Shown here: positions 1 through 62,927 of the stretch, in pieces | How the letters are laid out: every line of letters starts with the position of its first letter | Position numbering within the stretch: position 1 is the stretch's first letter | Assembly: GCF_007120195.1 (NCBI RefSeq) | Contig: NZ_SKOG01000011.1 | Location: 1-62,927 of the forward strand | Length of the DNA stretch: 62,927 nucleotides | DNA from: Aquisalimonas sp. | Lineage (GTDB): Bacteria; Pseudomonadota; Gammaproteobacteria; Nitrococcales; Aquisalimonadaceae | Direction of reading: 5' to 3' | Notes under the pieces: model-generated | Told to the model about the DNA's origin: nothing | Seen by the model: only the letters and a program-made list of their open reading frames with translations | Database searches by the model: none | Program-made: the position numbers and the translations under genes

Positions 1-1
1 A

Positions 2-343
2 ATCCTTTCTATCCTCATGAGTCGCGGCTGGCTCGGGGCGGAGGGGGTCGTGTGGATCATGGCCCTGTGGCTCGCCAAAGATGTCGTCTTGTATCCGCTC
101 TACCGTCCGGCACTGATGACAAATCAACAGGTAGACGCCGTGGCTAGCCTGGAGGGCTCTACTGGCTATGCCCGCACCGAGATCGCCGACCGGGGCTTGG
201 TGCTGGTCCGCGGCGAGTTCTGGCGAGCCCGCGCCACGTCAAACCCGATTCCTGTGGGCACCCGCATTCGTGTCCACGGCAGCGAAGGCCGTGTCCTCAT
301 TGTCGAAGCCTTGCGAGAGAGCACCCAAACGGCCGCCGAATAG
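2..343 (+). CDS. NfeD-like membrane-anchored protein, 5' partial
   Basis: The reading frame is open to the left edge, so the start probably lies outside the window (an internal ATG is at 17). A hydrophobic stretch (about the first 35 residues seen) is followed by a compact beta-rich domain with the pattern GSTGYARTEI...GLVLVRGEFWRARA...IPVGTRIRV, which is the OB-fold NfeD C-terminal pattern. NfeD-family proteins usually sit beside a stomatin/SPFH gene and are linked to membrane quality control; that partner would lie to the left and cannot be seen. Family assignment is good, exact role unknown. Confidence 0.7.
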   Translation: MLSILMSRGWLGAEGVVWIMALWLAKDVVLYPLYRPALMTNQQVDAVASLEGSTGYARTEIADRGLVLVRGEFWRARATSNPIPVGTRIRVHGSEGRVLIVEALRESTQTAAE

Positions 344-439
344 CATCGCGCGCACACCTTTCGGGTTGTATTGGAGCAGGGTGGCAACGGGGCTGTAACA
401 GATCAGGCATCCAGACGCGCTCGAGCGCGCCACCGTCAG

Positions 440-468
440 TTGACACCCCTTGGGGGCCTCCGTATGAT
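440..468 (+). promoter_or_regulatory. Sigma70 promoter of tRNA-Glu
   Basis: A perfect -35 (TTGACA, 440-445) and a strong -10 (TATGAT, 463-468) are separated by exactly 17 bases and followed by a GC-containing discriminator. The tRNA-Glu 5' end is 30 bases downstream of the -10. This is the best promoter in the window, as expected for a stable RNA gene. Confidence 0.85.
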
Positions 469-498
469 TCGCTCCAACTTGGCTGGGCCAAGGGCTGC

Positions 499-574
499 GT
501 CCCCTTCGTCTAGAGGCCTAGGACACCGCCCTTTCACGGCGGCGACAGGGGTTCGAATCCCCTAGGGGACGCCA
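499..574 (+). tRNA. tRNA-Glu (anticodon TTC)
   Basis: A 76-base cloverleaf: acceptor arm GTCCCCT/AGGGGAC with G discriminator and encoded CCA (572-574), anticodon stem CCGCC/GGCGG enclosing a loop with TTC at 533-535, and T arm with GTTCGAATCC. Everything downstream for 4 kb is accessory or decayed, so this tRNA could mark an island edge, but no duplicated 3' end was found. Confidence 0.95.
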
Positions 575-1144
575 CTTCGCAAGTCACTCTCCCGCAAAGC
601 CTTTTTCCGCTTATCCACAGGGTGCCACACCCCCTTTTTTGGTCGAACACGCGGCATACCCGGGCAGAATTCGGGCAACATTCGGGCACGACCCGGGCGT
701 GCTCATCGCACGGCGCCTTCCCGAGTCGCTTCCACGCGTCCGTCGGCTGTCCGACTGGTCGAGCGCCCCGAGGGTGCCGGCGCGTCGCTGCTAAAGAGCC
801 TGGCGCTCCAACACGCCGTCGAGCGGCTGGCCCTGCCGGCGCCCGGCGAGCGTGTCGGTGAAGGTGTCACGCGTCGAGCGCACGCCGCCGGGCGCAGCCT
901 TGCCGCTTTTGCATCCCTGGATGAACTCCCCTAAGCCATGCGCCACCACGATCGCTGGCACGCCTCCCGGTACGTGTTTGACGACAGCCCCGGTATCGCC
1001 CTTACAGGCGAGGGCTGGGATATTGAGGGCTCGCAGCCGTTCTCATGGGAGGGTCTGGAGTGAGGCGCGGCATGGACCGCTGAGCGTCAAAGCCACCGAC
1101 TCAGCCCCGCTCGGTCCGGCCGGCGGGTTGTCTCGTGGAACGTG
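575..1144. other. Long gap with possible gene remnants
   Basis: No convincing gene. The plus frame from about 722 to the TAA at 932-934 has coding-like, Ala/Leu/Arg/Glu-rich composition without a good start, and looks like the tail of a lost gene. A 41-codon ORF (ATG 938, TGA 1061-1063) follows, with the peptide segment RWHASRYVFDDSPGIALTGE; I do not recognise it and see no clear ribosome binding site. Probably decayed DNA downstream of the tRNA gene. Confidence 0.3.
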
Positions 1145-1420
1145 TCAGAAAGCCTTGTCGAGCCCAGCCTGCTCCAGTACGGCGACGTGCGTCGAATCGT
1201 GACGCGAAGCTATCACGTGGAACGGGAGTTCATGGTCCTCGATAGGCAACGAGATGCCATTGGCTTCCAGCAACGCGGGCACAAGAACGCGCAGCTTCTC
1301 GATCAGCGCCTCTACCGTCTCGGTTTCCGTGGCCAATCCAGGCACATCGTCGCTCTCGGCAACCCAAACGGATGCCTCAGGGTCCCAGATGGCTTCAATT
1401 CTTGCGGTATGGCGGCTCAT
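1145..1420 (-). CDS. DUF1902 / HicB-like small protein
   Basis: A 91-residue protein with the DUF1902 pattern: an N-terminal strand-rich segment (RIEAIWDPEASVWVAESDDV) followed by PGLATE and a helix EALIEKLRVLVP. DUF1902 shares the HicB-type fold found in antitoxins. The ATG at 1420 is preferred over a GTG at 1435 because an AGGTGG ribosome site lies about 11 bases before it and homologues begin MSRHT. No HicA-like toxin gene is visible on either side, so it is orphaned or has lost its partner. Toxin-antitoxin function is only inferred. Confidence 0.75.
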   Translation of the reverse strand: MSRHTARIEAIWDPEASVWVAESDDVPGLATETETVEALIEKLRVLVPALLEANGISLPIEDHELPFHVIASRHDSTHVAVLEQAGLDKAF

Positions 1421-1781
1421 ACTCAGCAAACCCACCTGGCAAATGGTCGGAAATCGTCGTCTATAGTCGTCCCTGATCGTACACCGTCATGCTTGGACTT
1501 ACTTCCCCCAGTGTCAAGATATTGCCAATCAACTCGCCTCCTTAGCTTCTAACCTATCACAAGGGGGCTCGGGTTGGTGGCCTGCGGGATCTCCGTTCCC
1601 TGATGGCGCCAACTACGAATGCTGCAAAACGCGTCGCTTTCCCGAGCTTGCGCACAAGCATTTTCCTGTGGAGCTTGGCGGACATGTGGCCAACCGGGAC
1701 ATTCCCCGAGTTCCGGGGTCACCGCACCCGGGGTCAGTGGTGCGGTGCCGTCCTATCGGTACAGGGGTCTCTCGCCGACCT
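1421..1781. other. Gap with one copy of a direct repeat; possible remnant
   Basis: Between the DUF1902 gene and the convergently placed end of the nucleotide-binding gene. It contains the left copy of a 40-bp direct repeat (1569-1608). A plus-strand frame through 1571-1780 reads without stops (PDGANYECCKTRRF...) but has no start and no family I recognise. Confidence 0.3.
1569..1608 (+). repeat. 40-bp direct repeat, left copy
   Basis: Matches 4879-4918 at 37 of 40 positions, including the shared core CTGCGGGATCTCCGT. The pair encloses 3.3 kb of decayed and stress-type genes. It may be the edge of a lost mobile element or a duplicated gene fragment. Confidence 0.7.
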
Positions 1782-2255
1782 TCAGGCGAAACCGGGCGGG
1801 TTCCACTCGTCCATCATGCGCCGACGTGCCGCTTCCAGGCGCTCCGACATCAGGCTCGAGAACCGCTTCATCATTGCGTAGCCGAATGCAGGATCTTCCT
1901 CGCAGCGGGCCAGAATGGCGGCGGCATCGAATTCGAGAAGGGTGGTTTCCCGTTCGGCGCGCGCTTGGAATGTCCACTTATACGGTGAAACGAGCCAGGA
2001 CCAACCAAGGACTTTTCCGTCGCAAAGACGCTGTACTTCCAGTGAAGGGCCTGAAATGGCTGGGATCTCGATGAGCAACTCGCCGCTGCGTACGACATAA
2101 AACGCGGTGGCCCGCTCACCCTGACGAAACAGAACATCGCCCTTGTTGAGTTTGCGTTCCTGAGCGCATTCACCGAGGAACAGCAGGAATTCATTGTCGA
2201 GGCCGGAGAGCAACGGCAGTTTCGCCAGCTCTTGCTGTATCTGGGTTCGGTTCAT
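1782..2255 (-). CDS. Single-domain cyclic-nucleotide-binding-like protein (copy 1)
   Basis: A 157-residue protein made of one CRP-type beta-roll (about 10-125) plus a C-terminal helix; there is no helix-turn-helix, so it is not a classical transcription factor. The beta-roll has LFRQGERATAFYVVRSGELLIEIP. The segment that usually carries the phosphate-binding E and R reads VLGWSWLVSPYKWTFQARA, so cAMP binding in the usual manner is doubtful. Start at 2255 is set by AAGGAAAGGA upstream. A close paralogue lies at 30961-31434 with the same length and an identical last 23 residues. It stands beside a decayed Lon-like gene and a host-attachment-family gene, suggesting a stress role. Confidence 0.88.
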   Translation of the reverse strand: MNRTQIQQELAKLPLLSGLDNEFLLFLGECAQERKLNKGDVLFRQGERATAFYVVRSGELLIEIPAISGPSLEVQRLCDGKVLGWSWLVSPYKWTFQARAERETTLLEFDAAAILARCEEDPAFGYAMMKRFSSLMSERLEAARRRMMDEWNPPGFA

Positions 2256-2923
2256 CGTTCCTTTCCTTGTGTCGAGGGCCCAGCCAGGGCGGCCCGGGCC
2301 GAAGATTGGTTTGCGATATTCCAAAGGATCTGAACCCGGAGGTCGGTCCGCGGACTATGTCCTGGGCTAAGCGCCGTTGGCCGTGACGGTGGAGCCGGCG
2401 GTGATAAGGGGCCTCGTCGCCAAGTGGATTGCGCACGGCCTGAGCAATGTTGTCCGCTGGCCCGCCTCGGTCCGCCGGAACGGGGGTAACGTTCTGGCCA
2501 GGTCTGCCCTGAAGGGCACCGCGTTGACTCCGCGTTACCGCGATAATCCAGTGCAATGCGTCCCATGACATCAGTCTTTCGTTTCCGTCGATGGCCATCG
2601 CTGCTGGGGTCACTTGAAACCCACTCGGGCCGCGTGTTTGCCGGGACAGGACACTAGCAGTTGCCATGGTTGAGCGGATTGACTTGGGTCAGGAATTTGG
2701 TGAGATCCGCCGGTGTGGGGATGCCTGCGTCGCCGAATCGTCCCGTTGCGAGTGCCTGTTTTCTCGGCCGATCGACCGAGGAGCCGCAGGAGTTTTTCCT
2801 GGAACCTGCCGCGCCGGCCTGCCGGGTGTTTGCGCACCCGCGAGCGTTGCATGCATGGCTGGAAATTAGCAAATGCTCCTGCTCGCAGTTAGCGGTCGCA
2901 TTCAACAGCCACGGCAGCGTTAC
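2256..2923. other. Gap without a recognisable gene
   Basis: About 670 bases with several unlikely short frames on both strands and no credible start. A half copy of the dispersed repeat (ACAGGACACTA, 2646-2656) is present. The stretch from about 2670 may include the lost N-terminal part of the Lon-like pseudogene that follows, but I could not match it to that family. Confidence 0.4.
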
Positions 2924-4026
2924 GGCGAGTTGCCTATGGATGTGGCCTATCTCGATGCCATCCGCGGTGATCTCATCGAGCACTAGGTTCACGAGGGTGC
3001 AGGGGTAACTGACTTCTCGCTGATTCGACCCGGGGCCTTTCATTGGGCAAACGGAGGCTATCTCCTGGTGGATGCGCACAACGTACTGACTCAGCCGTTT
3101 GCTTGGGAAACCCTGAAACGCTTCCCGTTTGCCGCCGAAGTCCGCGCGGAGCCCCTGAAGAGGAACTACGGGGTCTGGACAACGGTCAGCCCGGAGGACG
3201 AGCGGTCACCGACCTCTTGGTGGAAGCGGATTACTACGCCAGGGACAAGCACGGGGCGCACATCTCCCGTGCTCGGATCGAGCAGGGCCTGGATGCTCAG
3301 GAATTCCGGGGTCGCGGCTAAGAGAGCGCAGTCGCGAGATGGTGCGCCGTGGCATTGAGGTCGTTCATGCTACGGGGCGGTCCGTGGACTCGGTCAACGG
3401 GTTGTCGGTCCTGCAGCCGGGTGAGTTCGCCTTTGGTCTGCCCGCGCGCATTACCGCCACGGCCCGCCCCGGCCGGGGGCAGTTGGTGGACATAGAGCGT
3501 GAGGCAAAGCTTGTTGGCAACGTCCATTTCAAGGGCGTGATAATCCTGGCGCGTTACCTGGCGAGCCGCGACGCGCCCGATAGCGAGCCGTCACTATCTG
3601 CCAGCCTTGCGTTCGAACAATCGTATCTCCATGTCGACGGCGACAGCGCCTCGATGGCAGAACGTGGTGTGCTGTGGTCCGCCATCTCCCATTTCCGTTG
3701 AACCGGACCATCGCCGTGACGGGCGCCATGAACCAGCAAGGCGAGGGGCAGGCGGCCGGTGGTGTGGGTGGTGTGAACGGGAAGATCAAGGGCTTCTCCG
3801 AGACGTGTCGTGATGGCCGGCCTTGATGGCACTGGGGGGTCGCTCTCCCGGCGGCAAACGTCTCACATCTGTGCTGTGCCAGTATGTGCGGGATCCTGTT
3901 ACCCAAGGGCGTTTCAAAGTGTATGCGCTGAACCACGTCGACGATGCAATGGCGCTGCTTACAGGGATGGCGCCTGGTGAGCGTACCGATGATCAGGCCT
4001 GGTCCGAAGGGTCCATCTCTCTGTAG
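2924..4026 (+). pseudogene. Decayed Lon-like ATP-dependent protease (LonB/YcbZ type)
   Basis: Five consecutive blocks match the C-terminal half of the AAA_32/Lon-like protease family, but each lies in a different frame: 2924-3204 (VTDFSLIRPGAF...ANGGYLLVDA, with an in-frame TAG at 2984), 3205-3321 (LLVEADYYARDKHGAHISRA), 3339-3701 (VNGLSVLQPGEFAFGLPARI and the catalytic-serine motif GDSASMAE), about 3698-3827 (VTGAMNQQGEGQAAGG and the lysine motif NGKIKGF), and 3823-4026 (VYALNHVDDAMALLTGM). The family is about 800 residues; the ATPase N-terminal half is missing or unrecognisable. Both protease catalytic residues survive, but frameshifts and the stop rule out a functional product. Decay looks fairly recent because the blocks remain readable. 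Confidence 0.88.
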
Positions 4027-4235
4027 AGCGGCTGCGCCGCAAGCGTCCCGGTCGTCTCATCGCAGCCCTGAGGGCTGCACCGCCGAACGTCTTGGGGCGC
4101 CTGGAAAACTTGGCCGATGAGGTGGCCTGCCTGTAGATGACGCCCCACTTCGGTGCAGTGGGGCAGTTCTACGAGGATTTCAGTCAGGTCAGCGACGACG
4201 CTGTGGTGGCACTGCTCAATGGTTGGCTCTCCGGG
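4023..4235 (+). pseudogene. Phosphoribosyltransferase C-terminal remnant
   Basis: A fragment of about 70 codons resembles the end of the COG1926-type phosphoribosyltransferase family: RLRRKRPGRLIAALRAAPPN, then LADEVACL, an in-frame TAG at 4134-4136, and FGAVGQFYEDFSQVSDDAVV. Homologues read ...CLETP at the point of the stop, so the TAG fits a point mutation. The upstream two thirds of the gene are absent, replaced by the Lon-like remnant, implying a deletion that joined two neighbouring genes. Assignment is from memory of the family motif. Confidence 0.7.
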
Positions 4236-4252
4236 CGCCGTGGGGTGCCTGA

Positions 4253-4693
4253 TCACAGCCGCTCGGGGAGGAGCTCGCGAATCTCATCGGTGCGTTCCAC
4301 CGCCGCGAGGTCCTTGTCGATCTCCATCACGATGCTCTCCGTGACCGCCGCCGGTAGTGCATCCCGGAGCAGGCCGAGAAAGTGCGGTGGGGCGGTGAGA
4401 ACCAGACGCTCGAAAGCGCCTTCATAGTGTTGTTTTGCGAGTTGGTCGCCGACGGTGTGCGCGAACCGAATCGCCTCCTGTTCGGAGGGGGAGTGGCGCT
4501 TGCCCATGGCATGCCGGCCCTTGCCACTGGTATCGAAGGAGCGTCCGGGACGGTCCGCGTTGATGTCCTGATCGTGAAGCCGTCCTTCCGGGTGGACAAG
4601 GTCTTGGACTTCCGTAAGCGGCCCTTTCGGGCTGGACAGCGAGAAGAACCGTGCACGAGCCCGATTGGCAACGACTACCCACGTTGATTTCAT
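4253..4693 (-). CDS. Host-attachment family protein (baeRF-like)
   Basis: A 146-residue protein starting MKSTWVVVANRARARFF with the DINADRPGRSFD, HSPSEQEAIRFA and LVLTAPPHFLGLLRDAL blocks of the family first named for a protein required for attachment to host cells. The fold is related to release factor eRF1 domain 2, and the true role in free-living bacteria is unknown. It is intact although its neighbours on the plus strand are broken. In other Proteobacteria such genes tend to occur with Lon-like proteases and phosphoribosyltransferases in stress clusters, which fits the remnants here. Confidence 0.85.
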   Translation of the reverse strand: MKSTWVVVANRARARFFSLSSPKGPLTEVQDLVHPEGRLHDQDINADRPGRSFDTSGKGRHAMGKRHSPSEQEAIRFAHTVGDQLAKQHYEGAFERLVLTAPPHFLGLLRDALPAAVTESIVMEIDKDLAAVERTDEIRELLPERL

Positions 4694-4878
4694 TTATGCC
4701 CCGCCCAGGTAACTAGGCAAGAATACTACCCCACCGCCGCATAGCGGGGTGTTGACGCCGGTCAAGTTCATGCAGGTTGGCTTCCCATCGTGCGCGTAAG
4801 TGCCGGGGGGTTGAAGGTCGGTATGGGAGTGAGCGTCGCGAATTGCGTTTCACTCAGAAGACCGTCTGACGGGGCGTC

Positions 4879-4918
4879 TCGGGTTGATGGTCTGCGGGAT
4901 CTCCGTCCCCTGATGGCG
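4879..4918 (+). repeat. 40-bp direct repeat, right copy
   Basis: Second copy of the repeat at 1569-1608 (three mismatches), lying in the 300-bp gap before the gamma-glutamylcyclotransferase-like gene. No further copies were noticed in the window. Confidence 0.7.
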
Positions 4919-4994
4919 ACATTTGGTTCCGCCGAACGGTACCCGTCAGAATGGACTTCGAGCTTGGAGGTGGCTGCCCTGGGATGGAGTAAGC

Positions 4995-5384
4995 ATGTTG
5001 CGCGAGCGGGTATTGGTTTACGGGACGCTGCGCCGTGGGGGAAGTAATCACCTGCTGCTTGAGGACGCTCGGCAGCTTGGCACGCTTGTCACGGAGCCGT
5101 TGTATCGCATGCTGGACCTGGGGCCTTACCCTGGCGTGGTCCCCGGCGGAGAAACTCCGATTCACGGCGAGGTCTACGCGGTGACGCCGGTGGAGTTCCG
5201 GCGTCTCGACGCACTCGAGGATTACCCGCGCTCCTACACGCGCGAGCGCATCGCCACGCCCTGGGGCCCGAGCTGGATGTACCTGTATCGCCCCCGCGGG
5301 CAGCGATGGCCCGAAGTCCCGTCCGGAGACTGGTTCCACCATGTCGGCCTGCAGCGCGTGCGCCGGGGCCGCGGCGCCCGGTAG
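4995..5384 (+). CDS. Gamma-glutamylcyclotransferase-like (AIG2/YtfP) protein
   Basis: A 129-residue protein with the diagnostic N-terminal loop VYGTLRRGGSNH, the GPYPGVVPGG turn and the acidic segment RLDALEDYP that holds the catalytic glutamate. Proteins of this fold open gamma-glutamyl-amine bonds or process related amides; the true substrate of bacterial YtfP-like members is mostly unknown. The start at 4995 follows a GGAG site and removes an upstream extension that lacks family similarity. It marks the return to ordinary gene content after the decayed stretch. Confidence 0.88.
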   Translation: MLRERVLVYGTLRRGGSNHLLLEDARQLGTLVTEPLYRMLDLGPYPGVVPGGETPIHGEVYAVTPVEFRRLDALEDYPRSYTRERIATPWGPSWMYLYRPRGQRWPEVPSGDWFHHVGLQRVRRGRGAR

Positions 5385-5573
5385 CAAGCGCCCCGGACGA
5401 TTGTTCAATTGCCCTCGCCCCGTGGAAAGAAAAAGTAAGCGACTGCGCTTATACTGGTTTGTAGGGTCGCGGCTCAGGGAGAATGAATAGAGCAAACCCC
5501 ATTCGATTCACGAAGACGTCGGTTATTCAGTGGGGCTACTACGCAACCGGTGTCAAAGCGGAGGAGAAAAGCC

Positions 5574-6095
5574 ATGGCAATGGCTCTGCAACTGGAAGCC
5601 GAGAAATGTACGGGCTGTCTGCAGTGCGAGATGGCCTGTTCCTATGAAAACGAGGGCGTCTTCAACCCGGCGAAGTCCCGCATCAAGGTCTTTACGTTCC
5701 ACGAAGAGGGCAAGTTCGCGCCCTATACCTGCACGCAATGCGAAGAAGCATGGTGCATGCACGCCTGTCCGGTGGAAGCCATTGTCGTGGACATGGCCAC
5801 CGGCGCAAAAAACGTGCTGGAAGATGTCTGCGTGGGGTGCAAGGTGTGCACGATCGCCTGTCCGTTCGGCACGGTTAATTACGAGCCCGACTCCGGCAAG
5901 GTCATCAAGTGCGATCTGTGTGGCGGCGACCCCTGGTGTGCCAAGGCCTGTCCGACGGGCGCCATCACCTACGTGGACGACTCCGACACCACGTACGAGC
6001 GTATGCGTGCGTGGGCACAACAGGCGCCTTCGGCCCCGGCCCGGTTCAATCCGCCGCAGCCAAAGAGCGTGCAGATATTCGACCGCGAGTCGTGA
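5574..6095 (+). CDS. aorA: Ferredoxin-type electron-transfer subunit of aldehyde oxidoreductase
   Basis: A 173-residue protein with sixteen cysteines in four clusters (12/15/18/22, 53/56/61/65, 86/89/92/96, 113/116/122/126), enough for four [4Fe-4S] centres. This is the small subunit arrangement next to AOR enzymes such as that of Aromatoleum. It should pass electrons from the tungsten subunit to the FAD subunit encoded two genes on. The start at 5574 has GGAGGAG seven bases upstream. It is first of a five-gene operon; a -10-like TATACT lies at 5450-5455 without a good -35. The symbol follows the Aromatoleum operon and is by analogy. Confidence 0.85.
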   Translation: MAMALQLEAEKCTGCLQCEMACSYENEGVFNPAKSRIKVFTFHEEGKFAPYTCTQCEEAWCMHACPVEAIVVDMATGAKNVLEDVCVGCKVCTIACPFGTVNYEPDSGKVIKCDLCGGDPWCAKACPTGAITYVDDSDTTYERMRAWAQQAPSAPARFNPPQPKSVQIFDRES

Positions 6096-6110
6096 GGGGA
6101 GGGTGACACC

Positions 6111-7961
6111 ATGGCCTGGACAGGAAACGTATTGCGGGTAAACCTCACTGCCGGCACGGTGGCGAGTGAGCCGCTGAACAAACAATGGGCGCGCGACTAC
6201 CTCGGGCAGCGCGGTCTGGCGACTAAATACCTGGCCGAAGAGGTGGATCCCACCGTCGACGCACTCGGCCCTGACAACAAGCTGATCATGGTCACCGGGC
6301 CATTAACCGGCACCATGGCCTCCACCGGTGGCCGCTATTCCGTGGTGACGAAAAGCCCGCTGACCGGCGCCGTCGCTTGTTCCAATTCCGGGGGCTTCAT
6401 TGGTGCGGAGCTTAAAATGGCCGGCTGGGACATGATTATTTTTGAGGGCAAGTCGCCGCAGCCGGTTTATCTGAGCATCCAGAACGAGAAGGCCGAGCTC
6501 CTGCCGGCTGACCAGATTTGGGGGCGTTCGATTTGGGAGGCCGATGGCATCCTGCACAAACTCCACCAGGATCCGGATATCCGCATCTGTTGCGTCGGCC
6601 GCGCTGCGGAAGCAGGCAATCTCTACGCAGCCATCGTCAACGACCTCCACCGGGCCGCGGGGCGTTCCGGGGTGGGCACGGTCATGGCGTCCAAGCACTT
6701 GAAGGCGGTGGTGGTGCGCGGCACCCGCGGTGTCGGCAATATCAAGGATCCGCTGCGCTTCATGCAGGCGACTGAGGCCGGCAAGAAGGTGTTGTCGGAT
6801 AATGCCGTCACCGGGGGTGGATTGCCCCAGTACGGCACGCAGGTGCTCATGAATGTCATCAACGAAATGGCCGCCATGCCGACCCGCAACATGAGAGAGG
6901 TCCAGTTCGAGGGGGCGCATCGCATCTCCGGCGAGGCCATGCATGAGCCCCGGCAGAGCGACGGCAAACCCAATCTCACAACCAACGCCGCGTGCTTCGC
7001 CTGCACCATTGCCTGCGGTCGGATCGCCACCATCGACAAGGGGCACTACACGGTTCAGAACAAACCGGAGTATTGGCAGGCCTCCGGCGGCTTGGAGTAC
7101 GAAGCGGCCTGGGCGCTCGGCTCGGATACCGGCGTTGATGACATCAACGCGCTGACCTACGCCAACTTTCTGTGCAATGAAGATGGCATGGACCCCATTT
7201 CCTTTGGCGCCACCGTGGCCGCGGCCATGGAGCTCTACGAGATGGGGGCACTGACGAAAGAGGAGACCGGTGGCATCGAGTTGAAATTCGGCTCGGCTGA
7301 GGCGCTGACTCAGTGCGCTGAGCTAACGGCGCATGGCGAGGGTTTTGGCAAGGAGCTGGGCCTGGGGTCGAAGCGGCTGTGCGAGAAGTACGGCCACCCG
7401 GATCTGTCCATGACGGTCAAGGGGCAGGAGTTCCCGGCCTATGACCCCCGCGGTATCCAGGGCATGGGACTGGCCTATGCCACCTCCAATCGAGGCGCCT
7501 GCCATCTCCGCGGTTACACCGTCTCGTCGGAAGTGTTGGGCATCCCGGAGAAAACGGATCCGTTGGCGACCGAAGGCAAGCCCGAACTGGTCAAGGCCTT
7601 CCAGGACGCCACAGCGGTTGTCGATTCCAGCGGCCTGTGTGTCTTCACGACCTTTGCTTGGACACTGGATGACATCGCCCCGCAGATTGACGCGGCGTGT
7701 GACGGCGAGTGGACCACGGAGTATCTGCTGGAGGTCGGCGAGCGGATCTGGAACCTGGAGCGTGATTTCAACCTGCGCGCCGGGTTGACCGGCAAGGACG
7801 ACACGCTGCCCAAGCGGTTGCGCAAGGACGCCGCCAATGTCGGGCCCGCCAAGGGAATGGTCAACGATGTCCATGCCATGATGCCGAAGTACTACGCGAT
7901 TCGCGGCTGGACCCCCGAGGGCGAGCTGACTGAGCAGACGCGGCAGCGTCTCGGGCTTTAG
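6111..7961 (+). CDS. aorB: Tungsten-containing aldehyde:ferredoxin oxidoreductase
   Basis: A 616-residue enzyme that oxidises aldehydes to carboxylic acids (some members also reduce acids) using a tungsto-bispterin cofactor and a [4Fe-4S] cluster. The N-terminal domain runs GNVLRVNLTAG...GPLTGT. The cluster ligands are C295, C298 and C302 (CFACTIAC) with the distal cysteine in SSGLCVFTTF near residue 507. Length equals the family norm. It starts 15 bases after aorA. Its natural substrate is open; detoxifying or using aldehydes from alcohol or amino-acid metabolism is plausible, and a zinc alcohol dehydrogenase gene occurs elsewhere in the window. Confidence 0.93.
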   Translation: MAWTGNVLRVNLTAGTVASEPLNKQWARDYLGQRGLATKYLAEEVDPTVDALGPDNKLIMVTGPLTGTMASTGGRYSVVTKSPLTGAVACSNSGGFIGAELKMAGWDMIIFEGKSPQPVYLSIQNEKAELLPADQIWGRSIWEADGILHKLHQDPDIRICCVGRAAEAGNLYAAIVNDLHRAAGRSGVGTVMASKHLKAVVVRGTRGVGNIKDPLRFMQATEAGKKVLSDNAVTGGGLPQYGTQVLMNVINEMAAMPTRNMREVQFEGAHRISGEAMHEPRQSDGKPNLTTNAACFACTIACGRIATIDKGHYTVQNKPEYWQASGGLEYEAAWALGSDTGVDDINALTYANFLCNEDGMDPISFGATVAAAMELYEMGALTKEETGGIELKFGSAEALTQCAELTAHGEGFGKELGLGSKRLCEKYGHPDLSMTVKGQEFPAYDPRGIQGMGLAYATSNRGACHLRGYTVSSEVLGIPEKTDPLATEGKPELVKAFQDATAVVDSSGLCVFTTFAWTLDDIAPQIDAACDGEWTTEYLLEVGERIWNLERDFNLRAGLTGKDDTLPKRLRKDAANVGPAKGMVNDVHAMMPKYYAIRGWTPEGELTEQTRQRLGL

Positions 7962-7999
7962 GCACTCGTCGGCGCGTGATCTTATAAGGAGACTCGCTC

Positions 8000-9268
8000 A
8001 TGCGACATGTCATCGTCGGTGCCGGCCCTGCCGGAGTGGTTGCCGCGGACCAGCTTCACAAGCTCGATCGCGATGCGGAGATCACCCTGATCAGTGGTGA
8101 GGCTGAGCCGCCCTATTCGCGTATGGCCATTCCGTACTATCTCGTCGAGCAGATAGGCGAGGAGGGGACGCATCTGCGCAAGAACCCGGAGCACTTTTCC
8201 GGGCACAGTACCCGGGTCGTGCACGACCATGTGGAGTCCATCGACCCCGGCGCGCGGAGCGTTGCCCTGCGGGATGCCGGCAGCATGGGTTATGATCAGC
8301 TGCTGATCGCCACCGGCGGTCGCCCTGTCAAACCCCCCATCCCCGGAGTTGACCGCCCTGAGGTCCACCCGTGCTGGACGCTGGCAGATGCCCGGGAAAT
8401 CATCCGCCTTGCGCAGCCCGGCGCGAAGGTCGTGCTTATAGGCGCGGGGTTTATTGGCTGTATCATCCTTGAGGCGTTGGCCTCCCGGAAGACCGAACTC
8501 ACTGTGGTCGAAGCGGAAAACCGCATGGTTCCGCGCATGATGGATGACACGGCCGGCGGCATGTTACGCCGATGGTGCGAGAGCAAAGGGGTCAGCGTTC
8601 GACTTCAGGCCCGTGTGGAGGCCATAGAGGACGGCCGTGCCGGCCACGGTGCCGCCGTGCGTCTTGGCGACGGTCAGGTGCTGGATGCCGATCTGGTCAT
8701 TACCGCCGTCGGTGTGCAGCCCAACGTCGAGTTTCTTCAGGGTTCGGGGATTGATACGGATACCGGCATCCTGGTGAACCGCCAACTCCAGACAAGCGTC
8801 GAAGGGGTGTTTGCGGCCGGAGATGTCGCTCAGGGCGTGGATTTCTCGACAGGAGAGTACGCCGTCCATGCCGTACAACCGACAGCGGCGGATCATGCCC
8901 GGGTTGCGGCCAGTAACATGGCCGGGCGGTCCCAGGCCTTCCAGGGCAGCGTTAATATGAACGTTCTGGACACTCTGGGGCTGATCTCCAGCTCGTTTGG
9001 GCTGTGGATGGGCAAGGATGGCGGTGACAGCGCCTGGGTGGAGGATCGTGACCGTTTTCGCTACCTGAACCTCCAATTCGAGGACGATCGCATCGTGGGC
9101 GCCAGCGCGCTGGGCCTGACCGACCACGTCGGCGTGCTGCGTGGCCTGATTCAGACCCGGGTGAAACTGGGGCGGTGGAAGGAGCGGCTGAAGCAGGATC
9201 CCACCCGGCTGATGGAGGCCTATTTAGCGTCTACCCGACCAATTGGCTATAACGCCCATGTGCTCTGA
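8000..9268 (+). CDS. aorC: FAD/NAD(P)-dependent oxidoreductase subunit of AOR
   Basis: A 422-residue pyridine-nucleotide-disulfide-type reductase fold: FAD site VIVGAGPAGVVAA at residues 4-16, NAD(P) site VVLIGAGFIG near 146-155, and the second FAD motif GVFAAGDVAQG near 269-279. No redox-active CxxxxC is present, so it is a flavin electron carrier rather than a disulfide reductase. Position directly behind aorB (38-base gap) matches the three-subunit AOR in which this subunit makes the enzyme NAD-linked. An AAGGAG site precedes the ATG. Confidence 0.87.
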   Translation: MRHVIVGAGPAGVVAADQLHKLDRDAEITLISGEAEPPYSRMAIPYYLVEQIGEEGTHLRKNPEHFSGHSTRVVHDHVESIDPGARSVALRDAGSMGYDQLLIATGGRPVKPPIPGVDRPEVHPCWTLADAREIIRLAQPGAKVVLIGAGFIGCIILEALASRKTELTVVEAENRMVPRMMDDTAGGMLRRWCESKGVSVRLQARVEAIEDGRAGHGAAVRLGDGQVLDADLVITAVGVQPNVEFLQGSGIDTDTGILVNRQLQTSVEGVFAAGDVAQGVDFSTGEYAVHAVQPTAADHARVAASNMAGRSQAFQGSVNMNVLDTLGLISSSFGLWMGKDGGDSAWVEDRDRFRYLNLQFEDDRIVGASALGLTDHVGVLRGLIQTRVKLGRWKERLKQDPTRLMEAYLASTRPIGYNAHVL

Positions 9269-9563
9269 GGCCTCACCGCGATCGCCGGGGGCGGGCGCCG
9301 AGGCTGGGACCATCCGGCTTCGGGTGAAACTCTTCGCCAGCCTGCATGTGTATCTCCCGGAGGGAGCGCAACGCAATGAGGTAACGCTGGAGGTCCCCGC
9401 GGACACGACGCCCAATGCGTTGCTGGAGCGGCTTCGCGTGCCGCGGGAAATGGCTCACCTGGTGTTGCGCAATGGCCTCTACGTGAAGCCCGGCGAGCGC
9501 GATCGTGCCATACTCCGTGAGGGCGACGCCTTTGCTGTCTGGCCCCCTGTGGCGGGGGGGTGA
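9258..9563 (+). CDS. MoaD/ThiS-like sulfur-carrier protein
   Basis: A 101-residue ubiquitin-fold protein ending in VAGG; the C-terminal Gly-Gly is the thiocarboxylate site of MoaD/ThiS carriers. Core motifs: VKLFASLHVYLPEG near the start and EGDAFAVWPPVAGG at the end. In AOR operons a dedicated MoaD homologue is thought to serve the tungstopterin cofactor. Its ATG at 9258 lies inside the end of aorC (11-base overlap), implying coupled translation. The first 25 residues before the fold are unusual and may be dispensable. Confidence 0.85.
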   Translation: MCSEASPRSPGAGAEAGTIRLRVKLFASLHVYLPEGAQRNEVTLEVPADTTPNALLERLRVPREMAHLVLRNGLYVKPGERDRAILREGDAFAVWPPVAGG

Positions 9564-9874
9564 GTGTTTTGCCGGTGCCTGCAGAGGCGGACAATGTTGT
9601 TGTCAAGGACATGGGTCTGCAGGAGCGCGAACTCGTGCAGGCACTGCCTGCGCTGTTCGTCGGCTATGAATGGGAGCAACAGGGCAACGTTGTGCTCGCC
9701 AGTCAGGGTGAGTCGTTGGTGCGTCTGGAGTTTGGGCCGGAACGCCGCCGGCGCATTGCAGCAATCGAGCTGCCCAGCCTTCCGGTGAGGCTGGTCTTCC
9801 ACGGGTTCTCGCCCGAGCAACGCAACTCCTTTCTATCGCACTTCAATCGGCGATTCCAGCGCGGCGGCGGGTAG
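9560..9874 (+). CDS. Unknown small protein ending the AOR operon
   Basis: A 104-residue protein starting at a GTG that overlaps the MoaD stop by four bases (GTGA), which is strong evidence that it is translated with the operon. It begins with an acidic region, has mixed alpha/beta content, and carries a basic patch PERRRRIAAIELPSLPVRLV. It ends with FHGFSPEQRNSFLSHFNRRF and a Gly tail. No signal peptide, membrane segment or cysteine pair. I do not recognise the family. Context suggests help in assembling or loading the tungsten enzyme, which is inference. Confidence 0.75.
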   Translation: MSVLPVPAEADNVVVKDMGLQERELVQALPALFVGYEWEQQGNVVLASQGESLVRLEFGPERRRRIAAIELPSLPVRLVFHGFSPEQRNSFLSHFNRRFQRGGG

Positions 9875-10077
9875 CGCCAGCCGCCCTTCTTTTGGCCTTC
9901 AAGCACTTGCTGTCGGCGTCATGCCCGCGACTGCGAACATCCACAACAGCGGCACGACCCACTTCACGCCTTTGCGGGGACGAACGCCGCTACGGCCCGA
10001 GGCTTCTCCGTGCTTCACTCACCCCTGCCCATCTTCCACCCCACGGGAGTTGCGCGGATGGGGCCGATTGACAACCG

Positions 10078-10290
10078 TCAATCTTCGATTTCTATGCGCT
10101 CGCAGACGATATCGTTGATTTCTACGGCGATTGTGCGTCCGTTTTCGTCCACCGAGACTTCTTCGAACTCAATCTCCCGTTTTGCCAGGGTTCTTGCGGT
10201 GGCGATGGTGTCAGCCTCAACCACAACCCCGTCCCCTTCCAAGTCGCGTTCCTGAGGGCCCGTCGGAACGCGGCACCGCCACAGTGCCAT
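10078..10290 (-). CDS. Small conserved-type hypothetical protein
   Basis: A 70-residue acidic protein starting MALWRCRVPTGP, with the start fixed by GGAGG eight bases upstream. The middle segment GVVVEADTIATARTLAKREI looks like one short strand-helix unit. No family recognised. It stands alone between the AOR operon and a second small unknown gene on the same strand. Confidence 0.6.
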   Translation of the reverse strand: MALWRCRVPTGPQERDLEGDGVVVEADTIATARTLAKREIEFEEVSVDENGRTIAVEINDIVCERIEIED

Positions 10291-10427
10291 GGGATATCCT
10301 CCAGAGAATGTTTGCAATGCGGTTGGTCCACCATGGGACACAGACCGAAGGCAATGTTGACGACACGCCCATTGATCTTAGATTAGCGTCTCGGGACTGC
10401 CGTCGTCGAGAGTCACAGCGGATGGCG

Positions 10428-10904
10428 TCAGCTCCCAGACCTCGGGGCCAATTCCGCCAGCGCATCGAGCAGTTCGACGGTCCGGCGCGCCGGTAGTGGC
10501 GGGTCAGCAGGGGGTGTCAGCGCCCGGAGCATGGAGCGGCTCCATGGGTCGCCACCCTGTCGAAGGCTCTCGAGGGTGCCCCACCAATGAATCCTGAATA
10601 CAGGTAGCGTGTGCTGGTTTAGCGCCTCGCGCAGCTCCGCTGTCGTTCCGCGCATCTCCAGGTCTGCCACTCTGTCCTGCAGCGCATCGCGCAGGCGTGT
10701 GTACTCCAGTCCCTCGAGACCGCGCCGGCGGGGCTCGACGCGGGCGAGGTACTGCCCCAACTCGCTGCGGCCCGCGAACCAGATCATCACGGCTGAATCT
10801 CCGTCACCCGTCGTGGTCATCAGCCCGAGGCGGTAGCGGCGCGGATCCCGCTCGCGCATCATCGCGTCAATTGCCGGCACCGCCTGGCCTTCCCAGGCAA
10901 ACAT
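10428..10904 (-). CDS. Hypothetical protein, 158 residues
   Basis: The chosen start (ATG 10904, AAGGAGA upstream) gives MFAWEGQAVPAIDAMMRERD. The sequence is soluble-looking, Arg-rich, and contains MIWFAGRSELGQYLARVEP and the segment FRIHWWGTLESLRQGG. No signal or membrane helix. I do not recognise a family. It diverges from the DUF1820 gene across a 133-base gap that must hold promoters for both. Confidence 0.65.
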   Translation of the reverse strand: MFAWEGQAVPAIDAMMRERDPRRYRLGLMTTTGDGDSAVMIWFAGRSELGQYLARVEPRRRGLEGLEYTRLRDALQDRVADLEMRGTTAELREALNQHTLPVFRIHWWGTLESLRQGGDPWSRSMLRALTPPADPPLPARRTVELLDALAELAPRSGS

Positions 10905-11037
10905 TGATCGTCTCCTTGTGTGCACCGGGTGCTGCACATTGATGGCGGGGCGCACGGCGCTTGGCCGCGGAGCCCGGGAGGTTGGTAACTGTGGTATCCT
11001 CAACTAGCTATTGGTAACGCGTCAATGAGGTTGATCC

Positions 11038-11370
11038 ATGGCGGAGCAGCGCATGTACCGGGTCATATTCTTCAATCAGGGGCAAGTCTACGAGATCTAC
11101 GCGCGCCATGTGCATCAGGGCGAGATGATGGGGTTCGTCGAAGTGGAGGCCCTGAGTTTCGGCGAGCGCACGAAGGTGGTGGTGGATCCCGCCGAGGAGC
11201 GCTTGCAGTCGGAGTTCGAGGGTGTCAAGCGCACCTATATTCCGATGCATGCAGTGGTGCGTATTGACGAAGTGGAGCGCGTCGGTGCGTGCAAGGTCAC
11301 CGAGGCGAGCAGCGGTAATGTCGCGCTGTTTCCCGCCACCCCGGGGTACGGGCCCAAAACAGGCCGGTAG
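11038..11370 (+). CDS. DUF1820 family protein
   Basis: A 110-residue protein with the family pattern YRVIFFNQGQVYEIYARHV, then GFVEVEALSFGE and RTYIPMHAVVRIDEVE. DUF1820 is common in Gammaproteobacteria and has no proven function; the fold looks like a small beta-rich regulator or binding domain. A GAGG ribosome site lies just before the ATG. It faces the tRNA-Ser/SRP RNA pair that is transcribed toward it. Confidence 0.88.
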   Translation: MAEQRMYRVIFFNQGQVYEIYARHVHQGEMMGFVEVEALSFGERTKVVVDPAEERLQSEFEGVKRTYIPMHAVVRIDEVERVGACKVTEASSGNVALFPATPGYGPKTGR

Positions 11371-11417
11371 TTGAGCGGCGCCCAAGGCGCGCCCAATCAG
11401 GTACGGCAAAGCTGGAG

Positions 11418-11515
11418 GCGACGCGTACCAGCCACACCCCGGCGCCCGAGTCCACTGCTTCGGCTGCTCCCTTCCGGGCCTGACCGGGTTCACAGTTTAT
11501 CGTCGCGGGGGGACC
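11418..11515 (-). ncRNA. ffs: SRP RNA (4.5S RNA)
   Basis: On the minus strand the conserved SRP Alu-less core is clear: GGTCAGGCCCGGAAGG and GAGCAGCCGAAGCAG, forming the apical loop and symmetric internal loop that bind Ffh. The 5' side GGTCCCCCCGCGACG and the 3' side GGCTGGTACGCGTCGCC can pair into the lower stem. Ends are approximate to about five bases. Its place next to tRNA-Ser and dnaX is the usual gammaproteobacterial arrangement. Confidence 0.87.
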
Positions 11516-11540
11516 GGCACGGCCGCCATTGAATCGACAG

Positions 11541-11632
<92 letters not shown>

Positions 11633-11666
11633 GAATCCGTGATGACCGACGTCATCGAGGGCCGGA

Positions 11667-11695
11667 AGCGTAAACCAGAATGGGCCTTCGTGCAA
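11667..11695 (-). promoter_or_regulatory. Promoter of tRNA-Ser and probably ffs
   Basis: On the minus strand a -35 TTGCAC (11695-11690) and a -10 TACGCT (11672-11667) are spaced by 17 bases, about 35 bases before the tRNA-Ser 5' end. No other promoter is needed for ffs, 27 bases beyond the tRNA. Confidence 0.6.
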
Positions 11696-11790
11696 TGAGC
11701 GAGGGCGATGGGCGCCGGGGCGGCAACGGCGTCAGTGGAGGTGTTACAATCCCGGCGTAGGGGAGGGGTTCCGGGGTTGGACGCACTGGC

Positions 11791-13464
11791 ATGAGCTATC
11801 AGGTACTCGCGCGCAAATACAGGCCGCGCACATTCGCCGACATGGCCGGGCAGGAGCACGTGCTGCGGGCGTTGGTGAATGGGCTGGAGAACGACCGGCT
11901 GCATCATGCGTATCTGTTTACGGGAACCCGTGGTGTCGGCAAGACGACCATCGCACGAGTGCTCGCCAAATGCCTGAACTGCGAAGTGGGTGTCGGCAGT
12001 GAGCCGTGTGGTCTCTGCAGCGCCTGTGCGGCTATCGACGGTGGCCGGTTTGTCGATCTGATTGAGGTCGACGCGGCGTCGCGAACGCGGGTCGAGGATA
12101 CCCGTGAGCTCCTGGATAATGTCCAATATGCGCCCACCCAGGGCCGGTACAAGATTTATCTGGTGGACGAAGTCCACATGCTCTCTATGCACAGCTTCAA
12201 CGCGCTGCTGAAGACGCTCGAGGAACCCCCGCCGCATGTGAAGTTCCTGCTCGCTACCACCGATCCGCAGAAGGTGCCGGTGACGATCCTCTCGCGCTGC
12301 CTGCAATTCAATCTCAAGCGTCTGCCAGCCAGCCTGATTGCGGATTACCTCGGTGGTGTTCTGGGGCGCGAAGGAATCGACGCCGAGCAGCAAGGTTTGG
12401 CGCGCCTGGCGCGCGCGGCCGACGGCAGCATGCGTGATGCACTGAGCCTGACCGACCAGGCGCTGGCATTTGGCGGCGGCCGCGTGATCGACGAAGACGT
12501 CCGCGGTATGCTCGGGAGCATCGAGGACCACAGCGTGCTGGATATTCTTGACGCCCTGACCGCCCGGGACGGTGTGGGGGTTATGGAGGTCGTCGAACGC
12601 TTGGCCGAGCGCAGCCCGGATTTCGGCGACGTCCTTGCCGCGATACTGACGAACCTGCACGCGTTGAGTCTGTTGCAGACAGTGCCCGAGGCCGTGGATT
12701 CGGAGCATCCGGAGCGTGAGCGCTTGCAGGGCTTGGCCGAGGCGCTGCTTCCCGAGGATGTGCAGCTGTTCTACCAGATCGCACTCATCGGGCGGCGCGA
12801 TCTCCCTTTGGCGCCGGAGCCGCGTATGGGCTTCGAGATGGTCCTGCTCCGCATGCTGGCCTTTCGCCCGGAAGACGGCCGGACTTCGCAGCTCGTGTCC
12901 TCACACGCACATGCGGGGGGCGCCCGTGCCAGTGCCAGCAGTGCGGCGACGGTGACGCCGCAGCGTGACGCCGAGGCCTCCGCCGCCTCCGGGCATCAAA
13001 CGGCCAGTGCGAGCACCGATGAGAGCCCCGATCCCGCCCCGGTCGCAGCCGAGGTGAATGCTGCACCCACCGGCGACGTGCCCCCGTGGCATGAGTTGCT
13101 TGCCGGGCTCGGGCTCACCGGCATGGCGCAGGCCCTGGCCATGCAGTGCAGCTGGCAGGCTTACGCCGACGGTGTGGTGACGCTGCGGCTGGGTGAGCAA
13201 CACCAGTCATTGCGGAACAAACAGCTTGAGCAGCGCATCGAAGCGGCATTGGCTGATCGCCTGGGTGCGCCTGTGAAGCTGCGCATTCAGGCGGGCGGCC
13301 GTACCCAAGAGCAAAACGCAACACCCGCCGAACGGGCCGAGGAGGCTCGGCGAAGACGCCAGGAAGCCGCAGAGCTGGCGATTCACGAGGACCCCACGGT
13401 GGTGGACCTTCAGCGCCGCTTCGGGGCTGAGGTCATTCCGGGTTCCATTCAGCCCGCGGACTGA
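11791..13464 (+). CDS. dnaX: DNA polymerase III subunit gamma/tau
   Basis: A 557-residue clamp-loader ATPase. The start [15 protein letters not shown] is canonical. Walker A is GTRGVGKTT near 45-53, a zinc module has cysteines in [16 protein letters not shown] (about 67-82), the Walker B is [10 protein letters not shown], and sensor residues follow in [17 protein letters not shown]. The C-terminal part (from about 370) is Ala/Ser-rich and poorly conserved, ending in a tau-like domain that would bind the polymerase. A -10-like TACAAT at 11745-11750 lies upstream. Nothing in it obviously suggests a frameshift-made gamma form, though that cannot be excluded by eye. Confidence 0.95.
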
Positions 13465-13498
13465 GCGCCGCGGCAAAGCAACCAGCGAGGACAGGACG

Positions 13499-13828
13499 AT
13501 GAAAGGTGGCATGGGTAACCTGATGAAGCAGGCCCAGAAGATGCAGGAGGATATGCAGAGAGCGCAGGAAGAGATCGCGCGCATGGAAGTCACCGGCCAG
13601 GCAGGCGGCGGCATGGTTGCTGTGGTCATGAACGGCAAGCACGAATGCAAGCGCGTCGAGATTGACCCGAGCCTCTTCGGTGACGATGACGACCGGGAGA
13701 TGATTGCCGATCTGGTGGCGGCCGCCTTTAATGATGCGGTTCGCAAGGTACAGGAGGCAACCCAGGAGCGTATGCAGGGCATGACCGAAGGCCTTGGCCT
13801 GCCGCCGGGCATGAAGCTGCCGTTCTGA
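13499..13828 (+). CDS. ybaB: YbaB/EbfC nucleoid-associated protein
   Basis: A 109-residue protein starting [20 protein letters not shown], the classical long first helix of the family, followed by [20 protein letters not shown] and the acidic-helix region [20 protein letters not shown]. It binds DNA as a dimer and is conserved between dnaX and recR, as seen here (gaps of 34 and 19 bases). A GAGGACAGGA stretch precedes the start. Confidence 0.94.
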
Positions 13829-13847
13829 TGGAGGCGATCCACGCCTG

Positions 13848-14447
13848 ATGGCCTATTCGCCACTCATCGAGCAGCTCATTGCCAGTCTGCGCACGCTGCC
13901 GGGCGTTGGACCCAAAAGCGCTCAGCGCATGGCATTTTATCTGTTGCAACGGAATCGCCGGGGCGGTGCTGTCCTGGCGGAAGTCCTCGGTGCGGCCATG
14001 GAGCGCGTCGGTGACTGCCGGGATTGCCGGCTGCCCACCGAAGAGGCGCGCTGCCCGATCTGCTGCAACGAGCAACGCGACGCGGCGGTCTTGTGCCTGG
14101 TGGAAAGCCCGGCCGACGTGTTTGCCTTGGAACAGGCTACGGACTACCGCGGTCGCTACTTCGTCCTCGGCGGGCGGCTATCACCGCTTGACGGTGTTGG
14201 CCCCGCGGAGCTTGGTCTTGACCGACTGGAAGCGCGGCTGCAGTCGGGGGAAATCAGGGAAGTGATCCTGGCCACAAGCCCGACAGTGGAGGGCGAGGCC
14301 ACGGCCCAGTACGTGGCCGAGATGGCGAGAGACAACAACGCCAGCTGCAGCCGCATCGCCCACGGAGTTCCCATGGGGGGCGAGCTGGAGACCGTCGACA
14401 GCGGCACGCTTTCCCACGCCTTTGCCGGGCGGCGCGCCTACGATTAA
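13848..14447 (+). CDS. recR: Recombination mediator RecR
   Basis: A 199-residue protein: helix-hairpin-helix [16 protein letters not shown] at about 18-33, a four-cysteine zinc finger (CRDC...CPIC, about 57-72), a Toprim domain with [13 protein letters not shown] and the [18 protein letters not shown] loop, and the Walker-like C-terminal segment. It works with RecF/RecO to load RecA at gaps. Third gene of the dnaX operon. Confidence 0.96.
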
Positions 14448-14469
14448 GCCCCGTTTCGCACCCGCCTGC

Positions 14470-15351
14470 CTACGCGTTGCGCTCCGCCAGCAACTCGCGA
14501 AGGCTCGCGAGCCTCTCGGCGGTGATCGTGCCTTTTGCGATGGCGGCTCGAACCGCACAGCCCGGTTCGACGCCGTGCCCGCAGTCCCGGAATTCGCATC
14601 GATCCGCGTGCGGGGCAATATCCGGAAATCCGGCCTCGATGTCAGCGTGGGACAGATGCGCCAGGCGTAGCATGCGCACACCGGGCGAATCCACCAGGCC
14701 CCCGCCCGCGGGCAGACGGTACAAGGTGGTTTCCGTGGTGGTATGGCGCCCCTGGCCGCTGGCCTCGGAGATCGCCTGGGTGCGTGCCTGCCGGTCCGGA
14801 ATCAGGCGGTTGATCAGCGATGACTTCCCGACACCGGACTGCCCTGCCAGCAGGCTGGTTCGATGCCCCAGGCTTTGGGTAAGAGCATCCAATCCCGCGC
14901 CATTGACGGTGCTGACGATGTGAATCGGGCAGTCTTGCGCCCGGGCACCAAGCAGCGCGGTTTCCATGCGTGTCGGCAGGGTTCCGGTCAGGAGATCGCC
15001 CTTGTTGATGACCACGAGCGGTGGCACGTCCAGACTTCTGGCCAGCACCAGGTAGCGGTCCAGCAGGCGTGGATCCGGCGTAGGCTCCGGCGCGCAAACG
15101 ACCACGAGCTGATCCAGATTGGCGGCCAGCGGTCGCTCCTGGCCGCGGTAGTTTGTGCGCACCAGCGTGTTGCGCCGGGGCTGGATGCGATCGATGGCCA
15201 GCTGGTCCGGCAGCGGACCGGACCACTCGACCATATCACCGCAGATGGTGCGCCCGGTGCGCCGCCGGGTCAGGCACCGGAGCAGCTCTCCGGCGGGGGT
15301 TTCCACGATGCTCTCGGCGCCGAAGCTGATGATGACCTGGCCGTGGTTCAT
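14470..15351 (-). CDS. rsgA: Ribosome small subunit-dependent GTPase RsgA
   Basis: A 293-residue circularly permuted GTPase: an N-terminal OB fold, then G4 (VINKGDLL), G1 (AGQSGVGKSSLINRL), G3 (GLVDSPGVR) and a C-terminal zinc motif CEFRDCGHGVEPGCAV. It helps finish the 30S subunit. I chose the ATG at 15351 (MNHGQVIISFGAE), which starts the OB fold directly and has GGGAGC about 11 bases upstream; longer starts at 15390 or beyond add residues that do not look like family sequence. It diverges from orn, as in many Gammaproteobacteria. Confidence 0.93.
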   Translation of the reverse strand: MNHGQVIISFGAESIVETPAGELLRCLTRRRTGRTICGDMVEWSGPLPDQLAIDRIQPRRNTLVRTNYRGQERPLAANLDQLVVVCAPEPTPDPRLLDRYLVLARSLDVPPLVVINKGDLLTGTLPTRMETALLGARAQDCPIHIVSTVNGAGLDALTQSLGHRTSLLAGQSGVGKSSLINRLIPDRQARTQAISEASGQGRHTTTETTLYRLPAGGGLVDSPGVRMLRLAHLSHADIEAGFPDIAPHADRCEFRDCGHGVEPGCAVRAAIAKGTITAERLASLRELLAERNA

Positions 15352-15461
15352 GCCAGTTGGGGTGCTCCCGTGGCGGTGGTAGTCACACATGATAGCGGTT
15401 GCAGAGCATAGCCTCTGATAGAATCGTCGGCAAGATGTTGCAATGCAAGGAATCCCGCACG

Positions 15462-16016
15462 ATGTCCGCAAGTCCTGATAACCTGATTTGGATCGATCTC
15501 GAGATGACTGGGCTGAATACCGATGCGGACCGCATTATTGAGATCGCGACGGTTGTCACTGACAGCCAGCTCACCATACTCGCCGAAGGGCCCACAATCG
15601 CTATCCATCAGCCGGATCACGTGATTCAGGCGATGGATGACTGGAATACCCGCCAGCATGGCCAGAGCGGACTGATCGATCGCGTCCGGCGGAGCGGCTA
15701 CGACGAAGCGACGGCGGAGCGGGAGACATTGACTTTCCTGGAGCGCTGGGTTCCCGCGGGTCAGTCACCCATGTGCGGCAATAGCATCTGCCAGGATCGG
15801 CGCTTTCTGCATCGTTGCATGCCGCAATTGGAGACCTATTTCCATTACCGGCACGTGGACGTCAGCACCCTGAAGGAATTGGCGAAGCGCTGGAATCCCG
15901 ATTTGGTGAAAGAGTTCCGCAAGGAGGGCAGCCATCTGGCCATGGATGACGTTAAGGAATCGATCCGGGAGTTGCGGTTTTACCGGGAGCGGCTGTTTAA
16001 TCAGGCGGCAGGGTGA
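15462..16016 (+). CDS. orn: Oligoribonuclease
   Basis: A 184-residue DEDDh exonuclease that ends RNA decay by degrading two- to few-base RNAs (including linear pGpG). Motif I is [10 protein letters not shown] near the start, motif II includes [13 protein letters not shown], motif III is [14 protein letters not shown] with the catalytic His and Asp. AAGGA lies upstream of the ATG at 15462. Full family length. Confidence 0.96.
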
Positions 16017-16052
16017 TGTCGATCGTGCGCCTTTGCTGTCACCTCCTGGAGG

Positions 16053-16886
16053 TTACGGGCCGCCACTCTCGACCGGGGTTTCCGGGTCGTTGCCCCATTC
16101 CGACCATGAGCCGTCGTAGCCGCGGACCTTCTCGAAGCCGAGGCTGCGCAGCATCACGTAACTCAGCGCCGAGCGGTGGTGCGTCTGACAGTGTGTCACC
16201 ACCTCGAGATCAGGGTGGATCCCGCGCTCGGCCAGCATGGCCAGCAGTTGCTCCGGGGGCAATAGGCGGAGGTTGCGCTCGCGATCCATGGCGCGCGTCC
16301 ACTCCAGGTTGACCGCGCCGGGAATGTGGCCGCCACGGGCGGCGCGCACGTCCTTGCCCGCAAACTCAGCCGGTGAACGGGCATCAAGAATTGCGACGTT
16401 GCTGTCATCCAAATGTTTCAGAATCCAGTCCCGCTCCGCCAGCGCGGGCGGATCCGGCGGCAAGCTCACGCGGTAGTCGCTTGGCTGCGGGGTATTCACT
16501 CCGGACTCGCCGGGATGGCCTTCGTTGAACCAGGCATAGTGGCCGCCATTGAGCAATGACCAGTGCGGATGGCCGCACACGTCCAGCGTCCACAATAAGC
16601 GGCTGGCGCGGCCGTTGCCCTCGTTATCGTAGGCGACTACGTGATCGTTATGGTGCAATCCGATTTCGGAGAGCACTGCGGAGAGGGCGTCTGCATCCGG
16701 TAGCAGCCCGAGGGCCGGCGGTGTCTTGCGGACAAGCCATGCGTAGGTCAGGTGAACGGCACCGGGCACATGGCGCTGAGCGTAGGTCGCCTGGTCGCTC
16801 AGGTCCACGATCAGCAGCTTGGGCTGGTGCAGGTTCTCCTGCAGGGTCTGCGGCTCGACTAGAAGGGGCAGTAGGGGTCCGCTCAT
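16053..16886 (-). CDS. Thiosulfate/3-mercaptopyruvate sulfurtransferase (two rhodanese domains)
   Basis: A 277-residue tandem rhodanese: an inactive N-terminal domain (LLIVDLSDQATYAQRHVPGA) and a catalytic C-terminal domain with the loop THCQTHHRSAL, whose cysteine forms the persulfide, and the C-terminal signature VRGYDGSWSEWGNDP. The ATG at 16886 has AAGGAGG eight bases upstream. It follows glcF by 14 bases, so it is cotranscribed with glycolate oxidase genes; why is unclear. The CxTHHR loop is less typical than CRxGxR/T and leaves the donor substrate open. Confidence 0.88.
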   Translation of the reverse strand: MSGPLLPLLVEPQTLQENLHQPKLLIVDLSDQATYAQRHVPGAVHLTYAWLVRKTPPALGLLPDADALSAVLSEIGLHHNDHVVAYDNEGNGRASRLLWTLDVCGHPHWSLLNGGHYAWFNEGHPGESGVNTPQPSDYRVSLPPDPPALAERDWILKHLDDSNVAILDARSPAEFAGKDVRAARGGHIPGAVNLEWTRAMDRERNLRLLPPEQLLAMLAERGIHPDLEVVTHCQTHHRSALSYVMLRSLGFEKVRGYDGSWSEWGNDPETPVESGGP

Positions 16887-16900
16887 GGTCACAGCCTCCT

Positions 16901-18115
16901 TCAGCGTGCATCCAATAACTCCAGCCAGTGTCGCACGGGCACTGCGGCGCCTTCATTGAGGTGGCAGAGGCAGCCGATGTTGGCGGTGGCGATGAGTTCT
17001 GGCTTGCCGGTCTGGAGATTGTTGAGTTTGTTCGTGCGCAGCTGCTTCGCCATCTCGGGCTGAAGTACCGAGTAGGTGCCGGCGGAGCCACAGCACAGGT
17101 GCGCGTCGGGCACGGGCGTTAGCTCGAAGCCCAGCCGGCGCAGCAGCGATTCGACTCGACCACCGAGTTTTTGCCCGTGCTGGAGCGTGCACGGTGGGTG
17201 GAATGCAATCTTGCGCGGCGCCTCGCGGGCCGGGGTGAGGCGCTCCTCCTCACGCAGCAGCAGCTCTACCGGGTCCACGGTGTGTTCGGCCACGCGCTGG
17301 GCTTTATCGGCATAGTCGGGGTCGTCGCGCAGGATGTGCCCGTAGTCCTTGACCTGCAGGCCGCAGCCGCTGGCATTGACGACGATGGCTTCGGCGCCGG
17401 CTTCCAGGTGCGGCCACCAGGCGTCGATGTTGGCGCGCACATGTTCCTCGGCGGCCTGCGGGTGTCCCAGGTGCTGGTCGATGGCACCGCAGCAGACACT
17501 GGCCGGGGTGCGGACGGTCTTGATGCGGAGACGGTCCAGTAGCCGGGCGGTGACCGGGTTAATGCCGGGATCCAGCGCTGGCTGCACACAGCCTTCCAGC
17601 AGGAGCACCTTGCGGGCATGGTTGCGCTCGGCCGGCCACCTCGGCGCCCGGCGCCGTGGCGGGATTTTGGCACGCAGCGCTCCGGGCACCAGCGGTCGGA
17701 CGAGCTGCCCAGTACGCACCAGCGCGGTGAACAGCCGCCGGCGGGGGAGCACCGTGCGCAGCGCCGTGCGCATCAGCGCGCCGCGCCCGGTCCGCGGAAC
17801 CTGTTGTTCCACCAGTGAGCGGCCGATATCCACCAGGCGGCCGTACTCCACACCGGAAGGGCAGGTGGACTCGCAGTTGCGGCAGGTGAGGCAGCGGTCC
17901 AGATGCACCTGGGTCGTCTCCGTCGCCGGCTGCCCCTCCAGGACCTTCTTCATGAGGTAGATCCGGCCCCGGGGACTGTCGAGTTCGTTGCCCACCAGCT
18001 GGTAGGTGGGGCAGGTGGCGAGGCAGAAGCCGCAGTGCGTGCACTTGCGCAGTATACGTTCTGCCTCCTCGCCTTCGGGGGTGTTCCTGATCGCGTCGGT
18101 GAGCCAAGTCTGCAT
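16901..18115 (-). CDS. glcF: Glycolate oxidase iron-sulfur subunit
   Basis: A 404-residue protein with two 4Fe-4S motifs (CTHCGFCLATCPTY near 22-35 and CLTCRNCESTCPSG near 73-86) and two C-terminal CCG domains (SVCCGAIDQH and LCCGSAGTYS). It carries electrons from the GlcD/GlcE flavoproteins to the quinone pool. The ATG at 18115 begins MQTWLTDAIR like the family; the ribosome site is weak. It follows glcE by 34 bases. Confidence 0.94.
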   Translation of the reverse strand: MQTWLTDAIRNTPEGEEAERILRKCTHCGFCLATCPTYQLVGNELDSPRGRIYLMKKVLEGQPATETTQVHLDRCLTCRNCESTCPSGVEYGRLVDIGRSLVEQQVPRTGRGALMRTALRTVLPRRRLFTALVRTGQLVRPLVPGALRAKIPPRRRAPRWPAERNHARKVLLLEGCVQPALDPGINPVTARLLDRLRIKTVRTPASVCCGAIDQHLGHPQAAEEHVRANIDAWWPHLEAGAEAIVVNASGCGLQVKDYGHILRDDPDYADKAQRVAEHTVDPVELLLREEERLTPAREAPRKIAFHPPCTLQHGQKLGGRVESLLRRLGFELTPVPDAHLCCGSAGTYSVLQPEMAKQLRTNKLNNLQTGKPELIATANIGCLCHLNEGAAVPVRHWLELLDAR

Positions 18116-18149
18116 GGATGATCCCGAATCGCTTGCTGTCTGTGCGCGG

Positions 18150-19217
18150 TTAGAGCCCGGCGTAAAGCCGGCCCGGATTAAAAATGCCTTTGGGGTCAAA
18201 CGCGGCCTTCACGCGTACGTGCAGGCGGCGCACTGGTGTCGCGAGGGGGTGAAACACCTCGCCGCCCTGCTCTCCACCCCGAAACAGGGTGGCATGGCCG
18301 TGCAGCCTCACCGCCTCCCGGAATACGGCATCCGCCTTCGCATCGGTGCGCAGCCAGTGTTGTTGCCCGCCCCAGTCGGCCAATCGGTGGCCCGATAGCT
18401 CGGGGATGCCACTGAGCGGGGGGAGCGAGAGTCGCCACAGGGGAGGGCCGTCCTGGGTGAAGAACGGCAGCTGGTGATCCCGCAGGGCATGCCAGAACGT
18501 GGCAGGGTCGGATTGCTGCTCACCACCCAGCCGCTTCAGGCCGGCGTCCACGGCGAGTTTGGTACCGGACAGGCGGGCATACAAATGGCGGCCGTCGTGG
18601 GCGGCGCCCGAGATGGGCACACCGGCGCGGTAAGCCTCGTCGACGATGTAGAAGCCTTGCGCTTCGTTGGTCTCGAGTTGGATGGCCTCTTCCGCCTCGG
18701 GCAACGGCAGGACCTTCATGGAGACATCGAGCAGGACCCCCAGAGTGCCGAAGCTGCCCGTCACCAGGCGGGAGATATCGTAGCCGGCGACGTTTTTCAT
18801 GACCTCGCCGCCGAAGCGCATGCTCTCGCCGCGACCGTTGATGAGCCGCACGCCCAGTACCAGGTCCCGCGCCGAACCCGCCCAGGGGCGCCGTGGGCCG
18901 GACAGCCCCGCGGCGATGGCCCCGCCCAGCGTGGTGGCGTCGCTGAACCGGGGTGGCTCGAAGGGCATCATCTGCCCGCTTTCCCGGAGCGCGATATCCA
19001 GCTCGTTCAGCGGCGTTCCGGCCCGAGCGGTCAGCACCAGTTCGGTCGGTTCGTAGTTGATGATGCCGCGATGGCCGGAGACCTCCAATGGCTCGCCGGC
19101 GATGGTGCGTGCGAGGAAGTCCTTGCTGCCGCCGCCGCGGATGCGCAGCGGCGTTCCCGCCTCCGCGGCCGCGGCCACCTGTTGCGCAAGGGTGTCCCCC
19201 AGGTCGTTATTGGTCAT
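18150..19217 (-). CDS. glcE: Glycolate oxidase FAD-binding subunit
   Basis: A 355-residue FAD_binding_4 protein with the site PLRIRGGGSKDFL, then GTPLNELDIAL and the loop TLGGAIAAGLSGPRRPW (about 92-108). It forms part of the GlcDEF dehydrogenase that turns glycolate into glyoxylate. Gap to glcD is 21 bases. Size is usual. Confidence 0.94.
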   Translation of the reverse strand: MTNNDLGDTLAQQVAAAAEAGTPLRIRGGGSKDFLARTIAGEPLEVSGHRGIINYEPTELVLTARAGTPLNELDIALRESGQMMPFEPPRFSDATTLGGAIAAGLSGPRRPWAGSARDLVLGVRLINGRGESMRFGGEVMKNVAGYDISRLVTGSFGTLGVLLDVSMKVLPLPEAEEAIQLETNEAQGFYIVDEAYRAGVPISGAAHDGRHLYARLSGTKLAVDAGLKRLGGEQQSDPATFWHALRDHQLPFFTQDGPPLWRLSLPPLSGIPELSGHRLADWGGQQHWLRTDAKADAVFREAVRLHGHATLFRGGEQGGEVFHPLATPVRRLHVRVKAAFDPKGIFNPGRLYAGL

Positions 19218-19238
19218 GAGTGACGCATCCCGTTGTGC

Positions 19239-20732
19239 TCAGAATCGTGGGATATCCGGGTGCGGGAGCTGCCCGTGATGCACGTGCATGGCCCCGAACT
19301 CGGCGCATCGGTTGAGGGTCGGGATCGCCTTGCCCGGGTTGAGCAACCCCTTGGGGTCGAAGGCACGTTTCAATGCGTGGAACTGCTCGAGATCCGGCGT
19401 CGGGAACTGCACGCACATCTGGTTGATCTTCTCCATACCCACGCCGTGCTCGCCGGTGACGGTGCCCCCGACCGCGATGCACAGCTCAAGGATCTTGCCG
19501 CCGAGTTCCTCGGTGCGTTCGAACTCGCCCTCAACGTTGCCGTCGTAGAGCACGAGTGGATGCAGATTGCCGTCCCCGGCGTGGAAGACATTAACCACCC
19601 GCAGCCCATACTCGTCGCTGAGTTTCTGCATTTCCTGGAGCACGTAGGCGAGCTGGCGCCGGGGAATCGTGCCGTCAATGCAGTAGTAGTCCGGAGAGAT
19701 GCGGCCCACGGCGGGGAAGGCGGCCTTGCGTCCCGCCCAGAAGCGCGCTCTTTCCTCGTCATCCCGGGCGACACGGATTTCATCGGCGCCGGATTCTTCC
19801 AGCAGCGCGCGGACACGTTCGCGTTGCGCCTGGACGTCGTCGGCGCTGCCGTCGAGTTCGCAGATGAGAATCGCCGCGACATCGGTGGGGTAACCGGCAT
19901 GCACGAAGTCCTCCGCCGCCCTAATCGCGGGGCCGTCCATCATTTCCAGACCGCCCGGAATGATGCCGTCGGCGATAATGCCGGCGACGGCGTTTCCGGC
20001 GGTCTCGACATCCTTGAACGAGGCCAGCAGCACATCCTTGGTGGGGGGCTCGGGTAACAGCTTGACCTTGATCTCGACGATGATCCCAAGCATCCCCTCG
20101 GAGCCGTTCACTACAGCGAGCAGATCATAGCCCGGGCTGTCAAGCGCCTTGGAGCCGACGGTCACCACCTCGCCGTCCATGGTGATCATGGTCACCTCGA
20201 GGACGTTATGCACGGTCAGCCCGTATTTCAGGCAGTGCACCCCCCCTGCATTCTCGGCCACATTGCCGCCGATGGAGCAGGCGATCTGAGAGGAGGGGTC
20301 AGGGGCGTAGTAAAGCCCGTAAGGCGCTGCCGCTTCGGAGATCGCCAGGTTTCGGACCCCCGGCTGGACTGTGGCAATGCGACGCTCGTCATCGAGGTCG
20401 AGGATGCGATTAAACCGCGCCAGGCTCAGGAGCACACCCTGCGGATGGGGCAACGCGCCGGCGGAAAGGCTGGTGCCGGAGCCGCGGGCGACCACCGGGA
20501 CCTTCATCTGCGCGCAGACCTGCACCACATGGCGGGCCTGCTCCACCGTCTCGGGGATGGCCACCACTTGCGGCATTTGCCGATAGCCCGATAGCCCGTC
20601 GCACTCGTAAGGGCGCATGGCCTCGTCCTCGACGAGCAGGCTATCCCCTTGCAGTGCTTCGCCCAGGCGGCGAATAAGGGCGTCCCTGTCCACGGTAAAT
20701 TGGCAGTCTTCCGTACGGTAGACTGACGCCAT
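19239..20732 (-). CDS. glcD: Glycolate oxidase subunit GlcD (FAD-linked)
   Basis: A 497-residue FAD-linked oxidase: FAD site PVVARGSGTSLSAGALPH (about 81-98), CSIGGNVAENAGGVHCLKYG (about 152-171), and the C-terminal catalytic segment VTGEHGVGMEKI. The ATG at 20732 has GGAGGAG upstream. First gene of the glcDEF-sulfurtransferase operon. No GlcC regulator is seen in the window. Confidence 0.95.
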   Translation of the reverse strand: MASVYRTEDCQFTVDRDALIRRLGEALQGDSLLVEDEAMRPYECDGLSGYRQMPQVVAIPETVEQARHVVQVCAQMKVPVVARGSGTSLSAGALPHPQGVLLSLARFNRILDLDDERRIATVQPGVRNLAISEAAAPYGLYYAPDPSSQIACSIGGNVAENAGGVHCLKYGLTVHNVLEVTMITMDGEVVTVGSKALDSPGYDLLAVVNGSEGMLGIIVEIKVKLLPEPPTKDVLLASFKDVETAGNAVAGIIADGIIPGGLEMMDGPAIRAAEDFVHAGYPTDVAAILICELDGSADDVQAQRERVRALLEESGADEIRVARDDEERARFWAGRKAAFPAVGRISPDYYCIDGTIPRRQLAYVLQEMQKLSDEYGLRVVNVFHAGDGNLHPLVLYDGNVEGEFERTEELGGKILELCIAVGGTVTGEHGVGMEKINQMCVQFPTPDLEQFHALKRAFDPKGLLNPGKAIPTLNRCAEFGAMHVHHGQLPHPDIPRF

Positions 20733-20881
20733 AATCACTCCTCCCGGCTTGCGTCGAGACGCACGCAATGCCTGTGTCACTCTGCGGGCCTTGGCACTCC
20801 ATGATGGGTTACCAGGAGACTCTAGCTTATCAGAGCGTCTCCTGCGCGTCCGCTCAGCGTGGACAGGGTGTCTTGCCTGGG

Positions 20882-23263
20882 TCAGTTCTCGCCCACCTCC
20901 TTGCCGGCCAGGTACAGCCAGGTTTCCACCACCGTATCCGGGTTTAGCGAAACACTCTCTATCCCTTCGTCCATGAGCCAGCGGGCGAGTTCCGGATGGT
21001 CGGACGGCCCCTGGCCGCAGATGCCCACGTACTTGCCCTGGCGGCGGCAGGCCTGTATGGCCATGTGCAGCAGCGCCTTGACCGCGTCGTCGCGCTCGTC
21101 GAACAGGTGCGCGATGAGCCCGGAGTCACGATCCAGCCCGAGGGTGAGCTGGGTGAGGTCGTTGGAGCCGATGGAGTAGCCGTCAAAATATTCCAGGAAC
21201 TGATCCGCGATCAGCGCGTTGGACGGCAGCTCGCACATCATGATGAGCCTGAGGCCATCCTGCCCGCGTTTGAGGCCGTTTTTGGCAAGCAAATCGACCA
21301 CCTGCTTGGCCTCGGCAGGGGTGCGCACGAACGGGATCATGACCCAGACATTGCTCAGCCCCATGTCGTTGCGTACCTGCTTCAGTGCCTTGATCTCGAG
21401 CTCGAAACAGTCCTGGAAATTCTCCGAGATGTAACGCGCGGCGCCGCGATACCCCAGCATCGGGTTCTCTTCATCGGGCTCATAGTCGGCGCCACCGATC
21501 AGGTTGGCGTATTCGTTGGACTTGAAATCCGACGTGCGCACGATCACAGGCTTCGGCGAGAACGCCGCCGCCAGGGTGGATATCCCCTCTGCCAGGCGGT
21601 CGATGTAGAAGCGTACCGGGTCGTCGTAGCCCGCGGTCTGGGTGCGGATAATCGTCTGCACATCTTGCGGTTGCGCATCGAAGCTGAGCAGCGCCTTGGG
21701 GTGGATGCCGATCATGCGATTGATGATGAACTCCAGGCGCGCCAACCCAACCCCGGCGTTGGGCAGGTTCGCGAAGTCGAAGGCCCGGTCCGGATTGCCC
21801 ACATTCATCATGATCTTGAAGGGCAGCTCCGGCATATTCTCCAGGCTGATCTCGCGGACTTCGAAGTCCTGCTTGCCGCCGTAGATGTAGCCGGTATCGC
21901 CCTCGGCGCAGGAAACGGTGACCTCGACGCCGTCATTGACCAGCGCGGTGGCATTGCCGCAGCCCACCACGGCCGGGATGCCCAACTCGCGCGCGATAAT
22001 CGCCGCATGGCAGGTTCGCCCACCGCGATTGGTGACGATGGCCGACGCGCGCTTCATGATCGGTTCCCAGTCCGGGTCTGTCATATCCGTGACCAGCACG
22101 TCGCCGGGCTCGATGCGGTTCATGTCGCTGATCTCATCGACGACCCGGGCCTTGCCGGCGCCGATGCGCTGGCCGATGGCGCGGCCGGTGACGAGGACAG
22201 CGCCCTTGTCCTTGAGGTGGTAGCGTTGCAGCGTCTGCGTGCTATCCCGGCTCTTCACCGTCTCCGGCCGGGCCTGGAGAATGTAGAGCCTGCCGTCCGT
22301 GCCGTCTTTGCCCCATTCGATGTCCATGGGTCGGCCGTAGTGTTTCTCGATGATCAGCGCCTGGCGCGCCAGATCCTGGACTTCTTCATCGGTGAGCGAA
22401 AAGCGCAGGCTGTCGGTGCGATCAACATCCACGGTGCGCACGGAATTCCCGTGGCCTTGCGCGTCGGCGTAAACCATCTTGATGGCCTTGCTCCCCAGCG
22501 TGCGGCGGAGTACCGCGGGGCGGCCAGCCTCCAGGGTGGGCTTGTGGACGTAGAACTCGTCCGGATTCACCGACCCCTGGACCACCGTCTCGCCCAGGCC
22601 ATACGAGGCGGTAATGAAAACCACATCGCGGAAGCCGGACTCCGTATCCATGGTGAACATGACACCGGCGGCGCCAATGTCCGAGCGAACCATGCGCTGG
22701 ATGCCCGCTGACAGGGCCACCTGACCATGCTCGAAGCCCTGGTGGACGCGGTAAGAGATGGCGCGGTCGTTGAACAGCGAGGCGAACACGTGCTTGATCG
22801 CCAGCAGCACGCTGTCGAGCCCGCGCACATTCAGGAATGTCTCCTGCTGACCGGCAAAGGAGGCATCGGGCAGATCCTCGGCCGTGGCGGAGGAGCGGAT
22901 GGCAAACGACGCCTCAACGGGCGTCTCGTCTTCGAGCTTCCGGTAAGCCGTCACGATCTCGTCGTGCAGCCGTTCGGTGAACGGCGTGTCGAGCACCATC
23001 TGGCGGATTTGCGCCCCGGCGCGGGCAAGCGCGTCGGTGTCGTCAACGTCCAGCCCCTCGAGGGCCTTGCCGATGCGCTGGCGCAGGCCGCTGTGGTCGA
23101 GAAAGTCCCAGTACGCAGCCGCCGTTGTCGCGAAACCGCCAGGGACCTGCACCCCGGCTGCGGCCAGGTTGCTGATCATCTCGCCGAGCGAGGCGTTCTT
23201 GCCCCCGACCCGGTCGACGTCGTTCATGCCCAGTGCTTCAAACCAGAGTACATAGTCCTGCAA
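20882..23263 (-). CDS. ppsA: Phosphoenolpyruvate synthase
   Basis: A 793-residue enzyme that makes PEP, AMP and phosphate from pyruvate and ATP. The N-terminal ATP-grasp domain starts [20 protein letters not shown], the phosphohistidine swivel is [20 protein letters not shown] (about 420-439), and the C-terminal TIM barrel carries the conserved [15 protein letters not shown] near 751-765. I take a TTG start at 23263 ([10 protein letters not shown]), preceded by AGGGAGA; a longer TTG start adds 12 unlikely residues. It diverges from its regulator ppsR. Confidence 0.94.
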
Positions 23264-23404
23264 GGTCGTTTCTCCCTGTTGCTCGCAGCACACGGCCAAG
23301 GAGCGTGCCCCGCGTCACTGCCGGCGGCGCCCATCGCGGGACGCCGCGTATCCTATGAAAACCGGCGCAACAGCGTAACCCCTTGAAATGGTTTCCTCCA
23401 GCCT

Positions 23405-23432
23405 TTGATTGCTCACAATCGCCGTGTAGTGT
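23405..23432 (+). promoter_or_regulatory. Possible ppsR promoter
   Basis: TTGATT (23405-23410) and TAGTGT (23427-23432) are 16 bases apart and about 40 bases before the ppsR start. The -10 coincides with the start of a dispersed repeat motif (TAGTGTCCTGTTAACC), so the match could be accidental. Confidence 0.35.
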
Positions 23433-23442
23433 CCTGTTAACC
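23427..23442 (+). repeat. Half copy of TAGTGTCCTG repeat in the ppsA/ppsR gap
   Basis: Reads TAGTGTCCTGTTAACC, one base longer than the copies near 33.5 and 34.2 kb. No inverted partner nearby. Confidence 0.55.
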
Positions 23443-23472
23443 AGCGCGGCATACCGACGCAGTGAGCACGCC

Positions 23473-24294
23473 ATGACCCAGAAACGCACGGTGTTCTTCA
23501 TTTCCGATCGCACCGGGATTACCGCTGAGACGCTTGGCCACAGCCTGCTGACTCAGTTCGATCTGGAACTTGAGCAGGTCACGCTTCCGTTCGTGGACGA
23601 CGTTGTGAGGGCTCAGAAGGCGGTTGAGCAGATCAACCAGGTGGCCACTGCAACCGGTGCGAAGCCCCTGGTGTTCAGCACGGTGGTCAAGGCAGACGTT
23701 CGCGATCATTTGCGCCAGGGTCACGCCACCTTCTTCGATTTCTTCGACACGTTTATTTCACCGCTGGAGCGGGAGCTGGGCGTGCCGTCTTCACACGCCA
23801 TCGGCCAGGCGCATGGGCGCGGGGACGATCGCCTCTACGATGTACGAATCGATGCCATGAATTTCGCGCTCAACAACGACGATGGCGTCAGTACGCATCA
23901 CTACAAGGACGCCGATGTGGTCATCGTCGGTGTTTCTCGTACTGGAAAAACCCCGGTGTCCATCTATCTCGCGCTACAGTATGGCATTTATGCTGGCAAT
24001 TATCCGCTGACCGACGAGGACCTGCTTGACGGTCGCCTGCCCCAGTGCCTGCGCAAGCACCGGCGCAAACTCTATGGGCTGAGTATTCACCCCGAGCGCC
24101 TCACGGAGATTCGCCAGGAACGCCGCCCGAACAGCACCTACGCGTCATTTCAGCAGTGCCAGATGGAGGTCGCCCGCGCAGAGGGTCTGTTCAAGCGCGA
24201 GTCGATTCCCTACGTCAACTCAACATCCATTTCCATCGAGGAAATCGCGACCACGATCATCCACGAAGGTAGGCTGAAGCGTCGCCTGTACTAG
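23473..24294 (+). CDS. ppsR: PEP synthase regulatory protein (kinase/pyrophosphorylase)
   Basis: A 273-residue DUF299 protein that phosphorylates PEP synthase with ADP and removes the phosphate again. The start MTQKRTVFFISDRTGITAETLG is canonical and the P-loop is GVSRTGKTPVSIYL (about 153-166). ATG at 23473 is used; the frame is open further upstream but without similarity. It ends in a TAG that is the first part of a degenerate repeat. Confidence 0.95.
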   Translation: MTQKRTVFFISDRTGITAETLGHSLLTQFDLELEQVTLPFVDDVVRAQKAVEQINQVATATGAKPLVFSTVVKADVRDHLRQGHATFFDFFDTFISPLERELGVPSSHAIGQAHGRGDDRLYDVRIDAMNFALNNDDGVSTHHYKDADVVIVGVSRTGKTPVSIYLALQYGIYAGNYPLTDEDLLDGRLPQCLRKHRRKLYGLSIHPERLTEIRQERRPNSTYASFQQCQMEVARAEGLFKRESIPYVNSTSISIEEIATTIIHEGRLKRRLY

Positions 24295-24320
24295 GCACGC
24301 CCTGCCGGGCCAGGACACTA
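24292..24320 (+). repeat. Degenerate TAG-type palindromic repeat after ppsR
   Basis: Starts TAGGCACGCCCTG and ends CCAGGACACTA, an imperfect inverted repeat around CCGGG. The first TAG is the stop codon of ppsR. The right end equals the ends at 31605-31614 and 2646-2656. It could also serve as a weak terminator hairpin. Confidence 0.5.
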
Positions 24321-24355
24321 CTTGGAGCCGCCCGGCCCTGTGTTATGCTCCCGCA

Positions 24356-24826
24356 ATGTTCCAGGATATCGGCCAGCACAGCCTTCTGCAGACGCTCCCG
24401 GCGCGTTCGTTCGCAACGCTGATGGAGCTCTACGAGAGCAATTACATCCAATTGCGGCGCCTTGCACCGGAGCTGCATCGGATGGAAGGATCCTTCGTCT
24501 CGCGGGTTGCCGACGGCGCAGATCTGCACCTGCAGATTATCGAACAGACGCCTTACACCACGTCCGTCGCCCTGACCCACTATTTCTCCCGTCCGGAGCC
24601 CTGGCCGTCGCAGCCGGACCTCCGCGTGCGCATCTACCATGACGCCCGTGCCGGCGAGGTGATGCCCGATAGCGAGGTCGAGCATTTCGACCTGTGGGGC
24701 GGTCGGCGGCCCGAGCCAAAAAGCCTGGAGTGGCGCTGGGGGCTGAACCGGTTTCTGAATCGCTGGCTGCAGTACTGCCTCAGTGAAGGGCACGGGTTTA
24801 CGCCGGTGGGTGCGCACACCGGCTAG
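24356..24826 (+). CDS. DUF1249 (YqiB-like) protein
   Basis: A 156-residue protein with the family pattern LMELYESNYIQLRRLAPEL, YTTSVALTHYFS and VRIYHDARAGEV, ending LNRFLNRWLQYCLSEGHGF. In enteric bacteria the family gene lies near nudF/cpdA and parE; its function is unknown. Here it is 61 bases after ppsR and may share its transcript. Confidence 0.9.
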   Translation: MFQDIGQHSLLQTLPARSFATLMELYESNYIQLRRLAPELHRMEGSFVSRVADGADLHLQIIEQTPYTTSVALTHYFSRPEPWPSQPDLRVRIYHDARAGEVMPDSEVEHFDLWGGRRPEPKSLEWRWGLNRFLNRWLQYCLSEGHGFTPVGAHTG

Positions 24827-24834
24827 CAGGCCAA

Positions 24835-25578
24835 CTAGCGTCCCTGCAGCAACCCTCGCCGCAGTTCCTCGGGGCACATGCTCTCGAGCCAGTCGATTCC
24901 CCGTCGGGCAAGACGCCTGCCGAGGGTGGGTGTATCCACCTCGTACGCTGCCCATTGCCATGAACCCCGGGGCAGGGCTGACGGCTCCGGCGGTAACCGG
25001 TGGTGGTTACAGAAGAGAAACTCCGGCGCGAGCGTCTCCGCGCGCTCGATCATGGCCACGCCGTAACCAGGCAGAACCCAGCCCACCGCCACGTCGGCCT
25101 GGGACCGTGCGACCTGCAGTACGGTGTCGCTGAAGCTGATAATCACGCGTCGCTCTCCCAGGGGCTGGCTGGCGGCCAGCACGACCTGGACCGCCAGGGG
25201 TATCGAGTGGTGCCAGAGAAGCTCGGTCTTGATCTCGATAAAGACCTTGCTGAAGGGCAGGTTCGCCAGATGCTCTGCCAACGACGCCAGCTCGGGAACT
25301 TGTTCTCCGCGGAAGCGCTCGCCGAAGCGGCGGGGTTCGTGGGCGCTCACCCCGCCAAGCTCCGCCGCCGTCAGGGCGCTGATATCCCCGCGGTAATCCG
25401 TCGTTCGGTCCAGGAATGGATCATGCAACACCACTGGCACTGCATCAGCGGTCAGCTGTATATCCATTTCGACGGCGTCGGCGCCTGCTTCAACCGCCGC
25501 ATCGAAGGCCCGGCGCGTATTCTCCGGATAATGTCGGGCGACGCCGCGATGGGCAATGATGCCTGGAGAATCGGCCAT
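24835..25578 (-). CDS. Glycerophosphodiester phosphodiesterase
   Basis: A 247-residue GDPD TIM barrel: HRGVARHYPENTRRAF (about 9-24) gives the catalytic His and metal site, EMDIQLTADAVPVVLHDP gives the second His and Glu/Asp ligands. It splits glycerophosphodiesters into glycerol 3-phosphate and an alcohol. No signal peptide, so cytoplasmic (UgpQ-like). ATG at 25578 follows AGGGAGA. It is convergent with the DUF1249 gene. Confidence 0.93.
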   Translation of the reverse strand: MADSPGIIAHRGVARHYPENTRRAFDAAVEAGADAVEMDIQLTADAVPVVLHDPFLDRTTDYRGDISALTAAELGGVSAHEPRRFGERFRGEQVPELASLAEHLANLPFSKVFIEIKTELLWHHSIPLAVQVVLAASQPLGERRVIISFSDTVLQVARSQADVAVGWVLPGYGVAMIERAETLAPEFLFCNHHRLPPEPSALPRGSWQWAAYEVDTPTLGRRLARRGIDWLESMCPEELRRGLLQGR

Positions 25579-25657
25579 CGTCGTCTCCCTGAAGCTGGAA
25601 TGCGTGCACGAGCGCCAGGGTAGCGCCACGGGCCACTTGACGCGAGCCGTGCCGGTG

Positions 25658-27622
25658 TCAGGAGTTCAGGCGCAGCCGACGAATGGCGAGGTGCAACGCC
25701 CGCAGCTCCTGCTTGCCGCCGCGGCGGCCGTACCTGAGCGCTCCGTAGCGCTGGGCGATGGCGTCAATGGCGTCGGCCTGCGTGGGCCATCGGGCGGCGG
25801 CGCGCCGCGCGAAATCCCGCGGCCCCTCATCCGGGCGGCGGTGCAGCCCGTGACGGGCCAGGCGAGAGCAGAAACGTTGCCATGCGGCGGCCGCCGGGTC
25901 CATGGGGCGTTGGCGGCTGCGGCGCAGGATCAGGGTCGCCAGGCCGGCCAGCGCGAGCGCCATGGAGGCGGCGATCGCCAGCGCAACGCGTTGCCATGAG
26001 CCCAAATTGAGCCGGTCCATCAGGTGTTGCTGCAGGGCCGGGCTGTAGGCCAGCACCCAACGATTCCAGTAGGCGTTGATCGCATCCCAGCGCAGGGAAA
26101 GATGCTGCCGCAGACCGTTGCCCTCAAAGGCACCGCGTGGCACCAGCGCTTCCTGCGGGAGGGCGCCGGCCAGCCCCTGTTCAATGCGATCGGGGGCCAC
26201 ATAGCCGGTGGGATCGACACGACGCCAGCCGTCGCCCTCGAGCCATACCTCCACCCAGGCGTGGGCGTCGGATTGCCGCACGATCATGTAATCCCCGGCT
26301 GGGTTCATGCGACCCCCCAGATATCCTGTCACGACCCGAGCCGGGATGCCTGCCGCGCGCATGAGCACGGTGAATGCGGCGGCGAAGTGTTCGCAGAAGC
26401 CCGACCGCGTGCCGAAGAGGAACTCATCGATGCTGTCGCCATCCAGGCGGGGCGGCTGCAGGGTGTACGTGAACGGTTCACGCCGGAAGTGCCCAAGCCC
26501 GTGCTCGATGAGCTCTGCATCGTCCGTTTGCTCCTGCCGCCATGTTCGGGCGAGTTCGCGCGAGCGCGGGTGGGCGTCATCCGGGAGCTGGGTGTAGTGG
26601 TTGCGTGCGGCGCCGGAGAGGGTCTCCCCAAGCTGGTACTGGAGCACGGAACGCGCCTGGTAGCGAATTCGCTCCCGCACCGGGTTCTCCTGTTCGAGCT
26701 GGTGCGCGGCGTCGAACCGCGCCGCCCGGTCGACGCCGGTTGCAATATCCAGTGTCAGCAGCCAGGGCTTGTTGTGGGGCTCCAGGGTGATGGTGTAATC
26801 CGTCGCATTGGTGAGCGCTAGCACCTCAGGCGGCCCGGCAGCGGAGCTGCCAGCCTGCGCCCAGGTCCGTCCGTCGTAGTCGCTCAATACCGGCCCCCTC
26901 CAGTAGCGCTGTGGGCGCGGCGGCGGATCGCCGGCGAATTCGGCGCGCAACGCCACTTCGTCCGACTGGCTGATCTCGCTGATGCTGCCCGGTGACATCT
27001 CGTCGCTCAGACCAGTCATGGCAACGTAAGCGTCATCGGGCATGCTCCAAAGCGGGCCCGGTACCCGTGGGAAGAGCACGAACAGGATCACCATGATCGG
27101 CAGTGCCTGGGCAAGCATGGTGGCGGCGAGCCGTGTGTGGGCGAGCGGGCGGCTACCGTCATCCGCCTTCTGGGTAGTGATAAGCAGCGTGGTCAGGGCC
27201 CAGACCGTGACCAGCAGGTAGACCACCGTGAGCAGGGTCTGTGCGTAGATCAAATGCGTGGCGATGAGGAAGTACCCCAGCAGCAGCGCGACCAGCACGT
27301 CACGCCGTGTTCGCATCTCCAGGAGCTTGAAGCTCGCCATGAGGCACAGCAGCGCGACTCCGGCGTCGAGGCCGAGGATGGTGCCGTAGGAGAGGTAGAT
27401 CGCGCTGGTGCCGGCGATAACACCCAGCAAACGGATTGTTCGGCCCGGCAGGCGTTCGCCGCGCCGACTGAGCACATATCGCAGGCAGCCGCAGGCGATG
27501 ACAGTCGCCGTGAGCCACAGCGGCACGTGGAGGGCATGGGGCGCCATGACCAGCCCCAGCCCGCCCAGGAGCCAGGCCAGCGTCTGGTTGGAAACGCACT
27601 CGCGATGTCGACGTATCGTCAA
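25658..27622 (-). CDS. TgpA-like transglutaminase membrane protein
   Basis: A 654-residue inner-membrane protein: several N-terminal helices (about 10-180), a periplasmic transglutaminase core with the triad in RSGFCEHFAAAF (Cys), SDAHAWVEVW (His) and WRRVDPT (Asp), one more helix (ALAIAASMALALAGLATLIL) and a C-terminal cytoplasmic DUF4129-like tail. The TTG start at 27622 overlaps the stop of the DUF58 gene by four bases (TTGA), pointing to translational coupling. Homologues such as P. aeruginosa TgpA are essential in some species; substrate unknown. Confidence 0.9.
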   Translation of the reverse strand: MTIRRHRECVSNQTLAWLLGGLGLVMAPHALHVPLWLTATVIACGCLRYVLSRRGERLPGRTIRLLGVIAGTSAIYLSYGTILGLDAGVALLCLMASFKLLEMRTRRDVLVALLLGYFLIATHLIYAQTLLTVVYLLVTVWALTTLLITTQKADDGSRPLAHTRLAATMLAQALPIMVILFVLFPRVPGPLWSMPDDAYVAMTGLSDEMSPGSISEISQSDEVALRAEFAGDPPPRPQRYWRGPVLSDYDGRTWAQAGSSAAGPPEVLALTNATDYTITLEPHNKPWLLTLDIATGVDRAARFDAAHQLEQENPVRERIRYQARSVLQYQLGETLSGAARNHYTQLPDDAHPRSRELARTWRQEQTDDAELIEHGLGHFRREPFTYTLQPPRLDGDSIDEFLFGTRSGFCEHFAAAFTVLMRAAGIPARVVTGYLGGRMNPAGDYMIVRQSDAHAWVEVWLEGDGWRRVDPTGYVAPDRIEQGLAGALPQEALVPRGAFEGNGLRQHLSLRWDAINAYWNRWVLAYSPALQQHLMDRLNLGSWQRVALAIAASMALALAGLATLILRRSRQRPMDPAAAAWQRFCSRLARHGLHRRPDEGPRDFARRAAARWPTQADAIDAIAQRYGALRYGRRGGKQELRALHLAIRRLRLNS

Positions 27623-28566
27623 TCCGGGAACCTCGCCAGGGCCTCAAGGCAGCGTTCCTTGTGTGCCGGTCCGGTGGCCGGAGCAAGTCGGCGGCCAGGG
27701 AGCGCCAGGCCGTAAGGCCTACCGGCCTGTTCCGCATCGAGAATCCAACGGCACAGGCGCGATAGCCGGGCTTCAGGGGCCAGCCCCTGGATCGTGTCGT
27801 AGTCCAGCCAGACCCTGTCGGGGGTCTCGCCGGCGAACTGTTTCGTCTGTATCTCTTGGCCCTGCGCGAGGGTGCGCCAGGCGATGCGTTTCAGCGGGTC
27901 GGCCGGCTGATAGGGGCGCAGGCCCGTAAACTCGTCGTCACCCTGGCCTGTGGGGCGTTCGGAGCCCGTACTGGCGTGACTTTTCGGTTCGGGAACCCGG
28001 CCGGTCTCGGGCTTGGGATAGACCGCGCACGTGGCCTCCAGGGCGACGCGGCTCCACGCGCGGAAGAGTCCGCCCGGGAATACGCTTTCCACGACCACCA
28101 CGGGGAGCGGGTGCAGCCCCCGGTGCCGGGTCGCCACCGGCAGCATCGCGGAGCGGCTGTCCAACTGCGGGATTTTGGTGACGGCTGGCCGGTTGGCTGC
28201 GGCTCGCAGAACAATTCCGTAACGAGGGCGCAGGGCATTGTTGTCGATTCGCACAGGAACATGCGCGTGACCGCCGGCAAACACAGGTTCCGGGTAAGCG
28301 GCGGTGATCTGCAGGCCCAGCAGGTTGCGAAAGGTATGGATCATGGCCACCAGAGCGAGGCCCAGGAGCAGAAAACACAGCACAAAGGCCATGTTATTGC
28401 TGTAGTTCACCGCGCCGACCCAGATGGCAAGCACCATGGCGGTGAACACGAGGCCACCGCGGGTCGGCAGGATAAGGATCTGTCGGTAGCCCAGGGCGAC
28501 GCTGTGCCCCTGGTGGGCGCGGCGCTCCATCCAGCCCCGAATCAGCTTCCCTGGCGTCGCCAGCAT
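27619..28566 (-). CDS. DUF58 domain membrane protein
   Basis: A 315-residue protein with two N-terminal helices (about 35-75) and the DUF58/VWA-like motif GLRPYQPADPLKRIAWRTLA. It belongs to the MoxR-DUF58-transglutaminase set thought to form a membrane-associated maturation system. ATG at 28566 and a four-base overlap with the next gene. Confidence 0.9.
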   Translation of the reverse strand: MLATPGKLIRGWMERRAHQGHSVALGYRQILILPTRGGLVFTAMVLAIWVGAVNYSNNMAFVLCFLLLGLALVAMIHTFRNLLGLQITAAYPEPVFAGGHAHVPVRIDNNALRPRYGIVLRAAANRPAVTKIPQLDSRSAMLPVATRHRGLHPLPVVVVESVFPGGLFRAWSRVALEATCAVYPKPETGRVPEPKSHASTGSERPTGQGDDEFTGLRPYQPADPLKRIAWRTLAQGQEIQTKQFAGETPDRVWLDYDTIQGLAPEARLSRLCRWILDAEQAGRPYGLALPGRRLAPATGPAHKERCLEALARFPD

Positions 28567-28588
28567 AGGAACCTTCTCAAATCTCGCG

Positions 28589-29524
28589 TCACGGGATGGC
28601 TACATCACGCAGCAGGGCCTCCGGTGAGGTACGGCCGTCCGGAGAGTCGCTGCCTTGCAGGCGGTGACCGGCGACGCCCGGGAAGACGGCCTGCACATCC
28701 TCGGGCAGGACGGCATCGCGCCCGTCGAGCAATGCCCAGGCGCGGGCGGCACGAAGGAGCGCCTGACCGGCTCGGGGCGATAGCCCGTGGGTGATCTCCG
28801 GCGTGCTTCTGGTGTGGGCGAGGATGTTCTGCACATAGGCAATCAGCGCCTCCGAGGCGTGCACTGACTGGACCTTTTGCTGGAGCGCGAGCAGTTCCTC
28901 CTGCCCGAGCATGGGTTGCGTTTCCGCAATGAGTTCGCGCCGATCCCGTCCCGAGAGCAGTTCGCGCTCGGCATCCCGATCCGGATAGCCGACGCTGATG
29001 CGCATCAGAAAGCGGTCCAGTTGCGACTCCGGCAGAGGAAACGTGCCCAACTGGCTATCCGGGTTCTGGGTGGCAATGACGAAAAACGGGCGCGGGAGTG
29101 GGCGCGTCTCGCCTTCCACGGTGACTTGCTGCTCCTCCATGGCTTCGAGCAGGGCGCTCTGTGTCTTCGGCGTGGCGCGATTGACCTCGTCGGCGAGCAC
29201 CAGTTGGCTGAACACAGGGCCGGGATGGAAAATGAACTCGCCGCCCTGACGATGGTAGATGCTGGCACCGATCACGTCCGCCGGTAGCATGTCGCTCGTG
29301 AACTGGATGCGCCGGAAGTCGAGGCCGAACAACCGGGCCAGAACATGGGCAAGCGTGGTCTTGCCGACACCGGGCAGGTCCTCGATCAGCAGATGACCAC
29401 CCGCAAGCATGCACGCAACAGCGAGCCGTATGGGGCGCTCCTTGCCGAGTATGACACCGCCTGCGGCACGCAGCAGCGGATCAAATTCGGAGCCGTGCGC
29501 TCGGGACAGGCGTGCATGCCACAC
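28589..29524 (-). CDS. MoxR-type AAA+ ATPase
   Basis: A 311-residue AAA+ protein: Walker A DLPGVGKTTLAHVLA, Walker B LVLADEVNRA, sensor 1 FVIATQNPDSQLGTFPLPES, and the arginine-finger region LPESQLDRFLMR. MoxR ATPases act as chaperones for neighbouring proteins. I use the GTG at 29524 since AGGAGG lies six bases before it; a TTG at 29581 would add 19 residues without a ribosome site. First gene of the operon. Confidence 0.9.
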   Translation of the reverse strand: MWHARLSRAHGSEFDPLLRAAGGVILGKERPIRLAVACMLAGGHLLIEDLPGVGKTTLAHVLARLFGLDFRRIQFTSDMLPADVIGASIYHRQGGEFIFHPGPVFSQLVLADEVNRATPKTQSALLEAMEEQQVTVEGETRPLPRPFFVIATQNPDSQLGTFPLPESQLDRFLMRISVGYPDRDAERELLSGRDRRELIAETQPMLGQEELLALQQKVQSVHASEALIAYVQNILAHTRSTPEITHGLSPRAGQALLRAARAWALLDGRDAVLPEDVQAVFPGVAGHRLQGSDSPDGRTSPEALLRDVAIP

Positions 29525-29895
29525 GTTAGGCCTCCTGCGTTGGTCCCCGCGCGCAGCCAAGGAATCAAAGGAATGGTTCAACGTATCCGGATTGAATCGG
29601 GCTTCAGAGTAACGGATGGGAGCCGCGGGGAGTGAGAACGAGTTGGCGTCTCGGTGGCCTTTCGTTTGCGATTATGTCTGGGAGACTCGAAAAACACGAC
29701 TCGCAAGCGGCGCGGGCCAGCCACTGCGGGTTGCGTTGCTCGTTGCTTGCGCAGGCTTTGCTACACTACCCTCCTTGCGCCTGGCCTCATTGCTCGCCCC
29801 ATTGGCGGAGACGACCGCGGGGCTTCGCCATGTCAGGTGTTGACAGGTAGGTCTTCATTAGACCAATACCGTGGTGTGGCGTGGGAAACCGGACT
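29525..29895. other. Intergenic gap between divergent genes
   Basis: 371 bases between the MoxR operon and the alcohol dehydrogenase gene. Besides the candidate promoter at 29840-29869 I see no gene, RNA or repeat. Confidence 0.5.
29840..29869 (+). promoter_or_regulatory. Candidate promoter of the alcohol dehydrogenase gene
   Basis: A perfect TTGACA (29840-29845) is followed after 18 bases by CAATAC, a weak -10. The gene start is 27 bases further. The weak -10 suggests activator dependence. Confidence 0.4.
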
Positions 29896-30927
29896 ATGGC
29901 CATTCGACACGCACCGGACACGATGCAGGCAATGGTGCTGGAGGCGCCGGGGAGTGCTTTGGCGTTGCGCCGGGTGCCGGTGCCAGAGGTCACGAAACCG
30001 GAGCAGGTCCTGTTGCGGGTGCAGGCGTGCGGCATTTGCCGAACGGACCTGCACATACTCGACGGCGAGCTGACGCAACCGAAGCTGCCGCTGATTCCAG
30101 GGCACCAGATCGTGGGTGAAGTGGTCGCACAGGGTAGCGGAGTTAGCCATTTCGGTATCGGCGATCGGGTTGGGGTCCCATGGCTGGGATACACCGACGA
30201 CACCTGCCGATATTGTCGGCGCGGCCAGGAGAACCTGTGCGCCGACGCCCGTTTCACGGGCTACGACCTGGACGGCGGGTTTGCCGAGTACGCCGTGGCC
30301 GACTGCCGCTTTTGCTTTCCACTGCCGCCCAAGGCCAAGGCGGTGGATGTCGCACCCCTGTTATGCGCGGGGCTGATCGGTTTTCGCACGTGGCGCCTGG
30401 CGGGTGGCACGGGCATGGAGCATCTGGGCATCTACGGCTTCGGCGCGGCGGCCCACATCATCACGCAGATCGCTGTCCATCACGGTCAGTCGGTGTATGC
30501 GTTCACGCGTCCAGGCGATGACGCTGCCCAGGCGCTGGCACGCCGGCTCGGTGTGGCTTGGGCGGGGGGCAGTGATGAAGCGCCGCCGAGACCCTTGGAC
30601 GGCGCGTTGATTTTCGCGCCCGTGGGCGACTTGATGCCCACGGCACTGGAGCATGTGGACCGCGGTGGCACCGTGGTCAGCGGCGGCATCCACATGAGCG
30701 ATATACCGAGTTTTCCGTACCGACTGCTGTGGGAGGAGCGCACCCTCACATCGGTCGCCAACCTCACTCGGGCGGACGGGGAAGACTTCCTCGCTTTGGC
30801 CCCGAGAGTCCCGGTGCACACGGAGATTACGCGTTATCGCCTTGCCGAGGCCAACCAGGCACTCGAGGACCTGCGCCGCGGCGCGTTCGCGGGCGCGGCT
30901 GTCCTGGTCATCGACGAGCATCCATGA
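29896..30927 (+). CDS. Zinc-dependent alcohol dehydrogenase
   Basis: A 343-residue medium-chain dehydrogenase with catalytic zinc ligands in CGICRTDLH and GHQIVGEV, four structural-zinc cysteines within CRYCRRGQENLC, and the nucleotide-binding segment LGIYGFGAAAHI in place of a perfect GxGxxG. This AdhA-like subfamily (ISPxxxP-lacking, single-chain about 340) often sits in low-oxygen or stress clusters. ATG at 29896 has only a poor ribosome site; ATG at 29923 is possible. Neighbours are the second nucleotide-binding paralogue and a VIT transporter. Confidence 0.88.
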   Translation: MAIRHAPDTMQAMVLEAPGSALALRRVPVPEVTKPEQVLLRVQACGICRTDLHILDGELTQPKLPLIPGHQIVGEVVAQGSGVSHFGIGDRVGVPWLGYTDDTCRYCRRGQENLCADARFTGYDLDGGFAEYAVADCRFCFPLPPKAKAVDVAPLLCAGLIGFRTWRLAGGTGMEHLGIYGFGAAAHIITQIAVHHGQSVYAFTRPGDDAAQALARRLGVAWAGGSDEAPPRPLDGALIFAPVGDLMPTALEHVDRGGTVVSGGIHMSDIPSFPYRLLWEERTLTSVANLTRADGEDFLALAPRVPVHTEITRYRLAEANQALEDLRRGAFAGAAVLVIDEHP

Positions 30928-30960
30928 CTGGTGTCAGGCAGCCCCTCAGGCAGACGCCGG

Positions 30961-31434
30961 TCAGGCGAAGCCGGGTGGGTTCCACTCGTCCATCATTCTG
31001 CGGCGCGCTGCTTCCAGCCGCTCGGACATGAGGCCGGAGAATCGCTTTAGTATCGCGTAACCAAACGCCGGGTCTTCCTCGCATTGGGCGAGAATGCCCG
31101 CGCCGTCGAACTCAAACAGTTCGGTGGCCTGTTCAGCCCGAGCCTGGAAGGTCCACTGGAACGGTGGAATCAACCAGGACCACCCGAGGACCTTGCCATC
31201 GCCTAGGCGCTGGATGACCAGCGAGGGGCCTGAGATCGCGGGAACCTCGATGAGGATTTTGCCGCTGCGGACGACGTAAAAGGCCTCCGCCCAGTCACCC
31301 TGGCGAAACAGCACCTCATCCTTGGCGAGGTGGCGCTGCGAGGCAAAGTTGCTCAGGATGTCAAGGAAGGCAGTATCGACGTCCGAGAAGAAAGGCAATT
31401 TCGCCAATTCATGTTTAAGGGTGGTGTCGTCCAT
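30961..31434 (-). CDS. Single-domain cyclic-nucleotide-binding-like protein (copy 2)
   Basis: 157 residues, start set by AGGAGAG upstream of the ATG at 31434. Paralogue of the gene at 1782-2255: same beta-roll (LFRQGDWAEAFYVVRSGKIL), same atypical LGWSWLIPPFQWTFQARA segment, same C-terminal helix with an identical last 23 residues, and no DNA-binding domain. It converges on the alcohol dehydrogenase gene with a 33-base gap. A protein-level sensor or adaptor role is likely, ligand unknown. Confidence 0.9.
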   Translation of the reverse strand: MDDTTLKHELAKLPFFSDVDTAFLDILSNFASQRHLAKDEVLFRQGDWAEAFYVVRSGKILIEVPAISGPSLVIQRLGDGKVLGWSWLIPPFQWTFQARAEQATELFEFDGAGILAQCEEDPAFGYAILKRFSGLMSERLEAARRRMMDEWNPPGFA

Positions 31435-31604
31435 TGGTTCTCTCCTGTTGCCGAAGGCACATTCATCAAAAAAGCCGTTTCCCGACGTGTTGCAGCGCGT
31501 TCCGAGGAATCGACACTGTCTTCGCGTCATCTGCCGGCGGATCTTCTCAACGCTGAGCGCGATTGCGACGCGGCGGCGCGCCGCACTGGAGAGCGCTAAA
31601 GAAT

Positions 31605-31614
31605 CAGGACACTA
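31605..31614 (-). repeat. Half copy of TAGTGTCCTG repeat
   Basis: CAGGACACTA on the plus strand, identical to the right ends of the copies at 34239-34275 and 24292-24320. It lies about 100 bases before the VIT-family gene, in the gap between divergent genes. Confidence 0.5.
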
Positions 31615-31711
31615 CCATTACCCAGTGCTGCGTATATTGACCTCGATCAGGAGTGACAGGGAACGGCCAACCTGACGATTCGTTGTGTTCCGAGCGATAG
31701 CAGGGGTCACG

Positions 31712-32464
31712 ATGTCTGAAGAACTCGAGCATAGTCACGATCCAGAGGCGATCCGACGGCGTTTGGCGGCTGATCCAAGGCCAAGTTACCTGCGTGATTC
31801 GATTCTCGGTGGAATCGATGGCTGCGTCACGACTATTGCGGTGGTTGCCAGTGTGGCGGGCGCCGGTTTGCCAGGCATGGTGGCGTTCGTCCTCGGGGTT
31901 GCCAGTCTGGTTGCCGATGCGTTTAGTATGGGGGTTAGCAACTACCAGGCAGTCAAAAGCGACGATGACGCACGACGGCGTGTGCGCAAACAGGAACGAC
32001 GGCATATCGATCTCGTCCCTGAGGGTGAGCGGGAGGAGATCCGTCAAATCTTTCGTCAGAAGGGGTTTGACGGTGACACGCTGGAGCAGGTTGTCGAGAC
32101 GATCACCGCCAGTCCGCGCCTGTGGGTGGATACGATGATCCGGGAGGAACATGGCTTGGCGCTGCAAGGTCCCTCACCGACCAGGGCGGGCCTTGCGACC
32201 TTTACCGTTTTTCTCGCGGTTGGTGTGCTGCCGCTGCTGCCTTTCCTGGTGCCGCTGTTTAGCGGCAACGAGTACTTTGTCGCGAGCGGCGGTATCGCTG
32301 CCATCGCCTTGTTTGCGATCGGCTGGGTCAAGGGTGTTGTCCTCGATATGTCGCGCCTGCGCGCCGGCTTGGAGACCTTGCTCATGGGCGGTGGTGCGGC
32401 TGTCGTTGCCTTCTTGTTCGGGTTGTTCCTCGAACCGATGCTGGGTGATCTGCGTCTGAACTGA
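31712..32464 (+). CDS. VIT1/CCC1-family iron/manganese transporter
   Basis: A 250-residue membrane protein with the VIT pattern: YLRDSILGGIDGCVTTIAVV (first helix with the conserved GxxDG), MVAFVLGVASLVADAFSMGV with the metal-binding acidic helix end, a cytoplasmic loop rich in Glu/Arg (about 90-150, the metal-binding domain) and three C-terminal helices. The family moves Fe2+ or Mn2+ out of the cytoplasm in exchange for protons. Confidence 0.88.
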   Translation: MSEELEHSHDPEAIRRRLAADPRPSYLRDSILGGIDGCVTTIAVVASVAGAGLPGMVAFVLGVASLVADAFSMGVSNYQAVKSDDDARRRVRKQERRHIDLVPEGEREEIRQIFRQKGFDGDTLEQVVETITASPRLWVDTMIREEHGLALQGPSPTRAGLATFTVFLAVGVLPLLPFLVPLFSGNEYFVASGGIAAIALFAIGWVKGVVLDMSRLRAGLETLLMGGGAAVVAFLFGLFLEPMLGDLRLN

Positions 32465-32523
32465 CGTCATCCGCCCATGTGGGGCGGCTTCTTCGGATGA
32501 GCGGCAGGGGGCGATTGCTGACC

Positions 32524-33492
32524 ATGAATCGGTTTGTTCCAGGACGGCGGCGTTTCCTTCGGCACATGACCGGCGCGCTCGGTGCGGGGGCGTTCTGGGC
32601 TGCGCGCCCGGGGCTTGTTGCCGGAGGGGCTGCTCTGACGGCGCCAGTCACCACGGCGAGCGACGCGCTGCACGTCAAGGCGATTCCCGGATCCGGCGAG
32701 CACATTCCGGCCATTGGCATGGGCACGTACGTGACGTTCAATGTCGGAGCCAATCAGGCGATGCGGGACCAGCTGACCGAGGTCCTGCGGACCTTCTTCG
32801 ACATGGGCGGCGGAATGATCGATTCCTCACCCATGTACGGCACAGCGGAAGAAGTGCTCGGTGACTGTCTGGACCGTCTCGACGATACCGATGACAAATT
32901 CTCTGCCACCAAGATCTGGACGCGGCGCACGGCTGATGGCGAGACTCAGATTGACGACTCGCTGGCGCTTTGGGGTATCTCCCGCTTCGACCTGATGCAG
33001 GTGCACAACCTCGTGAATTGGCAGGCGCACCTGGAGACCATCCGTGATCGCAAGCAGGCGGGGGAGATCCGCTACGCCGGCGTCACGACATCCCATGGCC
33101 GTCGACATGGTGAGCTCGAACAGATCCTGCGTAACGAGCCCGTGGACTTCGTGCAGCTGACCTACAACGTGCTCGATCGCGAAGTGGAGGGCCGGTTGTT
33201 GCCACTGGCCCGGGAGCGCGGCATCGCCGTCATCGCCAACCGCCCGTTTCGGCGCGGTAACCTCTTCGATCGCGTCAATGGTGCACCGCTGCCTGACTGG
33301 GCTGGTGACTACGCCATCGACAACTGGGCGCAGTTCTTTCTCAAATTCATTATCTCGCATGAGGCGGTAACCTGCGCAATCCCCGCGACCTCCCGTGTCG
33401 AGCACATGCACGAGAATATGGGTGCCATGCGCGGGCCCTTGCCGGATGCCAACGCCCGCCGCGAAATGATTGCCTACCTCGAGAGGCTCTAG
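32524..33492 (+). CDS. Aldo/keto reductase with Tat-type signal
   Basis: A 322-residue protein. The N-terminus MNRFVPGRRRFLRHMTGALG has a twin-arginine motif followed by a hydrophobic stretch and AxA-like sites, so export by Tat is likely. The mature part is an AKR barrel with DMGGGMIDSSPMYGTAEEVL, lysine in SATKIWTR, and FDLMQVHNLVNWQAHL. The usual catalytic Asp-Tyr-Lys-His set appears mostly kept (Asp, Tyr in SPMYG, Lys, His in QVHN). Its stop TAG (33490-33492) is the first three bases of a repeat element. Confidence 0.87.
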   Translation: MNRFVPGRRRFLRHMTGALGAGAFWAARPGLVAGGAALTAPVTTASDALHVKAIPGSGEHIPAIGMGTYVTFNVGANQAMRDQLTEVLRTFFDMGGGMIDSSPMYGTAEEVLGDCLDRLDDTDDKFSATKIWTRRTADGETQIDDSLALWGISRFDLMQVHNLVNWQAHLETIRDRKQAGEIRYAGVTTSHGRRHGELEQILRNEPVDFVQLTYNVLDREVEGRLLPLARERGIAVIANRPFRRGNLFDRVNGAPLPDWAGDYAIDNWAQFFLKFIISHEAVTCAIPATSRVEHMHENMGAMRGPLPDANARREMIAYLERL

Positions 33493-33559
33493 TGTCCTGT
33501 AACCCTCCACGGCCGGACAGGCAGCTCAAAAGACAACGAATTTCCGTTACAGGGCACTA
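33490..33559 (+). repeat. 70-bp element with inverted ends (MITE-like)
   Basis: Begins TAGTGTCCTGTAAC and ends GTTACAGGGCACTA, inverted ends matching at 13 of 14 positions. The inner 42 bases have no ORF. The ends start and finish with TA, as expected for elements using a TA target (IS630/Tc1-type), an inference. The element fills the whole gap between two genes: its TAG is the stop of the upstream gene and the next ATG begins at 33561. Confidence 0.65.
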
Positions 33560-33560
33560 A

Positions 33561-34241
33561 ATGCTTCCGTATTCCCTTGAAGTGCTGTTTAGCGTTATCG
33601 CGCAGATGAACGCTGAGTTGTGGCCCGCGCTGATACTCGCGGGTGCCGCGGGTGGTGCGCTGCTGGTCGCCACCTGGAGTCCCGTGGCCGCAGGCCGCCC
33701 TGGCGAAGCGGCTGTTGCCCGTTTTGGTGCGCTGGTCCTGGCGGCGGGCTGGATTGCGGCGGCAATGATCTTCTACGGCCACTACCTGGAGCCACTGTTT
33801 TTCGGCGCGGTCTGGTTTCAATGGGGGTTCATGGGGCAGGGGGCACTGCTGATTCTGGCTGCTGTGGCGCTCCCTCAGGCGTCGCGCGAGACAGCGGGTC
33901 TCGCCTTGTGGTTCGGTCGGCTGTTGATGCTTTATGCTCTGCTCGGCATGCCGGCGGTGGACCTGATGCTGGGCCCTGGGTGGCCGGCGTTCCGGGTGAT
34001 TGGGCTCGCGTCGGAGCCTACGGTCGTCCTTACGTGCGGTTGGTTGCTCACGCGCCGCTTCGGGTGGTCGACCCCGGTGCTTGCCATCATACCGGCTGGC
34101 GCTGGCGTCGCGGCCGCCTATTCGGCGCTTGCCCTGGATTGGCCCCCGGACTGGATTGTCCTTGGTGCCGCACTCGCGGTTCTTGGCGTGCAGCCGATTG
34201 CGGCAGGCATTCGTCGAACGCGCCGGCGCCCGGCGGGTTAG
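33561..34241 (+). CDS. DUF6064-type integral membrane protein
   Basis: A 226-residue protein with about seven predicted helices. The N-terminus LPYSLEVLFSVIAQMNAELW resembles the DUF6064 start (LPFSxExFFxVFxxYNxxxWP). Function unknown. The gene lies between two copies of the TAGTGTCCTGTAAC repeat: one ends one base before its start, the other supplies its TAG stop. Confidence 0.75.
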   Translation: MLPYSLEVLFSVIAQMNAELWPALILAGAAGGALLVATWSPVAAGRPGEAAVARFGALVLAAGWIAAAMIFYGHYLEPLFFGAVWFQWGFMGQGALLILAAVALPQASRETAGLALWFGRLLMLYALLGMPAVDLMLGPGWPAFRVIGLASEPTVVLTCGWLLTRRFGWSTPVLAIIPAGAGVAAAYSALALDWPPDWIVLGAALAVLGVQPIAAGIRRTRRRPAG

Positions 34242-34275
34242 TGTCCTGTAACCGAATTTCGGTTACAGGACACTA
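34239..34275 (+). repeat. 37-nt perfect palindrome of the TAGTGTCCTGTAAC family
   Basis: Left arm TAGTGTCCTGTAACCGAA and right arm TTCGGTTACAGGACACTA are exact reverse complements around a single T. Its first TAG is the stop codon of the DUF6064 gene. It could be two joined terminal repeats (a minimal deleted element) and may act as a hairpin in RNA. Confidence 0.85.
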
Positions 34276-34354
34276 GAGGCAGACTGTTTGCCGTGGGGCG
34301 CGGGTGAGCTATGTTAGTGATTCGGCACTTGGGTTGGCCTGAAGACCGGGGGGA

Positions 34355-35017
34355 ATGCATGTGACACAGCGAGGCTTGATCGGGTTGCGTCGCTGCGCGC
34401 CTGTTTTCAAAGCAGACGGTCCCGGGGGTGCAGGCAAACCGCTGGCAGTGGTTATGGCGCTCACCGTCGCGTTGTTGCTGACGGCCTGTTCCGATGGCGC
34501 CGAGTGGCGGACCAAGGGCCTGGAGGCCGATTTCCCCGAACTTGCCTTCGAGCTGATCGCGGACACAGGCGGCGACTTCACCGAGACCCAGTTGGAGGGT
34601 ACTGTGACACTGCTGTTTTTCGGCTTCACCTCCTGCCCGGATGCATGCCCTACCACCATGGCCAGGCTGCGTGCGGTGATCGGGGAGCTGCCGGAGTCCA
34701 AGCAGGACGAGCTCAAGGTCCTCTTTGTCAGCGTCGATCCGGCGCGGGATGATCCAGAGCGCCTGGCGGCGTACACGCGCCATTACGGGCCCCAGTTCAT
34801 CGGCGCCACCCATGATCTGGAGCGCGTGACGAAACTCGCCAACCGTTACGGCTCAAGTTTCGAGCATGGCCGCGAGCAGGGCGGCGCTGAGTATCCTGTC
34901 GTCCACGGCAGCACCGTGCTGGCGTTCGATCGTGAGGGTCGGGCGCGTCTGCTAATCCGCTCCCAGGACAGCATCGAGGCGATCGTCCATGACCTCCGCA
35001 AGCTCCTCGCCGCCTAA
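34355..35017 (+). CDS. SCO1/SenC-family copper chaperone lipoprotein
   Basis: A 220-residue protein: signal peptide with lipobox (LLLTAC, Cys about residue 46), then a thioredoxin fold with the copper motif FTSCPDACPTTM (about 90-101), the segment FVSVDPARDDP and a conserved histidine in VVHGSTVLAFD. SCO proteins deliver copper to CuA of cytochrome oxidase or act as thiol reductants. No oxidase genes are nearby. GGGGGA precedes the ATG. Confidence 0.92.
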   Translation: MHVTQRGLIGLRRCAPVFKADGPGGAGKPLAVVMALTVALLLTACSDGAEWRTKGLEADFPELAFELIADTGGDFTETQLEGTVTLLFFGFTSCPDACPTTMARLRAVIGELPESKQDELKVLFVSVDPARDDPERLAAYTRHYGPQFIGATHDLERVTKLANRYGSSFEHGREQGGAEYPVVHGSTVLAFDREGRARLLIRSQDSIEAIVHDLRKLLAA

Positions 35018-35423
35018 GCCGCACGCAGAGCCTCGCCCGGGCGGCCCGGGTGGTTTATTGAGTCTCAAGCTCAGGTGCTGGGGGCTTGCCGGCCTGGTCC
35101 TGACGGTCTTCCTGCTTGGCTACGGGGCCACGCTGGCGCTTGTGCTCCATCAGGCCGCCTTCGCAACGTCCCCCGGGGATAGGCTGCTCGTTGCGTTTGC
35201 TCCGGGCACTGGCACTCCGGCGGTGCTGGAGCAATTGGGCGCCGCGGGTGCGGTTCACCACGGTGCGGCAGGCATGCCCGGGTTTCATCAGGCCGAGATC
35301 ATCGACGCGGGAGCGGCGGAGAATCTGTCCCGCGTGGCTTGGGTTATGCGCGTCCCGGGGCGCCCAGCCCTTGCGAGTTGTTTTAACATCGACTTGTCAG
35401 CTCAGCGCAGGGACCGCTCGTGA
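34989..35423 (+). CDS. Unknown protein with one membrane helix
   Basis: A 144-residue protein overlapping the end of the SCO gene by 29 bases. A Pro/Ser-rich cytoplasmic start is followed by a single helix (WGLAGLVLTVFLLGYGATLA, about 31-50) and a periplasmic Gly/Ala-rich part with several histidines (GAVHHGAAGMPGFHQAEIID). I do not recognise it. Histidines beside a SCO gene might hint at metal handling, a weak inference. Confidence 0.6.
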   Translation: MTSASSSPPKPHAEPRPGGPGGLLSLKLRCWGLAGLVLTVFLLGYGATLALVLHQAAFATSPGDRLLVAFAPGTGTPAVLEQLGAAGAVHHGAAGMPGFHQAEIIDAGAAENLSRVAWVMRVPGRPALASCFNIDLSAQRRDRS

Positions 35424-35800
35424 TCGGCCGGTTTGCTGCGCCTGGTCCGGTCCCCACGCTTCGGCCCGAGATCGCCGCGGGCATGGTCCTCGTCGGTGTC
35501 ATGTCTGGGATGGTGGCGCTCGGAGCCGGCTTCCTGTGGCTCGGCATGACGGGGCTGGTATTGATCGGCCTGGGTGTGGGGTTCACCGGCGGCCTGCGCC
35601 ACCGCGTCGTTGCGGCCGCACTGATCTGGCTTGTGGCCACGGCACTCGCCATCGTCGGTGCGGCGTTCGGGCGCATCGGTTTCGAAATCACCGCCCCAGT
35701 CGTGGTGAGCGCGATTTTCGTCGCCCTGGGGCAGATCGTCGGTGTAGTCACCGCGGTCGTCTCCGCACGATATATGGTCATCACCAGGGATGTGAACTAG
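35420..35800 (+). CDS. Unknown small membrane protein, four helices
   Basis: 126 residues starting at a GTG that overlaps the previous stop (GTGA). About four hydrophobic helices, e.g. MVLVGVMSGMVALGAGFLWL and VVVSAIFVALGQIVGVVTAV. No family recognised. The four-base overlap and shared direction place it in the SCO operon. Confidence 0.65.
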   Translation: MIGRFAAPGPVPTLRPEIAAGMVLVGVMSGMVALGAGFLWLGMTGLVLIGLGVGFTGGLRHRVVAAALIWLVATALAIVGAAFGRIGFEITAPVVVSAIFVALGQIVGVVTAVVSARYMVITRDVN

Positions 35801-35910
35801 GTTTAGGGAAGCGCTGATTGATTCGTTTGGCGATGAACCGATAAACAAGGCGCTTTACTAAAACAAGCCGCCCTTCCATGGGACCGACGGCCGCGCAAAA
35901 CGGGTGATGC

Positions 35911-37254
35911 ATGACAAAGCTAATCCACGAACAATGGTCATCCCAGATGGTCTTCATTCTGGCCGCGACAGGGTCCGCAGTCGGCCTGGGGAACATCTGG
36001 CGTTTTTCCTACATGGTCGGCGAAAGTGGGGGCGCCGCGTTTGTGCTCCTTTATCTCGGCTGTGTGCTGCTGATCGGCATGCCGGTACTGCTCGCCGAGT
36101 GGATACTCGGCAGGCGTGGCCAGAGCAATCCGATCAATACCATGGCCAAGCTGGCCCGCGAAGGCGGCCGCACGCAGGCCTGGATACTGATCGGGCTGAG
36201 TGGGATCTTGGCGGCCTTTCTCATCCTCTCCTTCTACAGCGTAATCGGTGGCTGGTCGCTCGCCTATATCTTGAGTACGGTAACCGGAACCTTCACCGAC
36301 CAGGACGCCGAGGCGGTCGGTGAGCACTTCAATTCGCTCCTGGGCAGCCCCGGTGTGCTGCTGTTGTGGCATACGGCCTTTATGGTGCTCGTGGTCGGGA
36401 TCGTCGCTCGAGGCGTCACCAAGGGCCTCGAGGCCGCGGTCCGCACCCTGATGCCCGCCTTGGTCATCCTTTTGGCGCTGTTAGTGGTCTATGGCATGAC
36501 GACTGGCCATTTCGGCGAAGCCTTGCGCTTCATGTTCAGTCCTGACTGGGGTGCGGTCACGGGCGAGGTGGTGATCGCCGCCATGGGGCAGGCCTTCTTC
36601 ACCCTCTCCCTGGGCATGGGCATCATGATGGCCTACGGCTCCTATCTCGGTAGGGATGTGAAGTTGGTGAGTACGGCGGGCACCGTGATCGTCCTGGACA
36701 CGGTTGTTGCCCTGCTGGCTGGTATGGCGATCTTCCCCATTGTCTTCTTGCATGGGCTCAGCCCTGGTGAAGGGCCGGGGTTGATCTTCGTAACGCTGCC
36801 GATTGCGTTCGGCAACATCACCGGCGGCGTGATCCTGGGGCTGATTTTCTTCCTGCTTTTGACCTTTGCCGCCTTAACCTCGGCCATTTCCCTGCTGGAG
36901 CCGGTCGTGGAGTTCGTCCAGGAACGCAGCCCGTTTTCCAGGGTGTGGTCGACGGTGGCGGCCGCCATCTGTATTTGGGCGCTGGGTATCGCGGCCCTGA
37001 TGTCGTTCAATGTCTGGGATTTCCCGATCCTGTTCGGGCTCAATGTCTTTGATCTGCTTGACACCTTCACCAGCAGGTTCTTGCTGCCGCTGACCGGTCT
37101 TGGTGCGGTCGTCTTCGCTGCCTGGTTCCTGGATCGCGAGAGTGTCCGCCAGGAACTGGCGATGGGCACTACAGGCACTATGCTGTGGAATGTTGTGGCG
37201 CGCTTTGTTGCGCCAATCGGCGTGGTGATCGTGTTTGTTAGCGCTTTCTTGTAA
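35911..37254 (+). CDS. Sodium-dependent transporter, NSS (LeuT) family
   Basis: A 447-residue secondary transporter with about 11 helices. The signature ATGSAVGLGNIWRFSYM (helix 1, sodium and substrate site), GGAAFVLLYLGCVLLIGMP (helix 2) and FYSVIGGWSLAYIL (helix 3) are clear. NSS members import amino acids with Na+. It converges on the leucine dehydrogenase gene, so branched-chain amino-acid uptake is plausible but unproven. Confidence 0.92.
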   Translation: MTKLIHEQWSSQMVFILAATGSAVGLGNIWRFSYMVGESGGAAFVLLYLGCVLLIGMPVLLAEWILGRRGQSNPINTMAKLAREGGRTQAWILIGLSGILAAFLILSFYSVIGGWSLAYILSTVTGTFTDQDAEAVGEHFNSLLGSPGVLLLWHTAFMVLVVGIVARGVTKGLEAAVRTLMPALVILLALLVVYGMTTGHFGEALRFMFSPDWGAVTGEVVIAAMGQAFFTLSLGMGIMMAYGSYLGRDVKLVSTAGTVIVLDTVVALLAGMAIFPIVFLHGLSPGEGPGLIFVTLPIAFGNITGGVILGLIFFLLLTFAALTSAISLLEPVVEFVQERSPFSRVWSTVAAAICIWALGIAALMSFNVWDFPILFGLNVFDLLDTFTSRFLLPLTGLGAVVFAAWFLDRESVRQELAMGTTGTMLWNVVARFVAPIGVVIVFVSAFL

Positions 37255-37264
37255 CGCGCCCGAG

Positions 37265-37305
37265 GGTGTGGCGGCAGGCGCCTTGGGCAGGGCCGCCGCC
37301 ACACC
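37265..37305. terminator. Hairpin between convergent genes
   Basis: An 11-bp perfect stem (GGTGTGGCGGC / GCCGCCACACC) with a 19-base loop between the transporter and leucine dehydrogenase stops. A mild T-rich stretch follows on the plus strand (TTTCTATTT, 37311-37319). Likely a shared terminator. Confidence 0.6.
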
Positions 37306-37313
37306 GGTCATTT

Positions 37314-38366
37314 CTATTTGCGAAAGCGTTCTTCCGCGACGCCATCGGCGACAATGTTGGTCGGTAACTGTGCGGCCTCGGAGCGCTCGAAGATTTCCAT
37401 CAGGGTGTCGTAAATACCCTCGACGTGCTTGATCATCTTGTCCCGGTCATAACCGATGCGCTCATAGGAAACATCGATAATGCCGCCGGCATTGATGACG
37501 TAATCGGGGGCGTAGAGGATGCCCCGTTTCATCAGCTCCTCCCCGTGGCGCATCTCGGCAAGCTGGTTGTTGGCAGACCCAGCGACGACCTTCGCCCGTA
37601 GCTGGGCGAGCGTGCTGTCATTGATGGCCGAGCCCAGGGCGCAGGGGGCAAAGACATCAACATCCTGGCCGTATATCGCATCCCTGTCCACTGCGTTGGC
37701 GCCCAGGTTTTCAACGGCACGCTGGACCTGGTCGTCATAGATGTCCGTCACCCAAAGCTTGGCGCCGGCTTCGTGCAAGAGTTTGGCGAGACGGTAGCCG
37801 ACGTTTCCCATACCCTGAACGGCGACTTTCAGCCCCGTCAGATCATCGCGCCCGAGGCGGTACTTGACGGCCGCGCGCAAGCCGATGAAGGTGCCATAGG
37901 CCGTGGCGGGTGAAGGGTCGCCGCTGCGCACCTGGTCCTCGTCGGTTGGTTTTTCGAGAATCCCGGCCACATAGGAGGTTTCCTGATTCATGACCTTAAT
38001 GTCTTCGACCGAGGTGCCCGAATCCTCGGCGCCGATATAACGGCCGTTCAGGGTGTCGATAAAGCGCCCCATGGCCCGCAGCAAGGCTTCATTCTTGTCG
38101 GCACGGGGGTTGCCGATGATCACCGACTTGCCTCCGCCCAGGGGTAGGTTGGAGATCGCGGATTTGTAGGTCATGCCCCGGGACAGGCGCAGGACGTCCT
38201 GCAAAGCCTCCTCCTCCGTGGGGTAGGGCCACATGCGGCAACCGCCCAGGGAGGGGCCCCGATTGGTGTTGTGGATGGCGATGATGGCCTTGAGGCCCAC
38301 TGAAGGGTCGCAGCAAAACACCACCTGTTCGTGATCGTCGAAATCCCGAGTGGTAAACACGGTCAT
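37314..38366 (-). CDS. Leucine (Glu/Leu/Phe/Val-type) dehydrogenase
   Basis: A 350-residue NAD-dependent deaminase of branched-chain amino acids. Glycine-rich substrate loop [13 protein letters not shown] with the catalytic Lys (about 81-93), Asp in GAEDSGTS, and Rossmann site [17 protein letters not shown] (about 180-196). Length and motifs fit leucine dehydrogenases rather than hexameric glutamate dehydrogenases. ATG 38366 with GAGGAGAAG upstream. Last gene of the minus-strand catabolic operon; gap to lpd 70 bases. Confidence 0.92.
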
Positions 38367-38436
38367 GAGTCTTCTCCTCGGCAATGCTTGCAGAGTCTGA
38401 TGGCATCGACACCAGCGCACCGCAACCTGACCGGAG

Positions 38437-39867
38437 CTATCGATTGACGCCGTGGATTGCCTTCTTGTCCACGGCCAGGGCGGCCTCGTGGGTCACCTCG
38501 GCCAGAGCCGGGTGGGCATGAATAGTCAGCTGAACATCCTCCGCACTGGCACGGAATTCCAGCGCCATCACTGCCTCCGCGATGAGCTCCGAGGCCATCG
38601 GTCCAACGATATGGACGCCCAGTATTTCGTCGCTCTCCTGGTGGGCGAGCATCTTCACCATCCCTGAGGCCTGATTCATTGCCTGGGCGCGGCCATTGGC
38701 TGCAAAGCCGAAACTGCCTGTCTTATAAGGCACGTCCGCGTCCTTGAGCTGTTCTTCGGTCTTGCCAACCCAGGCGACTTCCGGTGCCGTATAGATGATC
38801 GACGGGATGGCATCATGGTTCATCTCGGCGGTTTTGCCGGCGATGAGGTCCGCAACCACAACCCCCTCTTCCGACGCCTTGTGTGCAAGCATCAACCCGC
38901 GCACGCAATCACCGACCGCCCAGACATTCCGGCGCCCGGTGCGATTCTCATCGTCCACCGTGATGAAGCCTCTCGCGTCGATTTCCACGCCGCAGCCATC
39001 TTCCAGCAGACCCTCGGTGTAGGGCCGACGGCCCACGGAGACCAACAGCTTGTCGAAAGTCGCCTCGTGCTTGCCTTGCTTGTCTTCGTAGACAATGCTG
39101 ACGTCATTCCCGCCGGCCTTGGCATCCACCAGCTTCGCACCCAGCTTGATATCAAGGCCTTGATTCTTGAACTGCCGCAGGGCGTCCTTGGCAATCTGCT
39201 GGTCTGCCATGAACAGGAACTGGTCCTGGGCTTCGATCATGGTGACCTCCGAGCCCAGGCGGCTCCAGACACTCCCCATTTCCAGGCCGATCACCCCGGC
39301 GCCAATCACGCCAAGGCGCTTGGGTACCTCATCGAACTCCAGGGCATCCCAGGAATCCACAATGCGCTTGCCATCGAACCTTGCAAACGGCAGTTCCACG
39401 GGCGTGGAGCCGGTGGCGAGGATCACGTGCCGAGCCTCGAGCTGCTCAGCTGTGCCACCGCCCGCAGGCGTAACCTCGACCTTGCCGTCCTTGAGAAGAC
39501 GACCGGTACCCGGAATTCCCTCGATCTTATTCGCCTTGAATAGCTGGGTGATGCCACCGGTGAACTGCTTGGTGATACCGGCCTTGCGCTCGAGCATTGT
39601 CGCCAAATCGAGCCCTGGCTTGCCGACCTTGATGCCATGGTGATCAAACTCGTGCCCGGCCCGGTAATAGAGTTCGGAAGACTCGAGCATCGCTTTCGAG
39701 GGGATACATCCGGCGTTCAGACACGTGCCCCCGAAGGCATGGGACCCATCGCGATTGCTCCAGTTATCCACGCAGGCTGTTTTGAGACCGTTCTGCGCCG
39801 CGCGGATTGCTGCCACATATCCACCGGGACCACCGCCAATGACCACGACGTCGAAGGCCTTGCTCAT
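38437..39867 (-). CDS. lpdA: Dihydrolipoyl dehydrogenase (E3)
   Basis: A 476-residue flavoprotein: FAD site [15 protein letters not shown], redox disulfide [14 protein letters not shown] (about 43-56), NAD site [16 protein letters not shown], and the C-terminal His-Glu in [13 protein letters not shown]. It reoxidises the lipoyl groups of E2. Being between leucine dehydrogenase and methylcrotonyl-CoA carboxylase, and opposite the E1/E2 genes, it probably serves the branched-chain complex. Confidence 0.95.
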
Positions 39868-39935
39868 GAATACCCCCAGGCGGACCTTATCTGACAACCA
39901 TAGGCAAGCAGCTCGCGGATGGGCATTGACATGGG

Positions 39936-41936
39936 CTAATCCTCCGCGGCAATGGCGAGCAGCACTGAGCCTTCGGAGACCTGATCGCCTGTGCGGTAGT
40001 TGACGTTTTCCACACGCCCGGGGGCGAAAGCGCGGATGGTGTGTTCCATCTTCATGGCCTCGAGGACCATTAGCGGGGCCCCTTCGTCGACATGGTCGCC
40101 TTCTGCGACCAGGACGGCGAGCACGGTGCCCGGCATGGGGGCGGTGAGGCTGCCTTCGCGGATCTCGTCGGCCATGCCGACGGTCAGGGGGTCGTGGATG
40201 ACCAGCTCGCGCGCGTCGTCGCCCACCGAGACGCTCAGGCGGTCGCCGGCCTGCAGCGCCAGGGCGTCCATGTGCACACCGTCGAGTACCCCGCGCAGGC
40301 GGCCATCGGCGTAAAGCGTGCCGTTGGCGCGCACGGTGCCCCCGGGGAGCTCGAGCAGGAAGCAGTCCTTGCGGTAATGGGCGACCACGGTGAGGTCCTG
40401 CTCACCATCGAGAAAATGCAGCACGTGGTGGTTGTCGCTGTTGGGCTGCCAGCCGTCGGTGCTGTGCCACGGTGACCAGGGGTCGGCAGAGCCCTGCGCT
40501 CGCGCGGCGGCGTCCTGATCGACGCTGAGCAGCTCGAAGAGTGCCGCGGCGGCCAGAAGCCGGTCGGAGACCGGCGTAGGCGCGGGGAACAGGGCCTCCC
40601 GGTGGCTGTCGATAAAGCTCGTATCCACACCGCCTGCCATGAAGGCCGGATGCGCGGCGATACGCTCGAGAAAGCGCGTGTTGGTGGTGGTCCCGGCCAC
40701 GGTCCAGGCCTGCAGGGCACGACGCAGCCGCTGCAGCGCCGCCGCGCGGTCCCTGTCCCAGACCACCAGCTTGGCGATCATGGGATCGTAGTGCATCGAG
40801 ATGGTATCGCCTTCCCGAATGCCCGTGTCGATGCGAACGTGGCGGCTCTCGGCGGGCATGCGCAGCCGGCTCACGGTGCCAATCGCCGGCAGAAAGTCCC
40901 GGTCCGGGTCCTCGGCATAGATGCGCGCCTCGAAGGCGTGCCCGGTGAACGTCAACGCCTCCTGGGAGCGAGGCAGCGGGGTGCCCGCGGCGATGTCGAG
41001 CTGCCAGGCCACCAGGTCTTCGCCAGTGATCATCTCGGTGACGGGGTGCTCGACCTGCAGCCGGGTGTTCATCTCCATGAAGAAGAACTCCCCCTGGGCG
41101 TCCATGATGAACTCCACTGTCCCCGCACCGACGTAGCCGATCGCCCGCGCCGCCGCCACCGCCGCTTCGCCCATGGCCTGGCGCTGCGCCTCGCCCAACC
41201 CCGGGGCGGGGGCTTCCTCGATCACCTTCTGGTGCCGGCGCTGCACCGAGCAGTCGCGCTCGAACAAATGCACCACGTTGCCGTGGCGATCGGCAAAGAC
41301 TTGCATCTCCACGTGGCGCGGCTGCAGCAGGTATTTCTCCAGCAGCATGGTGTCATCGCCAAAGCTCGCCTGGGACTCGCGGCGGGCGCTGCGCAGCGCC
41401 TCCTCGAAGTCCTGCGGTGCATCCACGCGCCGCATGCCCTTGCCGCCGCCGCCGGCGGAGGCCTTGATGAGCACCGGGTAGCCGATCTCCTCGGCGACTC
41501 CGGCGAGGTGCTCGAGGCTTTGATCCTCGCCGTGGTAACCGGGCACCAGCGGCACCCCGGCCTCGGCCATGATGGTCTTTGCCGCGCTCTTGGAGCCCAT
41601 GGCGCGGATTGCGGCCGCCGGCGGTCCAATGAAACGAATCCCGGCCTGCTCGCACGCCTCGGCGAAGTCGGCATTCTCGGAGAGAAATCCGTAGCCCGGG
41701 TGGATTGCCTCGGCGCCGCTGCGCCGGGCGACGTCGAGAATCCGTTCGGTGTTCAGATAGCTTTCCCGCGCCGGGGCCGCACCGATGGGCCAAGCCTGAT
41801 CACAGGCGTGGACATGGGCCGCGTCGGCATCCGCCTCGGAGTACACGGCCACGCTACGAACGCCCATGGCGCGGCAAGTGCGCGCGATGCGACAGGCAAT
41901 CTCACCGCGATTGGCGATCAGTACAGTCCCGAGCAT
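39936..41936 (-). CDS. liuD: Methylcrotonyl-CoA carboxylase alpha (biotin) subunit
   Basis: A 666-residue acyl-CoA carboxylase alpha chain: biotin carboxylase (about 1-450) with the ATP loop KASAGGGGKGMRRV, a linker domain, and a C-terminal biotinyl domain with EAMKMEH (biotinyl Lys about 629). Pairing with a carboxyltransferase gene and a methylglutaconyl-CoA hydratase gene identifies the substrate as 3-methylcrotonyl-CoA rather than propionyl-CoA. Six bases separate it from the hydratase stop. Confidence 0.92.
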   Translation of the reverse strand: MLGTVLIANRGEIACRIARTCRAMGVRSVAVYSEADADAAHVHACDQAWPIGAAPARESYLNTERILDVARRSGAEAIHPGYGFLSENADFAEACEQAGIRFIGPPAAAIRAMGSKSAAKTIMAEAGVPLVPGYHGEDQSLEHLAGVAEEIGYPVLIKASAGGGGKGMRRVDAPQDFEEALRSARRESQASFGDDTMLLEKYLLQPRHVEMQVFADRHGNVVHLFERDCSVQRRHQKVIEEAPAPGLGEAQRQAMGEAAVAAARAIGYVGAGTVEFIMDAQGEFFFMEMNTRLQVEHPVTEMITGEDLVAWQLDIAAGTPLPRSQEALTFTGHAFEARIYAEDPDRDFLPAIGTVSRLRMPAESRHVRIDTGIREGDTISMHYDPMIAKLVVWDRDRAAALQRLRRALQAWTVAGTTTNTRFLERIAAHPAFMAGGVDTSFIDSHREALFPAPTPVSDRLLAAAALFELLSVDQDAAARAQGSADPWSPWHSTDGWQPNSDNHHVLHFLDGEQDLTVVAHYRKDCFLLELPGGTVRANGTLYADGRLRGVLDGVHMDALALQAGDRLSVSVGDDARELVIHDPLTVGMADEIREGSLTAPMPGTVLAVLVAEGDHVDEGAPLMVLEAMKMEHTIRAFAPGRVENVNYRTGDQVSEGSVLLAIAAED

Positions 41937-41942
41937 CCGCTG

Positions 41943-42734
41943 TCATTCCTCCAACCAGGCCGGTTTGCGCTTTTCCAAAAAGGCGCTAAGACCCTCCTGG
42001 CCCTCGGCGCCAACCCGCACCGCGGCAATCCGCTGCGCGGTGTCTTGAATCATGGCTCGGTCTATCGGGCCGCGGCCGACCCGCCGGGCGAGATCCTTGG
42101 AGGCCGCCATCGCCTCGGGGCCGTTGCCCCGCATCTGCTTGAGCAGCGTCGCGATGCGCGCGTCCAGCCCTTCGGCCGGCACCTGTTCATGCACCAGGCC
42201 GATGCGCACAGCTTCGCTGGCGTCGAAGCGCTCCGCGGTGACGAAGTACCGCCGTGCCTGTTGCTCGCCCATGGCCTTGACCACATACGGGGAGATGGCC
42301 GCCGGGATCAGGCCCAGCTTCACCTCCGACAGACAGAAGGTGGCCGTGTCCGCCGCGATGGCGATGTCGCAGCACGCGACCAGGCCCACGCCGCCGCCGA
42401 AGGCAGCGCCGTGGACCCGGGCGACGGTCGGCTTGGCCAGGCCGTCGAGGGTTTCCATGAGCTCGGCCAGGGCCAGGGCATCGGCCTCGTTCTGCGCGCG
42501 GGTATACCCCGCCATGCGCTGCATCCAGGTCAGGTCGGCCCCGGCGGAGAAGCTCTTGCCGCGCCCGGCGAGGATCACCACGTGGACCGCCTCGTCGCCT
42601 TCCAGCGCGCGCAGGACACGTGTCAGCTCGCCGATAAAGACATCGTCAAAGGCATTGTGGCGCTCCGGGCGATTGAGGGTCACGGTGGCCACGCCGCCGT
42701 CGCGTTGGGTGACAATCGCCGCTTCGTCGTTCAT
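41943..42734 (-). CDS. liuC: Methylglutaconyl-CoA hydratase (enoyl-CoA hydratase family)
   Basis: A 263-residue crotonase: TVTLNRPERHNAFDD, the oxyanion loop AGRGKSFSAGADLTWMQRM (about 54-72), and VHGAAFGGGVGLVACCDIAI (about 104-123). The ADLTWMQRM segment is typical of the liuC branch. It hydrates 3-methylglutaconyl-CoA to HMG-CoA. The gene lies between the two carboxylase subunits as in the liu operons of Pseudomonas. Confidence 0.9.
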   Translation of the reverse strand: MNDEAAIVTQRDGGVATVTLNRPERHNAFDDVFIGELTRVLRALEGDEAVHVVILAGRGKSFSAGADLTWMQRMAGYTRAQNEADALALAELMETLDGLAKPTVARVHGAAFGGGVGLVACCDIAIAADTATFCLSEVKLGLIPAAISPYVVKAMGEQQARRYFVTAERFDASEAVRIGLVHEQVPAEGLDARIATLLKQMRGNGPEAMAASKDLARRVGRGPIDRAMIQDTAQRIAAVRVGAEGQEGLSAFLEKRKPAWLEE

Positions 42735-42752
42735 GGGCGCGGGTCTCCCGGG

Positions 42753-44360
42753 TTACATGCGGAAAACGCCAAAGCGCGTGGGTTGCGCCGGTGCGTTCTG
42801 GCTCGCGGAAATCCCCAACCCCAGCACCATGCGGGTGTCCGCCGGATCGATGACGCCGTCGTCCCACAGCCGCGCGGTGGCGTAGTAGGGGTGGCCCTGA
42901 TGCTCGTACTGCGCGCGGATGGGCGCCTTGAACGCCTCTTCATCCTCCGTGCTCCAGCGCTCGCCCTTGCGCTCAAACCCGTCCCGGCGGACCTGCGCCA
43001 TGACGTTCGCCGCCTGCTCGCCACCCATCACGGAGATGCGCGCGTTGGGCCACATCCACAGCAACCGCGGCGAGTAGGCCCGGCCGCACATGCCGTAGTT
43101 GCCAGCGCCGAAGCTGCCGCCGATGATCACCGTGAACTTGGGCACCGCCGCGCAGGCCACGGAGGTGACCATCTTGGCGCCGTCCTTGGCGATGCCACCG
43201 GACTCGTACTTGCTGCCGACCATAAAGCCGGTGATGTTCTGCAAAAACACCAGCGGAATGCCGCGTTGGCTGCACAGTTCCACGAAGTGGGCGCCCTTGA
43301 GCGCGGACTCGGAGAACAGCACCCCATTGTTGGCGATGATACCCACGGGGTAGCCGAAGATGTGTGCGAAGCCGCAGATCAGCGTGGTGCCGTAGAGCGC
43401 CTTGAACTCCTCGAACTCCGAGGCGTCGACAATGCGGGCGATGACCTCGCGCACGTCAAAGGGTTTGCGCAGATCGGCGGGCACGGCGCCGTGGAGTTCA
43501 TCGGGGTCGTACAGCGGCTCCCGCGGCTCGCGGAGCTCCAGCGCCACGTGTTTGGTGGTGTTGAGGTGCTCGACGCTCCGGCGCACCAGCCCCAGGGCGT
43601 GGGCGTCGTTGAGGGCGTAGTGGTCGGTCACCCCGGAGACCCGCGAGTGCACGTCGGCGCCACCCAGGTCCTCTGCGGTGACCACCTCACCGGTGGCTGC
43701 TTTTACCAGCGGCGGGCCGGCCAGGAAGATCGTCCCCTGCTCCTTGACGATGATGCTCTCCTCGGCCATCGCCGGCACGTAAGCCCCGCCCGCGGTGCAC
43801 GAACCCATGACCACGGCAATCTGCGGAATGCCGGCAGCCGACATGTGCGCCTGGTTGTAGAAAATGCGCCCAAAATGCTCCTTGTCTGGAAAGACCTTGT
43901 CCTGGTTGGGCAGGTTGGCGCCGCCGGAGTCCACCAGATAAATGCATGCCAGGTGGTTCTCCGCGGCGATTTCCTGGGCGCGCAGATGCTTTTTCACCGT
44001 CTCGGGGTAGTAGGTGCCGCCTTTGACCGTGGCGTCGTTGGCGACGATCATGCACTCGCGCCCGCTCACCCGGCCGATACCGGTGATAATCCCCGCCGAG
44101 GGCACCTCGTCGTCGTACATGCCGGTGGCGGCGAGTTGCGAGAGCTCGAGAAACGGCGAGCCCACGTCCAGGAGCACGCGGATGCGGTCCCGCGGCAGCA
44201 GCTTGCCGCGCTCGGTATGGCGCCGCTGCGCGGTCTCACCTCCACCACGCTTGGCCCGCTCGACGCGGGCGCGCAAATCGGTGACCAGCGCCCCCATGGC
44301 CTCGCGATTGGCCTGAAACTCCTCGGAGCGAGGGTCGACGCGCGATTTCAGCACGCTCAT
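42753..44360 (-). CDS. liuB: Methylcrotonyl-CoA carboxylase beta subunit
   Basis: A 535-residue carboxyltransferase: start [20 protein letters not shown] typical of MCC beta; the CoA-binding region [32 protein letters not shown], and [20 protein letters not shown] (about 456-475). ATG 44360 has GAGGA upstream. First gene of the operon liuB-liuC-liuD-lpdA-leucine dehydrogenase. The usual neighbours isovaleryl-CoA dehydrogenase (liuA), LiuR regulator and HMG-CoA lyase are not here. Confidence 0.93.
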
Positions 44361-44728
44361 GCTATCCGTCCTCGTGCGCTCGCGGTGTGACAGCTCCACC
44401 GGGGCCCCCAGCACGCCGGGCCGCTGTTGCCCGCTGGTTTTTACCCCGGCGCGCAAAAGCGTAGCACAGCCGTCGGAGTTCGCCATGGAACCGGGCGTAG
44501 AACTTACGGATCACCCGGTTTTCACGCGTATCTCCAGCTGCTTGACGCAGGTTGGCATGGGCCGGCGTTTCGATGCTTTTATGGTTTAAGGCAGCATGAA
44601 CCAACACTAACGATTGGCGCGACGCGCGTCGAAAACCCCCGGGAACTGACCTACATTTGGTGTAGCCTCCGTCTTTGTCTAACCGGAGTGTGTATCTCCC
44701 GCAGACCGCGATATCCAGGAAGGCGACC
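44361..44728. promoter_or_regulatory. Divergent control region of the branched-chain operons
   Basis: 368 bases between liuB (minus) and the E1 alpha gene (plus). It contains a 12-bp perfect palindrome CGACGCGCGTCG (44620-44631) and the dyad TACATTTGGTGTA further toward E1 alpha, both reasonable operator shapes. No matched sigma70 promoter stood out and no credible ORF. Confidence 0.45.
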
Positions 44729-45913
44729 ATGACAACACCATCACCCGAAGACGTTCATACGCCGATGCTCACCGATGGGGACGAGTTCCGCATCCCCACG
44801 TACAAGCTCCTGCAGCAGGACGGCACGCTGTACGAAGGGGCGGAAGCACCACACCTGGAGCGGGACAAGGCGCTGCGTATGTACCAGGCGATGGTGTTCA
44901 CCCGGGTGCTCGATGAGCGCATGCTCGCGGCACAGCGCCAGGGCCGCCTGAGCTTCTACATGCAGTGCACCGGCGAGGAGGCCGCGGTCATTGGCAGCGC
45001 CGCCGCGCTGGATGATGCCGACGTGATCATGGCGCAGTACCGGGAGCAGGGGGCGTTGGCGTATCGAGGGTTCACCACCGACGAGTTCATGAACCAACTC
45101 TTCGGCAACGAACTGGATTACGGCAAGGGCCGCCAGATGCCAGTCCATTACGGCTCGACCCGATTAAACTACGTCACCATTTCCTCGCCATTGGCAACCC
45201 AGATTCCCCAGGCCGTTGGCTATGCCTATGGCCAGAAGCTCGCAGGCGACGGCCATTGCACCATCACCTACTTCGGTGAGGGGGCGGCGTCAGAGGGGGA
45301 TTTCCATGCTGCACTCAATATGGCAGCCGTGCACAAGGTTCCAGTGATCTTTCTGTGCCGCAACAATGGCTACGCCATTTCCACGCCGACCATTGAGCAG
45401 TTTGCCGCGGAGGGTGTGGCGCCGCGTGCCTTTGGCTACCGCATGCACGTCATTCGCGTCGACGGCAATGACATCCTGGCCGTCTATGAGGCGACGAGGG
45501 TAGCCCGTCGGATGGCGGTGGAGGACAACCGCCCGGTACTGATCGAGGCGATGACCTACCGTCTTGCGGGGCATTCGTCCTCGGACGATCCGTCCAGCTA
45601 CCGCAGCAAGAAGGAAGAAGAGGCCTGGCGAGAGAAGGACCCTCTCCTGCGCATGCAGCGCTGGCTAACTGACAAGGGGTGGTGGAGCGAGGACGACGAG
45701 AAGCGTCTCCAGGAAAGCATGCGCCGCGAGGTCCTGGACACCATGAAGCGCGCGGAGAAGCGGCCGCCGCCGCCGCTGGAGAGCTTGGTCACCGATGTCT
45801 ACGATGAGGTCACCCCGGCGCTCGCCGAGCAGCTAGACCAGCTCAAGGCCCATATCCGCAAGTATCCGGATGCCTATCCCAAGAGCGCCTCCCAGGTCAC
45901 AGGAGGGGACTGA
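44729..45913 (+). CDS. bkdA1: Branched-chain 2-oxoacid dehydrogenase E1 alpha
   Basis: A 394-residue thiamine-diphosphate subunit. Motifs: [20 protein letters not shown] (about 70-89), the TPP site [20 protein letters not shown] ending in the NN pair [10 protein letters not shown], and the phosphorylation-loop region [16 protein letters not shown], where mammalian E1 is controlled by a kinase. AGGAAGG precedes ATG 44729. The [11 protein letters not shown] loop is strongly conserved and matters given the kinase gene three genes downstream. Confidence 0.94.
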
Positions 45914-45914
45914 T

Positions 45915-46892
45915 ATGGCCAGAATGAACATGTTACAGGCCATCAATCACGCCCTCGATACCGCAATGGCCGCGGACGAGCGGGTGCTGTGCTTCGGTGA
46001 GGATGTTGGCGTCTTCGGGGGGGTATTCCGGGCGACCAGCAATCTCCAGCAAAAATACGGCAAGGCCCGCTGTTTTAATACCCCATTGGTTGAGCAGGGC
46101 ATTATCGGGTTTGCCAATGGACTCGCGGCGCAGGGCTCGATCCCGGTGGCAGAGATCCAGTTCGCTGACTACATCTTCCCCGCCTTCGACCAGATCGTTA
46201 ACGAGTCGGCCAAGTACCGCTATCGCTCGGGTAACCTCTTCAATGTCGGTGGGCTGACCATCCGCGCCCCCTATGGCGGCGGCATTGCCGGAGGGCATTA
46301 CCACTCGCAGTCGCCGGAGGCTTATTTCGCCCATACCCCGGGGCTGAAGGTCGTGGTACCACGCAATGCCCACCAGGCCAAGGGTCTGCTGCTCGGGGCG
46401 ATTCGGGACGACAATCCGGTGGTGTTCTTCGAGCCCAAGCGTCTGTATCGCGCCTCGGTGGGCGATGTGCCGGAGAGCGATTACCAGCTCCCGCTGGGCG
46501 AGGCCGAGGTCGTCAAGGAAGGCAGTGACATCACGCTGGTGGCCTGGGGGGCGCAGATCGAAGTGGTGGAGCAGGCCGTGGAGATGGCCGAGAAGGAACG
46601 CGTATCTTGCGAGGTCATCGACTTGCGGACCATTCTTCCCTGGGATGTGGAGACCGTCGCCAACTCGGTATTGAAGACTGGCCGGCTGCTGGTCTCCCAT
46701 GAAGCGCCCCTGACCGGGGGATTCGGCGCTGAGGTTGCCGCCACCATCCAGGCCCGTTGCTTCCTCTACCTTGAGTCGCCCATCGCACGGGTGACCGGGC
46801 TGGATACGCCCTTTCCCCTTGCGCTTGAGAAGGAGTACATGCCCGATCACCTGAAGGTCTACGAGGCCATCAAAGCCAGCGTCGAATTCTAG
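45915..46892 (+). CDS. bkdA2: Branched-chain 2-oxoacid dehydrogenase E1 beta
   Basis: A 325-residue transketolase-like subunit starting [20 protein letters not shown] with [39 protein letters not shown], and a C-terminal domain with [20 protein letters not shown]. One base separates it from the E1 alpha stop. It completes the alpha2beta2 decarboxylase acting on branched 2-oxoacids. Confidence 0.95.
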
Positions 46893-46908
46893 GGGCAGGA
46901 GAGCAGCC

Positions 46909-48540
46909 ATGAGCGATTTTATGTTGCCCGATATTGGCGAAGGAATCGTGGAATGCGAGCTGGTCAAGTGGCTGGTCAGCGAAGGGGACGAGATCGAGGA
47001 AGACCAGCCGGTGGCCGAGGTAATGACCGACAAGGCACTGGTGGAGATCCCGGCGCCGTACAAGGGGCGCATCACCCGGCTCTATTATCGCGAGGGCGAG
47101 ATCGCCCGCGTACACGAACCGCTGTTCGCCCTGGTGGCGGACAATGCGGAAGATGAGGTAGGGGCCAAAGCGCATGCCGGAGGCGACGACGAGACGCGAT
47201 CCCGTGAACCGGCAGCCACACCCGCCGCTGCGGCGGCAAGTGCGACCACCGACGCCACCAGTCGCGCCGAGGTGGCGGCTTCATCGGCGGACGAGGCCAG
47301 CGAAGACTTTATCCTGCCGGATATCGGCGAGGGGATTGTCGAGTGCGAAGTGGTGGAATGGCGCGTCGCCGAAGGCGACGAGATCGAGGAAGACCAGCCC
47401 GTGGTCGATGTAATGACCGATAAGGCACTGGTCGAGATCACCGCGCCAAAGGCCGGTCGCGTCACGCAGCGTTACTACCAGCAGGGGGAGAACGCCCGGG
47501 TACATTCGCCGCTGTTTGCTTTCATCCCCAGGGAGCAGGAGGCGAAGCCGGCCTCATCCGGGCCGTCAACCCCGCAACCCCGGGCCTCCGAGCCCGCAGT
47601 GGCGCCGGTGGCGAAAGCCTCCGGGGAAGAGTTCCAACGGCGGGTTCCCGCCACACCGGCCGTCCGCCGCCTGGCGCGCGAACATGGCCTAAGGCTTGCC
47701 GATATCCGCGGTTCCGGAAAGAACGGTCGGGTTCTCAAGGCCGATGTGCTCGCGCACGTCGAGGGAGCCTCCGCGGCCGCTCAGCCGAAGGCGGCACCGC
47801 AACCGGCACCGGCGCCCGCGCGCGAGGGCGCCGGGGAGGTGCGCGTCGAGCCGATCAAGGGCATGCAGGCGGTCATGGCCAAACGCATGGCGCAAGCGGC
47901 CTCCACGATTCCGCACTTTACCTATGGCGATGAAATCGATGTCACCGACCTGCTGGCCCTGCGCGAGCGCCTCAAGCCCGAGGCTGAAGCCCGTGGCACG
48001 CGCGTGACGCTGATGCCGTTTATCATGAAGGCCATGGCACTGGCTGTGGCCGAATACCCCATCCTCAACAGCCGGGTCAACGACGCGGTGACCGAGATCC
48101 ACTATCAGCCGCACTGCAATATCGGCATGGCGGTCGATAGCCGCGTGGGCTTGATTGTGCCCAATATCAAGCAGGTGGAGCGCCGAACCCTGCTCGACAT
48201 CGCTGCGGAAGTGGCGCGCCTGACCACGGCAGCGCGGGACGGCCGGGTGGGACAAGCGGACCTTAAAGACGGTACCATCAGCATCTCGAACATCGGCGCG
48301 CTCGGAGGGACGTACACGTCGCCGATCATTAATGCCCCGGAAGTGGCCATTGTGGCCCTGGGCAAGACGCAGCGCTTGCCGCGTTTTGACGCCCAGGGGC
48401 AAGTGGTGGAGCGAGCGATCATGACCGTAAGCTGGGCAGGGGACCACCGGATCATCGACGGCGGCACGATCGCGCGCTTTTGTAATCGCTGGAAGGGCCT
48501 TCTGGAGTCGCCGCAGTCGATGCTATTGCACCTGGGGTAA
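46909..48540 (+). CDS. bkdB: Branched-chain 2-oxoacid dehydrogenase E2 with two lipoyl domains
   Basis: A 543-residue acyltransferase. Two lipoyl domains (about 3-77 and 133-207) with lipoyl lysines K42 and K172 in the identical motif VMTDKALVEI, joined by an Ala/Thr-rich linker; a peripheral subunit-binding domain (TPAVRRLAREHGLRLADIRG); a linker; and the catalytic domain ending SWAGDHRIIDGGTIARFCNR with the active His and Asp. E2 proteins of this branched-chain type commonly carry only one lipoyl domain, so the tandem pair is notable. SD AGGAG before the ATG. Confidence 0.94.
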   Translation: MSDFMLPDIGEGIVECELVKWLVSEGDEIEEDQPVAEVMTDKALVEIPAPYKGRITRLYYREGEIARVHEPLFALVADNAEDEVGAKAHAGGDDETRSREPAATPAAAAASATTDATSRAEVAASSADEASEDFILPDIGEGIVECEVVEWRVAEGDEIEEDQPVVDVMTDKALVEITAPKAGRVTQRYYQQGENARVHSPLFAFIPREQEAKPASSGPSTPQPRASEPAVAPVAKASGEEFQRRVPATPAVRRLAREHGLRLADIRGSGKNGRVLKADVLAHVEGASAAAQPKAAPQPAPAPAREGAGEVRVEPIKGMQAVMAKRMAQAASTIPHFTYGDEIDVTDLLALRERLKPEAEARGTRVTLMPFIMKAMALAVAEYPILNSRVNDAVTEIHYQPHCNIGMAVDSRVGLIVPNIKQVERRTLLDIAAEVARLTTAARDGRVGQADLKDGTISISNIGALGGTYTSPIINAPEVAIVALGKTQRLPRFDAQGQVVERAIMTVSWAGDHRIIDGGTIARFCNRWKGLLESPQSMLLHLG

Positions 48541-48561
48541 CGGCGCGCAAGCGGTGAAAGC

Positions 48562-50403
48562 ATGGTCCAGGCACCACTGCAGCAGTTCTATATTCCCGAA
48601 GAGCAGTCGATCTATCTGCTCAGTCATGATGATGCCAAGAAGCTCAAGGACTGGGTGGCGCTGTGCACCCAGCAGCTCGAGCAGCTTGGCTACCGCGATA
48701 TCGCGTTGATCGGCAAGGGTGCTTACGGCTTTGTGTTCTCCGGGGTTCTGGTGCGCGAAGCAGGGCAGCAGGTCGAGTATGTCTTCAAGTTCACCCGCAT
48801 CACCTTGCCGCAGCACCTGCAGGATCGCCTTGAGGAAGAGGCCTTCATGCTCCAGCAGATTCATCACCCCCGTGTCCCGCGGCTCATCGCCTACCAGCGG
48901 GTACGCAATCAGTCGCTGCTGATGATGGATCGGGCACCCGGGTACAACCTGGAAGAGGTCTCGCTGCGCGAGGGGCGGCTGGCGCCGCGGCTTGTGGTGC
49001 GTATCGCCACGCAACTGGCGGACATCCTGCGGACCCTGCGCAGCGAGTCAGGTCCGGCAGGGCGACCCATCGTGCATGGCGACATCAAGCCGTCAAACCT
49101 GGTCTTCGATGCCGAGCACGAGAATATTGCGCTCATCGACTGGGGCTCATCCGTGTTCGCGCAGCTCGACGAGAACCATCAGTTCGTCGCACCCAATGTC
49201 ATGGAGCTGATGTCGGACAACCTGCAGCAGACGAATGCGCGCCTTGGGGATGTCTACTTCATCGGCGAGGAGCAGTTAAACGGCGGTCTCTCGTCGCCGC
49301 GCTTTGACGAGCAGGGTACGGCGGGCACCCTGTATGCGCTCGCCTCGGGGCAGTCGTGTCGCTTTGGCTATCGGGCAATTCCCCCCACATCCCTGGGGCT
49401 GCCCAGGGAGTTCGCGCGCATGCTCGCGGGCATGCTTGACCCGGACCCGGCGGTGCGCTGTCGCGCGGGGAATTTTTTCGTGCGCGAGATGCCCCGGATC
49501 GGGCGCACGGTGATGATCGACCTGCCCGAGCCGCCGCCGTCACCGCTGGCGCCGGTATGGATACGCCGCACAGACCGCGAGATGGACACCGTGGTCTACA
49601 GTTCGCGGAAGGCCTTCCTGCGCGAGGAGGGTGCCCCGGAGACACTCAGCGAGGTTAACGATGTCCAGCTCGATCGCTACTACAAGAACTTCATGCAGGG
49701 CATGGGCGAGACGGAGAAGGCCTTTCTCGCCGCGGTCAGCCGGCTGGGCCGCTACCCGGTGGTTGGTGGTCTGGCGGTGCGTTGGGAGGCGGATGGCGTG
49801 TATATCGACACGTCGCTGAATCTCCACGATGCCACGCTGAAGACGGCCTTCGTGACTGCGGTCAACAATATGGTCAATCTGGCACGGGCGATCTATCGCC
49901 AGGGTATCTTCAAGAGCTGCCTGTTCAACGCGCGCGATACGCTGCATATTGATCGCGACAGGCCGGAGGAGCCCTTCGTACCCGAACCGGGAATGCGCCT
50001 GCCCTATGAGGTCAGTGCCGCCCCCGAGCTCGAAGACCGCACCCGGGAGCATTCCTACTTCGAAGATGGTCCTGACCCGGAGGAATTTCTGGTCCTGCCG
50101 GAGCAAATCATTACCTCGCTGGAGGTCCTCAATACCATTCACCACACCGGCATGATTATCTTCGAGGCCTTGCCGAACCACTTGAAGATCCACAGTTACT
50201 ACCGCCTGCTGGATCCGAGCCGGGAGGAGGAGTTTCGCCGTCGGCTGGACGATATCCTTGCAGCCGTCGAGCTCATCGAGGGGCTCGGGGTCTCCGGGTA
50301 CATGAAGATGCCCTACAAGGACACCAAGTACTTCCCCCACATCGAGCGATTGCCGGAGCGCTACTACCCCAAGAATCCGCGCGCTGTGGCATCGGGGCAC
50401 TAG
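48562..50403 (+). CDS. Eukaryotic-like protein kinase with unknown C-terminal domain
   Basis: A 613-residue protein 21 bases behind E2. The kinase domain (about 45-310) has the nucleotide loop GKGAYGFVF (51-59), ATP lysine K76 in YVFKFTR, a glutamate in EEEAFMLQQI, the catalytic loop VHGDIKPSNL (D174) and metal-binding IDWGSS (D193). All catalytic residues are present, with HGD for HRD and DWG for DFG. The last 270 residues (from about 340) are a distinct soluble domain I do not recognise, ending in SGYMKMPYKDTKYFPHIERL. No membrane helix. Being in the 2-oxoacid dehydrogenase operon suggests the complex, or metabolism linked to it, as a target; this is inference. Confidence 0.85.
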   Translation: MVQAPLQQFYIPEEQSIYLLSHDDAKKLKDWVALCTQQLEQLGYRDIALIGKGAYGFVFSGVLVREAGQQVEYVFKFTRITLPQHLQDRLEEEAFMLQQIHHPRVPRLIAYQRVRNQSLLMMDRAPGYNLEEVSLREGRLAPRLVVRIATQLADILRTLRSESGPAGRPIVHGDIKPSNLVFDAEHENIALIDWGSSVFAQLDENHQFVAPNVMELMSDNLQQTNARLGDVYFIGEEQLNGGLSSPRFDEQGTAGTLYALASGQSCRFGYRAIPPTSLGLPREFARMLAGMLDPDPAVRCRAGNFFVREMPRIGRTVMIDLPEPPPSPLAPVWIRRTDREMDTVVYSSRKAFLREEGAPETLSEVNDVQLDRYYKNFMQGMGETEKAFLAAVSRLGRYPVVGGLAVRWEADGVYIDTSLNLHDATLKTAFVTAVNNMVNLARAIYRQGIFKSCLFNARDTLHIDRDRPEEPFVPEPGMRLPYEVSAAPELEDRTREHSYFEDGPDPEEFLVLPEQIITSLEVLNTIHHTGMIIFEALPNHLKIHSYYRLLDPSREEEFRRRLDDILAAVELIEGLGVSGYMKMPYKDTKYFPHIERLPERYYPKNPRAVASGH

Positions 50404-50705
50404 CGCCCGCAGCGGGGCAAGGTCGATCACACCGAAGGGGCCATTGCCGGCGTATGGGAGCAAGCCGTCGAACTCACTGTCACCCCAACCGGTAGACCTT
50501 GGCGTTGTCCGGTCCGCACATCGACATCTGCGAGAAATCTCCCCGTTACGGGAACTCATTCGGCTGCGGTGGCGTAATTCCGCTACGCATGGTTAGCGGC
50601 GTTGGCGTGGTGGTCTGGAAGCGCAAGGGACGTGCTGCGCCTCCTTACAGGAGCGCACGGGCGTACTGGTCGATCGCGCCGAGCCTGAAATGACAGGAGA
50701 TTGAA
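50404..50705. other. Gap before ectD
   Basis: About 300 bases between the kinase gene and ectD. It must hold the ectD promoter, but no clear -35/-10 pair or terminator hairpin stands out. No ORF of interest. Confidence 0.4.
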
Positions 50706-51641
50706 ATGGCGGATCGTTATCAGACTCGGCTTGGCTACAAGCAGGAAATGTTTCCTCGTTTGGATCCCGTTGTGCACTCACGCCACCGGGCACGGTGGGA
50801 TGGCCCGCTGGACGAAGAGGCCTTGTCACGCTATGAGCGCGACGGCTTCCTATGGTTTGAGGGTTTTTACTCCCAGGAGCGCCTCGACCCGTTCCAGGAT
50901 GAACTCAAAGAGATGGCCAAGGACACCGAACTGACGCAATCCGAGCAGGTCATCCAGGACCCTGTGTCCGGGGAATTGCGTTCGGTGTTTGCCATGCACG
51001 AGCTTTCCGAGCGTTTTTCCAGGCTGACACGTGACCCGCGCATCCTCGGCATGGTGCACCAGCTGCTTGGCGGTGATGTATACGTCCACCAGTCGCGGAT
51101 CAATGACAAGTTCCAGTTCCAGGGTGCCGGGTTCGAGTGGCATTCCGACTTCGAGACCTGGCATGCCGAAGACGGGATGCCGGCGATGCGTGCGGTCTCC
51201 GCCTCGCTAATGCTCAGCGACAACAACGAGTTCAATGGCCCGGTGATGTTGATCCCAGGCTCGCACCAGTACTTCGTGCCAGCCGTGAAAGAAACGCCAG
51301 ATCAGAACTGGAAGGACTCCCTGAAGAGCCAGCGGCTGGGTGTGCCCGAACGGGAGGACCTGGAATGGCTGGCCAATCGGGGCGGCATTCAGGCACCCAA
51401 AGGCCCCGCGGGCTCTCTTCTGCTGTTCGAGTGCAACACGCTTCACGCCTCCAACAGAAACATGTCGCCCTGGCCCCGTGCGAACCTCTTTTTCGTCTAC
51501 AACAGCATTGATAATCCGCTGGGCGCCCCTTACTCCGCCAACGAGCCGCGCCCTGAGTTTCTCGCCGCGCGGCAGAGTATTACGCCGCTGGACATGCTGG
51601 ATGAGGAAGACTTTCAGCCGTTTGAAATGCCGGGGAAATAG
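50706..51641 (+). CDS. ectD: Ectoine hydroxylase
   Basis: A 311-residue Fe(II)/2-oxoglutarate dioxygenase that turns ectoine into 5-hydroxyectoine. The family signature FEWHSDFETWHAEDGMPAMR spans about 144-163; iron ligands are H146, D148 and H247 (TLHASNRN), matching the known spacing in EctD. AGGAGA precedes the ATG. No ectABC genes are beside it, so the ectoine supply must be encoded elsewhere or taken up. It marks the organism as adapted to salt or osmotic stress. Confidence 0.95.
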   Translation: MADRYQTRLGYKQEMFPRLDPVVHSRHRARWDGPLDEEALSRYERDGFLWFEGFYSQERLDPFQDELKEMAKDTELTQSEQVIQDPVSGELRSVFAMHELSERFSRLTRDPRILGMVHQLLGGDVYVHQSRINDKFQFQGAGFEWHSDFETWHAEDGMPAMRAVSASLMLSDNNEFNGPVMLIPGSHQYFVPAVKETPDQNWKDSLKSQRLGVPEREDLEWLANRGGIQAPKGPAGSLLLFECNTLHASNRNMSPWPRANLFFVYNSIDNPLGAPYSANEPRPEFLAARQSITPLDMLDEEDFQPFEMPGK

Positions 51642-51772
51642 AGAAATTGCGCAAGGTGGCGCACACGCCCTGTACACTACGAGCCAGGATTTAGTGTTCG
51701 GACCCCGGCACGGCGCGCGTCAACGTTGCCAGGGCGCGTGGACTGACCCATTGAGAACTAGGAGGTGCGGCC

Positions 51773-52138
51773 ATGCATATCGCGATTGCCTCGACCTGGG
51801 GCCCTACGGATACCACCCGGGCCACGCTGCCTTTTCTTCATGCCCGGGCGGCACGGGAGCAGGGTGATAGCGTCACCCTGATGCTGCTCCACGATGCCGT
51901 TCTCCTGGCCAAGCAGGATTTGGCCCACGAGATTGTCGCCTGTGGCCCGCCCGCGCTTGGCCCGATCTTCGATGAGCTCGCCGCGGATCCGGAGGTGACG
52001 GTGCTGGTGTGCAAGCCATGCGCCGACGCCCGTCGATTTGGTGAGGACGAGCTTCACCGGGATACCCGACTCGCGACTATGGGCGATTACCACCGTGCCA
52101 TTCGCGAGCACAACGCGACGGTGGCGAACTACGGCTAG
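51773..52138 (+). CDS. DsrE/DsrF-like sulfur-relay family protein
   Basis: A 121-residue DsrE-fold protein starting MHIAIASTWGPTDTTRATLP with VTLMLLHDAVLLAK and the cysteine region VLVCKPCADARRFGED. The CxxC-like pair may carry sulfur, as in TusD/DsrE relatives, but the substrate is unknown. AGGAGG precedes the ATG. Its TAG stop (52136-52138) is again the beginning of a TAGTGCCCTGTAAC repeat. Confidence 0.83.
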   Translation: MHIAIASTWGPTDTTRATLPFLHARAAREQGDSVTLMLLHDAVLLAKQDLAHEIVACGPPALGPIFDELAADPEVTVLVCKPCADARRFGEDELHRDTRLATMGDYHRAIREHNATVANYG

Positions 52139-52157
52139 TGCCCTGTAACCCGGGTTA
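52136..52157 (+). repeat. TAGTGCCCTGTAAC repeat at the DsrE-like stop codon
   Basis: TAGTGCCCTGTAAC continues into the 12-bp palindrome TAACCCGGGTTA (52146-52157), after which the expected right arm is lost. The TAG is the stop of the DsrE-like gene, as at 33490 and 34239. Confidence 0.65.
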
Positions 52158-52238
52158 ATGAGCTTGGCCACGGTGGTCGATCAGGACGACCAAATAGGGG
52201 TGCCGGGAGCGCGGCGGCACGGACTGCGGCAATGGCGA

Positions 52239-53327
52239 TCACCGATTCTGTCGTTCCGTTGTCTCTGCCGTCGCTTCACCGTGAGGTAAGACCGGACGGA
52301 TCGCATCTTGGAACAGCTCGTTTAGGTCAAAGGTGGCGTGCTTTCCGATCGCGTCGAAGTGTTTGTCCAGCCAGTCATTGGCCCATGCGCGCCCGCGGGC
52401 GTGTAGGTAGGTGAGAAAGTCCCAATCGGCGTTCAGTTTGCTGGAGGCGCTGAGTTCCTCGACATCACGCTCTGCATGGATCAAGTGCAGCCGCATAGCG
52501 CGATAGCTCTCCAGCTCGAGGCCTTCGGCGTCGATGAGTTGATGCAGCAGCTGGATCGAGCGCAGTTCCTTGATAAGGCTGGAGTTAAAGGTAATTTCGT
52601 TGATCCGGTTCAGAATCTCCCTGGACGTACGCGGCAGTTGCTGGCGCAGCAGCGGGTTGATCTGCACCACCACCAGGTCGCGACATCCCTGATTATCCAC
52701 CAGCGGGTAGAGCGCCGGGTTGCCACTGTAGCCACCGTCCCAGTAGGCCTCGCCGTCAATCTCCACGGCTTCGAACATAAACGGCAGGCAAGCCGACGCC
52801 ATGACCGTGTCCACCGACAGGTGGGGCTGAGTGAAGATGTGCGGCCGCCCCGTACGAACATTGGTGGCCGTGACAAAGACGTTAACTTTACGGCAGGCGT
52901 TGACACACTCGAAGTCCACCTGCTTCGCCACCAGATCGCGCAGCGGATTGTGGCCCAAGGGATTGAGCTTGGCCGGCGGGATCAGCTGCGTGAGGCTTTC
53001 GTAGAAGAGATAGCTCGGCGAGTAATCCAGGCTGTAGTTGCCGATCAACTGGTCCCAGGGGCTGCGCTGAATGGGTGAAAAACGTGCCGCATCACTCACT
53101 GCGCGCCAGAACGTGTGCAGCGCCTCGCGCGCCGCCCCGCGGCCGCCGCGCTGCAGGCCGTCTGCAACGACAACGGCGTTCATGGCGCCCGCGCTGGTGC
53201 CACTGATGCCGTCTATCTCCAGGCGCTCGTCTTCGAGAATGCGATCCAGGACCCCCCAGGTGAGTGCGCCGTGCGACCCGCCTCCCTGCAGCGCGAGGTC
53301 GATGAGTTTATGTGGTGTCTTCGGCAT
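52239..53327 (-). CDS. Patatin-like phospholipase
   Basis: A 362-residue acyl hydrolase with the oxyanion loop ALQGGGSHGALTWGVLD (about 12-28), the nucleophile serine in GISGTSAGAMNAVV (about 40-53) and the catalytic Asp in AYWDGGYSGNPAL. No signal peptide. Patatins of this length in PHA-storing bacteria include depolymerase- or lipase-like members; with a phasin gene beside it a lipid or polymer role is possible but open. Confidence 0.91.
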   Translation of the reverse strand: MPKTPHKLIDLALQGGGSHGALTWGVLDRILEDERLEIDGISGTSAGAMNAVVVADGLQRGGRGAAREALHTFWRAVSDAARFSPIQRSPWDQLIGNYSLDYSPSYLFYESLTQLIPPAKLNPLGHNPLRDLVAKQVDFECVNACRKVNVFVTATNVRTGRPHIFTQPHLSVDTVMASACLPFMFEAVEIDGEAYWDGGYSGNPALYPLVDNQGCRDLVVVQINPLLRQQLPRTSREILNRINEITFNSSLIKELRSIQLLHQLIDAEGLELESYRAMRLHLIHAERDVEELSASSKLNADWDFLTYLHARGRAWANDWLDKHFDAIGKHATFDLNELFQDAIRPVLPHGEATAETTERQNR

Positions 53328-53847
53328 AAGTCCTTCTTCTTGGGTTCAGGATGGTGCAGTGAGTAGCCTGCGGACAGGCTAGTGCGGGCGGCGTTGCCTG
53401 GCCATGCTCCTGGTAACGGGGGCCGGGGAGCTAGGGCTTGCTGCAAGGATGCGCCTTGCCGTCTGGGCTCAAATCAGCGCTCGCAACACCCTCGGCCAAA
53501 TGAGCATCGGCCCCTCAGGTCGGTCGGTGCCAGTGGCTGCAAGCGACGTCGCCTGCGAGCCTACCAGGCAGGCACGCAGGTTTCCCCGGTGGCACATGTG
53601 CCGTAACGACACACGACGAACGCATGCAAATGTAACATAAGTCCGGGATTTTAGGCAGGCCAGCGTGTTGGCACCGATCCTGCGTTGGTGAGTACTCGTG
53701 ATGACTGCCGCGGCAGTGGCGAGCCGCGGTTGTGATTGTCCTGAAGAAGATGTTGCGGCGCAGCAATTTCTTTGTTAGCATGTGTTCCATCAGGGTTGGA
53801 GAAGGCCTCCAAGCCCTGCGAAAACTCGCAATTACCGAGGTGTTTTG
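53328..53847. other. Long gap upstream of the phasin gene
   Basis: 520 bases between two divergent genes. Apart from the phasin promoter at 53753-53781 I see no credible ORF. The composition (many short inverted words such as CCGCGGCAGTGGC) suggests room for regulation, but nothing specific can be claimed. Confidence 0.45.
53753..53781 (+). promoter_or_regulatory. Promoter of the phasin gene
   Basis: -35 TTGCGG (53753-53758) and -10 TAGCAT (53776-53781) with a 17-base spacer, 66 bases before the start codon. The spacer includes an A/T-rich run (CAATTTCTTTGT) unlike the GC-rich surroundings. Confidence 0.6.
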
Positions 53848-54303
53848 ATGAAAAACCCAAGTATCAATCAGGTCAACGAGCAGTTTGAGAAGTTCTTTGG
53901 TGGCCCGGCGCGTGCGTTTGCCGAGCTCTCTATCGATCACATGGAATCTCTGGTGAACAACCAGGTCGAGGCCTCCAAGGTCTACACCGATCTGGGCATC
54001 AAGCAGATCCGTAAGGCCCTTGACGTCAAGGCCCCGCAGGACCTGCAGAGCTACCTCCAGAGCCAGCAGGAAGTCGTGAAAGAGTTGACCGAGCGCGTCA
54101 GGAGCGACTCCGAGAAGGTCGTTGCTCTTAACCGCCGGTTTGCCGAGGACGCCCAGAAGTTGACGCAGCAGAAGGTTAAGGCTGCTTCCGAGGAAGCTCA
54201 GCAGCTCACGCAGGAGAACGTGAAGGCGGTCTCTGAGCAGGCCCAGCAGCTCACGCAGGAGAGCACGAAGGCTGCAGCCAAGGCGACCCCCAAGGCTGAG
54301 TAA
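53848..54303 (+). CDS. Phasin family protein (PHA granule-associated)
   Basis: A 151-residue mostly helical protein. The N-terminal part (NEQFEKFFGGPARAFAELSI to about 110) has the phasin_2 pattern with SLVNNQVEASKVYTDLGIKQ. The C-terminal tail repeats an Ala/Gln/Lys unit about three times (AQKLTQQKVKAA, AQQLTQENVKAV, AQQLTQESTKAA), likely a coiled coil, and ends in a basic Ala/Lys stretch. Phasins coat polyhydroxyalkanoate granules. A strong promoter, GAGG ribosome site and strong terminator suggest high expression. Confidence 0.88.
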   Translation: MKNPSINQVNEQFEKFFGGPARAFAELSIDHMESLVNNQVEASKVYTDLGIKQIRKALDVKAPQDLQSYLQSQQEVVKELTERVRSDSEKVVALNRRFAEDAQKLTQQKVKAASEEAQQLTQENVKAVSEQAQQLTQESTKAAAKATPKAE

Positions 54304-54314
54304 GCGCACGTGGC

Positions 54315-54345
54315 ACACCCCGGTGGGACGCAATCCGCCGGGGTG
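54315..54345 (+). terminator. Hairpin after the phasin gene
   Basis: CACCCCGG pairs with CCGGGGTG across a 15-base loop, directly behind the phasin stop and just before the stronger poly-A/poly-T terminator. Confidence 0.45.
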
Positions 54346-54353
54346 GCGCTGTC

Positions 54354-54388
54354 AAAAAACCGCTGGTCCCCGGGCCTGGCGGTTTTTT
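54354..54388. terminator. Bidirectional rho-independent terminator
   Basis: AAAAAACCGC and GCGGTTTTTT enclose the loop TGGTCCCCGGGCCTG. The A-run on one side and T-run on the other allow it to end both the phasin transcript and the convergent cation-efflux operon. Confidence 0.9.
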
Positions 54389-54463
54389 GTGCCCTGACAG
54401 GAGGCAACAAGCCCATCCGGGTGCTTTTTCGGCTCATTGCGCCACGGTGCATGTCCGCGCCGG

Positions 54464-55651
54464 CTAACGCCCGACGAAGTGCACCCGGCAGGCCGTCACG
54501 TAATCGAGACGTTGGGCGCGTTCAGCAAGCTGCTCGAGTTCGTTGTGAACGGCATCCAGGTCTCTCGCGGGTTGCCACGGCAGATGGATCTCCACCTCGA
54601 GTGCGCCCTCCATGTAGTGGAGATCGAGTCGCTCGATGCGCTCGGCCGCTGCCAGTCCGCCCCACTGCCTTCTCAAATCGCGCTCCACCTCTCGCCGCAA
54701 AGGCAGTTGAACGGTGTCCGCGTCCCATTCCGGGTCTTCGTGCTCGATGTGGACCAGAACATCGTTGATGTCCTGGATGTCCCGCATGAGCCGCTCGTGG
54801 ACTTCTTCGCTGATGCGGTGGCCCTCGGAGACGCTCAGCCGCGGATCGACAATGACGTGCAGATCCGCCAGGGCGTCCTGGCCCATGCGCCGTGTCCTCA
54901 GGCCGTGCACGTTGCGCACGCCTTCAATGTCCCGCACCACTTGCTCGATGGCGGCGATTTCGTCCGGGGTCAGCGCAGTGTCGACCAGCTCCCGCAATGA
55001 TCGCCAGGCGAATTGCAGTCCCACGTGGGCGAGCATGGCGGCCACAATGATGGCGGCGACGGCATCGAGCCATGGCAGACCGACAAGCACGCCGGTGATG
55101 CCGCCGACCACCACGAGTGAGGAGAGGGCATCTGATCGGTGATGCCACGCGTTGACCTCAAGCAGGTTCGAACGGGCTTCGCGTGCCACCGCCTTGGTGT
55201 AGTGATACAAGCCTTCCTTGATGGCGATGGACGCGCAAGCGGCGGTCAGGGCGAGCCACCCGGGGACGAGTAGCGCCTCCGGGTGGATGAGCAGGCGCTG
55301 GACCGCATCATAGATAAAACCGCCCGCAACCAGCAGCAGCATTGCGCCGATGCCCGCCGACGCGACGGTCTCGATGCGGCCATGGCCGTAAGGGTGGTCG
55401 CCATCCGCGCTCTGGCTGCCATAGGCACACGCCACGAGCACCAGCGCGTCGGAGATCAAGTCAGATAACGAGTGGATGCCGTCGACGATCAACGCCTGGG
55501 ATTGTCCGACCACCCCCGCCAGGATCTTTCCCAGGCCCAGGAACAGATTGATCACGCCCCCAATGAGTGTCACGCGCCGTTTTGAATTGGCGGTGTCAGG
55601 GGTGGTTGGATTCTTGTCGATGGGTACCGTCACGACGGCTCTCTTAACCAT
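54464..55651 (-). CDS. Cation diffusion facilitator (CDF) efflux protein
   Basis: A 395-residue transporter with six helices. Metal site motifs are DGIHSLSDLISDALVLVA (helix 2, HxxxD) and HHRSDALSSLVVVGG (helix 5, HxxxD). A cytoplasmic ferredoxin-like domain follows (RTRRMGQDALADLHVIVDPR), then an additional C-terminal domain of about 90 residues (from about 305) that lengthens it compared with FieF (300). It exports Zn, Fe, Mn or Cd. Its ATG shares one base with the stop of the CheB-CheR gene (TGATG), so the two are translationally coupled. Confidence 0.9.
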   Translation of the reverse strand: MVKRAVVTVPIDKNPTTPDTANSKRRVTLIGGVINLFLGLGKILAGVVGQSQALIVDGIHSLSDLISDALVLVACAYGSQSADGDHPYGHGRIETVASAGIGAMLLLVAGGFIYDAVQRLLIHPEALLVPGWLALTAACASIAIKEGLYHYTKAVAREARSNLLEVNAWHHRSDALSSLVVVGGITGVLVGLPWLDAVAAIIVAAMLAHVGLQFAWRSLRELVDTALTPDEIAAIEQVVRDIEGVRNVHGLRTRRMGQDALADLHVIVDPRLSVSEGHRISEEVHERLMRDIQDINDVLVHIEHEDPEWDADTVQLPLRREVERDLRRQWGGLAAAERIERLDLHYMEGALEVEIHLPWQPARDLDAVHNELEQLAERAQRLDYVTACRVHFVGR

Positions 55652-58575
55652 CAGGCTAACGGGCGTTCCGTCACATCCTCCATTGCCAGCAGGATCAACG
55701 GGCTCTCGCCGGCGGCATGGATCAGCCGCCGTCCGCTGAGCAACATGCGTTTGCGCCCCATGCCGGCAAACACTTGATCGATTTCCAGCTCATCAAAGCT
55801 CGAATCCTCGGGCAGGAGTGATTCTAGCGCCTCCCGCAACGGGGCTGTATCCCACTGTCTATCGGCAAGCTCGAGGAATGACTGACCGATTGTCTCACTC
55901 GGGGCGAGCCCGAAGAAGCGGTAGAAGTATTGGCTGGCCGCGATGACCGTCATGCTGCCATCGAGCACCACGAGCGGTTCACGCAGCGTATCGATAATAT
56001 TCTCGGCGAATTCTTGCATCGCCCGGCGGGCACGCTCAGCCGCGATACGGTCGCTGATGTCGGTAAAGGTCAGCACCACGCCGGCAATGATTTGATCGAG
56101 GGTGCGGTATGGCATCACGCGAGCCAGATACCAGCAACCGTCCCGGGTGCGCAGCTCGCGTTCGATCGGCTGAAGGGAACGCAGCACCGCCCGGGCATCG
56201 GCGAGCATGTCCGCACCCTCGGCGTCCGAGCGAATGTCCTCGAGTGGACGGCCAACGTCGGCGTCCATCAAATGGAAGATGCGTCTGGCCTGGAGGGTGA
56301 AGCGCCTGACGACGAGTCGTTCGTCGAGCAGTATGACGCCGAGGTCGAGGGTGTCGAGCAGGTTCTTCAGATCATTCCGCAGCTCCGCCATCTGTTCAAG
56401 TTTGGCGTGCAGCTCGGCATTGACCGACACCAGCTCTTCGTTGGTCGATTGGAGCTCCTCCCTTGAGGTCTCCAGTTCCTCATTGGTCGATTGCAGCTCC
56501 TCGTTCAAGGACTGGAGCTCCTCGTTGGCTGCTTGCTCCTCCTCGATGCTGGCCTGGAGGTTATCTCGCGTGTAGGCAAGCTCCCGCTCGAGTGCTTCCA
56601 CGCGCCGCAGCTCTTCTGCTTTCGGTCTCCGTTGTCTCGGCTGTTTGCCCGCGCCGGGTGTCTCGACGCGCTGAAAGCTCACCAGCAGCAGATTCTCGCC
56701 GCCATGCAGGTCCGCAATGGGCCACACGCCGAGATCAACGTGATGTGTTTCGTCGCCGAGCTGCAGGGGCAGACCACGCCGCAGCACGGCCTTGCCTTGA
56801 TTGGCGGCGGACTGCAGCGCGGTTCGCAGCTCCGGTTGCAATGCCTCGCGTGCCATCCTGATCACATCAAGACTGGCGGCGCCCGGGGCAGGGCCCAGGT
56901 ACGGGCTTGTATTGCCGTGGACATACAGGATGTTGCCGCGCAGATCCGTCACCACCGATGGTGGTGTGAACAAGCGCAGCAAGGACCGCTTGGCGACTTC
57001 GGCAATGCTGGCTGGGTTCGTTGCAATCGCCCCTTCGTAGCGTGAGATCCCCTTTCCCAGCTGCCAGTGGCGAGCATGCCCGGGCACTGCCCGTGACCCA
57101 GGGCCTGAGTGGATCGCCCGGTAGAATTTCCACTTGCGCTCCAGCGGCGTAAACAGGTCCGAATGTTCGCCGATGCTCTCCGAAAAGGAGAGAAACAGCA
57201 CGCCACCGGGCTTCAGTCCGTAGTGAAAAATCGAGAGCAGTCGGTCCTGAGTTTCCCGTCGCAGGTAGATGAGCACGTTTCGACAACTGATCAGCTCCAG
57301 TCGATTGAAGTGTGGGTCCTTAATGACATCCTGGACGGCAAAGACGACCATCTCGCGAATATCCTTTATCACCCGATAGCCGGTATCCTCCTTGGTGAAG
57401 TAGCGCTCCAGGCGTTCCGCAGAGATGTCCTCGACAATGTTGAGCGGGTAGCGGCCGGCACGGGCGAACTGTATCGCGTCCTCGTCGATGTCCGTGGCGT
57501 AAATCTGCACATCCTGGCGCTCGCTGTTGTCCGCCATATGCTCGTGGAGCACCATGGCGATGGAGTATGCCTCCTCGCCAGTGGAGCAGCCCACCACCCA
57601 GGCGCGGAACGCCTCGCCCTTCGGTATTGCGGCTAGCAGTTCCGGCAGGATGTCCCGTTTCAATGCCGTGAATGCCTCCGGCTCGCGGAAGAAGCTCGTC
57701 ACGCTAATGAGTAGCTCCTTGAATAACCGCCGTGCCTCCCCGGGCTGTTCCTGCAGTAGCCGGGCATAGCTTTCCGTGTCATCAATGCCCTGGGCGGCCA
57801 TTCGCCGCTGAATCCGACGCGCGACCGTATTCTCCTTATAGTGGCTAAAGTCATGGCCAGTGACCTTGCGGACGTGCATCAGGATGCGGTTAATCGTGCC
57901 TGTTGGCACCGACCTGAGTTGCCCTTTGTGTTCGGGCACAAGCCGATGGCGCAGATCGTGCTCCAGTTGCGCAGGCATCGCCTCGACGGGTAATACATGC
58001 GTGGCGCAGCCCGCCTGGATGGCGCTATTGGGCATGCTGGGGAATTGCGCCGTGGCCGGATCCTGCACAAGGCAAAGGCCCCCGGCACCGTGGATGGCAC
58101 GCAGTCCAAGGGTGCCGTCGCTGCCCGTGCCGGAGAGAATGATACCAACTGCGTTCTCTGCCTGGTCTTCGGCCAGCGAACGCAGGAATATGTCAATCGG
58201 CATCCGGTGGCCGCGCGGGGTCTCAGGGTGAATGACCTGAAGCAGGCCATGGAACACGGCGATCTGCCGGTTTGGCGGTATAATATGGACGCGATCGGGC
58301 TGGAGCGGCATCTGGTCCGTTGCCTCCACAACCTCCATGGACGTATCGCGCCGCAGAATATCCTGCAGTAGGCTGGCGCGGTCCGGATGGAGATGCGCAA
58401 CCAGAACGAACGCGATGCCGGTGCCGGGTGGAAGGTAACGGAAGAATGTCTCGATGGCCTCCAGCCCGCCCGCCGAGGCGCCCAGACCAACGACGGGAAA
58501 GTCAGACCGCGGCCCGTTCGCGGGCTGCGCAGGGGTCGGCTCAGTGGCAGTGTTGCGGCGCTCGTCGCGCGTCAC
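55651..58575 (-). CDS. CheB-CheR-PAS fusion signalling protein
   Basis: A 974-residue fusion. Residues about 25-205: CheB methylesterase with catalytic Ser in VGLGASAGGLEA, His in AHLHPDRAS and Asp in SGTGSDGTLG; no receiver domain. About 220-490: CheR methyltransferase with AWVVGCSTGEEAYSIAMVLH (SAM site). About 640-740: a long coiled coil of repeated NEELQS/TNEEL units. About 740-965: two PAS domains (GVILLDERLVVRRFT and LREPLVVLDGSMTVIAAS). It lacks a histidine-kinase domain. It lies between the PAS histidine kinase gene and the CDF gene, not in a chemotaxis cluster. Confidence 0.92.
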   Translation of the reverse strand: MTRDERRNTATEPTPAQPANGPRSDFPVVGLGASAGGLEAIETFFRYLPPGTGIAFVLVAHLHPDRASLLQDILRRDTSMEVVEATDQMPLQPDRVHIIPPNRQIAVFHGLLQVIHPETPRGHRMPIDIFLRSLAEDQAENAVGIILSGTGSDGTLGLRAIHGAGGLCLVQDPATAQFPSMPNSAIQAGCATHVLPVEAMPAQLEHDLRHRLVPEHKGQLRSVPTGTINRILMHVRKVTGHDFSHYKENTVARRIQRRMAAQGIDDTESYARLLQEQPGEARRLFKELLISVTSFFREPEAFTALKRDILPELLAAIPKGEAFRAWVVGCSTGEEAYSIAMVLHEHMADNSERQDVQIYATDIDEDAIQFARAGRYPLNIVEDISAERLERYFTKEDTGYRVIKDIREMVVFAVQDVIKDPHFNRLELISCRNVLIYLRRETQDRLLSIFHYGLKPGGVLFLSFSESIGEHSDLFTPLERKWKFYRAIHSGPGSRAVPGHARHWQLGKGISRYEGAIATNPASIAEVAKRSLLRLFTPPSVVTDLRGNILYVHGNTSPYLGPAPGAASLDVIRMAREALQPELRTALQSAANQGKAVLRRGLPLQLGDETHHVDLGVWPIADLHGGENLLLVSFQRVETPGAGKQPRQRRPKAEELRRVEALERELAYTRDNLQASIEEEQAANEELQSLNEELQSTNEELETSREELQSTNEELVSVNAELHAKLEQMAELRNDLKNLLDTLDLGVILLDERLVVRRFTLQARRIFHLMDADVGRPLEDIRSDAEGADMLADARAVLRSLQPIERELRTRDGCWYLARVMPYRTLDQIIAGVVLTFTDISDRIAAERARRAMQEFAENIIDTLREPLVVLDGSMTVIAASQYFYRFFGLAPSETIGQSFLELADRQWDTAPLREALESLLPEDSSFDELEIDQVFAGMGRKRMLLSGRRLIHAAGESPLILLAMEDVTERPLA

Positions 58576-58671
58576 GGCGGCATCCTCTCACAACCGTTGT
58601 CCTCGGGCAGATCCCTCCCGCTAAGCCGAGCCACGAAGGCCTGGAGCTTGTTGGTCAGCCCTGCCCATGGC

Positions 58672-59979
58672 TTACCTGAACCTCCCTGCCGCCGTGGGGA
58701 GAGTAAAATGGATGGTTGTATCAGCCTCCGCGCTGTCCGTCTCGTCAGCCCAGAGCTGGCCGCCATGGGCCGTCACAATGGAGTGGCAAATCGATAGCCC
58801 CAGCCCCATGCCGTCAGCGCGTGTGGTGACGAAGGGGTGGAACAGATGCCGGCGAACGGACTCGGGGAGCCCGGGGCCGGAATCACGCACCGAAATGGTC
58901 ACCCACCCCCGCGGACCGGGTCTCGCTTCAACGACGACCTCGCGGCGCTCTTGGGCGGAGTCGGCGATCGCGAGCAGGCTGTTTTGAATGAGATTGACTA
59001 ACACTTGCTGGATCTGAACGGGGTCAACGCGCGCCGGGGGCAGGTTCTCCGCAGAGACCCGGTAGAGCCTGACGTTGTTGGTCCGGGCATTTGCGGTCAT
59101 CAGTTCCAAAGATTCGTCAATGACCTGGTTGATGTCCGTTGGCACCGGGTCGGAGACGGTTTGTTTGCGGGTAAACCCACGCAGTCGGCGGATGATCTCC
59201 CCCGCCCGCTCACCCTCAGCTGCGATGCGTTGCAGGTGGTGGATCAAGTCGTCGCTTCCGCCGGCGGCGGTTCGAAGCCGCTGGAGGCACGCCTCACTGT
59301 AGTTGATGATCGAGCACAGCGGCTGGTTGAGTTCATGGGCCAAGCCAGCAGCCAGCTCTCCGGCCAGCACCAACCGCCCCATGTGGACCATGGTGGTCTG
59401 CGCCTGCTCGCGCTTCGCTTCCGCTTGTCTGAGCTCGGTAATGTCGCTGAGCGCGATGCGCAGCTCCAGCTCATCACCGCTCCCTGCCACACGCAGGCAC
59501 TCCAGGCGCCCGCTGAACTCGCGGCCATCCGCGCGTTGCATGGTGAGATCGCAGCTTTGACGCCCTTGATGACGCATCATGCTCGCGAAATACTGGCCCC
59601 ATCGCTCCCGGTCCCCGGGAGCGATGAAGCTGGCGATTCGGCATTGCAGAAGCTGCTGCCGGTCCACGGCGAGGAGCTCCGTGCTGGTCAGGTTGGCGGC
59701 GGTGATCAGTGCCTGCGGGTCGAGCGTCAGGTAGGCAACCGGTGCGAAGTCGTACAGATCGGCGTAGCGGTCGCGGGATTCTTCCAGGGCGAGCTGTGTA
59801 CGCCGCAGCTCCTCGTTCTGCATCTCCAGTTCGATCTGGTGGACCCGTAGTTCATGCAGCAATTGCTGCGTATCCAAGTCCGCCGCGCCGCCATCGCTGG
59901 AAGAGGCATGGGACAATCGCTCTTCCGCTTCCGAGCGCAGGTCGAATGCATGATGATCCGTGACGTTTCCCTGCGCCAT
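58672..59979 (-). CDS. PAS-domain sensor histidine kinase (FixL/NtrB-like)
   Basis: A 435-residue soluble kinase: N-terminal coiled coil (QQLLHELRVHQIELEMQNEE), one PAS domain (about 70-190), H-box LAAGLAHELNQPLCSIINYS, N-box LVNLIQNSLLAI, G-boxes VRDSGPGLPE and GMGLGLSICHSI. No membrane helix and no receiver. No response regulator is adjacent; the partner may be elsewhere. ATG 59979 is chosen over an upstream TTG. It precedes the CheB-CheR fusion by 96 bases. Confidence 0.92.
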   Translation of the reverse strand: MAQGNVTDHHAFDLRSEAEERLSHASSSDGGAADLDTQQLLHELRVHQIELEMQNEELRRTQLALEESRDRYADLYDFAPVAYLTLDPQALITAANLTSTELLAVDRQQLLQCRIASFIAPGDRERWGQYFASMMRHQGRQSCDLTMQRADGREFSGRLECLRVAGSGDELELRIALSDITELRQAEAKREQAQTTMVHMGRLVLAGELAAGLAHELNQPLCSIINYSEACLQRLRTAAGGSDDLIHHLQRIAAEGERAGEIIRRLRGFTRKQTVSDPVPTDINQVIDESLELMTANARTNNVRLYRVSAENLPPARVDPVQIQQVLVNLIQNSLLAIADSAQERREVVVEARPGPRGWVTISVRDSGPGLPESVRRHLFHPFVTTRADGMGLGLSICHSIVTAHGGQLWADETDSAEADTTIHFTLPTAAGRFR

Positions 59980-60012
59980 GAAGAACCCCAAAGGTGTCGG
60001 GTGTTTGCGACC

Positions 60013-60062
60013 CAGTTTAGCACTGCGGTGAGGGGAGTGTTGGAGAATCGTAGGCTAAACTG
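60013..60062. promoter_or_regulatory. Inverted repeat between divergent genes
   Basis: CAGTTTAG (60013-60020) and CTAAACTG (60055-60062) are perfect inverted 8-mers 34 bases apart, upstream of both the sensor kinase and the peptidase genes. The spacing allows a regulator looping or a cruciform; could be chance. Confidence 0.35.
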
Positions 60063-60208
60063 CCCTCTTGGCCATGGTGGGCGCATTCAGCGTCTCGCGT
60101 GCCGGCGGCGTCGCGGCAAGCAAGCGTGCCGGACCGGGGCTGGCGGTGCGCGTCCCCCCTTGGCGGGGCCGAAGGGGAGAGGGTTGGCCCCCCCACAAAG
60201 GAGTTGCT

Positions 60209-62182
60209 ATGCACGACGCCACGGCGACGCTGTTCGCTCTATTCCTCGCGGGGCTTTCGGTGACCGACGCTTTGTCGGCGGGGGAGCAGCCGGCGCCACC
60301 ACACAAGCACCTCGAGGTAACGCTCAAGCCGGCGGATCGCCATCTGGAGGCACGGCTGGAGCTGCGGCCCGCCACCTCGGCGAGGGGCTTTCAGCTGGCC
60401 GAAGGGCTGGAGGTGAAAGGGGTGCGCGCCGGCGGGCAGCGCCTCAGCGTCCGTGACAAGGGCGGCGGACGCTGGGCTGTGCGGGTGCCGGAGGCGGCTG
60501 AAAGCGTGATCATCGAGTACGCCGGGCGCATTGCAGGGCGTGAGGAGGGCGGCAGGCGCGGGCAGTTCCTCGGTCCGGACGGAAGTTACCTGGATTCGGC
60601 CGGCGCCTGGTATCCGCGCATCGAGGGCGTCAGCCGGTTCGCCTGGACGCTGGAAGTCGCGCTGCCCCCCGGGCAGCGCGCGGTGGCAAGCGGCGGCCTC
60701 GTGGAGGAGAGTCTGCAGGAGGCGCGCGTGGTGGCCCGCTACCGCCACCCCCGCGCCCGCGGCATCACCCTCGCTGCCGGGCCGTGGCGGGCGCGTAGCG
60801 CCGAGACGGCCGACGGCGTGGTTGTGCGCACCCTCTTCCCGGAGGCCCTGGACGGCGAGTACGCCGACACCTACCTGGCGCGCACCGTGGACCACCTGGA
60901 GCGTTTTAACGGGGAGATCGGCCCTTACCCACTGGAGAGCTACCAAGTGGCCGCCTCGCCGCTGCCGGTCGGGCTTGCTTTTGCCGGCTTTACCTGGCTC
61001 GGCGAGCGGGTGATCCCGCTGCCGTTCATCCCCGAGACGTCCCTCGCTCACGAGGTCTTGCACGCCTGGTGGGGCAACGGCGTTTATGTGGATCACGAGC
61101 GGGGTAACTGGTCGGAGGGGCTGACGACCTACATGGCCGATTATCGCCTCGACGTCGAACGCGGCCGCGGCCGGGAGACCCGCGAGCGCTGGCTGCGCGA
61201 TTACGCGCTGCTGCCGGCCGACGCCGACCGCTCGCTGCGCGCCTTTCGATCCGGTAACCGCGGCGCCGACCGGGTGGTTGGCTACCACCGCGGGGCCATG
61301 CTCTTTCTGATGCTCGAGGAGCGTATCGGCGAGGGCGCCTTCCGCGAGGCGGTAGCTGCTCTCTGGGATCGCCACCGGCATCGCACCGCGGCCTGGGAGG
61401 ACCTCGCCGCCGCCTTCTCACACGCCGCGGGCGAGGACCTTGGCCCGTTCTTCACGCAGTGGCTGGAGCGTACCGGGGCCCCTGAGCTTGCGGTGGACGA
61501 TGTGGCCGTGGACGAGCGCGAGGACGGTGGTTGGTCGGTGACCGGGGAAGTGCGCCAAATCCACAATGGCGAGCCCTTCGCGCTGCGTGTCCCTGTGGTG
61601 GTGAAGGACGAGGCAGATGATTCGGTCACGCAGTGGCTGGAGCTTGAGGATCGGGCCACCGCGTTCACAATCGACACCGAGGCGCGCCCACGGACGCTGG
61701 CCGTGGATCCGCAGTATCGCGCCTTCCGCCGGTTGCCGGCGATGACGGTTCCCGCGTTGTTGCGCGCTGTGGAACTGGACCCTGCCACGCGGGTCGTACC
61801 TTTGGTCGCTCAGGCCAAAGAGATTGCTACCTCGGCACTCGGGCGCGAGGTGCAACCTGTCGATCCTGGCACGCGGCCGGCGGCGGCGCTGCTGGTGGTC
61901 GGCGACACGGACCAGGTCAAGGCGTGGCTTGAGCACCACGGCCTGGAGGCGCCAGAATCTGTGCGCGAGGCGGGGGCCGCCCGGGCCTTCGCCATCCCGG
62001 AGACCCGCATCACGGTACTCTCCGCAGACCGCGGCGAGCACTTGCGGGGCCTGGCGGGCGTCCTGCGCCACGATGGGCATCGGAGCTACGTGATCCGGGA
62101 CCGCTCCGGGCAGACCCTGGACCGCGGCACCTGGGCTACGGCCGAGTCGCCATTGCGGGTGGATCTGCAGGCAGATCCGTAG
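60209..62182 (+). CDS. Secreted M1-family (aminopeptidase N-like) metallopeptidase
   Basis: A 657-residue protein with an N-terminal signal peptide (LFALFLAGLSVTDALSAGEQ) and a gluzincin core: HEVLHAWWGN (zinc HExxH, about 286-295) and the third ligand Glu about 20 residues on in NWSEGLTTYMADYRL. Exopeptidase GAMEN is not obvious; the corresponding region reads GLAFAGFTWLGE, so true aminopeptidase activity is uncertain. The last 200 residues are a separate beta-rich part. AAAGGAG precedes ATG 60209. Confidence 0.87.
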   Translation: MHDATATLFALFLAGLSVTDALSAGEQPAPPHKHLEVTLKPADRHLEARLELRPATSARGFQLAEGLEVKGVRAGGQRLSVRDKGGGRWAVRVPEAAESVIIEYAGRIAGREEGGRRGQFLGPDGSYLDSAGAWYPRIEGVSRFAWTLEVALPPGQRAVASGGLVEESLQEARVVARYRHPRARGITLAAGPWRARSAETADGVVVRTLFPEALDGEYADTYLARTVDHLERFNGEIGPYPLESYQVAASPLPVGLAFAGFTWLGERVIPLPFIPETSLAHEVLHAWWGNGVYVDHERGNWSEGLTTYMADYRLDVERGRGRETRERWLRDYALLPADADRSLRAFRSGNRGADRVVGYHRGAMLFLMLEERIGEGAFREAVAALWDRHRHRTAAWEDLAAAFSHAAGEDLGPFFTQWLERTGAPELAVDDVAVDEREDGGWSVTGEVRQIHNGEPFALRVPVVVKDEADDSVTQWLELEDRATAFTIDTEARPRTLAVDPQYRAFRRLPAMTVPALLRAVELDPATRVVPLVAQAKEIATSALGREVQPVDPGTRPAAALLVVGDTDQVKAWLEHHGLEAPESVREAGAARAFAIPETRITVLSADRGEHLRGLAGVLRHDGHRSYVIRDRSGQTLDRGTWATAESPLRVDLQADP

Positions 62183-62206
62183 GGCGTGCGTACGGGGGGG
62201 CGTCAG

Positions 62207-62927
62207 GTGATCACGCAACAGAGCCGAAAAACAAGCATGTCGGTGGTCTCGATCCGGCCCGGCCGGGCCTTGGTGACGGTGTCGGGCTGTAGCCGCTGGC
62301 TTGTCATTGCACTGCTGTCGCTGGTGCTTGCTTGCCCCGCGCCGGTGGTCAGCTTGGCCGAAGAGACTGCCGGGTTCACGCAGCAGCGGGATGCGTCGGT
62401 TTTTCGCCAAGTGGCCGAACGCCAGGAACGCCTCCGTGGCGTGCTTGTCCTGATAAACGGGGAGCCTGTACTCGAGCATGTGGTCCGCGGCCCGGACCTC
62501 GACACCCCGGTGAACATCAAGTCGCTGTCCAAGACCATCCTCGCTGCGTTGGTGGGTATGGCCGTGGACAGGGGGTACATTCGCGATGTGGATCAGCTTG
62601 TCACCGAGCTGCTCGGCGATCGGGTTCCCGATGACGTCAATTCCAGGGTGCACGAAATCACCGTCGGGCATCTCCTCTCCATGCAAGCCGGGCTGAAGTC
62701 CACCTCAGGGCCGAACTATGGCGCCTGGGTGTCCAGTGACGACTGGGTGGCCTACGTGCTGCGGCGGCCATTCGTAGGGGAGCCGGGTGGACGCATGCGC
62801 TATTCGACGGGCAACTCGCATCTCCTTTCGGCCGCACTGGCCGAGCAGACCGGCCAAAGCACCCTGGCCCTGGCTCGGGCGTGGCTGGGTGAGCCCCTGA
62901 ATATTGCCATTCCTGACTGGCTGCAGG
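62207..62927 (+). CDS. Serine beta-lactamase-like hydrolase, 3' partial
   Basis: The frame is open to the window end (about 240 residues seen). A GTG start at 62207 with a GGGGGGG ribosome-like site is preferred; ATG 62237 is possible. A signal-type hydrophobic segment (WLVIALLSLVLACPAPVVSL) is followed by the S-x-x-K motif SLSKTILAALVG and the Y-box MRYSTGNSHLLS. These fit class C beta-lactamase or family VIII esterase relatives, including 6-aminohexanoate-dimer hydrolase-type proteins. Only 24 bases separate it from the peptidase gene. Confidence 0.8.
   Translation, partial: MITQQSRKTSMSVVSIRPGRALVTVSGCSRWLVIALLSLVLACPAPVVSLAEETAGFTQQRDASVFRQVAERQERLRGVLVLINGEPVLEHVVRGPDLDTPVNIKSLSKTILAALVGMAVDRGYIRDVDQLVTELLGDRVPDDVNSRVHEITVGHLLSMQAGLKSTSGPNYGAWVSSDDWVAYVLRRPFVGEPGGRMRYSTGNSHLLSAALAEQTGQSTLALARAWLGEPLNIAIPDWLQ

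Follow-up and report, generated by a model that had tools for sequence, protein, structure and literature searches.

A Hanks-type protein kinase that accompanies mitochondrial-type branched-chain 2-oxoacid dehydrogenases in gammaproteobacteria

What might a eukaryotic-like protein kinase do when it is encoded within an operon for a branched-chain 2-oxoacid dehydrogenase complex (BCKDH)? To our knowledge, dedicated kinases of 2-oxoacid dehydrogenase complexes have been thought of as a mitochondrial invention. The question is raised by a stretch of DNA of 62,927 nucleotides from Aquisalimonas sp., referred to as the window. In the window, the genes of E1α, E1β, E2 and the kinase, termed KIN, stand in a row on the plus strand, and catabolic genes lie divergently on the minus strand:

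37317..38369 (-): Glu/Leu/Phe/Val-type amino-acid dehydrogenase, leucine/valine dehydrogenase-like (PF02812, PF00208)
38440..39867 (-): E3, dihydrolipoyl dehydrogenase (TIGR01350, 518.6 bits against a cut-off of 408.8)
39939..41936 (-): biotin carboxylase with biotinyl domain, of methylcrotonyl-CoA carboxylase α type by context
41943..42734 (-): enoyl-CoA hydratase (nearest NCBIfam family gamma-carboxygeranoyl-CoA hydratase, at a score under the cut-off)
42753..44486 (-): carboxyltransferase (PF01039), judged by context to be of methylcrotonyl-CoA carboxylase β type; transcribed away from the bkd operon
44729..45913 (+): E1α of a mitochondrial-type branched-chain 2-oxoacid dehydrogenase (ORF 44675-45913, probable start 44729; PF00676, E 3.5e-100)
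45915..46892 (+): E1β (probable start 45915; Pfam; closest solved chain human BCKDH E1β, 457 bits)
46909..48540 (+): E2 with two lipoyl domains and an E3-binding domain (Pfam)
48562..50403 (+): KIN, two-domain Hanks-type protein kinase of 613 aa (ORF, Pfam, predicted fold, alignments)

This neighbourhood is a branched-chain amino-acid locus, and the divergent E3 and leucine-degradation-type genes count in favour of KIN acting as a switch of the BCKDH. Further along, about 300 bases past KIN, lies a gene for ectoine hydroxylase (50706-51641, plus strand; TIGR02408, above cut-off), homologues of which, 59-60% identical, also come after KIN in loci L052 and L081. Downstream, a small ORF resembling a phasin (53782-54303, plus strand) and a 974-aa ORF with the look of a CheB-CheR-PAS fusion (55651-58575, minus strand) were recognised by eye.

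The kinase and its C-terminal domain

The first-pass annotation had placed a kinase gene 21 bases after E2 and had credited its product with the catalytic residues K76, D174 and D193. Both points hold: the ATG of KIN lies exactly 21 bases past the stop codon of E2, the ORF (48562-50403, plus strand) is intact, and the three residues are present and invariant in the aligned rows. Residues 44-213 match the Pfam family Pkinase (PF00069, 62.9 bits against a cut-off of 31.7). The parts of the protein are encoded as follows:

48646..49518 (+): kinase domain, residues 29-319 (predicted-fold match Z 20, Pfam, residue invariance)
48712-48738 (+): P-loop
48787-48789 (+): codon of K76
49072-49101 (+): catalytic loop VHGDIKPSNL
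49138-49149 (+): DWGS
49231..49317 (+): end of the activation segment and start of helix F, residues 224-252, TNARLGDVYFIGEEQLNGGLSSPRFDEQG (conservation)
49702..49959 (+): C-terminal repeat 1, residues 381-466 (hhalign, secondary structure)
50083..50325 (+): C-terminal repeat 2, residues 508-588 (hhalign, secondary structure)

The motif set consists of GKGAYG, K76, E93, HGDIKPSN and DWGS, and it deviates from the standard motifs in having HGD instead of HRD and DWG instead of DFG. Conservation was assessed on 132 aligned rows including the window (120 distinct, identity down to 52%), in which K76, D174, D193, G51, G53, E93, H172, G173, K176, N179, W194, G195 and D249 are invariant. As some KIN genes had been entered twice, the residue statistics were repeated on the 33 non-redundant rows left after dropping rows at least 80% identical, and the same residues are invariant there. 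K76, E93, D174, K176, N179, D193 and D249, by which a Hanks-type kinase was recognised, are thus all in place, the roles of E93 and D249 having been assigned by eye. The model of KIN (pLDDT 68) is predicted to adopt a bilobal kinase fold; with VIA-align its best match is phosphorylase kinase (1phk, Z 20.4 over 245 residues at rmsd 3.0), PknB is matched at Z 20.0, and the structural matches listed are protein kinases (phosphorylase kinase, AMPK, PknB). Combined, the intact gene, the predicted fold and the invariant residues suggest that KIN is a catalytically competent Ser/Thr kinase.

On the 33 non-redundant rows, residues 224-266, which comprise the P+1 loop and helix F, show a mean agreement of 0.90 with 23 of 43 positions invariant; the corresponding means are 0.87 for the DWG stretch, 0.83 for the catalytic loop, 0.69 for the kinase domain (44-318) and 0.68 for the C-terminal domain. 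A segment so much better conserved than the kinase domain as a whole would suit one fixed protein substrate. Three known families were considered and rejected. KIN scores far below the cut-offs for defence kinases (MAD6, 46.2 bits against 460; PglW, 42 against 990); no GHKL or BCKDK/PDK domain occurs among its Pfam matches up to E 1, and the fold predicted is that of protein kinases; the AceK family is absent from the matches of KIN, taken up to E 1 in Pfam and up to E 0.1 in NCBIfam. With a threshold of E 0.001, Pkinase is matched three times in the genome of the window, KIN being one of these matches; the third (L003, G000:C183:10336-10587) is a partial domain with an internal stop codon and possibly a broken kinase gene.

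No Pfam family was found in the C-terminal part of the window's KIN. Prediction of its structure, a step proposed in the first-pass annotation, yielded a domain of no recognised fold. When repeat 1 was compared with repeat 2 by hhalign, a probability of 78 and an E of 1.7e-5 were obtained over 78 columns that align collinearly and without gaps (the control pairs gave 0.2 and 1.1), and by this comparison the domain is an internal duplication made of two diverged helix-strand-strand-helix-strand units. A profile of the domain gave a single match in PDB sequences, at E 1.3; its model reached at best Z 4.6 at rmsd 9.9 with VIA-align and E 0.059 with Foldseek. As the pLDDT of this model is only 67, the missing fold match means little. 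A YbjN/CesT-like chaperone fold found no support in the fold searches and was dropped. On the C-terminus of one homologue, a DUF4417 match (19.6 bits, below the cut-off of 28.9) and a match to a PHROG of unknown function (E 0.0075) were treated as chance.

Partnership of KIN with a mitochondrial-type E1α

Relatives of KIN were sought in one genome from each of 84,980 species. The best 80 of 247 confirmed relatives, 78-86% identical and by their titles mostly from Halomonas and kin and from Marinobacter, were examined. E2 lies upstream of KIN on the same strand in all 80, within 60 bp in 52 and within 1 kb in 78, and the widest gaps are 2.1 kb (L040) and 7.6 kb (L025). The order E1α, E1β, E2, KIN is found in 75 of these 80 loci; the other five are L025, with only E2 in the stretch, and L007, L018, L044 and L057, which are short contigs or contig ends. 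In L092 (G399), E2 and KIN are parted by a 292-aa ORF that resembles, by eye, a 23S rRNA methyltransferase. Plasmid-borne spread found no support, as no match to KIN at E 1e-20 occurs in 72,556 plasmid records.

Does the kinase follow one kind of BCKDH? Across the phylum, 398 genomes were drawn, the counts for E1α and for KIN being taken to come from one draw, as their genome handles agree. E1α's with an identity of at least 59% were found in 29 of them, and exactly these 29 genomes have KIN. A wide gap in identity lies beneath, the next E1α's being at most 44% identical. KIN is present in 44 of 44 genomes with a KIN-type E1α and in none of 36 with the next-nearest E1α (39-44% identity), and six further genomes of the latter kind are also KIN-negative. 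Of 369 genomes drawn from the whole class (KIN at E 1e-20 or better, E1α at E 1e-100 or better), six gave KIN and five of these six gave E1α; in the sixth, G413, KIN is matched over 87 C-terminal residues where a contig ends, and a bkd of the KIN type is missing, which counts against a dedicated switch. About 120 order-mates had no full E1α; KIN was found in one (G866) of the 80 tested. G866 gave no E1α at 1e-65; a piece of E1α opens contig C240, where it is cut by the contig end and followed by an E1β at 74%. Presence varies inside five families, always as both or neither: 3 both and 11 neither in f1, 1 and 22 in f4, 6 and 1 among those listed in f174, 1 and 5 in f270, and 3 and 3 in f274. 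In the genus of the window, three genomes carry KIN and E1α and two carry neither, which suggests that the block was gained or lost there as a whole. No genome with one complete gene of the pair and no trace of the other was met among those surveyed. The partnership of KIN with the mitochondrial-type BCKDH group is well supported.

Distances are less telling. Between KIN and E1α, over 40 of the 44 genomes, the Spearman correlation is 0.28, a value reached by none of 1000 permutations; the nearest neighbour is identical in 32 of 40, and the correlation is 0.69 among 12 unlinked genomes. The correlation of 0.28 is weak, and it was counted against a dedicated switch, not as support.

The partner itself is close to the human enzyme. 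Among solved chains, the closest to the window's E1α is human BCKDH E1α, with 406 bits against 229 for Thermus; for E1β the scores are 457 (human) and 361 (Thermus). P. putida BCKDH (bkdA1-A2-B) matches the window complex in reaction type and in its kinds of subunit, yet its E1α and E1β score far lower than the human chains (212 and 315 bits). E2 is less telling, with 244 bits over 251 residues for the bovine/human-type BCKDH E2 core and 287 bits over 333 residues for a bacterial PDH E2 (2ihw). A tree of E1α was built from 74 rows: 47 from KIN genomes (the window, 7 from named genomes and 39 others), 26 from KIN-less genomes (5 of the 16 low-identity E1α's, L105-L120, and 21 of 42 at 38-44% identity, chosen for spread) and human BCKDHA. 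The 47 KIN-associated rows form one group (99/96) with human BCKDHA as its sister (100/97), and all 26 KIN-less rows fall outside. Human BCKDHA shares 51.6-53.8% identity with the eight KIN rows closest to it and at most 42.4% with KIN-less rows. Long branches are placed with little certainty, that of human BCKDHA is long (0.94), and the sample comprised one phylum plus human. The claim therefore goes no further than nearness within that phylum: the KIN-type E1α is nearer to human BCKDHA than any other sampled E1α of its phylum. The window and its genus-mates are placed beside Litchfieldella and Marinobacter sequences, a position that would fit lateral transfer among halophiles.

Linkage is not universal. 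The 44 pairs divide into 29 linked and 15 unlinked ones, of which nine are on different contigs and six on the same contig, 0.29 to 2.0 Mb apart; the flanks of the 15 unlinked KIN genes, read for about 8 kb in either direction and for less where some contigs end, contain no bkd genes. A kinase gene found mostly away from bkd genes was the case that the first-pass annotation had held to speak against its proposal. What was seen is the reverse, E2 preceding KIN in every one of the best 80 relatives and KIN standing beside bkd in the 29 linked pairs. Since KIN is kept far from bkd in 15 of 44 genomes, linkage alone cannot explain the pairing, and as neither gene was seen lost in the unlinked clades, the pattern is one of co-retention and not of joint loss. 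Fourteen of the 15 unlinked KIN genes belong to families f197 and f202; the other is that of G720, inside an otherwise linked group. Among L181-L184 and L186-L190, from two families, most share neighbours downstream of KIN, by eye a large HExxH-like protein and a hybrid histidine kinase. Such shared neighbours point to probably one old separation in f197 and f202, with G720 as a second.

LiuR is predicted to control bkd in Shewanella (PMC3223726). With a LiuR-like motif constructed for this analysis, a palindrome was found before bkd in 7 of 8 f197 promoters and in 4 of 4 promoters from three f202 genomes and G720. None was seen before the 15 unlinked KIN genes, and none was found before the window's own bkd operon. 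The palindrome being missing before unlinked KIN, there is no sign of co-regulation when the genes are apart, which counts against a dedicated switch.

Candidate target in E1α and rival explanations

The loop of E1α that the first-pass annotation had singled out as a possible phosphorylation target is present in the window's E1α:

45572..45607 (+): E1α loop, with Ser codons at 45575 and 45605 (alignment with human BCKDHA)

It aligns without gaps to the human loop with its phospho-Ser, and the Ser codons 45575 and 45605 align with the two Ser that are phosphosites 1 and 2 of human BCKDHA. By analogy with mitochondria and from this gap-free alignment, E1α may be the substrate of KIN, which would phosphorylate the first Ser of HSSSDD (codon 45575) in the active-site loop. 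Phosphorylation at the human BCKDHA site inhibits BCKDH, and because of this known effect, inhibition would be the outcome: the complex would be turned down at times when the cell has to save branched-chain keto acids or amino acids. As for the duplicated C-terminal domain, it would attach KIN to the complex, sense a metabolite, or both. The phospho-acceptor Ser is also found in a KIN-less E1α (L146); it must be conserved for other reasons too, and the loop counts as a candidate, not as evidence. No phosphatase gene was noticed among the recurrent neighbours of KIN, read by eye. On balance, we favour the view that KIN is a dedicated kinase of the accompanying mitochondrial-type BCKDH that most likely phosphorylates the E1α loop and turns the complex down.

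A kinase dedicated to the complex might instead act on the E2 lipoyl/linker region, on E1β or on E3, or might activate or assemble the complex rather than switch E1α off. Co-occurrence and operon position suit any subunit equally, and the E1α loop also occurs outside KIN genomes; E1α is favoured by analogy only. The E2 ORF is 410-416 aa long in L196-L198 against 521-566 aa in L092-L094-type loci; judged from ORF lengths alone, E2 probably does not always have the second lipoyl domain, which is thus unlikely to be a fixed target. We regard this alternative as rather unlikely, though it deserves serious attention. A looser tie, with KIN as a signalling kinase of pleiotropic action, comparable to PrkC or StkP, that happens to travel with the operon and has its targets elsewhere, would agree with the 15 of 44 genomes in which KIN is apart from bkd, and many bacterial Hanks kinases have several targets. 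The targets of such kinases are described as pleiotropic (PMC4601284). Against it, KIN goes with one E1α group wherever the genes are complete, unlinked ones included, and neither PASTA nor another sensor family is among its Pfam matches, which makes it improbable.

The chemistry itself could be of another kind, KIN phosphorylating a small molecule of the pathway as APH-like enzymes do, and not a protein. The APH family (PF01636) also matches KIN above its cut-off, at 33.4 bits, and HGD and DWG are reminiscent of aminoglycoside and choline kinases. However, the score for Pkinase is higher (62.9 bits), the catalytic loop (HGDIKPSN) has the Lys typical of protein kinases without variation, and the fold matches listed are protein kinases; we give this explanation very little weight. 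Least credible of all is a scaffold or pseudokinase. The large C-terminal domain is as conserved as the kinase domain (means of 0.68 and 0.69), but every catalytic residue of KIN is invariant, and on that ground the moonlighting scaffold entertained in the first-pass annotation is disfavoured. Its other suggestion, an independently evolved control, fared better: co-occurrence, the E1α tree and the absence of a GHKL-type match speak for it, and phosphotransfer, substrate and site are putative.

Relation to known systems and meaning

KIN is best read as a Hanks-type kinase that would be the counterpart of the mitochondrial BCKDH kinase and is not homologous to it. BCKDK is an enzyme of the GHKL/histidine-kinase fold that acts on the E1α loop of mitochondrial BCKDH. 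KIN would share with it the presumed job and the presumed target, the loop of a closely related E1α, whereas it is Hanks-type with no GHKL match, bacterial, mostly operon-encoded and equipped with a different extra domain. With PknB, PrkC and StkP it shares the kinase fold and motifs, and it differs from them in the HGD and DWG motifs, in having no PASTA match, in its tie to one complex and in the duplicated C-terminal domain. AceK is an isocitrate dehydrogenase kinase/phosphatase encoded beside metabolic genes, with two domains and a size similar to that of KIN. In contrast to AceK, KIN has no match to that family, a different domain order, and no sign of a phosphatase. AceK of E. coli is described as a bacterial kinase dedicated to one metabolic enzyme (PMC4999502).

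In the open-access literature searched, no report of a bacterial BCKDH kinase was found. The genes SO_2339:SO_2341 are bkd genes. They are labelled 'TCA cycle and related genes' in the legend of a mutant fitness/expression figure for lactate and acetate medium, and in that paper the four mentions of 'kinase' all concern histidine kinases (PMC3219624). A review of Hanks kinases makes no mention of branched-chain, pyruvate dehydrogenase, 2-oxo, keto acid or Shewanella (PMC6213207).

Tentatively, we raise the possibility that the mitochondrial BCKDH lineage gained a covalent off-switch of its own on two or more occasions, from unrelated folds, as the GHKL BCKDK of eukaryotes and as the Hanks-type KIN of marine and halophilic gammaproteobacteria, both acting on the same E1α serine; the duplicated C-terminal domain may then represent a new fold by which 2-oxoacid dehydrogenase complexes are docked to or a signal is sensed. 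Independently of the kinase, E1α and E1β of the window (44675-46892) are much nearer to human mitochondrial BCKDH than to that of P. putida, which bears on the origin of the mitochondrial BCKDH. If KIN is the dedicated kinase of its complex, it would provide a clean case of convergent regulation and a second AceK-like example in bacteria, together with a sharp prediction: one kinase, one complex, one loop serine. It would also offer a simple genetic system for the control of branched-chain amino-acid and branched-chain fatty-acid metabolism.
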